A stretch of DNA of 64,000 nucleotides from Tubiluchus corallicola (Eukaryota > Priapulida > Priapulimorpha > Priapulimorphida > Tubiluchidae): positions 47,451-111,450 of the forward strand of contig JAQGDQ010000693.1 of assembly GCA_030141605.1 (NCBI GenBank), given 5' to 3'. The notes beneath the pieces were generated by a model. It did not search any database, had not been told where the DNA came from, and saw only the letters and a list, made by a program, of their open reading frames with translations. The first letter of the stretch is position 1, and every line of letters starts with the position of its first letter. The position numbers and the translations under genes were made by a program. Positions 1-64,000 of the stretch are shown piece by piece.

Positions 1-3000
1 ATCAGAAATTGAGTCGACTGAACTTCACATTGAGGTGCCTTCTGAAGTAATGTCAGTAGATTTTGAGCTTAGCAAAATTACAGAAATAGAAACTGCTGAA
101 ATCGATATTGCACCTGAACATGAAATGGGAACAGAAATTGATGCTGTTGACCTAGTCCACGAGATTGCTGACACAAAAAGTGACAAACTTCCAGACGTTG
201 CTGTTCTTGATGTTGAACTTGTGAAGCCATCAGAATATGAAGTTCCTAAGCTCACAGAAGCTGTTAGTATTGATGTTCAACTAGAAAAGCCATCAGAACA
301 AGACATGCTTCCTGCTGAGGTTAATATAGAAGCTCCACCTGGAATGACAGCAGAGGATGTTGAGCGTTCTACAGAAATTGTTGGTACTGATGTTCACCTT
401 GAAGAACCAGTAGAATCAGACATGCATCCAACTGAACTTCACATTGAGGTGCCTTCTGAAGTAACGTCAGTAGATATTGAGCCTAGCAAAATTGCAGAAA
501 TAGAAACTGCTGATATCAATATTGCACCTGAACATGAATTGGGAACAGAAATTGACATTGTTGATCTAGAGCAAGAGGTATCACCATATCCTTCTGCTGC
601 TGAGCTTGAAATTGAGAAGTTGCCTGATTTACAAACTGCTGACACTAAAAGTGACAAACTTCCAGAAGTTGCTGTTCTTGATGTTGAACTTATGAAGCCA
701 CCAGAATTAGAAGCTCCTAAGCTCACAGAAGCTGTTAGTATTGATGTTCAACTAGAAAAGCCATCAGAACAAGACATGTTTCCTGCTGAGGTTAATATAG
801 AGGCTCCACCTGGAATGACAGCAGAGGATGTTGAGCGTTCTACAGAAATTGTTGGTACTGATGTTCACCTTGAAGAACCAGTAGAATCAGAAATGCATCC
901 AACTGAACTTCACATTGAGGTGCCTTCTGAAGTAACGTCAGTAGATATTGAGCCTAGCAAAATTACAGAAATAGAAACTGCTGAAATCGATATTGCACCT
1001 GAACATGAATTGGGAACAGAAATTGACATTGTTGATCTAGAGCAAGAGGTATCACCATATCCTTCTGCTGCTGATCTTGAAATTGAGAAGCTGCCTGATT
1101 TACAAACTGCTGACACTAAAAGTGACAAACTTCCAGAAGTTGCTGTTCTTGATGTTGAACTTATGAAGCCACCAGAATTAGAAGCTCCTAAGCTCACAGA
1201 AGCTGTTAGTATTGATGTTCAACTAGAAAAGCCGTCAGAACAAGACATGTTTCCTGCTGAGGTTAATATAGAGGCTCCACCTGGAATGACAGCAGAGGAT
1301 GTTGAGCGTTCTACAGAAATTGTTTGTACTGATGTTCACCTTGAAGAACCAGTAGAATCAGAAATGGAGTCAACTGAACTTCACATTGAGGTGCCTTCTG
1401 AAGTAACGTCAGTAGATATTGAGCCTAGCAAAATTACAGAAATAGAAACTGCTGAAATCGATGTTGCACCTGAACATGAATTGGGAACAGAAATTGACAT
1501 TGTTGATCTAGAGCAAGAGGTATCACTATATCCTTCTGCTGCTGATCTTGAAATTGAGAAGCTGCCTGATTTACAAACTGCTGACACTAAAAGTGACAAA
1601 CTTCCAAAAGTTGGTGTTCTTGATGTTATGAAGCCGTCAGAATTACAAACTCCTAAACCATCTGAACAAGAAGTGGTTCTTGCTGAAGTTAATGTAGAGA
1701 CTTCTGAAATGACAAATGCAAAGGCTTCTTTAGAAATAACAAGTGATATGAAATATGCAACAGAAATTGTTGGTATTGATGTTCATGTTGAGGAGTCATC
1801 AGAACCAGATATACTTCCAACTGGACGTCATGATGACATGCTTGTTGAATTAACATCAGATGTTGTTGAACATGACACATCACCGGACTTGCAAGCAATG
1901 CTTGTACCAGCCGAGTCAGATAAACCCCAAGACATATTAACACAAATTTCTGATGCACAGTTAGGTATGAAAGAACCAAAAACTACAAACATAAAATCAC
2001 CATTACACATTTTAAGTACAAAAATAGGAGAACCTGCTGAGTCAGGCTTACCAATAGCACCTCCTGAGAAACAGGACGAACAGGAACAGGTATCATATTA
2101 TTTTGTTGTGGTATGTTTTGAAATGTGGAACTATTTAATTATGTTTATAATGAGTACACTTGCAGAATTTGCTATGATTTGTCATCATATAATTAGTTCG
2201 GTGGAAAGACTTGTATCATTCTTTTGAAAGCTTTAGTCTGTAAATAAGAAAATATTTTGTATATAGTCAATATAATCATGGCTTTATATGCAACATATCA
2301 ATTTTTCGTAACTTTAATTATTTTTGGTATCTTTTGGGGAATATTTCTTCCGAGGTAGCTGTTACATTTTGGTTTTCCATTTAACATATAGGTTGAAGAT
2401 GCTATTGAGACAGTCAGAGAGGAGCCATTTGTTGAGCCTGGAGCAGAACCAATGCCAAAAGATGTTGATACTAAAGAAGAGACAAATGAGATAACAAAAC
2501 CAGAAGATGTTGAGCTTGAAAAAGAGCCAAAAGAAGTTATAAGTGCCTTACCCATTGACACTTTTAGAGGGGAACAAGTCACACCTCACGAGGAGTTAGA
2601 ACCGGAAGATGTTGGGGCTGAACCAAACAGGGGGGAAGAAGAACCAAAAAAAGTAACAAGTGTTTTGCCCATCAAGTTGCATAGAGAGGAACCAGTCGGA
2701 CCGCATGTTGAATCAAAATCAGAAGCTATTGGTGTTGAAGAAGAGCCAAATGAAATAATAAGTGCTTTACCCATCCAATCATTTAGAGAGGAAGTAGTTA
2801 AATTTCATGTAGAGTCAAAATCTGAAGATGTTGAGACTGAAAAAGAGACAAAGGAAGTAACAATTATCTTGCCTATTGAATCATATAGAGAACCCGCTAA
2901 ATCTCAAGAACCTGAAGAACAATTCAGTGAGGCATTTAGAGATGAACAACCAGAAATAGAGGAAGTGGATCTTACAACTGTTGTTACAGAAGATTTACCC

Positions 3001-3141
3001 ACGAACATGTGGGGGTATGATCCAAGAGAGCTTAGTTATGCAGAAGTGTTAAAGCTGGGTTTGCAAAAATTGGAACCACATGAGGATGAGACGTTTGTCA
3101 CCACAGAAGAATTGCAACTTGAAGGTGGCCCAATTGAAGAG
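1..3141 (+). CDS. Nesprin exons 1-2: acidic tandem-repeat region
   Basis: Exons 1-2089 (continuing from upstream) and 2392-3141, joined in phase 0. Donor at 2090 and acceptor AG at 2390-2391; donor at 3142. The encoded stretch of about 946 residues is rich in Glu, Asp, Val, Ile and Pro and has no predicted membrane segment. Exon 1 is built of about 157-residue repeats whose inner pattern recurs as variants of I-D-V-x-L-E-x-P-S-E. Exon 2 carries four copies of a 34-39 residue unit with the core LPI followed by R-E. The region resembles the unstructured or repeat-expanded segments found in invertebrate nesprins rather than spectrin helices. The ORF would run on past 2089 to a stop at 2225-2227, but the codon pattern changes there and the downstream exon continues the same style. 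A retained-intron isoform ending at 2227 remains possible. Confidence 0.85.
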
Positions 3142-6100
3142 GTATATATTTGTTCAGAAACTTTGTTTGTTGTGTGTGTTATCTGTTTCTTTCTTCATCC
3201 TAAAGTTGAAAACATGTAAGAGTTTATTTACACGCAATCATGTTAGTGCAATGATAGATTCACAAAATTTTGTGGTCACTTAAGTTTTACAGGATCGAAA
3301 TTCACTAAAGTGACAATTATTATAACAAACTTTTACTGTTTACATCTTCAAAGAAAATATAAAAAATAAAAACATGTATGTTTTTAATGATGTGTTTTTA
3401 ATGAACGTTGCAGGTACGGCCTGTTTATCAGGTGCATCATGATGTATTGCTGCATCGAATAATTCATCGAGTTACAGTTACTGAGATCTGGTTAACAGAA
3501 GTCGTGGAAACCTTTATGACTCGTCCTATACAACCTGGCGAAGCCAGTTACACCTTACAAGAAAACCTTGTATGTTTTGACTTACGTCTATCATGATTGT
3601 AATGTTTAAGGTCTCTAAGATATCTACAACTACTGTTATTTAAAGTAATGTGACAATCTAGGTGAAATAGCAAAATAAAAGCAACTTTACATGACATTAA
3701 AAGATCAACGTATATTTGTGCAGTGAAAATTAAACTCAATAGGAAATAAACTGTTTTTGAATTGATACTAGGTTTGTAACTAAATTTTACTGATGCGGAA
3801 TGAGTATAGAAACTATTACGTATTTCACCTGATAATGCATGCTAGCAATTTCTTTCTTGATTTTCTAAAAGGCCTGTGTTTTTAGGTGTCATTAAAATTG
3901 TATTTGGTTGTGTTTTCTTTATAAATAAGGCATCAGGAGTAGAAAGTACATGACACCTTCCATTTATTGTGTCATTATTATTGAATTATTATTTTTAACA
4001 GGATTTACAAGAGGCTATTAAGGCAAAAGAAAAGGAGCTTAGTAATTTATCCGTACTTTACACTCAGTTGGCTACACATCATTCTCACGAACCAGCAGAA
4101 GATATGCTTCCTCGCTTTTCTGCATTACAGACACAACTTTCGCAAGCTAATATTATTCTGGATTCTGGTGTAGAAGAACTTGAAACCACTGCTGAGGAAG
4201 AAGCCAAAAAACTTGCTGTTCAGCAAGAGGTTTCTTACATCATTCCTGTTGGTACACAGTGGGAGGAAGCAGAGGTTGACGACTCTGCTAGAAGTCTTTA
4301 CGGACATGATTTGAGGACAATGACATATACCGAAATGTTAGAGCTTGCTATTGAAAGGCTGCATGTGAGTGAGGAAGAACCAGAAGTGATTTCATTGCCT
4401 CAGGCTCAACCCACAGTACTGCCATCTAAAGAAGTAAGGTTTTTTAATTAAATTATTTTGTCAGTTCAAAAGTAGGCTATTCTTTTTAATAAATGCAGTC
4501 CAAGGAGCAATTTGGTAAAGTTTATAGCAACGTCTTGGACCAATTATTCATTATTTATCATTAAATATCTCATTTATCAGGTATAATTTCATACTCTGGA
4601 TAAACAGATGTTCACCGTTTTGTAAACCTGCAGGTGCAGGATACATGCAGAAGTTATCATGAAAAGTTGGTGCAGCGAATCATTCACCGAGTAGCGGTCA
4701 CAGAAGTATGGGTTACGCATGTTGCTCAAACGATTATTAACCAACCTATTCACAACCAAGATGCAGTTGCACTTCTCCAAGAAAATCAGGTGAGAGTATG
4801 TTGAACTTTAAGTGGGCAAAAATATAAGTTAAAACAATGTGCACTGTTTTGTTTGTTCTTATAAAAATGTTGGGTAATAACACTGTGAGGTTTAGCAAGC
4901 TACTAAAATACACTAAGTGTTCCAGTCATTTTTTGAAGCTTTGACTTCATATTTTACATATAGTGACCAAGAGGAATATAACGTTATAATGTATTATTAT
5001 GACATAATGTAATATTAGAACATCTAGTCTGCAATATTTCATGTTACTTATTATTTTTATACTACAACTTGTGTGCAGTGTTTTATGAATACCTCTTTGG
5101 ATGTAAAAGATAAACCTTTACTTGGACTGGTGTCTATAACCTGTTAGATTCATTGAATATCGCAGTGTAAAATGCAGTAGCAAATATTTCAACATTTTAT
5201 TACTAGTGCAATTGCATTGTGCAGTTTAAATGTAATAACAAAGTTTTTTCAATGATAATATATAAGTAATCCACAAGGTAAAACAACATTATTCATATGC
5301 ATTGACTACTATATTAGGCAAACTGAACAGTTCAGCGGATCACTTTGTCGGCTTGGTAAATTTTCTGTTACCTTTCTTGAGGCTATTTACTGGTGTTGAC
5401 TTTGGACGATCTGACTTATTTAAAAAAGAAAAAATAGATTAGAAAAAGACTTTTTTGAAGGGAAATTATTTTGAAATATGTGGGGATCTTGCCATTTGTT
5501 TTTGATTTTTTAAATAAATGTAATCATAGAAACTTTAATGCTTGTGTCAAAACCTGTTAATAGTGAAATGCAGTGCAGTCTTTTTTCTCATATAAAAATG
5601 TTTAGTACCATCATAGCACATAAAGTCAAAGTAGTTGTTTTTGTATGAATAACTCTGTTAGTTATAGTTTCTCTGAGAAACTTTTAAATGTAATGAGCAC
5701 TTCTGTCAATTTATAATTTATTGTTTAGTTGACTAAACTACAATTTTTTTATTTTAAATTACAAGTTAAGATTTAATTTAAACTCACAGGAAACTCAGCA
5801 GATGCTTGTATTGAAACAAGGAGATATGAATGAGCTGTTTGTTCTTTATCATCAAATTAAACTTAATGAACCAGCCCATAGAGCCGTGACCCTTCAGGCT
5901 CGCATTGATGCTGTTTTGGTACAACTTCCCGAACTGGAAAGCAAACTTCAGTCCAAAGAAATGCAACTACAACTACAAATAGATGTAAGTATGGCCTTCT
6001 CTCTAAATAGGTTAATTCATTACACTGTCTTTCTGAAAGTAAGTAGATAGCAGTGATAAGTCTGTTGTGATGCTAGCAGTACTATAACAGGTATAGTTAG

Positions 6101-9100
6101 CAATGACATAATAATAGTTTAGGTGGGAAGGTATAGCGAAAATTTGTACTACACGACAGTTTTTGTCAGTAGGGCCTAAATACTTCAAAGTAATGCCTAG
6201 TTGTTATTGCAAGATAAGTTAAGTTGCTGCACTCCAAATGAATTACTTGGCATTACTCAAATTTTATTTTAGTAGGGAAAAAATTCATTTAGTCCGTGAC
6301 ATTTTTGGGCATTGCAAATTCTTGCTTGAAAATGTGGAAAGTCATTCGGCAAGTCTGACAAGTATCAGATGTGTATTTACCTATGTGTAATTTCTTGTGA
6401 TGAGATGCAATAACCAAATAACTATAACTAATGGTATATAATGGTATATAGCTCTAATGGTCTATTAATTAATATTTGATAGTTCTATAATTTTTTGGTG
6501 TCTTCATGCACTATTTCTTTGTTGTAGGAATGTAAAAAGCAAGAAGAGGAAGAAAAGAAGAAACCAGAAGAAACAAAGAGTGGATTAGGTGGATGGATGC
6601 AGTGGTTAACTCAGAAAGTTGTAAGCAAACCAAAACCTGAAGAGGAGGCTAAACAAATTGACGAAGCCAAGCCTGGGGATATAGGCACGGAAGCTTTGGA
6701 ATCTAAACCTACTGATTTCGAAGACGAAGACGAAGACGAAGACAAAAAACCTGAAGAAGCAACAGACAAAGAACAAGATGTTCAACATGCTGTGGTGCAA
6801 GAACCTGGCAGTTTTGATGATGAAGTTTGCAAGATTTATGAATCTGCAGCAATTATGGAACTAAGACAAGAAGTACCGGTAGAAAATCAAGAAGATTTTG
6901 AAAAATCGGAAGCAATCGATCTCACTCTGGCATCAAGTGATCAAAGTCAAAAGGAGCCAGAGTTTGCTGACAAGGAAATACCCGTTAAAACAGAACGTGT
7001 CGTACAAGGTGACCTAGATGCGACTAGTCAAGAGGAAACAGAGTTTGATTTGCAACTTTATAAACCACAAACTTTAACTGAAGAGCAACAACCAAGTGAT
7101 TTTGAAACCAAATTAAGTCTAAAATTAAAACAAGAAGCTCTGGTTGATGCCAAAGATGCACTTCTTGAACAACCTAAGGGAGTTGCAAAGACTAAAGAAT
7201 TAGATGATTTTGACGAAAAAATAGATGAAGAAGAAGCTGATGACAAACAAGCAAATTTACCCATTGAACGTGAAACAGATGTTTGTGAGTTTTCATCACC
7301 CGAGGAACAATTCGAAGGAACTCTGGAGGATCTTCAACAAGGTCCACAACCTTCAGTGGCTAGTCCAAAAAAATACATACAAACCATTGATGAAAGGGCA
7401 AAAACGTTTACCATTGAAGAGCTTCCTAGTGAAGAGGCAGCAGATGTCACTGATGGTACTGATGAAACTTTGGTATGTTTTTCTTTGATATATAAATTGA
7501 ACTTATTTCATGATGGTCTTTGGTTTGGTGTTGTAGATTCCTACAGTTTTCCCATTCCTTGTTTTCTTAGACACAACGTCATTATTTTTGAAACAATTCC
7601 TACTTTCTGTTGTAGTTAATTGATCCAAGTGCAGTAAGTCATTCTATACTGATGCAGTCAGTAGCTGACATTGCTTTGCTGACGGAAGAGCCCTTGTCAT
7701 CAACGGACTTGACCGTTGGACAAGTTGACTCTCAGTGGGAGGTTCTGCACTGGTATCTTACACAGCAGGAACTTCAGCTTACCGGAATGGCGTCTCCTCC
7801 TGAAGTATGTAGTTTGTTTTTCATTTCAAGTCATAGTACTGTAACATATATATATATACATATATATATATATATTCTAGCTTAAAATAGTGACAATTGT
7901 TTGCTACTTTTTTTGCAGTCTTTAGTTCTGTTTGCATGCCTTATTTGTAATAAACATTCGATTAATCTTGGAAATCAATCTTATTTAGTCAGATTAACCA
8001 ATAAAACAAAATATGCAGTGTTTGTTTTTCAACCAACTAATAAAGCAGGTGTACATCTGTTTGATAAAAATCCATTCAAAATAAAAATCCTTTGGTTTTA
8101 GGATTGCTGGCTTCTCTAAAGTCCATTCTTATTTTTGGTGAGAAATTGTAAACTAAATTCTTAATGTTTTGCTAAGTAGCTTATATTTTGTATGTCTGGC
8201 AATGCTTGGCAGGACTAGGAATGCTTTATTAATTCACCTTTCACTGATTTTGTATGTGTACTGCAAAGGTGGCTTGATTTCTACATGTATTGTAATGCCA
8301 GAATTTAGTAACTTGCCGACATAATCTCTGAGGCTTATTTATTTTTTGCTCGTTTATTAAAGTTATTGCTGTATTTTTGTCTGGTTAAAACTAGATTGGT
8401 GTTATTGTTGTATTTGTTAGACTGCCTGCTTTATATGCTTGCTTTAATTGAACTATCATGCCAGGAAGTGAAAGTTGTTCATGGACACTTTTACATTAAT
8501 ATTGTTTACATCTAAAGCTGAAATAAAAAATTTTAGCAAATGTAGAATTATATTTTGAAATTCCATATATTTCACTGCTGTTGCTTTTCACATACTTTTT
8601 AGGGATTTTGTTGTTTTTCATATTTATATGTAGTGTATAACTCTTACCTTTCATTTTTTTAATATACAATTTCTGTGTGCCAGCACGATTTTTAATTATG
8701 ATTTGTCAGCAGGATATGGAAGAGAGGCAGCGTTTTTTTCGTACCTACCACATTTTAACAACTGAAACCACTATCACTGAATGGATTACTGTACAGACTT
8801 TGATCACACGCTTATATCAGTACTATACAGCAATTCAGGATACTTTGCCCAATGATTCTCAAGCTCAGCTGCTACTGCTACAGATGTTAAAACAAACCAT
8901 AGAGCAATTGTGCATGTACATTACAGCCATGCAAGTTAGACTTATGAAACCTTCAGGAGAGGATCTGGAAGTGCAGGTCATACAGAATGAGGTAAGATTT
9001 TTGAAAGTGTTAAAATTTCTATATACTTTGTTTAGCACTTACAGCCTTTTAGGGCGAGAGAAATACATCAGTATTGAATCAAAAGTGTTTTTCTTGAGAT

Positions 9101-12100
9101 TATGCAATTGTTACCTTTTTAACCAAGGCACCAAGCGTACATATACCTCTAGATTTTATTTGAAGAAGATTATTTTTGTGGCCCATAACTATTTTATTCG
9201 ATCATTTTTAGCGTGACCACATCAGGAATTTGGAAAATTTCCATATGTTGAGCCTGGAAGATGATGTAGCACATAATGTTGTGATAATTGCTCCATGTTA
9301 AATTTTTACATGTGCTTTTGATAGACTATGTAATTGTATGTGTGTGCATGTAATGCAAAATGTTTCTTGCCTGATAAAAAATAGTTGTCCACTATTCATA
9401 TGCACCTTTGATTTATTCAAGTAATATTTCAATATGTTCTTTATGGCAAGTATCTTCGAAAAAATCTTTATCTTGCATCTTTTTAGGAACTGATCGATGA
9501 CATCAGAAGAGCTGCAGAAGAAGTATCTATCTTGCAAGAAGTGGCTCCTCTCTATATTGTTCATGCTTCACCACGTACACATGTTTTAGTAAAGCAGTCA
9601 TTGACTTTGATGCAGAACAGACTATCAACTCTTGAAGACAAAGCAGTGGAAAAAGGACGACTTTTGCAAGAGAAGAAAAACCAGGAGGCTGTCATACAAG
9701 TAAGAAATCATGAGTTACAATAAGTCAATAAAAATTATGCTCTGTTTTATTAAAAATGTTTGGTCACTTGTTGTCTTTCTTATTTACTGAATATGTTGAA
9801 CATGACGTAAGAAAACAATTATAAGAAATATTGTTGATATAAAATTAACAGAAATTGAGTAAATTTTGATATATGAAGACTTGTGTTAGTTGTTCAAACA
9901 TAGCTGGTATGGTGATTTCAAAATGCAACTTCTTTCACTTTGGTTTTTGCTTATCAATAACTCCACTTATTTAGTATGAAATACATTCAGGAAGAAACAA
10001 ATTCAGAAAAAGTGCCAAATCAGTAGGATTATTTTAGTTATGCTCTTTTTGTTAAGAATTGTATTTTTGTGGCTAGATGGAAGTGCACAGGTTGTTAACA
10101 TTAGTGACAACGGTATGGGAGCAGTACACAATAATCGTCAACAACGAAACATTGTCAGCAGCAGAACAGCAATTACCTCTTCAGGTAAGTCAATTCTTTT
10201 TTATATTGAAACTTTAGAAATAATTTAAAAAATTCTTCCAATGAACGCCATTGTATATGACAATGATTGTGATGGCAAAAGGAGCTCTAAAATTTTCTGA
10301 AAATTTTGTTCTTATGAGAAATGTGAGCTACTGCAACAATGAATAATAGAAAAAAAGCAGTAAAGTTTCACCAGAAATGCTAGGTAAACTCATTATTGAT
10401 GGAGTCATTTTGAAATGACATTCAAAAAGATAGATCTTGAAAAGTTATGGAATACTGTTATTAGGCAGTCTACTAACATTGCACGTATTACAAAAATACA
10501 GTCATCAGTTTTACTTAGCATTTGCCATTTCGCTACTTTAATGTAATGCTAGTAATGTGTGGCAATACAATTAGTCCTTATAAATGTGTTAAAAGAAAAC
10601 CAGATGATTTTTTAGACTAATTCTTATTTTAATTTACTGTCCAAACTATACATTTTCTTACCTATAAAAATTAGCAATTGATTCTTATATTTGAATAATT
10701 TGTTTAGGAAGTTAATTAATGGCAACCGAACACACCTATTGCTTACGTCAGAAACTAACCACAGTTTGTGCAATGGGAGGCATCTTCCTTTGCGCGTCAA
10801 GCACGTTTGCACATGTGTTACTGCTTAAACGTGTGAAGTCACAAAAATAGGCTCTTATATCATATGATGCCAGAAACTAACACTGCAGTTCATGATCGTG
10901 GTTATCACGGTACCACCTTCTATTTGTCGGCCACACACATGTGACAAAAAGTCGGCGTTGCCAATCTTTGTAGATTCACTGAGCTTTGAAAGTTTAACAA
11001 AATTTGGGTATCCGAGGTAATTATTATTTATTCTAAGCTTTGACTTAAAAAAAGCTATTGTAGTTTTCGACATTTTAGAGCACACTTTATTCTGAACTCG
11101 TGTTTACACAATCATCCGGTTTTCCTTTAACATTAAAATCTTATTCAGTCTGCAAGTTAAGTCTGGAACATTTTGCTTTTTGTAATGAAAGATTTTTGAT
11201 TGCTATATGTATGTGATACCTTCTAGCAACTTGGTTTTTGATATTATAAAAACAATAAAATGCTTGTTTTAAATGTGAATTAGCAGATGACAACATTTTA
11301 ACAACTGAACATCTTACTGTACAGCATTTACTTACATGATGTCCCACACTACTAGCACTGTTGCTCAAGCTTTCTGTATGAGCTTATGGCAGTGGGTTTA
11401 ATGCTCTTACAATTGTAATATTTAATTTCTATTCAAAAAACCATTTTGCCATTGATAAAAGATTTATTTGTCAGTTACTATTAATACATATTTGCCTATT
11501 ATAAATGTAGTAATAAAAGTTCTGGCACACATTAGGCATCTACGTTGATAGTCAGTGTATAAGACGTGAGCTGTTTTAGCATGGTTTTTGTTGGAGAAAA
11601 GCACATCCTATATAGCAAAAATATGGTAGGTAGAAGTATATCACTTGTGAATCCTTCTAGAAACAGACTAAAACATTGTAACAGATGCAAACCACAGTTA
11701 CTTAGACTGGACTTTGTTTTCACAGGAAGCTGAGGGCAAGCTTGCCGAATGCGAGGATGGAGTAAATCAGCTTCTGATTGTTAACACAGATCACCTAGCA
11801 ACTGACACAGCATCCAGCATTTATCAACTCAGTACCAATTTCCATAATTTGCGGTCACTGCTGTCCACTCGTGTCGTGACCTTGCACAAGACTGTGGCCA
11901 TCCAGAACCTGTATGAGAAATTACTACAGGAGTATGTGATGTTATTAGAAGCCGGAGAGAGGAAACTGCAGCATGTAACAGCCGCAGATCTTGATGATTT
12001 GAAATCACAAATCATTGCAAATAAGGTAAAAGTTTTTATAACTAAATTGGTGACCACGGGGATTGTATTGTGTAGTTTGTAATACATGTTGTGATGGGCC

Positions 12101-15100
12101 TGCCCATGTGCTGCATTTGTGAGGTTTTAAGCCAGTGTTTCATGTCTCTGCAACTTTTTGGAACGATCGAAGATTTTCTGTCCAACAGTCGCTAAAAAAT
12201 TCCCCCAACCATGTTTTCTCATCTAAGTTGCAAATTATTCGTGTAAAGTTTTAAATATTTCGCACAATTTTCCCCACTTTTTGGCAAATTTCAAGGTTTT
12301 TTCTAGGGCAAAAATCGTGAAAAGGTCACATGAAATTCATATGCCAAGTTTGCATGTGACGCTTATTCGACAAGGCGAATGTTGCACGACATTTGCGCGA
12401 GCACATTGCAATCATTTCCTTAATATGTCACAGGATTTGCATGGAAAAAATGCTAGACGAGCAAGCTTCTCCAAAATGTTGAAAAATAGCCCAAAGTTGT
12501 CGCAGCAAGCATCTCAAAATGTTCTCTAAGTTTTCATGAATTTTGAAATCGTTGACGATCATCACAAATAATTGGGCACATATTTGTGCAGGTGTAGCAC
12601 ATGTTCATGATAGTTTGGAGAAAATGATGAACAACCACAAATGATTTGAGACTATTCAGGGAACTTTTGGATCATGTCTTGTGACTGTCTGCCATTTTCA
12701 GATAGTCGCCAAATTCATGAATCCTGTGAAACACCGCTTTCGTTTTTTTTAGTGCCAGTGCACAACACTTGTGACAATCAAGCGGTACAAGTTTGATTTT
12801 AAATATCCAAATATGTTGCAAGTATGAATATTAAAATTCTGAAAATTAAATTAACTACTTTAAAATTAAATACAGTTTTACCTTTAAATGCTTGAAATGA
12901 AAATGCTGTTACAGTTACAGTTAACCATCTTTCAATTTTAATAAATCTGTAGTTAATTTTGTATTGTTTTCATAAATGCTTGTTCCCTATTTTATTTGTG
13001 AAGATATATTAATAATTTTCCATTGTGTTGCAGAAATTCTTTCGATACCTGTGCATATTCCATGCCATATTGAACGCTGTACGTGATAAAGCCGATCCTG
13101 TTACCAGAGAACACCTCGTTCAGAAACATCAACACGTGACTAAGCGCACTTTTGCTGCCCATGCTCAGGCAGTAGACCATGTGGTTAATTTAGAGTGCAT
13201 TGCTCGTCAGTGGTCAGAGTTTGAGCAGCAGAGACTGAAGATGAATGACACAGTAGCTGACGTATATCAGCAATATAAAGCTGCCAAATCCTGCACTTCT
13301 GATCAGGAGTTACTTGCTGCATTGAAGGTTAGAAATCTTTAATTGTATTAACTGAGACAACAAATTTTACTAATTAACTGTAAATAGATGGGCCCAGCTG
13401 AATTTGCCAAAATTAAAGGTAGCCAAATTAGGCCACAGAACATTCACTAGCTTCTGGAAATTACCTTTGTAGTATGTTTCTTTGTGGCATGGTTTCATAT
13501 AATACGTGAAGCAAAATTGCTGCTTAATGATACTTTAGTTTAAAATGCAGTGGTATTTCTTTACTGCCTGTCATGTGCTGCATAAAACACAAGTTCATTT
13601 TTTGAGAGCTTGTCAGTGGCATTGCTAGGGAGGCGGACCGCCCTGGGTGGCAGTCCTCAGAGGGCAGCACTTTGTAAAGTTCACTGAAAAAATTGATTTT
13701 GTTGGAGCAGTAAAATGGCAAAACACTTGACACGATTTAATTTTCCACTAATTAAAAATGCCGGTTACAGTGCTTTCTGCCGAAAATTTGTCGCAAAGGA
13801 AGAACATAGTTAGTAATGTATTATTTTTATAATGTTCACACTATATTTCTGTGCAGTACACGTCCTTGAATTAACTGTGAGTTGCATTCATAATCATGCT
13901 TTTTCCTGCATTAATGTTATTTTGAAGAAGCCCCTGAGTGGGCCTATCGTAGTTTTTGATACCCGCAGTGAGAATTTGTTTCTTTACAAGTTATTTTTTA
14001 CTGTAGTACATTATTATTTTGTCCATTTATCTCCACAACTTATAATAACTGCAATGCAACACTGCTAAATGTTTCAAATCTACACATTTTAAATCAGAAC
14101 AATATTGCTATGTTGTACTTCTGCAAACTGAAGTACCGTCCTGCACGCCACAAGCTCTAGCTATGCTGCTGGTGCGTAATTTTAGAGTAAAAAAAGATTG
14201 CTGATTTTTTCTTGTTATCTAAGGGTTGTCTGTTCCAGGTTTATCTGTTTATCATTTTTAGAAAAAAAATTGAGACCATTTCACATGGTAACTTTTCTAA
14301 AACTTTGAATCACATTCTAAAGTACTAATTAAGTATAAACTTTGTATACCTGTATTAAATTCTAATTAAACGTAAACCGGAAATAAGCACAGGAAGTTGA
14401 GTTCTTTATCAAATTATACGGACTTATCTCTTCCAAAAGTGAGTGTCATATAAACTACCAAATTCACAGGTTATGTTAGTATTTTTAATAATAGGTGCTT
14501 TTTGTCCATTTAAGTTACCTAAGACATGTATACAAGTTACTTAGGACTTAAGTTATGTAACACATGGAGTTTACTAATTTCCCTCTAAATATGTGACATT
14601 TTTGAAATTTTACTTTGGCGCATGTCTTAAAATAGCAGCTTTTTCAGATGCTGAAATGGCAGATAGATCAACACAACAACGAAGTTCTGTCATCTATTGA
14701 CACAGGAAATGAGCTCACAGGAAAGGTCAATTGTCCACTTTTACAGTCTCATGTGTCATCGCTGAGTAATCGGTGGAATCAGATCAGATCTGGTGTTAAA
14801 CAGGTAAACAGCTAATTCTTTTGGAAACATTTATCAAAATCTTTGTAGCCAGTTTTAAGAAAACACGCACTTCTGTTGTTTCTGTTTGCTTTTATAGGAC
14901 TTAGACAAACTGGAAAACATGCTAAGCTTGCAGGCTTCATTCCAGCAAGAATTAAGCACTTTCAGTTGGTGGCTTCACAACAAACAGCATGAGCTTTCAG
15001 AGATCTCAGACATGCGGCCGGCTGATGTGGCACACGACAATGTCGTGGCAGCACTTGCTCAATTACTGGTAAGTTAACAAAGATTAGCAAAAAGTGGGGA

Positions 15101-18100
15101 TTCTATTGACTTCATTCAAGCACACTGTTCAGCTGGCTTAAAGAGGATTTCTTACTGTTTTTTAGTCTTGAGTGCTTTGTTTGTTTGTTTTTTATTATGA
15201 CGATCTTATTTTTTATTTTGGTGTAGAATTTGAAAACTTATCCAGTTGCTGTTTGTTAAGCCCAGCCCAATTGAAAACTTGTTGTGCTGTACGGCCTAAA
15301 CAGCAAAGCTCATTAAGCTGGCGTAAATTGACTACCTTGCTTGATTTAAGAAAACTACTTGTATACTACATATGTGTGAAAAGAAAGTTTTGCAAAAACA
15401 TGCATCCATGATACTTCCTTGTAAGTTGATTTTGTATTCATTTTTTAATTTGTTTTTATGTTCTACAATATTTTTTAGGGGTTGCGGCGTAGTATTGATG
15501 TGCAAGAGGAACGAAAAGAGAAGTTGAATTTACTGGGAAATCAGTTGATTAGTGCGCATCCACATAATGCTGCTGATGTGAGCACGCAAATTACATCTGT
15601 AAACAGACAATGGGATGATCTCATTAGAGGTAATTTATTTTTTTTTGGGGTGGGATTTATTTTATAATTCCATCTAGTAATTTAATCCTTATAATAACTG
15701 TGAGAATGTAGCATTCTATTTTAGCTCTCATTTACATGAAGTCGCTTACAATTTTGTTATATAATTTCCCTCTAATTGACCTTTTCGTTTAAGGAATACC
15801 GTTGACAGAGAAACCATTTGTCAGCTATGAAGTTGATACCTCCACGCCGCAGGTCACCATGCATCAACTTGCTGACTGGCTGCGTGACGTGTCTAGAACA
15901 CTGTCTGAAGATCGCATCACGTCACTGGCATCTTATGAGCATCTGCAAACAACCTTGAACAAGTATCAAGTATGTCTTACAGCTGTGTCAATTTATGAAC
16001 TCAAATGCTTTGTTGGTTTCTTTGCAGGTGCTGATTTGCTGCACTTACAGTTTGAATTTTGTTCAGTAATCACAACTTCTGGAAGTGTTAATCAAACTTT
16101 CCAGAAGTTCTTAAGCAACCAGCAGTTTAATCTTTGCTACAGTTTTATAGGAAATGCGTTTTGTCACAAAACAAGGCTGTGAGAAAGGAAAACTAACAAA
16201 AATGAATGATCTTGTTATTATTGATAATAAATGCTTAACATCAGCTGTGTTAAAGAGGCCAATTAAAGCATCATTGCATTCACAGTGCTGTAGATTGCTG
16301 AAATTTGTAACTCATTTTGTAAGAAAAAAATTATTTCTATTATTATCTATGCAAAAGAAAACATGATATAAATACAGTAGATGTCGCTTAGTAGACTCAC
16401 TTTGAGAGGGCAGTCTTTTGACCAAATTAACCCGTTCACCGAGGGGTGTTGTGTTACTAGATGTATGTGTCATCGCTCTTCAAATTAGTATCCACTGCAA
16501 AGGCTGAAAAGAGTTTTAAATGTTACGTCGTTATGCTCATCAAAATTAACTCTTTACTCTTGCTCTATGATGTTTATATTTGTAAGTCACAAAGAATATT
16601 GGCAGATTACTGCAGCTGTATCGCTAACATAACACCGACAGTTTAGTGATTGAACATTCTGTGAAAAGTAACAAGTGCTTCGAAAACAAAACCACTTGGC
16701 ATGTGATTAAAAGCTTAGCTTCCATAAATAGGTGACAAGGTTAATTGCAGCGGATGAGTGAGTGACTGATTCAAAGCAAAACTGCTACACTAGCATATTA
16801 GTACATGACAAACATACTTGCTTACAAACAAAATGGTACTTAACATCACTGCTTGAACTTATATTACAGTGCACATAAACGAAGCGAAGATGACATAAAA
16901 ATTGTAATGCTCTTTGATCACACACAAGTGTCTTATTTTAACGGCAGGAACAAAAATATTGAGTCATTTATGCAAATTGCCGACAGTTTTTATGTACATT
17001 TGAGTAGGAACAGCCCTTACCAGACGTTTTTGAGTCAATTAGGCCACTGATTCTATTATAGCGTGAGCCAACTATCGTTCGTACTATTGTTTGATAAGTT
17101 TGTGTAATCAAATGTCTATTCTACTTAGGGAATAAAAGTTGAAATAGCCAGCAAGCAAACTGTTATAAACCAAATCAATATGTCAGTGTCTAAACTGGAT
17201 GTGATTGATCAAGAACAAACGGAATTGTCGGAAACTCTTGGCAACGTTAACCAACTATGGCTGGTGAGGATGAGATATAAATTGTTCACTGATATTTTTT
17301 CTGCAGACTCTAAGAATGATTCAGTACATTTGTAGAGCATAATATTGCTGTATAGCAGTAAAAATACCACTATCTTCTCAAAGAAAGTTCATGTTTTTAT
17401 GATAAAAAGTTAATCTACAAGAGACACATATAGAGCTTTTAAGTTCCACAGTCAGAATGATCATTTACGCTACTATCAATGTACCAACAAAGCTCTGAAT
17501 TTTAAAACCTTAATGGGTGTAGGAACTTTATTGATTTATGCTGTGTTAATGTGTCTAATGCTTTTTCCGTCGATTATGTTGTGTTAACGATGCCTGCTTT
17601 ATTGAACCGCCATTAACTTACCTGAAATCCATATTACAACAGGACATAATGCTTGTGTAGTGCCTGCTTGTATGAAAGATGGAGAATTCATATTTTTCTC
17701 TTTCAAATGCAACAAGTTCGTAATAAAGCATAGCAATAATTATTTTTGCGGAATTTTTCAGGTCGTTTCTAGTGAAGTGGCTCACGTGTTGAAAAATCTT
17801 GAGCAGGCATATGTCAGCTGGACTGAGTTGAATGATGCTTGGAACGAGATACAGACATGGATACAGCATACCAGTGCCAGTCTAGAGGCATGTCAGAAGG
17901 CAACAGATCGTATTGCTATCAATGCTTCACTGCGAGAAATTAAGGTAGGATTGTAATCATACCCTTTTGGATATAAATCACTTATATCTGACAATACATT
18001 AATACTTGAATGGCAGATATTGTTTTAATGCTTAATAAAATTTGAATGAGTATTGTTTTCTAAATTAGGAGTTTGCTATAATAGCTAGAATGATTACTCA

Positions 18101-21100
18101 CTGTTAAAAACACAGAAAAAACAAAAAAATGCCGAAAAAGTAGAAAAAAAATGAGCCATCTATTGCTTACGTAGAAATAATTATCGCTGCAATTTAATGC
18201 TTTGAAAATGCCAGAATAATTGAAGGAAAAAATAGAAACTTTTGGATGATGAAAGAAATTGTTACTATAATGCATCATAATTATGCAACTATATAGTAGC
18301 ATTGAGCTGTGAGTGAATCTTAGAAGGCAAAAATGTAAATGCGAGAATTTCAATGTGATAAATTTGTAAAGTTTCCTAAATATATTGAATGGAGAGAGAA
18401 GCTGTAAACTGTATCAATAGCTCTATCTGGTATGTCTTTACTTTTACCATCGATAGTAACTGCCACGAGAAACAGGTTCTCACGAGAAACACCGTCTTAT
18501 TTCCAGGTTCACAAGCAAGAGCTGCAAACTCGACTATCAAAGTTGACAAGCATGCAGGCTAGTTCTCAGCTGTTGTGTCAGACAGTGCCCGAGTGCACAG
18601 ACTCGATACAAGTTACGTTAGCATCTCTACATCAAGCATTAAATGCAATGGGAACCAACTTAAACGATACTGAGAGTGAGTTACGAGAACGAAATTGCCA
18701 GCTGAAGGAATTTGACCAGGTGTGTAATGATTGTGTGTTTACTAATTTTTAATATGACGAATATTGATTGTCTAAGCGTGCTTGCTAGGAAATTTATATT
18801 TGCTATGATACCAAAAAAGAAACCTGCAGTAAGGTAAGACATTATGATATACAAAAGATACATATTGTGATAGGTCTTGAATCGACATGTCTTGACTATT
18901 AATTGTGAAAAGCAGAAAGCAAAAATGTGAGTATTAAAAAGCAAAAAGATATATTGTTCTGTGTTTTTCCAATTAGTGTGTGGAAGATTTGGAGAAAATC
19001 CTAGGTTCTGCTGCCGTATTGGTTGCGCAGTCCGAAACCATTTCCGGTGATCTTGAAACATTACAGCAGCAAATTGAAGAACTACAGACTCTGCATAGTC
19101 AACTTAACCTATCACAGCCAGCAGATAACTTACTGGACAAGGCTAAGGAGATTCAGACATGGATCCCACATCATGAGAGCTATCCAAGACAAAAGTTGAA
19201 TAGTACATGTCATAGTGTTCAAAACAGGTACAATCATTTTATATTTCATTAGATAGTTTAGTTAACATATTAACACATCTTTAAAATTTAAAGATTTGGT
19301 AAAAATACCAAGAAGAAATTCTTAGAAATGCAATCTTTCTGAACTGCAAATTGTTCTTCATGTTACTTTTCTGAAATTGTCATTTACTTTGCACTTGATT
19401 TTTAATGTTGCAAAATTAACGTATAGGTCCTCGAGTCATTGAGTTTTGTTAAGTTTTCTTTAATGAAGCAGAACAAATAAATGAACATCTGAACACTAAA
19501 ACAATGCAATCAGCAATATAACAGCAGAACAGCATTTGAATCCATGCCTTCTGTGAGCCTCTTCCACCAGCTATATAATCTGTGAGACCATAACCTATTT
19601 TGTGGTGAGTTGCCTGGCTTTCAAAATGATGTAAAATTATTCAGCGCATCAATTATCAATCACATGTGCATATTATGCAGAAACAAAACAGTTAGTGCTT
19701 ATTTTCAGATGGAGAGACAGTGAGAACCAAGTAGGAGCAAAACTACAAGAGCTACGAGCTTTGTTGGCTAGATGGCAGCAGCTGGACAAAGAAATAAGCG
19801 AACTGCAAACATCCTTGAGCAGTCATGAGAATGCTTACCATAAGGTTTTATCATCAAAACCATCCAATATAATACATCAGCAACAATGTTGTCAGCTACT
19901 TCAGGTAAAGTTAATAAATCTTAGACTTTGTGAAAGAAATAGTTGAATAATCACTACTCTGTCGATTCAGTATCTCAATTTAGAAGATTATTCTTGAAAA
20001 TGACTACTATGTGCCACAGTTAGCAAAATACTAGGTAAGCTCTGCTCCTGCACGCTGGATTCAGGCTTGTAGTTAGCTGAACTGTATAAAGAAGACTACA
20101 TATTTTTAACTTTTCCATTAAACTTTGTAAGTAATCTGTTCTAAACCATGATTTAATTCATTTGCGTTCATTGTTTGTATTCATTTTCTTTTTTTGTGTT
20201 TTTGTATGATAGAAATAGTATTTAGCAAAGCTTTTTGTTGGAATTTTTAGAAATTACAAAGTGACACCGAAAATGATGTCACGTTAGTACAAGAGAAAGC
20301 TGTAGAATTTGACAGTGTCTGTCTCTCACTGGACAATAGTTGTGCTGCTTTAGTTCGTTCACAGCAGACATCCTTAGAACACAATATTTCTGCCTTAAGC
20401 AAGAACTTAAACTCAAAGAAAGAGGCGCTCACACTGCAGGCAGAAAATGCTGGGATGAAAGAAATACCATGTATCAATTCTGTGAAAGCATTAATTAATC
20501 GGGCAGAGACTGTGCTGACATCTACCGGCGACATTGAGACTAAGACACCTGAGCAGATTAATGAACAACTTTCACAAGTACAGGTATGTTTATATTTGTA
20601 AATCACCTCATTTGCAATTTTTAAAATTTGTAACTTATGGCGACAGTTAAGCAAAGAAAGCATTAAATGAAGTTTCAATTAAGGTTCAACAGCCATAACT
20701 GTAATATTTAATGTGTGTTTTTAGGATCTTTTAGAAGAATTTGCTGAGATATCGCCAGAATGCCACCGTTTGCTATTTCGTGTTGGCGACATAACATTAG
20801 ATCCAACTGTCTCTGCTCAGCTTAGAGAGGTCATGGTGCAATGGCCGACCATTTACCAGAAACTGAAGGAACGCTATGTAAAGTTACTTGACGAGATGAT
20901 GTTGTCAGTGAGCTTTAATGAGAAATGCAAACAGTGGAACACATTTGTGGATAGGTGTGATGCTTGTCTTGATGAAATTATTGCAGAAAACAAAGCCGAC
21001 ATTGAGAAGCAGCAGCGAGAATTACAGGTACTATGCTTATCTTGTTTGTATGCTCTTATTCGTAGTAACATTGATGATTTTCTTTTTATGCAATATTTGT

Positions 21101-24100
21101 TTATCTTCTCATTTGTTTATTCAGTCGTTCATTCTTTCTTCGACTTGTTCATCCGTTTATGTACCCGTTTTATCGGTTTCTCAGTTGGTTAATTGCTTGA
21201 CTGATTGGTTGGTCGGTTAGTTGATCAGTGTTGTTAACCGATTGATTATTTATTTTCAGACATTAACTGCAATGCTACCAGGACAGCAGCATCTACTGGA
21301 AGCTATTCTTAACGACGGTCATGCAATACTGAATCACGGGACAGTCAGTAATCAACCAGCCTTCAAAAAACTTTTGAACGCTATACAAGAACGGGGCAAG
21401 AATGTAATTCAAAGGCTAAGGGAAAGACATGTAGAAGTGGACAAACGGTGTCTCCTATGGGATGTTCACCAAGAACAATATCAGAGGTCATTTTTGTCAG
21501 ATTCATCAAATGCACATGTGCTTTAATGGGTGACATTAGCTGGTAGAAGGATGCAAACTTCTAAAACAGTTTTCTAGTATTTAGCAATTGATGTCAAACA
21601 TATTGGTCTATTGCTCCGCCCCCACTGTTACGTGAGCACGCTCAGCAGCATTTGAGACAACAGCTCACGCAGGACAACAACTGTCTAAACTAAACGGAAG
21701 TAAACAACATGACAGTCACAACTAATGTCTAATCAGCAGACAAACTGATTGCGCTTTTTCATAAACACAGATTTGCAGAGCAGCAGCTATTTTTACATGA
21801 AATTTACACTTCAAGTAGCCAAAAAATGACTTTTCAATTTAAACAGAATATAGAGACGAAGTTTCGAAGCACTGCAAAATACAGAGACAAGCATAATAAA
21901 GAAACGAAGCCAGTTAGCTTTGCTTTACAACAAATTAACAACAAAAATATTGTCTCTCTTGCCTTTAAACATACGAACATCAAGCCTGCGATGTACTTTT
22001 CTATATATCAACTGATCACGTCTGCAAGATTTATTCAGTTTTTGTAATTTTCCGTTTGTCAGGCGACGGAAATGGAATAAATTTGACCGTTCCATTCCAT
22101 AGACGACCCTTATATTAAATGCCCGAGTCACATGAGCCCCAATGGCATCTTTTAACTATGATTATAACCAGGAAAATAGCGCAGAATTAGCTAATATTAC
22201 ACTGATGTATAATGTAAGTTTTGACCACATTTGAATTAATTTTGACTGTGAAGATGAGGTTTATAAAAGCTGGCCAAAAAACAAAACATTTTGTTTTGTC
22301 CTTATTTAAAGTTAATTAAAAAGTTGTTTTTATCTAACTTGCAAAGCCATAAACTAAACTAAACAGCATATTTTCTTGATTGCAAAATGGTTTAATTAGC
22401 AACTCATAGACGTAAGCGTTCTGCATTTCTTCCTATAAACGAAACTAGACTATGTATTTCCACTAATTCATTTGCAATTTCAATTGACAATAATAAAATC
22501 TAGAATCAGGCCAATATTTCTCACGCTAACTAATGAAAAGTTGAACATTTTTCATAACAGTATTAGCCGAAGCTGTAGCTAAATGTCCCAAATGTACCTG
22601 CGTTAATTAAGCTCTGCAGGGGTGCAAAATAACTTGCATGCTGATTGGGCAGTCAACGAAAATGATTGACATTATGTTAGACGTCAATTATCCTGTCTGA
22701 TTACTTAAGTGTCGTAATGTTTTTCTCTCTTTTATATTCAAAAATTTCGTCAGCTCTTAATGTAAAAATTAGAACAAGGTAGAGAAAACAGATAGCATTC
22801 ATTTTTAGTGCAATTTATTTTTATAATTTTAGGTTTACACGGTGGCTGAGCATTGCTGAAGAGAGAACTCCTAGCCCTGAAATACCTGGTTTATCTGTAG
22901 ATAAAGTACAGCAACTGTCAGCCGAAGTCGAGGTATTTTATATTATTATTATATTTTAAAATTAGTTGATAATAGTTTTTTTGTTAGTCGTCCTTATTTC
23001 ATTTGTAAATGGGGTATTCAAAAGAATCATTTGCATAATGTATGTCGGAATACTGCAATAATGTTACAGTGCTGATTTGATTTTAGTTAGTATGAAATGT
23101 ATTTTTCATTTTTACTGCAAATTTTTTTAAACTACAGATTTAAGAAAACCAAAATATGACACTATTTGTCTGTTTAGTTGCAGCAGCAAGCTTATGGTCT
23201 GAGAAGCAAAGATCTTTCTAGTTTACATGATTCTTGCCATGAATTGCAACCATTCCTCAGTGCCGAAGTTCGAAATACCTATACCCAGAATCTTGATGAC
23301 TTAGACTGTCGTTGGAACAATCTTGCTACGAAAGTTCAGGATCTGAAATACGAATTCCAGGTGATTAACAAATTTGGCTTCCTTTCATTAATAGATATGT
23401 TTGTGCTTTAGCGACCAAAATAGATAAAGTATCTGTTGATGGTAATATCGTGATAAATCTACTAAGGTATTAATTATTTCCTTCATAGTGACCTGATTAG
23501 GTAAGAAATCTGGCATGAAAGTGACCGAATATTTGCTAAGTGACCACAGTTAAGCAATGCTAAACTTAGTCAGCAAGCAGATGGTATCTGCGTAGACAAC
23601 TACTTCTAGACTGCTTCAGCTGCTAGTTTCCACTAGTACTGCTCCCAATTATTTACCTCTTTTTGAGACATACAAATTTGTCTATTGCTAGGTCCACTTC
23701 TGGCAGTTTAGTGTCATACTTTGAAAGTTGCTCATGGTAATGAAATACCCACCACTCTGCCAGTTAGTATTTGATTCCAGCTTGTAAAGAGTGTCAAAGT
23801 GAATGTATAAAAAGTGCAGTCAACTATGTCTCTAATGCACTTAGTTCAATAACACTTGTTGGCATTATACCGTCACTATACTTCAGAGTATGCTGAATCC
23901 TTGGAATGAGTGTGATGATGCCATTAGTGATGCCATCGCTTTGCTAGCCAGTACAAAAGCCATTACTGAGAGAGATATTCCTTCCAATTCAGCCGAACTC
24001 GTTAACGAACTGCAGATTTGCAAGGTATTGTCAACTTTTTTATTTGACGTTAACACGAATAGATATTCTTGCATCTACTGGTTATGAGTGGTCTGCTTTG

Positions 24101-27100
24101 CTTAAGTATAGCTACAGAAAGATTTCTCATCTGATCTGCTTTGTGCTTCACAGTTAAAAAATTTAAAACTTATTTTACATGAACGTCTTGCTTCTTTCAC
24201 TTAAGTTGTTGAGATCAGGTTTATTCATTTAATGATTTATTATTAATTTCTTTAAAAAGAGTTCACATATTTGTGCATTTTGTTGTACTAATATATTATA
24301 CTATTTTTGTTGCCAATTTTACAGCAGTGTGAAGGTGACATCAAAAATTTGGAAGATGATTTAACGAAATTATTCCATGAGAAATCCAAACTGCTGTCCA
24401 CCAGACTTAATGACGAAGACTGTATTGTGTTGGATCAGCGCTTTGATTTGATTTTGAAACTTCTTGCAGAAAGAGCAAATCAGGTGCCATTAAGTTTTTC
24501 ATTTCTATAATAATGCTCTTTACTCGGTCAAGTTAAAGATTACTAATGTATGAATTCTTACACATTAGTTAATAGTCTTGTTTACTGCATCTAAAGGTGC
24601 AACATCATTTTCTTTTCAGATCCAGCATAGACAACAACAGTTGGAACAAGCACTCAACCAGTGGTCTGTGTTTGATGTACAATGTGGCAATCTTCTTTCA
24701 TGGCTGAATAACATGGACACCCGTGTTACTCAAACCGGGGGCTTTCACATAGAAGAAATGCTGTCTTTGCTAGAGAAGGTATAACCTGTGTCATTAGAAT
24801 GTCTCAGTAGTAAGCTTAAGTGTTATTCAGGCTACTGCAAAAAAATTACAATTATTTTCTTGTGCTTGGACAACGGGTTTATTGTTTAATTTTTAGTGGC
24901 TAAAACAAACTACATCCAGTTATGTTTAATGCTTGTCAATGCATTTTATATTATGATAGTTGCGATATTACCTGTCTGCAATAAAGATCAGTTTGGTCAT
25001 ACTGGTCAAAATATGCATCAGTTTAGCTGTAATATTTAAACTATTAACTAATTCCAAAGCTATTCTTAGGTGTCTTTAATAAGAAAATACCTGTGTAACC
25101 TTTGTCCATTCATTGTTTATCTAGGAGTTGATACCTTCAATTACCAAGAAGGATGAACAATTGGCAGAAATTAAATCGTTTGGCAGCCAACTAAAGTCAT
25201 CGAGTGCCGATGAACAGGCTGCAGCTATACAGGACAAATTAGACTTGTTAGAGCAAACAAGAATGCAGCTGAAATCTAATTGCGAAAATAGGTAAGACTT
25301 ATTTGATTTAATTACCATAATATGTTCAATGGCTATGTGGTGGTCGTTAATGCGATGTGCTTTGAAATTACTATTTCTTAATTTACCGTATTTTCCCGTG
25401 TATAAGAGACCCTTTTTTGCTCAGAATTTTCACTTTAAAAATAGGGGGTCTCTTATACATGGGAGTAAGTCTTTTCAATAAGATGCATAAATTGTGACAC
25501 TAATGATTTTAAAGAAATAAGTGCTCTACAACTGTTTTATTTCGAATAATTATAGTTTCCTTTCAATAAATCTTCTCCATGGCTAAATTCTAATGATAAA
25601 ATTAATGTACCGGGTAAGTTATTATTTTTTTAAATGTCTCTTTGGCATAAGCTCTCTGCATGCCCGTCGACGTCATTGATACGTCGGCAGAGGTCAACGA
25701 GATGAGTCAGCCTAAGCAAGGCGTGTCGCGTTCGACTATGAAGCGGTTGTAAGCAATACAAGCATCGTGACACAGGTCTGACTCCAGTTGATATTTTTGA
25801 TGAGAGTGATGAGGAATTTAATGATTTCTATGATGAATAAAGTTATTCATTACCAAAAAACTTTTTTCCAGAATTTTTGCCTAAAAATTGAAGGGGTCTC
25901 TTATACACAAGGGTCTCTTATACATGGGAAAATACGGTAATCTCTGTTACTGTTTGTCACCAAAATCTATGTGTTGTACACAAATTTAAAGTGTAGAACT
26001 GCACCTAGGCATCTGTTGCTGCTATGAATACAATGTAATTCGTAACCTGATCTGCCTGATTTTAAACACTAAGAGCAGCACAAGTAATTATAAAGCAATT
26101 ATTGTTGATTAACGCATTGACTGCCAGTTCGAGGATACTCGTACTAGAAAGTGCTCCACCTACAGGCTCTACAAGTATGCATGTAATTGACTAAATGCAT
26201 AGCCCACCGAATGTCCACCAATACACTTAAATGTTTTACTGGCAATTGGTTGAATGCTAGTACATGCACTGGCATGATAAGGTATGATTTTAAATACAAG
26301 TAGGCATTTATGATGCCATTTGCCAGTGTGTGTTTGTTATCGTGTTTTTCTTGGCATTTGAGACAAAACATTAGGATTATGGTATGGCAAGCAATGTGTT
26401 AACTAAAGTTGATCAGTCCTACATTTAACTAAAGCTTTATGTACGAGACAATCAAAAGTATTTATTATGATGTTATTAAGTGCTGCTATGTTGCTAACAA
26501 GGTCTTCGGTTTGACACCATGGATGCTTAACTGAGACTTAATTTGGCATGAAATTCCAGACATTGCATGAATTTGTTGCACATTTAGGTCTACCAAGCTT
26601 TGTGAAACCCTGGAGGCGATTCAGAACTTAGAAGCTAACATGGGACAATTGAGATCGTGGCTTGCTAGTACTGAACATGACCTCAGCAGCCCAATAACTT
26701 ATCAAGATTTCTCGCAAGCTGAAATCAACTCCCACCTCAAAAACCAACAAGTAAGTGCTTGATACTTTTTCAGTTATAACCTAAGTTATGTGACTGTTCT
26801 TTGTTAATGACGAATCAAGAAACTTTTAGATTTTTTTATCTGAAAATTGGTTGCTATTTTATTACATTAATTGGTTGCACTTAAAATTGCTCAAAAAGAT
26901 ATTTTTCAGGTAGTATGCCAATTATTGCCGAAAATTCTTGTGTGGATTACGGTTTTGTCTAATATACTTTAATTCAAGTGACTTTTATGTCAGTATAGTT
27001 TTTAGTGTCATCACTTTTAGAGAATATGAGATTTTTGAAGTGTGACTGCAAGATTGGTTAATGCTGATCTTGCAATGTATTTATAGCTCAATTTTAATGT

Positions 27101-30100
27101 TAGAACAAAAGTTGTAATGTGTTGAAATTATTTCCTGTAATGTAACTTTGTACGTTCTCTAGGACAAACAGGCTGATATTGATAATCACAGCCTGGCTGT
27201 AAGGTCTGTTCTGGACCTCTGTGATGTGTTATTAAATGACCCTGATGCCTGTTGTTCTGCCAGAGAGAAAGCCTCACTGCAGCAAGCTAAACATAGTTTA
27301 GAGAGAAGATGGAAAAGCATTACTAGTTTGTCTATGGATAAGCGATTAAAGTAAGTCTTATTAAGCTACAGTGCATTGCACACTGTTAGCATTGTACATT
27401 GGCCGAATGTTTTAGAGGGATGTCAATAGATTGTTTTTGGGTAGTTGGTATGTGCTTGAAGCTGTGCTTGGTCAGTTTCTGTAAATAAACAAACTGCTGT
27501 GCCAATTGAATTTTCTAGACTTTATATAATGGATTCAAATTTCAATTTTCGTATTTTTTAACTGTATTGCTTTCTTGGTGCAAAGTTTAGCAGCTGATAT
27601 CAGCACTCTGAACAGAAATCATACAGCAAATAACTAATTACATTAGATAATTTTTAAAGGCAAGACTGCTTTATATTGTTATGCCTTGGCAATTTTTTTC
27701 TTATATGATTGTTATCGATTTTAGGTTTTATATTCTATAATCAATTATTTTTCTCAGCTGCCAATGCAAATCTTTTGCATTGCCAGAGTATTTGTATTTA
27801 TCTTATGATAAAACCACAAAAATTGCATGATAAACGTAACCATCACAGCAACGAAATCAAGCAACGTGGCACTACCTTTGCGTAGTAACTTATTACCCTG
27901 GTGAGATGTTGCTTAGTCGTGAAGGTTTCTCATAAATACGAACACAGTGTTAGAAGCCATTTAGTGTGCTAGCCCATTTTGGTATACAGCACTTGTTTTC
28001 ATATACTTGGTGCATGTATGGTAGTGCAAGTGCAGTATATAGGGTAGTGCGCTAAACGTGGCACAGTACATGTGATAATGTCGTTATTTATGCACACCAG
28101 CTTTCTTAACAAAATTTGTAGACAAAAATAAACCAGTTTTGTTGGACTGTTTTTTAAATTTAATATTTATAAAATAAACTCATTTAAAACTTATGCTTTA
28201 CTTCATACTTTTCTACTGTCATTGTAATTAAAACAGCAATGGTTAAGATGAGAAACATGTTACACTCAAAGTGTTATTTAACAAAATTTTGAAATTACTC
28301 ATTTTTTATGCCTAAAACGAACTTTAAGCAATATATGATTAATCCGTTATGAAAATGAAGCTGATGTCCCACCATTAGTGTAAACCATGTACTAAATGTA
28401 CTTTTATTGTGCTGCAATTTTGGAATTCATTTTGTAGAATTAACCAATATTTGTTTTATTCTCCTGGTAGGATTGAAGAAACATCACGTTTGTGGCAGAA
28501 ATTAGCGGAGGATCATTCCGTGTTCAATGCATGGTTGGCTGGTGCGGAAGAACAAGCCAGTCACCCTGAGACTGTTTATATAACCCACAACCAAGCACTG
28601 GAGACAAGTGCAGAATTTAATGTAAGCTCATATGATGTCAATTTGATGTTATGCATAATTTTTGTGCATAACAATGTATAATTTTCCTGTATATCAGTTT
28701 AAAAAACAAATTGTGTGAACCTATACAGGTGGCCCAATAGAAATAATTTCATTATTTTTTCAGGAGTTGAAGAAAAATGTGCAAGAAAATTATACTCAGC
28801 TAGAATGGATTAATAAACAGTACCGTAAATTAGCACGAGAAGGTGCTGTTGATGCAGCTGGAGTTTTGCGACGCCTCGTATTGGATGCCAACAGTCGCTA
28901 TGATGCGTTGCTGTTTCGGTAATACTTTAATTGTTGTACTGTTACTATATTTTAATACTACTTAAATGCACGTCCTGTTTTTACTGGTTGTGTTATAAAT
29001 TTTCAAAGTTTTAGCGCTTTAATATTAAATTGGTTAAAATCTGTATCTGCGGCATACTGGATTATACAAACTGTATCCTATTTTTGAAGTATTTGTGTAG
29101 TTATTCAACACTGAATGTCAGTGCATCAGCCTATTAACGAATCAGAGTTTCCTGCTTGTTTTTGCATGCTGCTGTAATCTCTGTCAACTAAAGAAAGTTT
29201 CTAAAGTTTGAATTATCTGAGTTCAAAATGATATAAAAGGTGTCTTTGTGTTTTTAACGTTTTCCGAGAATTTGAAGCGGGTATTTCGACTGTTGAATGA
29301 ACTCATATGTATATGCGGTACGCTTGTTATAGTTGCCGCTGTGTAATGAGAAGACTAAAGCATTCCACTGACGTGAGAGATGAATTTGAGGCTTTGCGGA
29401 GTAAACTTGTTCTTTGGCTGAGCGACATTGACTGCAAGTTAACCAATGTTGAGCATTTCTCAGAAGCCGAGATTGCCTTGAAACGCAAACAGATAAAGGT
29501 ATCTATTGCTTCTTTGTGGTAGCTTAATTCACTTTTGATGCTGTGTCTCTGTCTTACTGGTATAATATCTCTGTAAAAAAACCTTTAATTTTGGTCTTTG
29601 TTTGTATCAAAAATAAGAAATTTCTGTTGATTTTTGTATATCTGTGTTTACAACAAAGTTACAATAAGAATTGTTCAATTTTAAAAATTGTTTAGCACAT
29701 ATTTGGGATATTGTGTGCCAAACTGGCTTGCATAGTTAGCAAAATTAAAGGCATAACTGGGTCTATATTTACACTTTTGTTGTTACCGTTTATAACACTG
29801 AACGGCAAGTTTGTACTGTAGCAAAAAATGGGAGCTTTTTGTAAGAAAAACGCCTCTTAAAAACTAATTAGTAAAAACCAAAATCTGAAATCTCAGTTTT
29901 GTATTTTTCATTTGACATGAGAAGAATAAAGGTAGAATCTGAAAAGGCAGATTCTTATAACAGTATTTTCTAAGAAAGCACTCGCAAACTTTAGAAATGT
30001 CAATCTATAATTGTATGGAATATCCTGTAAAACACTGCAGTCATTACTAGTTTTGATGTTATGCAGGAAATTCAGAAGGAAGTCAATCGTAAAATGAATC

Positions 30101-33100
30101 AGGTAGACTACCTGGATGCTGCTGGTGTTTATCTGATGCAGCGTGGTCATGACGATGATTGCTGCTCCGTCGAAGAAGAGTTATCGGAATTTCATCGGTT
30201 TCTCGATGGCGTTTTAGCTCGACTAGCAAATTACCAGCAACAACTTCACCTTCAAACTCTTTCACAGGTATGGACCAATTTTTTATACTTTGTTAGCGAC
30301 GTATATCTGTGTTACAACAAATTTACAGTAAGAATTGTTGGAGTAAAAATGTGACTGCAGTAAGTAATGCATTTCAGTTGAATTGCGAGATGTATTATGG
30401 GGTAATATCAGAATTATAGTTTTTGTAAACTGTGATTTACGTTATTGTATAGGCATTGCTAATGACATCCTATTTGATGCTTATCTGCAATAATTTCAGT
30501 GCACTAATTTTGCCATTAATTTTGTTCTTTTAGTTTACTTTTTTACAATTATTATTATGTTATTTTTTAATACTAACATGTAAAGCAAATTAGCCCTTAG
30601 GGACAAAAAACACCTGTACAGAATATACATAATTTCTTAAAACAGTAATTTGTTATTTCTTTATAACATCATACATAATTTTATTTATTGTTATATGTAA
30701 TAGTTTTCCCAGCTCAAAATTAATTTTTTTACTTTTTTGCTCTGTCTATTTTTGCTTATAGCTGCTGCTTTTCTGTTTGCTAATGTGCAAACTATGCTTC
30801 TGTTTGCATGCATTCCTAGTTGCTTGCATGTGAATTTTATGGTTATACTGAGTTTTTTGTCAGATTTCTGAATGTGAGAGGAAGTTACGAGACAGTTCAG
30901 TGCCAACAAAATTGCTCGTAAGTTCTGTTTGCTGTTCAGCATGTTCTTTCTGGCTTTGCATGTCCTCTTTCATACTTAAAAAAATTTTACCTAAGTTTAC
31001 AAATACTTACTAAATTTATTGTGTTGTTAAGTTCCATTTGAACTTACCAGAGCTTGGTGCTTTTAATAAAAAATGTTTACAAGAACATAAACATGTTCTA
31101 CAAGATGTAAACAAAATGTTCCAGGTGATGTAAACGCAATAAACAATATTCTTGCTCAGTAATACAAGCTTATATCATTTTGCAGCTGCGTGATGGTGTG
31201 ACTGCATTTTTCTTGGTCTTTGGTATACTATTGTCTGTGAGGCTTCTTTAATTTGCTTTCCATTTATTCTATTCTCATGCACCCAGAATCTTTGCAAATC
31301 ATTTGTTGGGTTTATGCAAGCAGCTTTTTTCCTTCCATTTTTGAATTACTACGATGAATATAAAATTGCATCTTCCAGAGACTATAGTGAACAAGCAGTT
31401 TTTCTTCCTTCATAAATGTTAAAAAAATATGAATTGTGAAAATTATTAAAGAATATGAAGATATTGTTTGATATTCAATAAAAAATGTACTTTTTTATTT
31501 TGATGATTAAATTTGATCTTACTTCTGATATTAATTAATAGGCCAATAGTTGTTTCATTTCATTAAAACAAATTGTATCTGTATGATCACTGGAAAATGT
31601 CTCAAAGTGCAATAATTTTCAAGTTCTCACGAAACTCATATGATGCCATTGTTTTCATTAAAGATAGGAACCTTATTTTACCCTGAAATACTTGACTGAA
31701 GTAAGTAAAAATATATTTAAGAAATGATTTTGCACATGGAGAAAATCAAAGGCAGCTGCTTTAGGCTATACAGGTTGCATGCTTACACATAGAAAAAAAT
31801 GAAGATTTTAATAACTTTTGCCTTTTTAGGAAAGGCAAGGTGAACAAGCTGCTTTTGTGAAAGATCAAGACCCAGAGCTGCAAGCACAACCTGAAAAAGA
31901 CAAAGAACCTACCCATGATGCCAAACATGGTAAATATTTTTATACCGTGTGAAGAGTGGTGCAAAACTGACTTTGTTCACAAGCACAAATGTTTCTGTGG
32001 AATTTTTGATGATGTAAATTGACTAACCTAATGTAAATTTTTCTGATGTTGTGTGTTTTTGCCGTTGCAGATCTTCGAACAAGGGTGGCTGAACAGCAGG
32101 AAGAACTAGATGAGTCTGAACTTTACTTGAAGGAGTTGCAGCTTGCACTAGCACAGACAGAGGAGGGAATAGGAATAACCGAGGAAGCGACTCGTTCGAA
32201 AACTCCTGTGGGCCATGAAGCACAAACTGCACATGCTGGATATGTACGTTTTCTATGTTGCTGAAGTATATGTATTTTTATTCAAGATTTTAAATAATTA
32301 CATTTAAGATTTTCTCCAAGCTGTACTGCTTCACAGTTCTCCGAACGTCTTTTTTGTGCTTAATGACTATTATTATTAACCAAACATTTTTCGTGGCACA
32401 ATGGTAATTATGAAGTGACAAGTTTTGGCAGATTTTAATGGCAGATAGCACTTACAACGAGGCTATTATAATGAGTCTCTGGTTATACTAATAAATTTCA
32501 AAGGGGCCCACCGAATCTCAGACTTAAACAATGCATTTAAACCTTGCTTGCAGTGAGCTCCCGTATTTCGAGTTTTTGCTTATTATGAGGAAAAATTTAG
32601 GCACCCTGAAACTACATTTCACCTGTATATAACCAGCGTGAGTTCTACAGTTTGCTTACAGCATGCATCGTATCACCAAAAAGGCAAAAAAGTCATGAAC
32701 AACTAGGTCTGAGGATTAATTTATTGATGGTGCGTAATGCCTATGCAAAACACACACTGCTGTCAGGGGGTGGGTGTATCTATATCTGTGACTGTCAGCA
32801 GATGTCACAAATAATAGAATAAATTCACAGCAGGCATTTAGAAAAAGCTTAGAAATTTTGCGCACAGTGGAAAACTTGAAATTTTGACAAGTTCATATAA
32901 TAAATCCACTAAATTATCATGAAAAAGCCCTCTTATTCAAATTCCTTTTGTTACTTTTTAAGAAACAAGTTAAACCAGAATCCAGTTAAACATTATGGTT
33001 TAAACTGATATTGTGTATTTATATTGCAGACAAAATTGATGGCTTCTTGCAAGGCTAACATAGATTTAGTCAACCACATAAAGAGCAAATTAGAGCAAGA

Positions 33101-36100
33101 GATTGGGCTCTCAGCACTTGATGATGCATGTAGCAGTGTCTCGGGTAAAAATCTCAAATAATTTTAAGCTTACAAATCCAACACAAGCCAGATATGTATA
33201 TCATTTGATTTTGAACCTGTTATATTAGGAATAAATCTGGCTGGGACAACAAAATTCGAGTGCCTAGTGTAAACAGCCCAACTTTATTGAAAGCCTTTCA
33301 AATGCCTATTTCAGTTTTGCCATAGAGCGTTAGCAATATTAATTGTGTCTAATTTTCGAATTATTGGTTACTTACTGTTTTTTTTTAAGGTAAGATAACT
33401 TCTGTGATTTTGTTCAACAGTCTCGTAATACCACAAACTTTTAAACTGCATGCCAGAAATGTCTAAGTGACTGCATTGTGAGATAGCTCATTGTTGGTCA
33501 GTTTTCTGTATTCAGTAATTTTGATGTAAGGAGAGCGTGGCTAAACACTCATATAAATGTGTTAATTGTGTTTGCACTAGGAGTCATAGAACGATGGGAG
33601 CTCCTTCAAGCGCAAGCCAATGAAAAAGAAAGACGACTAAAAGAGAATCACCAACAATATTCCCTATTTCTCTCTGATCTCACTGCCATGGAGGCTTGGC
33701 TAAACTCAGCTGAGGTGTACTTGAATGAAAAACCTGAAGCTGCTCACAACGTTGAACAGCTACAAACTATCATTTCTAAACACCGGGTATGCACAGTGGC
33801 TCATTCTATAAACAGAAATATAGAAACGTTTGAAACGTACAAACACAAGTTAATGCTATACATATTTATTAGCACTTATTGTTTCTGTGATTTTCGTTTT
33901 AATAGGAGTTTTAAAAGGATTTAGTTTGTTGCCTTGTGCTGTTGTGGTAGTAGTTGTTTGAAATTAAACAATCCATTTGTCAGATAACAAGAATGCTTTC
34001 AAAATTCAAAAATACTTAATCATAAGTTGCTTTCTTGTTGAGTAACGTGAGTGGGAAACGTGGTTTAACTCATAGGTTTTTGGAGTTTCAAAATTGAGAC
34101 ATTTCACAAAAATAATGTCATGTTAACTGTAACTACTGCTTCAACATTTAACGTCACTTACCCTTCAGTTTCTAGAGTTCGTGAACTCCTTCAGGACCAC
34201 ACCATTCAAAATAGGTCTTAATAAGACCTATGACTTTCTGCTACTGTATTAGCACAGACATAACTAAATGATTACAAATTTTATTTCAGGAGAATCTTGG
34301 CTATCCAATCATTTATAAGTGATTTAATTGGATAAAATTAAGAAAAACACGCCCTCTTCAGACACTCCAACTTAGCCTTTTGAGTAGCTTAGTATGGTGT
34401 ACACTTGTGTGATCATATACACTATTTTATTGATTGCCTGCTTGCTACAGCCCAAGCTGTGCATGTTCTGCTGCTATCCCAGGAATTTCTCCTCAAAAAT
34501 AGAGCAGACTTGAAGCCAAAGTATATCAGAGTATAGTGTCTGGATAGTTGAAATTTTTCTTCATTAGCCGATTTCGCACATATGATACTATACTTTGTTA
34601 AAGTGCAAATACTGCAGTTACTAAAAGCTTCTTTCAATTTTTTCATCGTAAATCGATTTCTAATTTGTCTAATGTAAACAAATGCATTTCATATATAATT
34701 TTGCATGAAAATCCATAGAAACCGACAAAAACTATCAAGTATAACGTAATCACTGCTTGGTGAGAGCAGTTTTTCATGAATCAGTGCAAAATGCAATAAA
34801 CGCTTATGATCCTGAAGGAATTTAGAGTCAGAATTAACTATTGGACTGCAACATGTTTCGTAGAATTCCATTCTGTCTGGAAAGTAAAACTCGTTTTTGA
34901 GGAGCATTTTTCGTTATTTTTAATTACGTTATTTTTATTTTTACGTTATGTAGCATGTCTTTGATTCTTCAGATAGATGCATAGTTTAATTACTAGATCA
35001 TCTGTACCAGCACTACAATTATGTTACATAAAACTTGTTTAATTTGTTAGGAGTTTCTGTTGGAAATGGAAAAATACAAGCAAGTGTTATTTTCTATAAA
35101 TACATCTGCCAAGAATTTCACCAATGCTGATACGGAAGAGGCTGCAGCTTTGTCGTCACGATTACGGACTACTAACCAACAGTGGGACACTGTATGCAAT
35201 CTGGCTCATTCCCGTCATTTCACCCTACAAACATTATTGATGAAATGCTCAGAATTCCACACAGTCACCAGTGATTTGATGGTTTGGTTGCAAAGTATGG
35301 AAGAGCAGTTGCGCCAATGCGAACCAGTTAATCTTTCAGATGACAGCGCCGTACTACGTCAGACTTTCTTGCAAATAAGGGTAAGCAGCTAATTATTTGC
35401 AGGTGAATTTAGCAACTAGTGATAAAAAAGAGGCTGAAGTAATTTGGTGAGTAGATGTAGAAATCCTTACCAAAGTTAAACAAAAGCTTTTATGAGGTGA
35501 ATCTTAGCCCCAAGGGATTCTTGTTGCATGTGAAATTCCTCTAAGCAAAGTATTAGGCAATACAAAGAAAAAAAGAGCTAACTAAAATGGCTCTTATACT
35601 AGAACCAGTGAGAATGTGGACTCTTTAGAGCGACTGAGGTGAAGAGGCTGAGGAAAGATAGTTATATTTCTTGATCTTTGCACTACTCGGTATTTCCGTT
35701 TAACTTTTTTCTGCTCAGTTTGAAGATTACAGATAGTCTGAATTATCCATCTACAATAATTACTTATGTACATCTCATTAGCATATGTTATTTTATTTGT
35801 AGTCAGTTAAAAGAGAGCTGGAGGCATCTAAGCCACGCATTCTGTCCCTCTATGAAACGGCTCAGCAACTACTTGCCGACTGCGACACTGCAGAGTCGCA
35901 CGAGGCCGTGAATAAACTCAGCGTGGTCGCAAACCGGTTGCGATTCTTACTTCTAGTCTGCTCTCAGTATCTACGCATACTACGTGCTGTAGAGGAGGGA
36001 AGAGAGGTATATAATTTGTCCTAATTAGTTTTTAATTCATTAATTTTTTTACACTTCCTAGCAATGCCAATGTGATATTGTAATTCAAACAGGTGCTTAA

Positions 36101-37839
36101 ATCAGATCACATAATTGATGATTGATATACTTTTTTGTCTTTGAGTTCCTATATTTTTTTTGCTTAGCCATCTTCTGTATCTGATGATGACAGATTAACA
36201 AAGTTATTAGAAGCTGATGTGCCTCTCGAGCTGACAAAACAGGTGGGTATTGCATGAGTTTTAATGCTTTAGTATGTACTCTTGAATTGCTTTTTAATTT
36301 CTAAGTCTAGATTATCCGGTAAAGTTAAACTAACAAGAGTTTCAACCATGTGGATTTACTTGTCTGTAGCACTGTCCACAGATTTTATCATTTGCTTGTT
36401 CCTGGATAATCTGATCTTTGAAAATGGGACTGGTGACAAGGATGTGCAATTAGTGTGATGTTATGGATGTGTAATTTTGTATTGGTAGCTTATAGAATTA
36501 TTTTATATGATAGATGTGTAAATATGCATCACAAGCTTTATAAAGATATGTATCCATATAGACGTGTAACCATATTTAGACGTGCCTTAAATTATTGCAC
36601 TGGTTATCATTGTTCATACATGCGAACTCAACTTCACAGTTATGATAAACATTGCAGATAAACATTTACAACATTTAAATAATGCTACAGTAAATCTGTA
36701 GTAAAGGCTTCTATAACTGTTATCTTAATTAGTTATTTTTATATCCATAAATATTACTCGTATTTTTGATTATGGTATAAATGAGCTTTGATTATTAAGC
36801 ACTAGAGCACCGTTCTTTCACAGTACATCGTGTATATGACCCTCACATGGCATGAACAATGTAAACCTTTTGCACTGTTTTCTTCACAATGTAGAACACG
36901 TTTTTGGTTGTAACATTCATTTCTTTTTTCTTCTCAGTTATCAGAGGCGATGACGCCTTCAGACTTGGATGCTATACTGGAAGCTGAAAAGTAAATATCT
37001 TCTAATTTCCTATTAAGTTTGCATATAAGATACCTTACTTTCTCTATCTCTTGCCTTTTTGCTTGTTGTGCAATGCATGGTGTGTATTGTTCTGTGTGCA
37101 TTTGTTATAACAGTGGACAAAGTTTTTAAGACGATCTCTAGTAAATAATTGACAGTCCTTTGTGCTAGGCCATATTATACTGTTTGCTACAAACTCAGAA
37201 GATTCATGTCTATGGAAGCTAATCAAATTTCTGTGACAATAGTAAAGTATAGTCCTGTACATAGACTAGCGATAAAACTGCATGTTGGAATTCCTTGCAT
37301 TGACAATTTGCAGTGTACGACAATGTTCCACACTTACTTGTTAAAAAATGCAGCACCTTTGAAGAAGAATAAACTCTAGTTAGACTTAAACCATAGTATT
37401 GGTGGCCATTTAATATTTTGTCCTTGCTTTTTTTCCAGACGACAACAAATTAAACAGTCTAATTGGTTATTGTTTTACTGTGCCGTTTACAAATACTAAG
37501 GCTAAGGTATGAAAAAACTTAATGGTAAGAAATGAAGTGTAAAAATTGTGAGGAAAATGTAAGTGCACATTTTCAAAAGTAATAACAGTCTAAAAAGTTA
37601 AAAAATATGTTTGTCATTACAGAAAGAGACTTGAAAGCATAAATCCTGACGAGAGGCGATCGTTCTTGGGTCGAGTTGTGAAAGCTGCACTACCTCTACA
37701 AGCACTGATGCTGGCCCTTGTTGGGCTCGCCTGCCTTGTGCCAATGTGCAACGAAGACTATGCCTGTGTCGTACAGAACACGTTTGCGCAGTCGCTAGAC
37801 CCAATGTTACGATATACAAATGGGCCCCCTCCATTTTAA
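1..37839 (+). CDS. SYNE (nesprin) homolog: Nesprin-like giant spectrin-repeat protein with C-terminal KASH domain (3' part, 46 exons)
   Basis: This is the 3' part of a nesprin, the outer-nuclear-membrane half of the LINC complex that ties SUN proteins to the cytoskeleton. I joined 46 exons by GT-AG sites with consistent phase and no internal stop, giving 11,932 coding bases and about 3,976 residues. The first exon is already open at base 1, so the 5' end, where family members carry calponin-homology domains, lies outside. Order seen: acidic tandem repeats, duplicated helical modules, an acidic block, a long run of spectrin-type helices with conserved Trp motifs (QWD, RWN, RRWK), and a KASH exon. 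Of 45 introns, 36 are phase 0. The gene identity is firm because of the KASH tail. Individual exon edges are my reading of splice sites, and a skipped small exon cannot be excluded. Whether it matches SYNE1 or SYNE2 is not meaningful outside vertebrates. Confidence 0.9.
35..1625 (+). repeat. 471-bp coding tandem repeat
   Basis: Units start with GTGCCTTCTGAAGTA at 35, 449, 920 and 1391. The 449-to-920 and 920-to-1391 steps are both exactly 471 bp (157 codons). The first unit is 414 bp, lacking 57 bp (19 codons) around position 160. The fourth unit matches to about 1620 and then diverges. Copies are nearly identical at nucleotide level, including at silent sites, which points to recent duplication or ongoing gene conversion. 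Unit edges are arbitrary; the repeat probably began upstream, because bases 1-34 are the tail of another unit. Confidence 0.95.
2480..2930 (+). repeat. Coding repeat of about 34-39 codons with LPI core
   Basis: Exon 2 holds four copies of an acidic unit ending in the core V/I-x-x-x-L-P-I followed three residues later by R-E or R-G. The spacings are 39, 34 and 34 residues. Copies are more diverged than the 471-bp units of exon 1, so this array is older. The phrase HVESKSE is shared by the two middle copies. Confidence 0.8.
3414..5984 (+). CDS. Nesprin exons 3-6: duplicated exon module
   Basis: Exons 3414-3569, 4002-4433, 4634-4789 and 5790-5984, all phase 0. Exons 3 and 5 are both 156 bp and encode clearly related 52-residue helices; each contains the core R-I-I-H-R-V followed by V-T-E-x-W. 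The end of exon 2 ([20 protein letters not shown]) matches the end of exon 4 ([20 protein letters not shown]). The start of exon 4 matches exon 6 more weakly. A block running from late exon 2 to early exon 4 was therefore duplicated, introns included. The start of exon 9 ([14 protein letters not shown]) looks like a third, diverged copy. The helices fit diverged spectrin repeats. Confidence 0.85.
6528..7472 (+). CDS. Nesprin exon 7: large acidic exon
   Basis: A 945-bp phase 0/0 exon (315 residues). Acceptor AG at 6526-6527, donor at 7473. It opens with a Lys/Glu-rich helix, then the unusual motif GLGGWMQWL, which could be a short amphipathic or binding segment. The rest is low-complexity acidic sequence containing a Glu-Asp run. 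No family domain is recognisable. As in exon 1, this looks like disordered linker placed between helical modules. Confidence 0.85.
6719..6743 (+). repeat. Coding GAAGAC hexamer repeat
   Basis: Four copies of GAAGAC encode an alternating Glu-Asp run in exon 7. Such repeats readily vary in copy number in frame. Confidence 0.85.
7616..13327 (+). CDS. Nesprin exons 8-12: spectrin-repeat rod, first part
   Basis: Exons 7616-7804, 8713-8991, 9487-9699, 11726-12025 and 13034-13327, all phase 0 at both ends. The products are helical, with Leu heptads and Trp motifs such as SQWE in exon 8 and RQWSEFE in exon 12. These are typical of helix A or C in spectrin repeats. Exon 9 has two candidate acceptors; the AG at 8711-8712 keeps the frame. 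I tested a possible extra exon at 10091-10184 and left it out because its 94-bp length breaks the frame. Confidence 0.8.
7846..7876. repeat. TA microsatellite
   Basis: A short (TA)n tract with a single C interruption in the intron after exon 8. Confidence 0.9.
12132..12745. mobile_element. Possible hAT-like non-autonomous element in a nesprin intron
   Basis: The block begins with CAGTGTTTCATG and ends with the near inverse CCTGTGAAACACCGC. The shared core GTGTTTCA is the type of terminus seen in hAT elements. It has no transposase ORF and no clear target duplication, and only about 10 bp of inverted repeat are convincing. Confidence 0.35.
13624..13690. mobile_element. Transposon-end fragment
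   Basis: A GC-rich island in an AT-rich intron, with CAGTGGCATTGCTAGGG and GGCGGACCGCCCTGGGTGGC. This is the style of terminus seen in many invertebrate DNA transposons. No opposite end was found. Confidence 0.35.
14648..21486 (+). CDS. Nesprin exons 13-24: spectrin-repeat rod, middle part
   Basis: Exons 14648-14803, 14898-15068, 15479-15629, 15794-15969, 17129-17263, 17762-17944, 18507-18719, 18977-19227, 19709-19904, 20251-20583, 20725-21027 and 21260-21486. Introns after exons 15, 20 and 24 are phase 1, 2 and 2, and each split codon is completed correctly (Gly at 15629/15794, Arg at 19227/19709, Arg at 21486/22833). Spectrin hallmarks include NRWNQI, NRQWDDL, NQLWL and FSWWLHN. The exon at 20251-20583 lacks an early Met, so it is easy to miss. 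The protein here is a run of three-helix bundles with no enzymatic domain. Confidence 0.85.
16376..17090. mobile_element. Terminal-inverted-repeat element, family A (intronic copy)
   Basis: The left end CAGTAGATGTCGCTTAGTAG is followed by ACTCAC. The reverse complement of the right end carries the same GCTCAC box and then AGAATCA, CCTAATTG and CTCAAAAACGTCT. That last run is shared with the element at 58959. The copy has no complete transposase; a + strand open stretch ends at 17050 in an unrecognised sequence. Confidence 0.55.
22833..30917 (+). CDS. Nesprin exons 25-37: spectrin-repeat rod, third part
   Basis: Exons 22833-22932, 23178-23360, 23887-24024, 24325-24483, 24620-24778, 25125-25291, 26588-26750, 27163-27350, 28471-28621, 28764-28918, 29351-29498, 30067-30267 and 30864-30917. 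Split codons at 25291/26588, 27350/28471 and 28918/29351 all restore sense codons. Trp signatures include DCRWNNL, QWSVFD, LRSWLAS, ERRWKSI and FNAWLAG. The exon starting at 29351 has a NAGNAG acceptor; use of 29354 removes one residue. The last exon is only 54 bp with a clean GTAAGT donor. Confidence 0.83.
25384..25939. mobile_element. Pogo/Tigger-like MITE with 29-bp inverted termini
   Basis: Both ends read TACCGTATTTTCCC when taken inwards, and the inverted repeat extends through TGTATAAGAGACCC with one mismatch in 29. Each end also contains an extra internal copy of GGTCTCTTATACA, so the left end can fold on itself. On the + strand at about 25793-25840 a short reading frame encodes [16 protein letters not shown] and then a stop. 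That resembles the acidic C-terminus of pogo/jerky-type transposases, so the element may be an internal-deletion derivative. It lies in the intron after exon 30. Confidence 0.75.
31830..36990 (+). CDS. Nesprin exons 38-45: C-terminal spectrin repeats and linker
   Basis: Exons 31830-31929, 32071-32243, 33030-33144, 33581-33786, 35051-35380, 35803-36006, 36168-36242 and 36938-36990. The first encodes a Lys/Glu/Gln-rich linker. Exons 33581-36006 encode well-formed spectrin repeats (ERWELLQ, MEAWLNS, NQQWDTV, LMVWLQS) of the type that precedes the KASH domain in nesprins. The last two short exons encode an acidic Ser/Asp linker leading to the membrane. Introns after exons 38 and 40 are phase 1, and the one after exon 45 is phase 2. 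Confidence 0.87.
32456..32620. mobile_element. Possible Tigger-type transposon remnant
   Basis: The intron carries ACGAGGCTATTATAATGAG and then TTATACTAATAAATT, in the style of Tigger termini that repeat TTATAACGA. It is strongly decayed and has no clear partner end. Confidence 0.3.
37623..37839 (+). CDS. Nesprin terminal exon encoding the KASH domain
   Basis: This exon completes a Lys codon split at 36990 and encodes about 72 residues to the TAA at 37837-37839. A basic stretch ([10 protein letters not shown]) leads into a single hydrophobic span of about 20 residues ([18 protein letters not shown]). About 30 residues for the perinuclear space follow. These include DYAC, with the Cys at position -23 from the last residue, and end in [11 protein letters not shown]. 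In the family, the terminal PPPx binds the SUN trimer and the Cys at -23 can form a disulfide with SUN. The final residue is Phe here, whereas vertebrate nesprins 1-3 end in Thr. Confidence 0.96.
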
Positions 37840-39412
37840 TTGAACATTACATCAAACAACTGAGAATCTGTGAGAAAAGACTAACTTTTATGATTCAAGA
37901 TTTAGGGTATTACTATAATATAGGTGAAGTTTGAAAAACTGAACAGAAGAATTTTAAACTGGGTGTCAAATAGCAATGTTTTTTTAAATGCACAACAACG
38001 TATAAATTAGCTGTGCTGCAAAAATGATTTTGCTACTGTTGACTCTTTCAAAGTTGCTGTAGATGGCTTTAAATGTAAAAAATTCTGTTGGCAGAGTTTG
38101 TGCTGGCCACATACTTTCTTTAGGTACTTTGCATATTGGTATGTAGTTTTAACTTTTTTGTTTATATAACATGCTGTATCTAGTCAGTTTCTTTTAGAGC
38201 TATACTTTTATGTTCTAAGCTAGATTTTCGATAATAATTACTGTAAGACACTTCAGGGAATCGAAGTTGTTGTGAAGTTTTTAAAGAGAGCTTATTTTAG
38301 TTATAACTGATATTTTAGCAAAAAAAGGAGTAATTGTAACGATGCCATTCCATGCAACATTTTGTGGTCCATGCTGCATGAAAGTTTGTGATTACAATTA
38401 TCTCCTCAAATTAACCTAGTGTGACAATATGCAAGCTATTACTGCAAATGTAACGATTATTAGTTGTTTTGGCTTCATAATTACACAGTGTCATTTAATT
38501 TGTTACAAAAATGATATGCCAATAGAGATTAGAAATGAAATTATCACGAATGAAGATTTTGAGCTTAGTATGGCATAAATAATCACAATTTGTGATCTTT
38601 TTAGAGTAAATCAAAGAATTTTATGCACAGGATTTTAGTCATCAGTGTATGCCTTTTGTTCAGAATGTGCACAATTAATAATTATTGGTGAATTTGGTTC
38701 TGTGATTTTAGTAGTAAAATGCACATTCCTCGTGAGTTAAAAGGTATAAATAAACTCATTTTCCGTAATACGCTGTTAAGAATCTTTGTTTTCATGCAGT
38801 TAATGTTCTATATGAGTGAAGTCCTGAAATTTTTTCCCTACCGGGATTTGCACCCAGGTTTTGTACATCCTAAGCAGGTAAAATACTCTGTCTGGGTAGA
38901 ATGTTCACCTTATTTTTCCATTTGGCAGACCACTAGTAGCCCATGGCACACCCCTAAGCTTAACCCAGAAATAATAGAAACGTGGAATAAATGCATGTAA
39001 TAGACAGTTATTTCTTTCCACTACAAAATACATATATATTTAGCATAGTAGACGTACACTGCAAAGCGTAATGTTAGCAAAGAAAAAAATTTAAACAACG
39101 AGCTGCAAAATATAAAGTGATAACTACAGCAATCTCACCAGTATAATGCAGGTATGCTGTCTTTTGAAAAAAAACAAAAGCAAATGGTCATAGTCTTACA
39201 ATAATAAATGACAACAACAATCCTAATGACATTTCCTTTTTTAAACCCATTAACCATATTTTCATTTTATTGCTGCTACAATGTTATAAAAATAGTTCAA
39301 TTATAACAATCTGTTGGTTCACAGGCGCTTCCTTAAAATTATTAACAGTTTGATTGCTTTCCTATAAATGAGTGTTGAAATTCAAAACAAAAAATCCAAA
39401 TATAATTTTTTT
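37840..39412. other. Convergent 3' UTRs of nesprin and the SCCPDH-like gene
   Basis: There is no coding sequence here. Candidate poly(A) signals for nesprin on the + strand are AATAAA at 38749-38754 and 38986-38991, which would make a 3' UTR of about 0.9-1.2 kb. For the - strand gene, TTTATT at 39266-39271 is an AATAAA about 140 bases past its stop. Which signals are used is inference. Confidence 0.5.
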
Positions 39413-40681
39413 TCACTCGATGACATTAAATGTTACTCCTCCCTTATTCAGTCTATCGATTAATCCGGTGCGAGCAAAGACAGCACCTGGTGTAAATACT
39501 CCACCACCTGGAGGCAGGTTATTTGCTTCTTCGATTAATGTAATTGCTGCTGCTACCATGCATATTGGAGTAGCTGCATAACCAACTTCTGGTCCTTTGA
39601 CAACAGTGTGGATCTTGGCTTTTGGTTCATCTGTGTGCTGTTGATCGGGATCATCAATCTTGGTAGAATATCCCTGGCCAAAGAACTGCATATTGAATGA
39701 AGCGCCCTCAATTTGTTCTCTGGTTGGTCCTTCATGACTGACATAACCGAATGTGAACAAGCGTGGAAATCTTTCCAACAGCGCTCTGCCAAGCCTAAAC
39801 TGTGCAAGAAAAGCAAAAATTGGAAAAACAATCATCATCATGGCTAACCCAAAAGTGGATGATATTCGAACGAATGGGCTCAGTTGTACTGGTCTTGCTT
39901 TATGATGCTCATAATTATATCGCTGTGTCCGCATGCCTATGGAACGATCAGAACCCATGAAAGGGATACACCAGTCATTTCCAACTTGCTCCTCACGAAA
40001 TAATTTTGGACGCTTTGGTGCCTTGTGTGCCGGTTTCGGAAGAGGTGTAGGAAACAATTTCCTCCTCAACTTCAACAGCTCGCCAGAGTAGGCAAATCCA
40101 TAAATTGCAGATTGATAGGTTGCAAAATGTATGACCGAGCCTTTTGGTCCAGATTTAATTTGCAAAAAACTTTCAATGGAATTCAAGTCACCTTTGAATT
40201 TATCAGTGGTAAATGTAACTCCCAAGTCAAAAGGAATGCTGTCAAAACCACATGCTCCAACCACATAGCAACCAGCCTCCTTTGCTTTATCATGATACTT
40301 CAGCTGCATATTTTCTAGAAACTGCGGCTCACCGCTTATGTCCAAGTAGTGTGTTCCAGTGTCTACGCATGCCTTCACAACTGCTTCACCAAAAAACCTG
40401 TAGGGCCCAACACAGTTCAAGACAATTTCTGTAGCTGTGCACATTGATAAAATAGATTTTTCATCATTCACATCAGCAATTAATACAGGTATCTGAGTCA
40501 GATCTCTCTGCACAGCGTCAGTGGCTTGTTGTAGGACATTTTTAAGCTTATTTTCATTTCGCCCTGCTATGGCCCATTTTAGGTTGACATTAGTACCTCT
40601 GGTGTGCCTGGCCAATTCCTCAACAACAAATTGTCCAGTGAAGCCGGAAGCACCAAAAATAATAATGTCATATTTCTCCAT
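39413..40681 (-). CDS. SCCPDH: Saccharopine dehydrogenase-like oxidoreductase
   Basis: An intact, intronless reading frame of 422 residues, close to the 429 of the human protein. The start is taken at the ATG at 40681 (MEKYDIIIFGASGFTG); the seven in-frame codons upstream have no ATG. Residues 5-16 form a Rossmann nucleotide-binding strand-loop-helix with GASGFTG. The middle carries GEPQFLENM and the GACGFDSIPFDLG signature of the trans-acting enoyl reductase/SCCPDH family. A hydrophobic stretch near residues 280-300 (LAMMMIVFPIFAFLAQ) fits the reported membrane or lipid-droplet association. The enzymatic role of SCCPDH proteins is not settled, and they are not the lysine-pathway enzyme. The gene is convergent with nesprin. 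Lack of introns could reflect retroposition or intron loss, but the frame is fully intact. Confidence 0.95.
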   Translation of the reverse strand: MEKYDIIIFGASGFTGQFVVEELARHTRGTNVNLKWAIAGRNENKLKNVLQQATDAVQRDLTQIPVLIADVNDEKSILSMCTATEIVLNCVGPYRFFGEAVVKACVDTGTHYLDISGEPQFLENMQLKYHDKAKEAGCYVVGACGFDSIPFDLGVTFTTDKFKGDLNSIESFLQIKSGPKGSVIHFATYQSAIYGFAYSGELLKLRRKLFPTPLPKPAHKAPKRPKLFREEQVGNDWCIPFMGSDRSIGMRTQRYNYEHHKARPVQLSPFVRISSTFGLAMMMIVFPIFAFLAQFRLGRALLERFPRLFTFGYVSHEGPTREQIEGASFNMQFFGQGYSTKIDDPDQQHTDEPKAKIHTVVKGPEVGYAATPICMVAAAITLIEEANNLPPGGGVFTPGAVFARTGLIDRLNKGGVTFNVIE

Positions 40682-42009
40682 TGTCGAACTATCAGGAGTC
40701 AATGTCTAGTGCTAAGCTTATCTAATCAGCCCAGTCAAACTCTAAATAAAAACAGAATAATTTTAATACTGCACCATTCCCAATATTTCGATAGAATCAG
40801 TAGTTTGTGTTCTAGATATTCCATAATGCTAAAGACAATGTTGAACAAAAAGTAAACTTCAAAGTAACTGCCCTTTGATGTCTTGACACACCAAAGCTCC
40901 AGTCATTAGTGATTCCCACAGATTGTAGAAGTATTCAGGTACCGAAAACTCTATTTACCTTATAAGTACCTGGCACCGAGCCTTCGATGTTTGTCCGGTG
41001 TAGAATCACAGATAATTTGTTAATTAGTAAAAGTTTCACTGGGCCTCCCAGAAGAAAACGCACACAGGGCGAGAGTTTTTTCGGCACTGTAATTCTACTC
41101 AATGTTTTCAGGACACCATAAATAAAATGCAACGCAAATTTTGTGTGCAAGTAGCCTGTTTCTTGAACATGATGCTCTTACATTTGTCAACCACCATTTA
41201 CAACTTTACAAATGAAATAAAAAGTAATGCCAGATGATGCATATTACAGTACAATTATCCTTAGGGTGACCATCCCTCCTGATTTTTCCAGACGCATCAA
41301 GGAATTAGGCTTGATGTCAGGGTCCCAAAAGTGTTCGGAAATTGTCAGGAAAAGTCAGTTTTCTCCCAGGAAGATCTCATATTTTCCAAATTTACATGTA
41401 GCCAATTCAAACGTAAGTTTGTGAAGCTAAATCCAAATAAATTTTGCCCAAATAATTTTCTAACATTGTGACAATTGTTAAGTATGATTATTTAACAAGT
41501 TTGTTTATAAATTTCATTACTTGTTTAGCTTGGCTTCTTTGGCAAAATACAGCACTCTTTCGTTGATTTAAAAGGCATATCACGTTTTGCAAAGTTTTTA
41601 CTCGCCTAATGATGTGTTCATGATTCAGAATGACTTTGATTACACTGCAATAAAATGCACAGCTACATTTTAAAAACCAAAAAAAAATCATTTATAGCTG
41701 CCAGAAATATCGCAAAATATAGTTTCAAAGCATAAATTTTTTTGTTTACTTGTGGCAATTAAACTGTTAACTTAATGCATTTCATCATTGATTTGCAATG
41801 CAGTTAGCAAATATTTGACGTAACCTAAGCATAAGAACAGAAAATACAAATAACCACAAAATTTTTTGTATCATTTTCAGGCGAGGCCTTAAAATATCAA
41901 TTTTTTATAAACATTTATTTGAAATAATTGTCTGGCAAACAGCAAATAAATGCTGACCAGGTTGTAAGACTTACACTAGTGGCAGAAAAACAAGTCTATC
42001 ACTATTTGC
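40682..42009. other. Upstream region of the SCCPDH-like gene
   Basis: I see no coding sequence. The stretch at 41262-41350 contains AGGGTGACCATCCCTCCTGA followed by GATTTTTCCAG, a form common at the ends of decayed DNA transposons. The gene's 5' UTR and promoter should lie just above 40681; no clear TATA box was seen. Confidence 0.4.
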
Positions 42010-42240
42010 TTTCATTGAATAACATCTGCTATTCCTGTGACCAATAAAAAAGTACTGGTAAAGTTTCTTAGGGTCAGAATTTCATCATACGAGCCTATTC
42101 TACTACAAATTTTGCAGTCGTCTACAAATTTAGACAATTTTATTCCTACGCCTTCGCCAATATCATTTACGTAAACTAGAAACAACAGGGGTGCCATTGT
42201 GATCGAGTGGTAGAACAGAAATCTAAATAAAACCAATAAT
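42010..42240 (-). mobile_element. LINE reverse-transcriptase fragment
   Basis: Read on the - strand the fragment encodes PLLFLVYVNDIGEGVGIKLS followed by KFVDDCKICS. This is the palm-domain core of CR1/jockey-type reverse transcriptases, with F-V-D-D in place of the usual FADD. It is short, flanked by noncoding DNA and not functional. It covers the part of RT missing from the LINE at 44056-45891, but the 1.8-kb gap means it need not come from the same insertion. Confidence 0.7.
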
Positions 42241-42770
42241 ACCTTTCTTTGTAGTCTGATGGAAGACACATAATAAAGACAGAATTTCCGAGAGCAACTT
42301 ACCACACCTTGGTGCCAATAGCAGAAATCTTTAGCTTTTCAATGTGCTTCCAAAGAATATGAACCACAGAATTTATGGAACTACTGCGCAACAGTTCGCG
42401 CAGTTAGTGTCGTCCTAGCGGCACAGCAGTACGGACTGTTGTTGTCAGGTACCCTATAACACAAGCTGTTCGCGCATCGGTGTGTACTGTAACAGAAGAA
42501 TTGGTGAGACCACCAAAGCCAGGCCGGTCGACAGGCGCGCATAACTTGCTCAGCAGTGAGTTGCAAAAACACAAATAAAAATATCTTTTTAAATTTTTCA
42601 ATGATGCAGCCAGATAATTATAACACAGTTTTGTAACTTTTGTTACAATTTAATATTTGAACACTAAGCAAAGACTGCAAGGCATCACTTCTTTCCCTAA
42701 ACTTTGGTATACTGCTGCTGCTCGGGAGTTTTAAGGCCCTACTTATGATTTTTCATAATACATGGTTGTA

Positions 42771-43526
42771 GGGCGCCGAATAATCCACTAGCCGAAGTAG
42801 GACACTTCCGGTAAAACGTACGTGCTAAATTTGAGGAAAAGCAGTGTCCTACATGGGCAGCCCAAGTAGGACACTAGCGATTTCTGTCGAGAATCGAGAT
42901 TTATGACATAATAATACATTAAACTAAATTTGTTTTAGAAAGAAGTAACTTTATAATAATGATGGATAGTCCTTGACAATTTACAAATGTATTTTTTATA
43001 ACAATATAATCATCATTATTAGCTCCATAAATTCATCATAATATTAAACTAAGTATCTAATTCTTTAAAAAGAGCAACCATGTAGGGCACATAACACGTC
43101 AACCAGCTTACCTAGTAGAAAACAATTATTTGTCCAAGAGGGAGTGAAAAGGATCACCTGTCTGTGAAGCAAGACAAAATAAAAAATGATATACCTTAAA
43201 CAAATGTTGAAATCGCCTAAAAAGTGGGTTTATTTCACTTCAGCAACATTAATATTGGAGCCAAATTTAATATTGTCCGTTCTACCAGCTCAAAATAAAA
43301 TTCGTTTATTTTATCATATGTATAATAAATTATTCAACGCGTATTGATGTTTTTAATTATTATTATTACATGAACAAGGACAACTGACGGTGCCAGTATG
43401 CTTAACGACTCAATTCGCGACCTGTCTCTAGTGTGCTACTTGGGCAGCCCATGTACGACGCGTCCTACTTGGGCTAGCCCATGTACGACAATTGTCCTAC
43501 TTCGGCTAGTGGATTTCTCGGCGCCC
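42771..43526. mobile_element. 756-bp MITE with GGGCGCC termini and subterminal palindromes (family B)
   Basis: The left end GGGCGCCGAATAATCCACTA and the right end (reverse complement GGGCGCCGAGAAATCCACTA) form an inverted repeat extending through GCCGAAGTAGGACA. Inside each end lie near-perfect palindromes built on GTCCTACwTGGGC and its complement, at 42846-42872, 43433-43459 and 43462-43489. There is no transposase ORF. Partial copies occur at 45934-46090 and 53900-54020, which shows a family in this genome. I found no convincing target duplication. Confidence 0.8.
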
Positions 43527-44055
43527 AACACACGTGTTTACTGCTCAGTTCTCAGCACTCGATGAGTGTGTAAGGTCATAAATTAATTTTACTATGAATT
43601 GTTACACATGCAGTTTTATTTTGTATTAATTGAAGCACTTATGGAGATGACACTTATCGTAGCACTTGTGGCTTAAGATAAGATAATATTTATTTTCATC
43701 GGTATGATATAAAACAGTACATATTTGTAAAACATGAGCTTAAAGCTCGTAAACCGATATCAAACATAATGTATATGAGCGATAACATGGTAATAATATG
43801 TACTTCTTAAAATCTTTTGGATGCCACCAGAGGTATTGGTACAAGAAAAATTTATAACTACATGATGACAGTAAAAATTTGAGACAGTAAAATTTTAGGC
43901 AGTAACATTTTCTAAAATTTACACAAAAAGCTATCTAGGTCAATAAAAAAATTTCCTGCCAACACATTCAGCATTTAATTATGACTTAACAAAATTGGGA
44001 AGTTCGCTGAATTTACAAATGGCACATTTACATGATACACCAGTCCATGAGTTAA

Positions 44056-45891
44056 TTAGACGTTTAAATTCAAAGATTCCCCAAGATTTTCGGCCATTCT
44101 GAGACAGTTTGATAATTCATTCCACAATGTGGCTCCGTAATTGACTAGTTTCAGAATTTTTACAGGAATATTGTCAAGGCCAGTCGCCTTTTTGTTACTA
44201 ATGGCACTGAGGTACTTATTTACCTGATCCAGTGAAACAGGCTTGAAATCAAAATTTTCAGTGTCTTTCAAGTTTTCTCTATTTTTCAGAACACTTGGAT
44301 GATTCTGAATCTCGTCCTCTGAAAGTTCTCTACCGATGTCCTTTGCTACTTTAGAGAAATGATCATTGAGCAAATCACAGACTAACTTAGGGTCAGATAC
44401 GACAGAATAATTTTCCAGGAGGCATATATCTTTCCCAGATTTTGAATTTTTACTCAAGAAAGGTTTGATGGTTGGCCAAAAGTCCTTTGATTTCAGCCCC
44501 CCGGTACACCTTTCAATAAAATAGTTTGTAATGGCCTGCCTTTTCAAGGCAGTGACCTTGTTTCGTTGAACATGATATTTGTTCCAATTTCGTTTAGTTC
44601 TTTGCCTTTCCCAAATGCGTTTCAGATTGTTCTTGTAGTTTAGTTCCTTTCTTAATTTCCCGTTCATGAATGGTGCCTTTTGCCGTTTCAGTTTTCTTTC
44701 CTTGACTGGAATGTGCTGGTTCACAATGTCAGTTAGCAACTTTGTGGTCATCCATCATGCATCGTCTATATCATCGAATATTGATGCAACATGGAAAGGG
44801 CCAGACATGACTTCATGGACCAGTTCATCCTGATCAAGGTTTTTGTAGCACCTGTATTTGGCTGTTCCATTTGGCTTCGGTTTCAAGTAAGTTTTCATTA
44901 CACTGAAAACCTGCTTGTGGACATCACTTAATCCAGTATCACAGACAAGAGTTTGGGCAAAAGAGTTTGGTCTGTTGGTTAATACTAAGTCAATAAGAGA
45001 TGGTTCAAAACGTTTGGTAAAACAGGTGGGTTCTTTGACTAGATTTGTGGGATCAAAAATATCACAAAGTTCGACAAGGGAACCACTTTTTTCTGGTCTC
45101 AATAGATCGAAGTTAAAGTCCCCGACCAGTGCTATGTTATCGTAGAATGTTAATACTTTGTCAAGAGATTTAGTCATATCACTTGTGAAGTTTGTGTCAC
45201 TAAGAGACGGAGGCTTATACGATCCTACAAGCAGCCACTTCTTGTCACCGAGTTAGAGTTCAATATTTACAGCTTCCACTTGTTCTGGCTCAGTTTCTTT
45301 CCTTCTTCTGGATGGGATGTCTGACCTAACATAGGCCATAACCCCACCTCCATCACGGTTACGATCATTCCTGAACAATTGATAGCCATCAACTTTGAAC
45401 TGGGCATCTAAGAAAGAATCGTCAAGTTTGGTCTCACCAATCACCGGTACATATACAAGTCTCTCATATAACATCTCAGTAGCTATGATGTACTTAGTTT
45501 GCATACTGTTGATGTTAATGTAAGCAGTTGTCACATTCTTTGGATATGCTTTACGCAGTAACTTTAATTCATCCAAATAATGTCCCTCATCTTCACGTTC
45601 TGGTTCACAATTATGACATAAAAACTCAAGGGAGGCATAGGCAACATGAGCCTGGAAAGTCTCATTATCCATACCGATACATCTGCAGTGCAACCACATA
45701 TCACATTTGTCACACTGGACTCCTTTCCTCACTCCTTTTCCACATATCCCACAGGGGCAGCTTACTGTCTGCGCTTTTTTAGACCCCTTAGGTGGCCCAG
45801 GGTTTAACTCTAGGTCTCCTGATAACAGAAGTGATAAAACGAGGAAAAGTTTGAGTGACTTCACTTTGCGTTGACGCGTCCATGATTGCAT
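44056..45891 (-). pseudogene. LINE ORF: 2A-like peptide, PHD finger, endonuclease, RT deleted
   Basis: One reading frame from the ATG at 45891, broken by in-frame stops at 45253-45255 (TAA) and 44755-44757 (TGA) but with no frameshift. Residues 13-23 are hydrophobic and lead into GDLELNPGP (residues 25-33), a 2A-like ribosome-skipping motif. Residues 45-95 hold a Cys/His array of PHD type (CPCGICG, QCDKCDMWLHC, FLCHNC). An apurinic-type endonuclease follows, with ETKLDD, RDGGGVMAYVR, WLLVGSYKPP, VGDFN and LSDVHK. The RT begins (KKATGLDNIPVKIL), then jumps near 44145 to NYGATLWNELSN, which is the extreme C-terminus of such ORFs. The RT catalytic core is missing, so this copy cannot retrotranspose itself. 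Confidence 0.88.
45793..45819 (-). other. 2A-like translational recoding motif
   Basis: The codons encode G-D-L-E-L-N-P-G-P, matching the D-x-E-x-N-P-G-P consensus. By analogy with known 2A sequences, the ribosome would skip the bond between Gly32 and Pro33. That would release a 32-residue hydrophobic leader from the PHD-endonuclease part. Activity here is inferred. Confidence 0.8.
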
Positions 45892-45933
45892 TTTCTCAAT
45901 GGTGGACGGGGTTGAAACTTAGTTCTGTGGTTA

Positions 45934-46090
45934 CTCTAAGATTCTTTTATTTTATCACATGTATAATAAATTATTCAATGTGTATTGACGTTTTCAGTTA
46001 TTATTATTTAATAAACAAGGACAACAGATGCTGCCAGAATGATTAATGGCTCAAATCATGACCAATTGTCCTACTTCAGCTAGTGTCCTC
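45934..46090. mobile_element. Partial copy of the family B MITE
   Basis: This stretch lines up with 43305-43526 over about 130 bp (TGTATAATAAATTATTCAA, then AACAAGGACAAC and TGCCAG), and then with the end CAATTGTCCTACTTC. It lacks the subterminal palindromes and the terminal GGCGCCC. Confidence 0.65.
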
Positions 46091-46224
46091 CCAACACTCC
46101 TATTCCGAAGACATCTCCTGCAACTTCGTGCCATGATTTAAGACCTATTTCTTTAACATCAGTTGTTGCCCAAATGCTTTAAGTCCATTATATGAAATAA
46201 GGTATTTCTATTTCTTGCCAGTTC

Positions 46225-46988
46225 TAAGTGTATCTGCAAATACCAGCATGACTCCTTACCAAATCACTCTGTTATAACTAATTTACTCTCTGGCTTAAAT
46301 GAATAGACTAAATTTTTTGATGATCCATCCTTACCTGGTATTGATATTTTGTACTTATACTTTAGAAAAGCTTTTGACTCCATGCATGTAAGAGAGCTAC
46401 TGCTAAAGATGGAGTTCTTATGAATCCGAGGTAATTTCTTAAAATGGTTTGAATTTTTTCTTAACTCATCGTAGACAATGAGATGTTATGAATGGTATAA
46501 CTACAAACTAGCAACCAGTAGGTAATGGAATCCCCCAAGGTACCCCTAGTGCCCTTTTTGCTCGCTTATTTTTATAAATGATAGTACTAATTGTGTGTCT
46601 CCTGCTGCAAACACCCTTTTATTTGTAGATGATCTTAAGCCCTATTGCTCAGTCTGGGGTGACTTAGACCAATTTATTTTACAAAATGATCTCAATGAAA
46701 TTGAAAAATGTGTAGTGAATGGTTGGTGCAACTTAAGAGAAGTAAATGTTGCTCATTACGTGTGCGGAATAAATCAAACACACCATATTATATCAGTGAT
46801 GGAGCTATAGACGAGAAATCTGTTGTAAGTGATTTAGGCATCTACATATCCAATATCCAAAGTGGAACACCCATGTTAATCGTATAATAGCTCAGGCAAA
46901 TCTTCAAATTGGTATGATCAAATGCTGTGTCATTTCAAGATCAGCTAATGTTATAGTCCCTCTATATAAAGCAGTTGTTCGTCCTATC
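46225..46988 (+). mobile_element. Degenerate LINE reverse transcriptase
   Basis: On the + strand the decayed frames encode, in order, an RT block 1-2 region (NHSVITNLLSGLNE), the core LYFRKAFDS, GIPQGTPSA, the catalytic LLFVDDLKPYCS, and a C-terminal block (NRIIAQANLQIGMIKC, then LYKAVVRP). Several stops (for example at 46422 and near 46574) interrupt it. The order and spacing fit a CR1/jockey-type RT. The copy is cut by the LTR at 46989. Confidence 0.75.
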
Positions 46989-47330
46989 TGTTGTGGAGAT
47001 CCACTAGAATACTAGAATGTTCTATAGTATAATAGAACCAATCTTCTTACCTTGTAGAAGATTCGAAAACTTTCTATATACGATGCGCGTAGTAGTTTCT
47101 GGTGTTGTCCATTTGCACTGATATATAAGGCGGAGCTGGCCGCTCAAGTTTATTCTCATATTCTCAGATACACTTTCTCGTTTTCACGTTTCCAGATTAT
47201 CACTTGACTGTGTATATTTTGCGTTCCTTCATACTTTGTGTTGTGGAATTCCCACACAATAAACTAGTTTAATTTGACGACGTGTTTTCCTGTTTTCTCT
47301 ACGACCCGTCCAAGAGAAAGAAACACAACA
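46989..47330 (+). mobile_element. Solo LTR with 5-bp target-site duplication
   Basis: The 342-bp unit starts TGTTGTGG and ends CACAACA, giving a 7-bp perfect inverted terminus with the TG...CA rule. It is flanked by the direct repeat CTATC at 46984-46988 and 47331-47335. A TATA box (TATATAA, 47122-47128) and AATAAA (47258-47263) lie inside in the order expected for a + strand LTR. No internal gag-pol sequence is next to it, so it is a recombination product of a full element. It sits in the LINE RT remnant. Confidence 0.88.
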
Positions 47331-47335
47331 CTATC

Positions 47336-48480
47336 TTAACCTTAACCTAATCTTAATCTGATAAATATAGAGTAATGCAATATAGAGTTTAATAAACTAC
47401 GCTGTGTACAGTTATTAAATTATTTTATTAAATTGGGGTTCAAACCTAGTTAGAATTGTGATTATCTTGATTATCACTATGTGTCAATGAATAATGACTA
47501 ATGAGTCTTCAAAATTAAGCAACCTAAGAATTCCCATGAATGAACCCATAATTATTGAGTTGTTTGTATTTTAACTGAAACCAAACCTATCTGAAACAAA
47601 TCAGGTTAGTCTTTATAATGCAAAATTTAGCTTTTTACTGACAAAGACAAAAAGATGGGAAATGAACTGAACAAGCCATACAATTGGCAAATTGCATTGA
47701 GAATGTCACAAAAAATATGGCCTTAAAAATATAAGTAACTTCTAATTTTTCTCAAAAAAAACAATGTAGTAGTAATTTTATTATGGCACTATGTGCACTA
47801 ACTTCAATGGAAATACAGCAGTCACTTAATAAAACCACCGCGGGGCCAGCAATGTGTGGTCTTAATACATTGCAGATTTATTTGTAGCTGCTTGCTGCGA
47901 GCGTATGTATTTGGCAAAGTACTGTATGTAAATGTTTCAGTTTAGTTTACCTTAGTTTATTCTATTTGCCATAACAAAAATATTGTGAAATGATTACAGA
48001 ATTAAAAAGAAAACAAGAATGTAAATAATAAAGTTGATTAATAAATTATTGGGGCTGTCCAAAAAAACTTGTATAGTCAAGCCCAATATGGCAAACAGAA
48101 GAGAAAACTGTAGGTGCAATAATAAAAGGTGGTTCCTGGGAGGATGAGAAGTATGAAAAGTGAAATGATATGAAGATGTAATATGAAAATGAGAATAAGA
48201 AATTTAGGTTCGCATGAGAATGACATAAGAATGTAATAATTGTATGTAAATCGGCAAGGCAGTCACAGTCGTGAGAGGAATCAGATTTTGTCCACTCGCG
48301 TACACTCTTTTCTTCTACTTCTTTTACGTTTTTACTTATTATTATGGAGTATAGTCCATTTTTATTGTTCTGTGAGTGTAATGAAACATTACAGATTATT
48401 AATGTCTAGATTATGGTCCATAATGAAGCATTTGAGGCCTTTTTTATATTTGAAAATATTTTGCTCTGATTTTACATGAT
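47336..48480. other. Intergenic, nothing recognised
   Basis: AT-rich sequence with no coding signal. A purine-rich run of GAAAATGAGAA type around 48140-48215 is the only local feature. Confidence 0.5.
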
Positions 48481-49857
48481 CAGGGAGATATAGTCATTTG
48501 CAAAAGTATCTGACCACCCCTCAGAAAACAGCATTTATTAGGAAAATATGATTTTATGGAAACATAAAATTCTTTATTGTTGTCAAATCTTGGAAAAATT
48601 AACACAGCGTGTTCGAATTCGTATTCTTATTATATTTAAGAGTCATATTGAAGATATTTCAGTATTTTGTGTGCCCTCCATGAGCATCGATGACTGCTTG
48701 CAGTCGGTGAGGCATACTAGCTGTAAGTGATGCGCAATAGTCTTTCTTGATTTCTTTCACCCACACATCTCTGATCGCGCCAACTAGTGCTGGGGCGCTT
48801 GGAGGCCATTTTTCATCTACTAAATCCTTCATTTGAGACCACAGATTCTCAATTGCATTTAAATCTGGACTATTGCCTGGCCAATCCAAGACCTTGACGT
48901 GATTTTTCATCAAAAATTCCTTCACAAGCTTTAATCAGTTGCAGGGAGCACCGTCCTGCATGAAAATAGTGATTTTGTGGATTGGCATATGCAAAGTTAG
49001 CTTATCCCTCAGTAACTCATATTTTAGTCCATTCATGGTGGTCCCAGGCATTAAATAAATATAGTCCAGCGGTACCATTTGTGCTCATGGCACCCCATAT
49101 CAACTGACTCAGTGACTGTTTCATGGTTGAAGCGGTGTATTTTTCGTTGAACCGTTTGTCGTCGGGTCTACGGACATGATTTTTCCGAACTACGAACTGT
49201 TGTAAAGTTGATTCATCAGAAAAAAGCACTTTGCCCCAGTCTTCGACAGTCCAGTGCTTATGCTTTTTGGAGAAGTCCAATTTCTTCTTTTTCATCAAAG
49301 CTGTCAGTCGTGGCTTTTTAGCGGGTTTGTACGACTTTAGCCCGTATTCTTTGCTGAGTCTATGCAGACACTAACATTAGTACCTTTTCTGAGGAGCTGG
49401 GCATGAATTTTTTGTAGGAACTCATTGGAGATCACGCTGCGATGCGTTTGATGGGAGTTGTTTTGCGCAGCCTACCACTTTTCTTCCGATTGCCATAAAG
49501 TCCTTCCTGATTGAATTTTTGTATCGCTCTTTGAACAGATGATTTAGAGACACTTTATTGTTTCGATATTTCATGCTGTTTCATCCATTTTTGTGAAGTG
49601 CAACAATCTGGGCACCTTTTACTTCTGTCAGCTACAGATTTTTGCTCATTTTTGGTAATCCAAAAAATCGAAAAAGTAATCTAAAAGCACGACAAACTGA
49701 AAATTAATACGAGAAACGATGCTGGAAACGTTATTTAGACAATGAATGTGGCATACAAGAAAGCTGATGCATTCACAATCACGGCTGATGCAATGAATAG
49801 GCAGGGTTGCCAAATTGGCATATTTTTGAAGGTGGTCCAAATTAATGGCCCAGTAAA
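48481..49857 (-). mobile_element. Decayed Tc1-type DNA transposon
   Basis: It encloses the transposase remnant at 48659-49640. The two ends share an imperfect inverted sequence: left ATCTGACCACCCCTC, and right (reverse complement) ATTTGGACCACCTTC. This resembles the inner part of Tc1 termini, and the outermost bases are worn. Ends are approximate. Confidence 0.7.
48659..49640 (-). pseudogene. Tc1/mariner-family transposase pseudogene
   Basis: The - strand shows a full but broken transposase. It has a helix-turn-helix region (EISKQ, SVQRAIQKFNQEGLYG, GRLRKTTP), then HRLSKEYGLKSYKPAKKPRL, the first catalytic Asp in LFSDEST, the second in FMQDGAPCN, and Glu in SPDLNAIENLW. The spacing from the second Asp to Glu is 34 residues, so it is a DD34E Tc1 type. 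A TGA follows PCN, another stop falls after EWTKI at 49017, frameshifts separate the 49298 and 48925 segments, and stops lie in the N-terminal part. It is inactive. Confidence 0.9.
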
Positions 49858-50757
49858 AGAAATGAAGTGCTTAGCAGCATTCGTACAGACATATGGAAGA
49901 AAGTATTGATTAAATCATGTGTTGTGAAATCTTACATTTGGTTTGATAGGATTTTTGAAGAATTTTCGTAATAATTTGCTATTTGCTTTATACTTAAAAA
50001 TCGCTATATGTTAAAACTCTCTGTTATCTATAGACAAGATATTACTTTGTTTGAAGATAGTGTTAAATACTGGAGTGAGTTTATTTAATCCAAAATATAA
50101 ACGAAGAAATTTTCTTTGAATACCTAATTAATATAGTATGTCACACATATATGTACAGGCTAATATATGTGCTTACATCACCTTTATTAACATTGGTTCT
50201 GTAAAAACATATTTATTTATTGAATGGCTGTCAATTTTACCTGCCATTCATTTTTGTAATCAAGGCATGCTTTTGCGAGACACCCCTAAGTCCCTGTCGC
50301 TTCCCGCTGGCTACAGGGTTGCGGCCTTTTGAATTTGTCTAATTACTCTAATTCCACCTATGCATCTAACACCGTGTTCTTCCATTCACCTGTCATAATT
50401 TAACGAGTTATGTGCGAAAAACCTTGCTTATAGGCTCACGCAGACATAGGGCAACCAAGATACTCCTATTCAAGTGTATAACAATGATTCAAATTCATTT
50501 AACAGATTAAAGTCTGGCAACTGTGTACGCAGAGTGCTTATGATGAAACAATCAATTCTTTCAGCGTGACAGACTAGGAAGAAGTGAATCTTGGAAACGG
50601 GTTTTAGATTTCTGCTGCGTATCTTAAAAAATACCCAAACTACCAGTTTTTTTGTTTTGCTATTGCTATTGCTGGTGATATATCGTGGAACAAGCTGAGC
50701 ATTTCCCAGATTTGCTTACTTTCACATTTTAAATTTAATCTTTGAATTTACAATTTC
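49858..50757. other. Upstream region of COA7
   Basis: No coding sequence is evident. The end of this stretch has a good splice acceptor (ACAATTTCAG, AG at 50758-50759), so a 5' UTR intron or a trans-splice site lies just before COA7. No clear TATA box was seen. Confidence 0.45.
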
Positions 50758-50783
50758 AGGTTTCAGTTAGATGATATGGAGGT

Positions 50784-51467
50784 ATGGCTCAGACTTCATA
50801 TGATCTTGATACTGAGGAAGGCATCAAAGAATATTTGAGAAATCTAGGTATTGAATACAGGTTCTCCTGTTACAGTGAGAAAAAACCAGATGGTTGCCAT
50901 CTGCTCGGCGATTATCTAGAGGCAGTAGACAAAGATTTTGAAAAAGCACAAAAAGTTTACAAAGATAATTGCGATAAGAACTTTTTTGGACATAGCTGTT
51001 GTAAGTTTGGAACATATCTAGTTCTCGGTAAAGGTGGTTTAAAGAAGGATATTGAACAGGCTTATAAGTATTTTACAGCAGGCTGTGAAAATTCTTCTGG
51101 AGTTGGTTGTTATCACGCTGGGTTGCTAATCAACAGTGGTGAAATTGGAGATAAAAAAGACAAGGTAACAGCAGCACAGCTGTTTGAGAAAGGTTGCGAA
51201 TTGGATAATCCTCAAAGCTGTTACCATATCAGTGGTCTCCTCCTTCAAGGCGGAGATATACCTCGTGACTTGAAGAGAGCTTTCAAATTTTCATTGAAAG
51301 CATGTGAGATGGACAATCCATATGCTTGTGCCAATGTGAGCATGATGTATAAGAAAGGAGATGGAGTGAAAGCAGATAAAGCTCTCTCAGAAAAGTATAA
51401 GAAAATTGCAGAAGAGCTCCAAGACGCTCACAAAAAAGAACAACGCAGATTGAAGTTAAACGAATAA
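50784..51467 (+). CDS. COA7: Cytochrome c oxidase assembly factor 7 (Sel1-repeat protein)
   Basis: An intact 227-residue protein from a single exon, matching COA7 (about 231 residues in human) in length and layout. Five Sel1-like helix pairs each carry a Cys pair about eight to nine residues apart: CYSEKKPDGC, CDKNFFGHSC, CENSSGVGC, CELDNPQSC and CEMDNPYAC. In COA7 these pairs form disulfides in the mitochondrial intermembrane space, where the protein supports complex IV assembly and binds haem. There is no cleavable presequence, as expected for a MIA40-type import substrate. The ATG at 50784 is chosen because nearby upstream ATGs (50771, 50776) are out of frame. It ends 38 bp before THUMPD1. 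Confidence 0.94.
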   Translation: MAQTSYDLDTEEGIKEYLRNLGIEYRFSCYSEKKPDGCHLLGDYLEAVDKDFEKAQKVYKDNCDKNFFGHSCCKFGTYLVLGKGGLKKDIEQAYKYFTAGCENSSGVGCYHAGLLINSGEIGDKKDKVTAAQLFEKGCELDNPQSCYHISGLLLQGGDIPRDLKRAFKFSLKACEMDNPYACANVSMMYKKGDGVKADKALSEKYKKIAEELQDAHKKEQRRLKLNE

Positions 51468-51505
51468 TTTCTCTTTAGTTGACTGCAGTTTCAAATAATA
51501 ACGTC
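51468..51505 (+). promoter_or_regulatory. Candidate internal (trans-)splice acceptor between COA7 and THUMPD1
   Basis: The 38-bp gap starts with TTTCTCTTTAG, a strong pyrimidine tract plus AG at 51477-51478, 27 bases before the THUMPD1 ATG. A second AG lies at 51487-51488. There is no AATAAA in the gap. The layout fits trans-splicing in an operon, or alternative cis-splicing from a shared 5' exon. Confidence 0.5.
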
Positions 51506-52441
51506 ATGGGAAAGCGAAGGAAAAATTATTATGCTAAGCCTGCAAAGAAAATTCGAAGAACGCAAAGGATATTGCAACCTGGAATGAAGGGAGTTCTTGT
51601 CACTTATAACAACCAACCAGATCGAGTCATCATGAAAGAGGTATTTAACGTGTTAAACGAATATGCCGACAAGTTATATGGCAATGAACTGACAGAAAGT
51701 GGAGCTAAAGATTCTTCCTCAAATAACGATATTGAAACAGAGCTTCAAAAAGAAGTAACTGATATTAAAAGTAGTACTAGTGAAGTAAAACGATTTGAGT
51801 GTGTTGAGAGCTTAGCCTCAAATTGCTTATTTTTTTCCACTTCTTTGCCTGATCCTACCGAATTGGTGCAAAACATATTTGCTGATGTTCTAGACACGAA
51901 ACTGCAAAAGTCGCGATTTATAAGCAGAATGCTTCCGATTAGAGCAACTTGTAAAGCTTATTTCAGTGATATTAAGAAAACAGCTGATCAGTTGTTTGAT
52001 GATATATTTGCAACAAAACTACTAGAAGGTAAAACATTTATGGTTCTTTACAAAGCGAGAAACAATAATTCTGCTCCTGCTAAGATGGACGTTATAAAAA
52101 CTTTGGCCGACTTGATTGTTGAAAAGAATCCTGCTCATAGAGTCAATTTAATGGACCCAGATTTTACCGTTCTAGTAGAAATTATGCAAAAAATTTGTTG
52201 CTTAGGTGTGGTGGAAAACTATACTAAATTCAAGAAGTATAATTTAACAAGTCTGTGCAGTGTATTTAACACTGCAAGTGAAGCAAGTACTGTTCCTGCT
52301 GTTAGCACAGTAACCACAAATATTGCATCCGAGTGTGAAAGTGAGGAAAACTCTGTTAAAAACGAATGTCTTTCACAAGTTTATCCTAACATCAGTGAGC
52401 TTGTCCAACTTGACACTAAAAGCGAAAATGTAAAAACCTGA
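51506..52441 (+). CDS. THUMPD1: THUMP domain-containing protein 1 (tRNA acetylation adaptor)
   Basis: Single-exon protein of 311 residues starting at MGKRRKNYYAKP; the open frame extends nine codons upstream but has no ATG. A basic Lys/Arg-rich N-terminus (residues 2-24) and GMKGVLVTYNNQPDR open the protein, followed by an acidic linker. The THUMP domain then spans roughly residues 130-250: RMLPIRATCKAY, TFMVLYKARNNN and NPAHRVNLMDPDFTVLVEI. The C-terminal tail is low-complexity. THUMPD1 (yeast Tan1) binds tRNA-Ser and tRNA-Leu and recruits the NAT10/Kre33 acetyltransferase to make N4-acetylcytidine in the D-arm. The frame is intact and lies 38 bp after COA7 on the same strand. Confidence 0.93.
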   Translation: MGKRRKNYYAKPAKKIRRTQRILQPGMKGVLVTYNNQPDRVIMKEVFNVLNEYADKLYGNELTESGAKDSSSNNDIETELQKEVTDIKSSTSEVKRFECVESLASNCLFFSTSLPDPTELVQNIFADVLDTKLQKSRFISRMLPIRATCKAYFSDIKKTADQLFDDIFATKLLEGKTFMVLYKARNNNSAPAKMDVIKTLADLIVEKNPAHRVNLMDPDFTVLVEIMQKICCLGVVENYTKFKKYNLTSLCSVFNTASEASTVPAVSTVTTNIASECESEENSVKNECLSQVYPNISELVQLDTKSENVKT

Positions 52442-53899
52442 GTTAAATTTTTTCTAATGTAAATTATCCATCTTCATACTTTCTGACTCATTGTGTTTAT
52501 GTCTTTGCCTTGCTGAGTTTGAAAAATTTTGCAGGTGAAACAAACTTGCAAAATTTTCTCAGTAGACCAAGTCGGTTTGATCAGGGCCGTCTGTACCACT
52601 TGGCAAACCAGACAGTTGCCTTGGACACCAAATTTTGTGGGGGCACCAAGTTCTAGAAGTAATTCTTTAATTTTTAAATTTTACTGGAATGCAGTAAAAT
52701 GCATAATTAAATTAAATGAATTTCCTGCATTATTTTCAAGCAGGGAAATGTATATGATTCATTTGTGATAACATGGATCTGCCTTACTGCAACAAACACT
52801 TCCACTTTTGCTTTAAATAGATTCCATAGATTTATGCCATTTCAGGCACATGCCATAGATGCGTTACACTACTTTTGCTCATAATTTCTATTGTATCTAA
52901 CCATACACTGAGCAGCAGAACACTTTCTTGCAATAGCATTTATCTAACTATGACATATAAACTTATAAGAAATTGAAACCTTCAGCCTTCAAGAATTAAT
53001 GTTGGAAATGAATGTAAAAAAGCTGGTGTACATTCGATTATTTGAACAGCAAAAAAGATTCATTAATGAAGTGTTTACAACCGGAGCATAGTTATGGTTG
53101 TACATTTTGTGAAAATAATGAAATGGAAATACTTGAAAAAGAGGAGTTGAGGATGTGTACATAAAGAGTATGTGTGTGTACGTGCTGCAGAAACTACAGA
53201 AATTTTGGTTGCTCCTCAGGGCCCAGATTGAATGGTCTTATAAATTCAACTTCAAACTCAATCAATACCAAGCTGTTATTGAAAGTTAATTAATATGCTA
53301 TTCTGCATATTTAAGCCTAACACCATTAGGCACCATAGCCAGGGGCATATTTACCAATGGCTTAATGAGGCTGTAGTATAGAGCAGCAAATTTTTAGGGT
53401 GCCATATTATAGGGGATTGTTATCCAGGGTTTTTTTTTAAATTATTCTTACCATGACCTTTAACCTTAGTTTTAATGTGCGAGTTGTAGAAGTCCATGTA
53501 TTTATCCTGGAACATTTCCATGGCATCATTAACTTCTTGAGTGCACAAGACTTCATTCCAAGAGACATTAGTCAAAGCATCTGTAAAAGTGGCTTTAATA
53601 TTTTCAGGATAAAGAATACTCAGGAAGGTGATCCGTCATGTCAGTTAGTTACGTGCAATAAAAGCATGGTCGATACTGTTTATAAAAATATTATCAATTA
53701 GAGTGGACGTAAATTCAGTTATTCTTGTAGGGATTGTATCATTGGAAATACATGGGTGGCAAGCATGTGTGTTGCAGGAGAATTACCCAGTCGACAGTAG
53801 ATACAACCAACGATAGTTTTTTCCCTGATTCGTTAATTCAACAAAAATACATTCTAAGTCATCATCACAAACCATTAGATAATTGCGAATGAAATAATA
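52442..53899. other. Gene-free region with transposon-end fragments
   Basis: At 52583-52680 the sequence CAGGGCCGTCTGTACCA followed by GGCAAACCAGACAGTTGCC and GGGGGCACCAAG has the look of a common invertebrate DNA-transposon terminus. At 53341-53420 a similar worn block (AGGGGCATATTTACC, then AGGGTGCCATATTATAGG) appears. I see no gene. Confidence 0.4.
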
Positions 53900-54020
53900 A
53901 ACATGATTGCTAATCAAAAATCTCTAGTGTCCTACATGGGCTGCTCATGTACGACACTACTTTTAGCACATGGGTTTTACTGGAAATGTCCTACTTGGGC
54001 TAGTGGGTTACTCGGCGCCC
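53900..54020. mobile_element. End fragment of the family B MITE
   Basis: It carries CTAGTGTCCTACATGGGCTG, then CATGTACGACAC, and ends CTAGTGGGTTACTCGGCGCCC. This aligns with the reverse complement of 42771-42890. The other end of this copy is not recognisable. Confidence 0.75.
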
Positions 54021-55084
54021 TACAGTGGGACAGGCCCAACCCCCTGGCTTGTACGCCTATATGAATGTACTCAAGAGGCACAACAGTCACACCAAGGTGG
54101 AACTGATTTCGCCTGACACATTTTTGAGCTGAATGAGCACAAACCAGCCATAGAAAAGAGAGACAGGGAAAGTGAAGAAAGATAATAAATGAATATAAAC
54201 GAGCAAAAACGTTAAAGAAATAAAAATAACAGGTTATGATTATGTGTGCAAGCTGTGAAACATAATATGAATATACCAATGCAGAATCAAAAACAAAATA
54301 TATTTTATTAATGCAGATAGTACTAGTGATAAGCTTTATATGTACTTATACCTAAATATATGTTTCCGTATGTCCATGGACACTCATATACATACATCTA
54401 CAATCTACATACACGTAAACAGAAAAGGCAAGATGTCATAATAAACAGTATAATTTATCGATGCCGTAAATGTAGAGTGACGTGACATGCATGTTATCAT
54501 GATAGTAACACAGCATGATATGTATATGTTTATGATATATGCTGTAGTAAAACTTTCCGTACCAACATCGTGTGTAGCGTAGTCGTGAAAAATCCTTGCA
54601 ACAAATCGTACGTGAATCAAAATTTGTCGCACAACTGTCATGCGCAAGTTTCTTCTACTGCTCAACGCAAACGGCCCAGATTTGAAAGGTGAAAAACGCT
54701 TGAAAATATCATTTAAATCATAACTGAGAAGTTATTGTCAAGAATCAAGATAATTGAAGGCACGGAACTACTGATATAAATTTTGTTTTTCTGCGGTTTA
54801 AGTTGTCGTTTGTGTTGATAAAACGATTTTCTAAAAGTGGACGTCGTCAACTCGGCTTTTACTGTTTTAGTTTTAATACTTACTAGTTTTTTAATAGGTT
54901 ACACTTTATAGGGGGGATACTTCAGTAACGTTTCCAATACAAATCATAAGATTTATAGAATAAAAACAATAATTAGGTGCTTGAGTTTGTCAATGAAATT
55001 TTATGAGGTGTGAGTTTGAAGAAAAACTCGTGCTTCATTATGATTTACTGAAAACATTGCCGTTTACCGCATCTAGCCTATATA
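54021..55084. other. Intergenic, nothing recognised
   Basis: AT-rich sequence with no coding or RNA gene signal that I can support. Confidence 0.5.
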
Positions 55085-55429
55085 CAGTGTTCCCTCACTT
55101 ATCGCGGGTGTTCCGTTCCAGGCCCACCCGCGATAAGTGAATTTCCGCGAAGTAGGGACGCTATATATATTTTAGTAGTTATAGTATACATTATTTTATT
55201 TTTAAGTCTTTATAAACCCTCCTCACACTCTTATACATAACCTATACATGCAAAATTCGTCAGATCTATACATTACTGTACAATACGTACTATGCATGTG
55301 CAAAAATACTTTAGGTGGAGTACCACGAACAGCAAAAATACTGCGATCAATATTTACATTAATATTTTTGAAAACCCGCGAAACAGCGAGTCCATGATAA
55401 ACGAACCACGAAGTAGCGAGGGAACACTG
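55085..55429. mobile_element. Tigger-like MITE
   Basis: 345 bp with inverted termini CAGTGTTCCCTCACT (left) and, as reverse complement, CAGTGTTCCCTCGCT (right). Inside are GCGATAAGTGAATTTCCGCG and CCCGCGAAACAGCGAG. The text 'TTCCCTCGCTACTTCG' is typical of Tigger/pogo-family ends. It has no ORF and is flanked by TA on the left and TT on the right. Confidence 0.75.
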
Positions 55430-55689
55430 TTCCTCAATTGCACTACTACAATGCCCTAAATTTGCGAAGAAAATGTGTGGTGTATGGCCAGTTCAAATAT
55501 GGCACTGGTGATTACTTACCATAACGGTGAGCACGTTGTGAAATTTTTCGTGTAACAAAACAGTTATCCGCACATAGATGGTAGAAGATTCATTGGGCCG
55601 TTTGGCACCCTTTGTGGATGGATATTTGCTGAAAAACCTGTGCTCTGCCTCCAATCATACCTCCAAGGTATTAATAATGCATAAATATT

Positions 55690-56135
55690 GCATAGTGCAT
55701 AAATATTTGGCTAGTGCATTTTTGAAACCGTGTATTGTGTGTAGTCCTATAACTTCTTCCGATAAGAAATTCCATAGATATGTTTCAGCATTTGAGAAGC
55801 CATGCTTGTATCGCTCGGTGTTAGCTCTGTGCTTGTAAAGTTAAAGTGAATGACTTCTGGTGCAAATATCACTTAAAGTGAAGAGTTTTCTGATTTATCT
55901 CGGTGAGTCCATCTAAGATCTTGGGCAACTTGATCAGTCCACGTTGTTTACAAGAAGATAATCGATGGAGTCCAAGATGTAGTTTCCCAGCATGTGATAG
56001 ACTGTCTAGCCCTAGGATCATGTTGACTGCTCCTTCTTGCACTCATACTAGGATGCCGATGTCCTTCTGAACGTATGTGTCCCAAACTTGACTTGCATAG
56101 TCTAGCTGAGGTCTGATGATAGATATCACATAAGA
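55690..56135 (-). mobile_element. LINE 3' ORF fragment (RT C-terminus)
   Basis: The - strand encodes, with several stops, SIIRPQLDYASQVWDTYVQK, then VQ-G-A-MILGL, LHLGLHRLSSCKQRG, and finally ETYLWNFLSEEVIGL with FKNALAKY. This is the conserved C-terminal order of CR1/RTE-like LINE polymerases. It is a 5'-truncated, inactive copy. Confidence 0.75.
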
Positions 56136-57736
56136 TGACCTTGAGTTGATTGTTTTTTAATATAAGTGCAAGAAGTTGATACTTATGGATGGTTCATAGG
56201 TTAAAATGGTTAAAATAGTCTGCATTTTAATAGGGCAGTGTTTGCATGCTGGCAGTAATTTAACTGTCAAATATCTATGAATGAAATGGTGGAAGATACC
56301 TGTAATGTTTACTTTCTAATAAATACTACAAAAATTAGAAGCTATGTTTTAATACTGGTATCGTTGCTGGGTATGTTTTGCAGCGAAGGGCCATACAGCA
56401 CAAAAACACAAAAAGTTTGTCTTCTAAAATATCTATTTTATTCGTATTTTCATGACTTATGTTTTATGTATTTTCATTAGCAATACAGTTGCTATCTTCA
56501 AACATTATTTCAGTTATTGTTACACACTCACCTAGGAATTAATTAGTAGTTTATAAGCATACCAGGCACACATGGAGTTAAGTGATTTAAAACTGTGATG
56601 CTTAGCAAGATGAAACTTTGTTACTTATGTTAGATATTGTTCCTTAAACTTTCTTAGAACATATTAAGAAACAAGCCGTTGATTTCGTATGGCACTTGCA
56701 ACAACTTGAAAACAATTATTCTGCAGACTATCTCACCCATCTAGGCACTTCTTATGCCCGATGTTGCTGTTACTAACTGAACAAAATTCTTTTGAGTGTC
56801 ATAAAGTAATTAAACTGTGAAGTTTTTAAAACGCACTTGACTCGTAAGTACTGGTTCGTAACTAGGTGGTGGCAACTATATTTGAAGCCAACCACAAATC
56901 ATCGAGTCAGCAAGATAACACTTTTAGTTTAAACTGTTATGAAACTTAACTAACAGTAATGTTAATTTAATATAATATACTGAAATTTTAGTACTGCAGA
57001 TTGGCGGGATCTGGAACGACAGCTGCACTACTGCTAAAATCAATATATCTTATCTTCATAACAGCAGGCCTGTTTACGGAATGAGATCGCTACAATGTCA
57101 GATACTGCACGTGCACGTATAATTATTCATGGACGTTTTGGCATTGTGAAGATTTTGAATACAATGGAGTATTTAGGGACAAATTGCAGTGTATGCACGC
57201 GAATGAAAAAATATTAAAGTTAGAATTACGTTGTAACTTTATTCAGTATTAGAACTTGGAACAGTTTTGTCTTTTTTGCTAATGATGGGTTGAAAACATA
57301 TAAACTTTCTTCTATTAAAATTTTAAATGAAAATTTCTGTTCCTTTGCCAGGAGTAATATCCTATGGACTATAGCCTCAAAGATTTTCTAGCTCTGCTAC
57401 AGGCCTTTAGCCCAGGTCTAGTTTGTTAACTGTTGAATGATTTGAATCCATTCCATATGATGATAGACCAGTTTCTTGTTTGTAATCTTGAGCGTTAAGT
57501 TGCTGGTTAACAGCTCATTGAGCTCAGTGCTTGGGTGTCTGCACAGTCTGGCCTCTGATATCAGTGATTTTACCGATGCAGTCTGGAATTAGAAAGAAAG
57601 ACTCTACTGCTCACCCATTAATTAATATCTCTCTTGTACGCTGACAGCTGGGTTTTCACACGTTCACTTTAGTATTTTTCTTTCTTACAATAGCATTTTA
57701 TATTGAGAAAATAGTACTATTCATTTTGCTTTTTAG
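56136..57736. other. Upstream region of the coiled-coil gene
   Basis: No coding sequence recognised. A splice acceptor (TTGCTTTTTAG, ending 57736) implies a 5' UTR exon further upstream, or trans-splicing. Confidence 0.4.
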
Positions 57737-57776
57737 GCATACAGTTTAGCAATAAAGCTAATAAGTAAACAGACAC

Positions 57777-60700
57777 ATGGCTGATACTCCTGAATCGCAA
57801 AGGTACCGATTATTAACTGACATAAAGGTTAGTAATCTCATTTTTTAAAATTATTTTTCATTTACTTTTGTTTGATTAAATTTGTGAAATACCGTAAACT
57901 TTGTATGTATGTTAGTGTAAAAAGACATGCCATTCAACATAAAGAAGTTTTTGAAGTACCTTATGACAATGACATTCAGTAATTGTGGAAATTTAACACA
58001 TACACACAGTAGACTTATATAAACTTTATTAAGGCACATTTAATAACCTTTCATTATTTTTTTACTAAAATTTAATTTATTAATTTCTTATTACTACCTA
58101 CTTTATAATACTTTATTCTACGTTCGAAACAAGTTCCACCTGTTGCCTGTTTGCTTGTCCTTGTCACAAGTTTTTACATAACTTCGGAAGACTTTCTTCT
58201 TAAAGATATTTTCTTCTTGAACATATACTACTTAGAGAGAGTCCTACAATTATCCAGTTTTTAGGTACTGTGCAAAATCGATTTTTTGTGGGTATTGAGT
58301 TACTAATTTTAAAATTTGTTTATTAGGATAAATTTGAAAAATGTCAGGAGCTGCAGTCACGTGCAGGAAGCGGAATTACTGAGTCAACCTTGCAAACTCG
58401 GGAACGACTGCACGAGCTTCATCTTGAGGAGAAAAACATACTGATCCGCAATTTAGAGTCATCAGTTGAGGAATTACAGCAGCTTCTGTTAGCCAAGGAC
58501 AAAAAGAAAGAAAAACGTAAATTTAAAGCTTGTTTTGGTTTCTTATATTAATGCATTTTAACAAGTTTGCTATAAATATATATATTATAAAATTACGTGT
58601 GACATTTCTTTTTTGGTTTTGCCATTCTGTACTTGTGCAATTCTGGCAAGATAGTCAGACAGAAAATGCAAAACTACATACATGCATTTGGCATTGTCTT
58701 GACCCAGTTTTCATTTAACCATTTTAATGAAATTTTAGTTCCTTGTGTGATTAGGTGGACTTACAACGAAAGATCAGTTTTAACTCTATCGGACATTTTA
58801 ATGTGGTTACAAACACTTGTGTTAACAGGAGCTATGCAGCAGATTTTTGCTACACGTTATCAAAATAATGCACTCATATCTCAGCTTGCCGGTCAAAAGC
58901 CGGGAGACGTCGGTCTGAATTTGCTGATTGTCTTTTTTTTCCGATACTAAACTAATACAGTAGGCGCCATGTATTAGACTCACGGTAATGTAGAATCAAT
59001 CACCTAATTGTCTCAAAAACGTCTAGTTTTTGCTCCTATGCAAAAGTTTATAAAAATTGTCGGAGTCAAATAATTGACTATACACATGGTTACGCTAATC
59101 TAATGATATAAACAAAGTGACGGCTTGCCATCTAGCTGTCCGCTCGCGAAACAACATAACTTTGTCCGCGGTATGCGGGACTTTTCAACAGTCCAGATTT
59201 TGTCCGATTCTTCCGATATCCGTCAAAGCGAGGTCCAGCAATAGAGACATGAGTGTATTATGAAAACTACTGTTTATAATTTTGCACTATTTTGTTTGTG
59301 TTAAAATATTTGTGGTTTATTTATGACAGGCGGCCCAGGGAGACCAGCCACACCCAAGCCAAAAGAGAGTATTAAATTGCTGTCAAATCAAGTATCGGCT
59401 CTGCAGAAAGATTTGAAAAGTGCACAGCAGCGGATACTTGATCTGGAGCAGAAGAATGTCGAGTTAGCCATCAGTTCCTCCAAGCCAGAAGAACAGTTAC
59501 TAGAAACGTCGTTTGACAAAGACTGTGTAAGTTACCAATTTTTTTCTCAGCCGTAACTTGTACTATTTTAAGAATACGTATTTTTTATCTCACAACAAAG
59601 TCCTATTTATTCCAATCCTCAAAAACTATCATCCAAGCATCATTTTCTTTGCATTAGACACGATCAGTTCTTCACCAATAGTATGAGCTTTTTTGTTTTT
59701 GTGATTCGCAAAGAAACATCACAAGAGACTTCCTGTGCCTATTCATTAGACTGATAAAATCGCCTGCTCTACCAAAGCGAACACCTCTCTCAAACAAGAC
59801 AATTTCCCTTCAAAAAAAAGTGTGATCAGGAGCTTCATATGCCACATGCTTCGATTGAAGACATCATTCCAACTTGTTATGTTTCAAACATTCGGTTGAG
59901 GTCATTTCATAACAAAGTACACCTTGAGGAACTAATGGTAAATTCATGAACTCCTTTTTTTTGTAATGGCAGTTCGTGCCTTAACAAAATTAAGTCCTGG
60001 TACAATGAACTCATCCCAATAATAAGACTAGGAGTAATCACTGTTGGAGTTGAATTCCTGGCTGAAATTTAAGCTGATTACAATTTATGAGACATGCAAT
60101 TAAGCATGAAGGTTACAATGTGAGAAACAAAGAACAAATGAATTTACCTCTCAGGATATTATAGGATAATTGCAAAATGGGTATATGTTTGTTTTGGCAT
60201 TCTACTTAGCTGTGTAGTTCAAGGCCCTGGGGCATGCTAAACCCGCATATGAACTGCTATTGCTGAAATCATTACTTTTTGGATTTTTCCAGATAGGCAT
60301 GGCCTGGGTTTGGGAATCACATGGCCATAAAGAGTTTGAATTTTTTACATGAATTATTGATTTAAAGTATATCTAGTAATTGATTCGTGTTTGGTCATAG
60401 TACGATCAATGTAGTGATACTTTCTAAAACATATATTTCTTGAATATTTTCCTTTTAATTTTATTATATCCATAAACTAAACTTATTTTTAGGTTTTAGG
60501 ACGTGAAAACACAGTGCTGAACATTCAACAGCGTGTACTTGCAGCTGACAACGAAAAATTGCGAGATGACTTGCAAGAGATGAAGCAAAGGTACCAGGCC
60601 TCCTTGTTAAAAAGTGAAAGGTTGCAGTCGCAACTTGAGTTTCAGTGTGAATTAATTGACACACTGAAATCATTACAACAGAATATTATTGAAGTTTTAG

Positions 60701-61494
60701 ACCAACAAGACAATGTGCTCATTAAGACAGATTGTACAACAATGATAGTCGAGTCTCAATTTAATGATGCTGAATCATTGCAGAAAGAAAATTCTCATAT
60801 CTGCAAGAAAATCTTGTGTCTGGCTCAAGAAAAAACTCGTTTAGAATCTGAAAATAATGCGGCAAAGTCTGAGCTTATAATGTTAACTGATAAAAGCACG
60901 AAATTTGGACAAGAAAACCAAAAGCTTTCTGATAAAGTACGGCAACTATCTGAAGAAGTTGTGTCATTAACAACAGAAAATGAGGACATCAATAGTAGAC
61001 TTAAACTCCAAATTGATGAAAATGCTCGCTTAGTTAATGTTCATTCACAGAAACAAAAAGAATTGATGTCAAAAGTGGAATCCTTGCAGTCAGAAAAAGA
61101 CAGTGTGAGTAAAACATTAAAAGGTTTGGGACTGATTCTTGAAAAAGAGCAGATCGATCATTCGAAGAAAGAACAATTGTGGAAGCAAGAAATAGCCGAA
61201 GTTTCAAAAAGAGAAACAGTTTTGCAGTCGCAAGTGTCCCATCTGGCAGAGAAACTTGCAGAACAACTGTCGAAAAACACAGAATTAAATAAGGTACTGG
61301 AAGAAACAACAAGAGAATGGCAACAGCAGAAAGCGCAGCTAGAAAAAGAAGAAGCTGAGTTGGAGGAACAGAAACAACTATTCAATCGATTGACTGAAGC
61401 AGCTCAGAATGTTTTGCAGGATAGGGTAATGTTGGAGGAACTAGTGTGCAATGCTACTACCCAACTAGGTGCTATAAGGAATAAGGAAGCAGAG
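57777..61494 (+). CDS. Long coiled-coil protein, unrecognised (first four coding exons)
   Basis: Coding exons 57777-57827, 58327-58516, 59330-59526 and 60493-61494 join in frame (phases 0, 1, 0) to about 480 residues from MADTPESQRYRLL. After a short N-terminus, most of the sequence is predicted coiled coil with Leu heptads. A basic Pro-rich hinge (RGPGRPATPKPKES) interrupts it at residues 80-94. Exon 4 alone is 1,002 bp and encodes uninterrupted Glu/Gln/Lys/Leu heptads. I do not recognise the family; golgin-, centrosome- or Hook-like scaffolds are all possible. The donor at 61495 (GTATTG) lets the gene continue, but I found no further + strand exon before the window ends. The alternative is a stop at 61530 if that intron is retained. 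Confidence 0.75.
58959..59245. mobile_element. Terminal-inverted-repeat element, family A (second copy)
   Basis: It lies in the intron before exon 3 of the coiled-coil gene. The left end CAGTAGGCGCCATGTATTAG is followed by ACTCAC, then GTAGAATCA, CACCTAATTG and CTCAAAAACGTCT. The right end of the intronic nesprin element at 17090 carries the same run in reverse complement. The right end of this copy is less certain. Confidence 0.5.
59527..60492 (+). other. Intron of the coiled-coil gene
   Basis: There is a hint of a decayed open stretch on the - strand (59640-59950) that I cannot assign to a family. Nothing else is seen. Confidence 0.4.
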
Positions 61495-61744
61495 GTATTG
61501 CTATGCTATATGCGTAAAAAAGATTGTTAAACAGTGTTGCACTAGCTTGGTATCATAAAGGTTTTACAAAACAGCCTTGTAAAATAGCATTTTACTAAAA
61601 ATTCATCACATTACGCATGGTAGGCTCTATTTAAACCTATAAGCCACTCTTCTTTTTGTCACTTTTTTGAAATAGCATATGAAAAAGCTTTTGAATTTTA
61701 ATATACCATTTGTCTTTGCTATAGATAAATGATGCTTAAATGAT

Positions 61745-63250
61745 GATTTTAATTAAGAGTCATTCCGTGAGAAAATCAGCAAAATAGTGGAAGGTGACAA
61801 ATCACCGATTTTGTTCATATTCACAGGGTTTGATGGTCCCCTCAGATGTACTCCACAGCCAAAATATTAGATTTCAGAAATGAGCCGTTTCTGAGAAAAG
61901 CCGCCATTTTGATTTTTTTCGGATTTTGGCCATTTTGGCGTAAAAAATTGCCCATTATTTCTCACGTTATTACAGACAGTAAATGAGCGATCCAGCACTA
62001 GTTAATTGGTGATATATATAGTAGGGGTCTTACCCTACCGTACCATTATCGTTGCCAAATTGAACCTCCTTTTCAGTTGGTGTCATCAGATTGCAAAAGA
62101 TACGTGTCTGCTGCTGCTGAATTTAGACGCCATTTTGAAATCCCCATAACTCCACTGGGGCGGGTATTGGGGGACTAATCAATATATTTTTATTTGCAGC
62201 TTGACTAGTCCTACAAATGCATGAAATAAAATTTTGGCCAGCGATCTCCCAAGAGTCCAGAATTTTTAGCCAAAGTTGCTCTTTTTTGCCATTTTCACAA
62301 CCTTGACCTATATTTAGCTATTCGCCTTTGGATGACGGTGTTGCCATTAGAATCGATACAAAGTGCAGCAACGTCAATGTTTATAGTAAAAATGGACTGG
62401 CTTTACATGTCTGGGCACTCCTAGCAACCAGGCCCCTCATCAGGGGCCGCATTCCCTTCGAAGGGCCCCTGTGACGATTACAACATAGTGATTTTTATAA
62501 TCTGTATAAAACACGGAATAATTTCATGTACATAATAACAGTTTCGTGTACAACCTGGGCACTCCTAGCAACCAGGCCCCTCATCAGGGGCCGCATTCCC
62601 TTCGAAGGGCCCCTGTGACGATTACAACATAGTGATTTTTATAATCTGTATAAAACACGGAATAATTTCATGTACATAATAACAGTTTCGTGTACAAGTG
62701 CTCGGGCTATATACCTATGGCCCGTGGATCAATACGGGGGCCTCGGGAGGGCCCCACTGTCTTGACTGAAAAATAGACTTCAGTCAAAAAGGTTTAGTAT
62801 CGCTTTGCTAAACAAGATTCTAAAGTAAGGCGGACAAGGCGAGGCAAGGCACTATTTGTGAAATTGTGTTGAAACCGCCGCGAGCATCGAATATAACATG
62901 TTGCGAACCAATTTTTAAAACGCGCACAGCTTTGTGTGGTCTTGTATTCAACAGGCGAATAGTTGTCAGTCCCTGATATTTTTCCTCAAATCAATTCAAG
63001 TTAATAGTTAGTTAGTTACTAATACCTTGGTGTGACAACTTCGACAACCAGACTTCTGCTTACTAACAACGGGCGTTAACAAAAAAACTGGTTAAGAAAC
63101 GCAGCAAAGGCCAGTACGACCCTGCCTCGGACTCTGTGCAACGTATGTTTCAAGCCATTCGCTCATATTGTATTTAACCGCCAGGTTTCCACCGTCTCGT
63201 AAAGATATACGCATATACACCGACTACCATATTCAACTAAACTCTAACGA
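61745..63250. repeat. Unclassified repeat-like block, locally GC-rich
   Basis: Composition changes abruptly from AT-rich flanks. The block contains several variants of GCCATTTTGG, the 144-bp tandem pair, and further GC-rich palindromic pieces such as GGGGGCCTCGGGAGGGCCCC at about 62737. No ORF or known transposon protein is seen. It could be a non-autonomous mobile element or satellite-related DNA. Confidence 0.45.
62411..62697. repeat. 144-bp perfect tandem duplication with palindromes
   Basis: Units start CTGGGCACTCCTAGCAACCA at 62411 and 62555 and look identical over their length. Each contains GGCCCCTCATCAGGGGCC, a hairpin with 7-bp arms, followed by CCCTTCGAAGGG, a perfect 12-bp palindrome. 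Confidence 0.93.
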
Positions 63251-63647
63251 GAATCAGGGCGCTGACGCTTATAATCGCAAATTTTCAAAATAGCAAAAAG
63301 GCAACAACAAATTCTTTACGTCCACGACAATTTTTTATTCGCATTATAAAGACAAGTAATATACAGGTTTTATAAAGACAAGAAATATACAAGGCACTGT
63401 ATTCTCAAGGAATATGCTAGTATATAATAAAGGCTCTGCCACTGCCTATGACTCTACATTGATTAAATAAGTGTTTTAAAAGACAAATGTTGTACGTTGT
63501 TATTTTTTAGGTTATACTAAATGCTGAGTGTTGATTGCATTACAAATAGATGCTCGAGAACAAAAAAAATCATATGTAAAATATCAAACAAAATAAAATG
63601 CAAAATTGGTAGCACATGTAATACGCTTTCCTGAACAAATTACATAC

Positions 63648-63854
63648 CATTTGCTGAGTTTTTTGAAAAAACATGGAACAATTCCCACGAAGACTATTCA
63701 AGTCAGCTTTCAACATTGACAGTGTACTTAAGAGCTGCACTGCCTGCGATTTTTCTACCACAGACATTCCACTCCGTCTATTATGATCAGCAAGTTCTTC
63801 TGACAGCAGAAGGTTCTGCTGAGACTGAATAAGCTCTTGTTCTCGCTGCTTAAT
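63648..63854 (-). CDS. Isolated coiled-coil exon on the minus strand
   Basis: A 207-bp exon, phase 0 at both ends. On the - strand it is bounded by TTTTCCTTTAAG (acceptor) and GTATGT (donor). It encodes 69 residues starting IKQREQELIQSQQNLLLSEE, with heptad Leu spacing, and ending in FFQKTQQM. I do not recognise the protein. It may belong to a gene on the opposite strand that runs in from beyond 64000. Its style and phase also match the coiled-coil gene at 57777-61494. Confidence 0.6.
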
Positions 63855-64000
63855 CTTAAAGGAAAACAGCATTCTTAGCCTCAATGATCTTTTATAATAA
63901 TGCAATGATCAGTAATTTAAGAGTTTCAATTCTAAATTCATCAAGAATCCTACAAAACCCAACTTTTGTCAACTTTTAATAGAATAATCGTAAACATGTT

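What the first reader, a model, noticed from the sequence alone, without database searches (positions are those of the whole stretch)
35..1625. Near-identical 471-bp coding repeats inside a nesprin
Two steps of exactly 471 bp (449 to 920, 920 to 1391) and a 414-bp first unit with a clean 19-codon deletion make a young, frame-keeping array in a structural gene. Identity at silent sites implies recent unequal exchange or gene conversion. ANC-1 of nematodes also has large near-identical internal repeats, so a parallel expansion in another lineage would bear on how nesprin length evolves. The repeat is acidic and non-helical, unlike spectrin repeats.
Basis: partly seen in the sequence, partly recalled or inferred. 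Interest (0 to 1): 0.7.

Follow-up and report, generated by a model that had tools for sequence, protein, structure and literature searches.

The report
Nineteen-unit disordered repeat array in nesprin
An unnamed animal's nesprin gene, which makes the giant protein that tethers the nucleus to the cytoskeleton, carries in one huge exon about nineteen nearly identical copies of a 157-residue acidic, probably floppy segment, so the tether can apparently lengthen or shorten by whole units through copying errors.

Summary
The exact 471/471/414-bp steps are there; they are the 3' end of a 19-unit array (C2029:40723-49309): 17 core units (13 of 157 aa, one of 156, three of 138) and two diverged edge units, in one 9,432-bp phase 0-0 exon. 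The gene is a nesprin: tandem CH domains, spectrin-like rod, C-terminal KASH ending RYTNGPPPF. My RNA-less gene model predicts about 16,700 residues, with a central ~7,100-residue, largely acidic block. The unit and one upstream exon share a 13-residue period absent from the three spectrin-like regions tested, which show heptads. Core units differ by 4.6% on average, with no correlation to distance, signs of recombination, and silent and replacement differences equally frequent (ratio 0.97): frame and length, not exact sequence, appear to be kept. AlphaFold gives pLDDT 33 and almost no helix. C. elegans ANC-1 is a published parallel (six 903-residue repeats), but predicted helical. Best reading: a concertedly evolving, length-variable disordered spacer in a giant nuclear tether. 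Function, expression, read-level copy number and species are untested.

The parts
1..163 (+). 3' part of core unit U14 (138-aa form, 57-bp deletion); the unit starts upstream of the window at C2029:47200
164..634 (+). core unit U15, 471 bp / 157 aa
635..1105 (+). core unit U16, 471 bp / 157 aa; nearest to U17 (98.5%)
1106..1576 (+). core unit U17, 471 bp / 157 aa
1577..1859 (+). diverged 3' edge unit U18 (73-77% nt identity to the core units where alignable)
1..2089 (+). 3' part of the 9,432-bp array exon (C2029:40108-49539, phase 0-0, 3,144 aa); donor CAG|GTATCA
2392..3141 (+). next acidic insert exon, with its own degenerate repeats (autocorrelation lags 34, 73 and 107 aa)
4002..4433 (+). 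insert exon, phase 0-0
6528..7472 (+). acidic insert exon, phase 0-0
8710..36242 (+). 3' spectrin-like rod: predicted exons with heptad periodicity and no 13-residue period
35051..35380 (+). spectrin-repeat exon (PF00435 6.7e-7, 30.2 bits against a cut-off of 29.9; PF25034 Spectrin_SYNE1 1.6e-5, below that model's cut-off); AlphaFold control, helical
37594..37836 (+). terminal ORF with KASH domain (37663-37836), C-terminus ...[11 protein letters not shown]

Best explanation
This is a giant nesprin (CH-CH, spectrin-like rod, KASH) whose rod is interrupted by a block of about 7,100 residues that is largely acidic and probably poorly structured. Part of that block is built on a 13-residue motif alternating hydrophobic and acidic residues, with frequent P-S-E steps. 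One run of about twelve motifs (157 aa, 471 bp) was amplified head to tail inside a single phase 0-0 exon and is kept alike by unequal crossing-over and/or gene conversion between units, so core units stay about 95% identical while the two edge units diverge. Most likely role: a flexible, negatively charged spacer between two spectrin rods that sets the reach and compliance of the nucleus-cytoskeleton tether. Each exchange changes protein length by 157 (or 138) residues without breaking the frame. Shown: anatomy, array size in the assembly, homogenisation, absence of detectable replacement-site constraint between units. Inferred: disorder (composition and low pLDDT), spacer function, protein expression, joining of the two contigs into one transcript.
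For: Nesprin identity: PF10541 E=4.9e-25; nearest solved chain nesprin-1 KASH 1.6e-9; two CH stretches E=2.1e-46 on C144, which overlaps the start of C2029 with 0.78, 1.56 and 4.4% substitutions in three aligned segments of 898, 1,663 and 3,136 bases. Array: 19 units, found at one locus only. Homogenisation: 136 core pairs, mean difference 4.6%; no correlation of identity with distance (r=-0.03, Mantel P=0.40); four-gamete conflict in 200 of 496 pairs of informative sites, PHI-type test P=0.01, 0.006 and 0.034 for three window sizes; three units share one deletion junction, yet two of the three have their closest relative outside that trio (U09-U11, U14-U10). Edge units diverged from the core (82-88% and 73-77%). 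Constraint: dN/dS 0.97; variable sites by codon position 30, 27 and 31 of 157 each; frame open over 3,189 codons. 13-residue period: z=5.7 in the unit, 5.6 and 6.0 in the two halves of the 5,304-bp exon, maximum z reached by 0 of 2,000 shuffles in each; z13 of -1.3, -3.3 and -1.0 in three spectrin-like regions, which peak at 7. Composition of the core array: 27% D+E, 5% K+R, 9% P, no W. AlphaFold mean pLDDT 33, against 63 and four helices for a spectrin exon of the same gene folded alone.
Against: No RNA or protein evidence; exons come from my own simple predictor, and 37 of 230 predicted exons were dropped as weak. The last ~3.2 kb of C144 found no match in the first 30 kb of C2029, so the overlap that joins the CH end to the array is not clean. 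The alignment given to AlphaFold was shallow (10 near-identical rows), so low pLDDT alone is weak, and the model did place many short strands. The unit is not low in hydrophobics (26% V+I+L), and the charge-hydropathy measure puts it on the disordered side only modestly (-0.08), with one spectrin-like region also slightly on that side (-0.012), so a beta assembly or binding by partners is possible. The stop-codon test is marginal (P=0.045). Adjacent units are slightly more alike than in random order (P=0.046), so recent local duplication also contributes. The 13-residue period is missing from other insert exons tested.
Confidence: 0.7

Rival explanations
1. Selectively neutral accident: the exon sits in a tolerant, possibly alternatively used region, and unequal crossing-over inflates it with no functional consequence.
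For: Among core units silent and replacement changes are equally frequent (dN/dS 0.97; 77 replacement and 23 silent of 101 distinct changes, against 71 and 26 expected without constraint). The exon is phase 0-0 and so skippable without frame loss.
Against: The frame is open through 3,189 codons, length differences among the 17 core units are multiples of 3, and the 13-residue pattern is also found in a 5,304-bp exon in which the three detectable relatives of the unit have diverged to 36-39% identity, which suggests long-term constraint on pattern.
Confidence: 0.25
2. Docking platform: each unit is a binding site (for instance for motors, microtubules or membranes), and copy number sets multivalent binding.
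For: The regular 13-residue motif and fixed unit length would suit a multivalent linear-motif array (inference).
Against: Replacement changes are as frequent as silent ones between units, so no constraint on unit sequence is detectable overall; a short protected motif was not tested for separately.
Confidence: 0.2
3. Assembly artefact: copy number inflated or collapsed.
For: The same contig does hold a suspicious exact 733-bp duplication at its very start (166-898 = 899-1631, 100%), both copies of which align to one stretch of C144. No reads were available.
Against: No two of the 17 core units are identical; the closest pair differs at 7 sites. The contig runs through the array on both sides with no N.
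Confidence: 0.07

Closest known systems
C. elegans ANC-1 (nesprin-1/2 ortholog)
   Same: CH-CH to KASH giant with a tandem array of nearly identical large coding repeats (six of 903 residues, almost 100% at nucleotide level; PMC8139857 passages).
   Different: [quoted passage not shown] here units are 157 aa, acidic and with almost no predicted helix, 19 in number, and set between spectrin-like rods. ANC-1 is up to 8,545 residues (same passages); this model is about 16,700.
Vertebrate nesprin-1 and nesprin-2 giant
   Same: CH-CH, spectrin rod, KASH; the closest solved KASH chains are nesprin-1 and nesprin-2.
   Different: Their rods are described as almost entirely unbroken spectrin-repeat-like structures, 74 and 56 (PMC3646009 passages); here about 7,100 residues of largely acidic sequence interrupt the rod.
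Giant ankyrin-G / ankyrin-B exons
   Same: A single giant in-frame exon (7.8 kb in ankyrin-G) adds a very long segment to a cytoskeletal linker (PMC5422562 passages).
   Different: Different protein family; no young tandem array is described in the passages I read.
Drosophila MSP-300
   Same: Nesprin with isoform-specific use of exons; exon 28 is confined to some isoforms and suggested to be needed for nuclear anchorage (PMC8616381 passages).
   Different: I saw no statement of tandem near-identical repeats in the passages shown; its sequence was not compared here.

Membership tests
Nesprin (giant KASH protein, nesprin-1/2 type) | C-terminal transmembrane KASH domain | tested here: met
   PF10541 E=4.9e-25, full model 1-58, ends PPPF at the stop; nesprin-1 KASH in PDB 1.6e-9
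Nesprin (giant KASH protein, nesprin-1/2 type) | N-terminal tandem CH actin-binding domains in the same gene | tested here: met
   Two CH stretches E=2.1e-46 in stitched exons of C144, which overlaps C2029. The link rests on a contig overlap, not on a transcript, and the last ~3.2 kb of C144 do not align
Nesprin (giant KASH protein, nesprin-1/2 type) | Rod of spectrin repeats | tested here: met
   PF00435 4.1e-10 in stitched exons and 6.7e-7 in a window exon; heptad periodicity z=6.9-9.9 in three regions. Against: the genome-wide PF00435 scan (150 of 244 candidates scored) listed no C144 or C2029 hit among its 108 exon-by-exon matches, so single-exon matches are weak
Spectrin repeat (for the 471-bp unit) | Three-helix bundle / Pfam Spectrin match | tested here: not met
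   No Pfam match over its cut-off for units U15-U17; 13-residue period rather than a heptad peak; AlphaFold places two 7-residue helices in 314 residues, all under pLDDT 50
ANC-1-type repeats | Large near-identical helical repeats of about 903 residues | tested here: not met
   Unit 157 aa, almost no helix in the model; the ANC-1 sequence itself was not compared
Concertedly evolving coding tandem array | Homogeneous core, diverged edges, exchange between units | tested here: met
   comparison between species, the standard proof, not testable here

The most novel reading that the evidence does not exclude
A nuclear tether whose length is evolvable in quantised steps: a 13-residue disordered motif compounded into a 157-residue unit and then into a roughly 19-copy higher-order array, in what may be one of the longest KASH proteins (about 16,700 residues predicted), likely variable in copy number between individuals, so that nuclear-anchor reach differs heritably by about 157 residues per unit.
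Probability: 0.35. Interest if true: 0.8.

Novelty: new variant of a known kind. Interest (0 to 1): 0.6.

Why it matters
How giant linker proteins gain length is usually inferred from old, diverged repeats (general knowledge). Here the process appears caught recent: unit differences (4.6% on average) are not far from the differences between two contigs that I take for alleles (0.8-4.4% in the one overlap available). With ANC-1, it gives two nesprins that grew by near-identical in-frame arrays of quite different material, which suggests that length or compliance of the nuclear tether, rather than a particular fold, is what evolution adjusts. Natural copy-number alleles, if they exist, would make that directly testable.

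Tried and rejected
First exon predictor fragmented the gene into hundreds of tiny exons and was discarded; the second enforces exon and intron lengths. Of 230 predicted exons, 37 with score under 5 (791 aa) were left out of the 16,704-residue total; a cut of 15 leaves 15,928.

Pfam matches to the array (VanY, RHD_dimer, coronavirus NSP3 and others) are below their curated cut-offs and were taken as compositional. No PDB sequence match at E up to 0.1 for the window part of the array exon.

A COX1 search to place the organism through its mitochondrial code found nothing; the species stays unknown. A second copy of the array or of the next exons was sought and not found.

One 'stop' is an artefact of scoring two changes in one codon separately: position 25 in U15 reads Y, not stop, and the frame is open throughout.

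The 13-residue period was not found in exons 25043-26809 and 35509 or in the first 205 residues of the array exon; for exons 49842 and 53978, tested only, lag 13 was not among the eight top lags. It is therefore not a property of the whole acidic insert; the smaller insert exons were not tested.

Literature: ten searches in an open-access library showed me no report of such an array in a nesprin other than ANC-1. For most papers I saw only titles and starts of abstracts, and several lists were cut (for example 12 of 671, 12 of 94, 12 of 58). Subscription papers are mostly not held, so this is not proof of absence. An AHNAK-like comparison was considered from memory only; the search for it gave nothing useful and it is not claimed.

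Full report
WHAT IS THERE. One 163-nt block recurs at window 1, 415, 886 and 1357, and Tandem Repeats Finder reports period 471, 97% matches and no indels over 166-1627. The window is C2029:47451-111450 of a 343.5-Mb genome in 2,344 contigs, so it starts inside the array. Searching the genome with one unit gave 19 matches, all in C2029 between 40766 and 49309. A protein search gave 23 matches, all in C2029: 19 in the array, three diverged relatives (36-39% identity) in the exon at 28132-33435, and one weak stretch (E=0.006) just upstream of the array. I divide the array into 19 units, U00 to U18: a diverged first edge unit, 17 core units (13 of 157 aa, one of 156, three of 138) and a diverged last edge unit. 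The array lies in one open frame of 3,189 codons, spliced in my model as a 9,432-bp exon with phase 0 at both ends.

THE GENE. The terminal ORF at window 37594-37836 is a KASH domain (4.9e-25) ending [11 protein letters not shown]; the solved chains matched are nesprin-1, -2 and -3 KASH peptides. The contig begins inside the gene. Its first 5.8 kb align with contig C144 in three segments: by substitutions 0.78% different over 898 bases, 1.56% over 1,663 and 4.4% over 3,136 with 132 gapped columns. The first two segments hit overlapping stretches of C144, because C2029 starts with an exact 733-bp duplication that C144 lacks; and the last ~3.2 kb of C144 found no match in the first 30 kb of C2029. 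I read the two contigs as alleles; this is not proven. C144 carries the 5' part of the gene, including tandem CH domains (2.1e-46). A simple exon-chaining model across both contigs gives 230 exons; 193 pass score 5 and code for 16,704 residues. About 7,330 residues lie 5' of the insert, 7,080 in the insert (15 exons between C2029:25043 and 55254, limits set by me, 13 of them phase 0-0) and 2,290 3' of it, not counting the KASH exon. Of the insert, the exons whose composition I measured are acidic (22.6-28.9% D+E against 14.8-18.3% in the spectrin-like regions), and the insert pieces given to Pfam matched no family over its cut-off; not every insert exon was given. These totals are predictions without RNA support. 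Against the spectrin label: the genome-wide exon-by-exon Pfam scan, which scored 150 of 244 candidates, listed no exon of this gene among its 108 hits; the label rests on stitched exons (4.1e-10), one window exon (6.7e-7) and heptad periodicity.

HOW THE ARRAY EVOLVES. Over all 136 pairs of core units the mean difference is 4.6% (7 to 38 sites). Identity does not fall with distance (r=-0.03, Mantel P=0.40), although neighbours are slightly more alike than in random order (P=0.046). Of 496 pairs of informative sites, 200 fail the four-gamete test, and nearby sites conflict less than distant ones (PHI-type P=0.01, 0.006 and 0.034 for windows of 50, 100 and 150 bases), as expected if segments are exchanged between units. 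The same 57-bp deletion junction occurs in U06, U09 and U14; U09's closest relative is U11 and U14's is U10, both full-length, while U06's is U09. The first edge unit has the long form, so the short form is probably derived. Silent and replacement differences are equal (pS 0.046, pN 0.045, ratio 0.97), and variable sites fall evenly on codon positions (30, 27, 31 of 157 each). Given the spectrum of the 101 distinct changes, 4.2 stops were expected; the script scored 1 (P=0.045), which is an artefact of two changes in one codon, and no unit has a stop. The data therefore show a kept frame and no detectable constraint on exact residues between units.

WHAT THE UNIT IS MADE OF. Autocorrelation shows a 13-residue period in the unit (z=5.7, with 26 and 39 also high) and in both halves of the 1,768-residue exon upstream (5.6 and 6.0), the maximum being reached by none of 2,000 shuffles. 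Three spectrin-like regions of the same gene peak at 7 instead and are negative at 13. Other insert exons tested do not show it. So a short motif was apparently compounded into a roughly 12-motif unit and that unit into an array. The core array is 27% D+E, 5% K+R, 9% P, with no tryptophan; its charge-hydropathy value is on the disordered side (-0.08), but so, slightly, is one spectrin-like region (-0.012). AlphaFold on two units gave mean pLDDT 33, all residues under 50, many short strands and two 7-residue helices. A spectrin exon of the same gene, folded as a single sequence, gave 63 and four helices. This fits disorder but does not prove it.

INTERPRETATION. The best-supported view is a disordered, acidic spacer in a giant nuclear tether, expanding and contracting by whole in-frame units. 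A purely neutral expansion is the main rival and is not excluded; a multivalent docking array is possible; an assembly artefact is unlikely because no two core units are identical, though copy number is not read-verified. The published parallel is ANC-1 (PMC8139857, passages read), whose repeats are longer, fewer, more alike and predicted helical. Vertebrate nesprin rods are described as almost unbroken spectrin repeats (PMC3646009, passages). In ten searches of an open-access library, seen as partly cut listings, I found no report of such an array in another nesprin. The species could not be identified.

Noticed in passing
G000:C2029:166-898 and 899-1631 (contig start, outside the window): Exact 733-bp tandem duplication holding one predicted exon; both copies align to one stretch of overlapping contig C144, so it is probably a contig-end assembly artefact.
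   Followed up: partly
G000:C2029:6694-18982 (outside the window): A set of eight predicted spectrin-region exons of matching lengths (136, 119, 208, 150, 174, 193...) occurs three times in a row, with 77-93% DNA identity in the five stretches that blastn aligned: an older segmental duplication in the same gene.
   Followed up: partly
window 2495-2841: A second, degenerate in-frame repeat (three copies of 128 nt, start-to-start 117 and 102 bp) in the next acidic exon.
   Followed up: partly
window 44056-45918, minus strand: Three adjacent ORFs that look like a broken retroelement: the last has a PHD finger just under its cut-off (8.7e-5), the first no Pfam match, the middle one was not scanned; by eye an endonuclease-like part and an ELNPGP stretch recalled as 2A-like.
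   Followed up: partly
window 62411-62697: Perfect 144-bp tandem duplication (2.0 copies, 100%) in sequence whose coding status was not examined.
   Followed up: no
window 39413-40705 (-), 50775-51467 (+), 51479-52441 (+): Neighbouring ORFs: saccharopine dehydrogenase NADP-binding, Sel1-repeat and THUMP-domain matches.
   Followed up: partly
G000:C1209:2121433-2121582, C147:1193598-1193735, C960:8150-8257 (all minus): Three further KASH-domain matches over the Pfam cut-off elsewhere in the genome, the last with a stop inside; possibly other KASH proteins.
   Followed up: no
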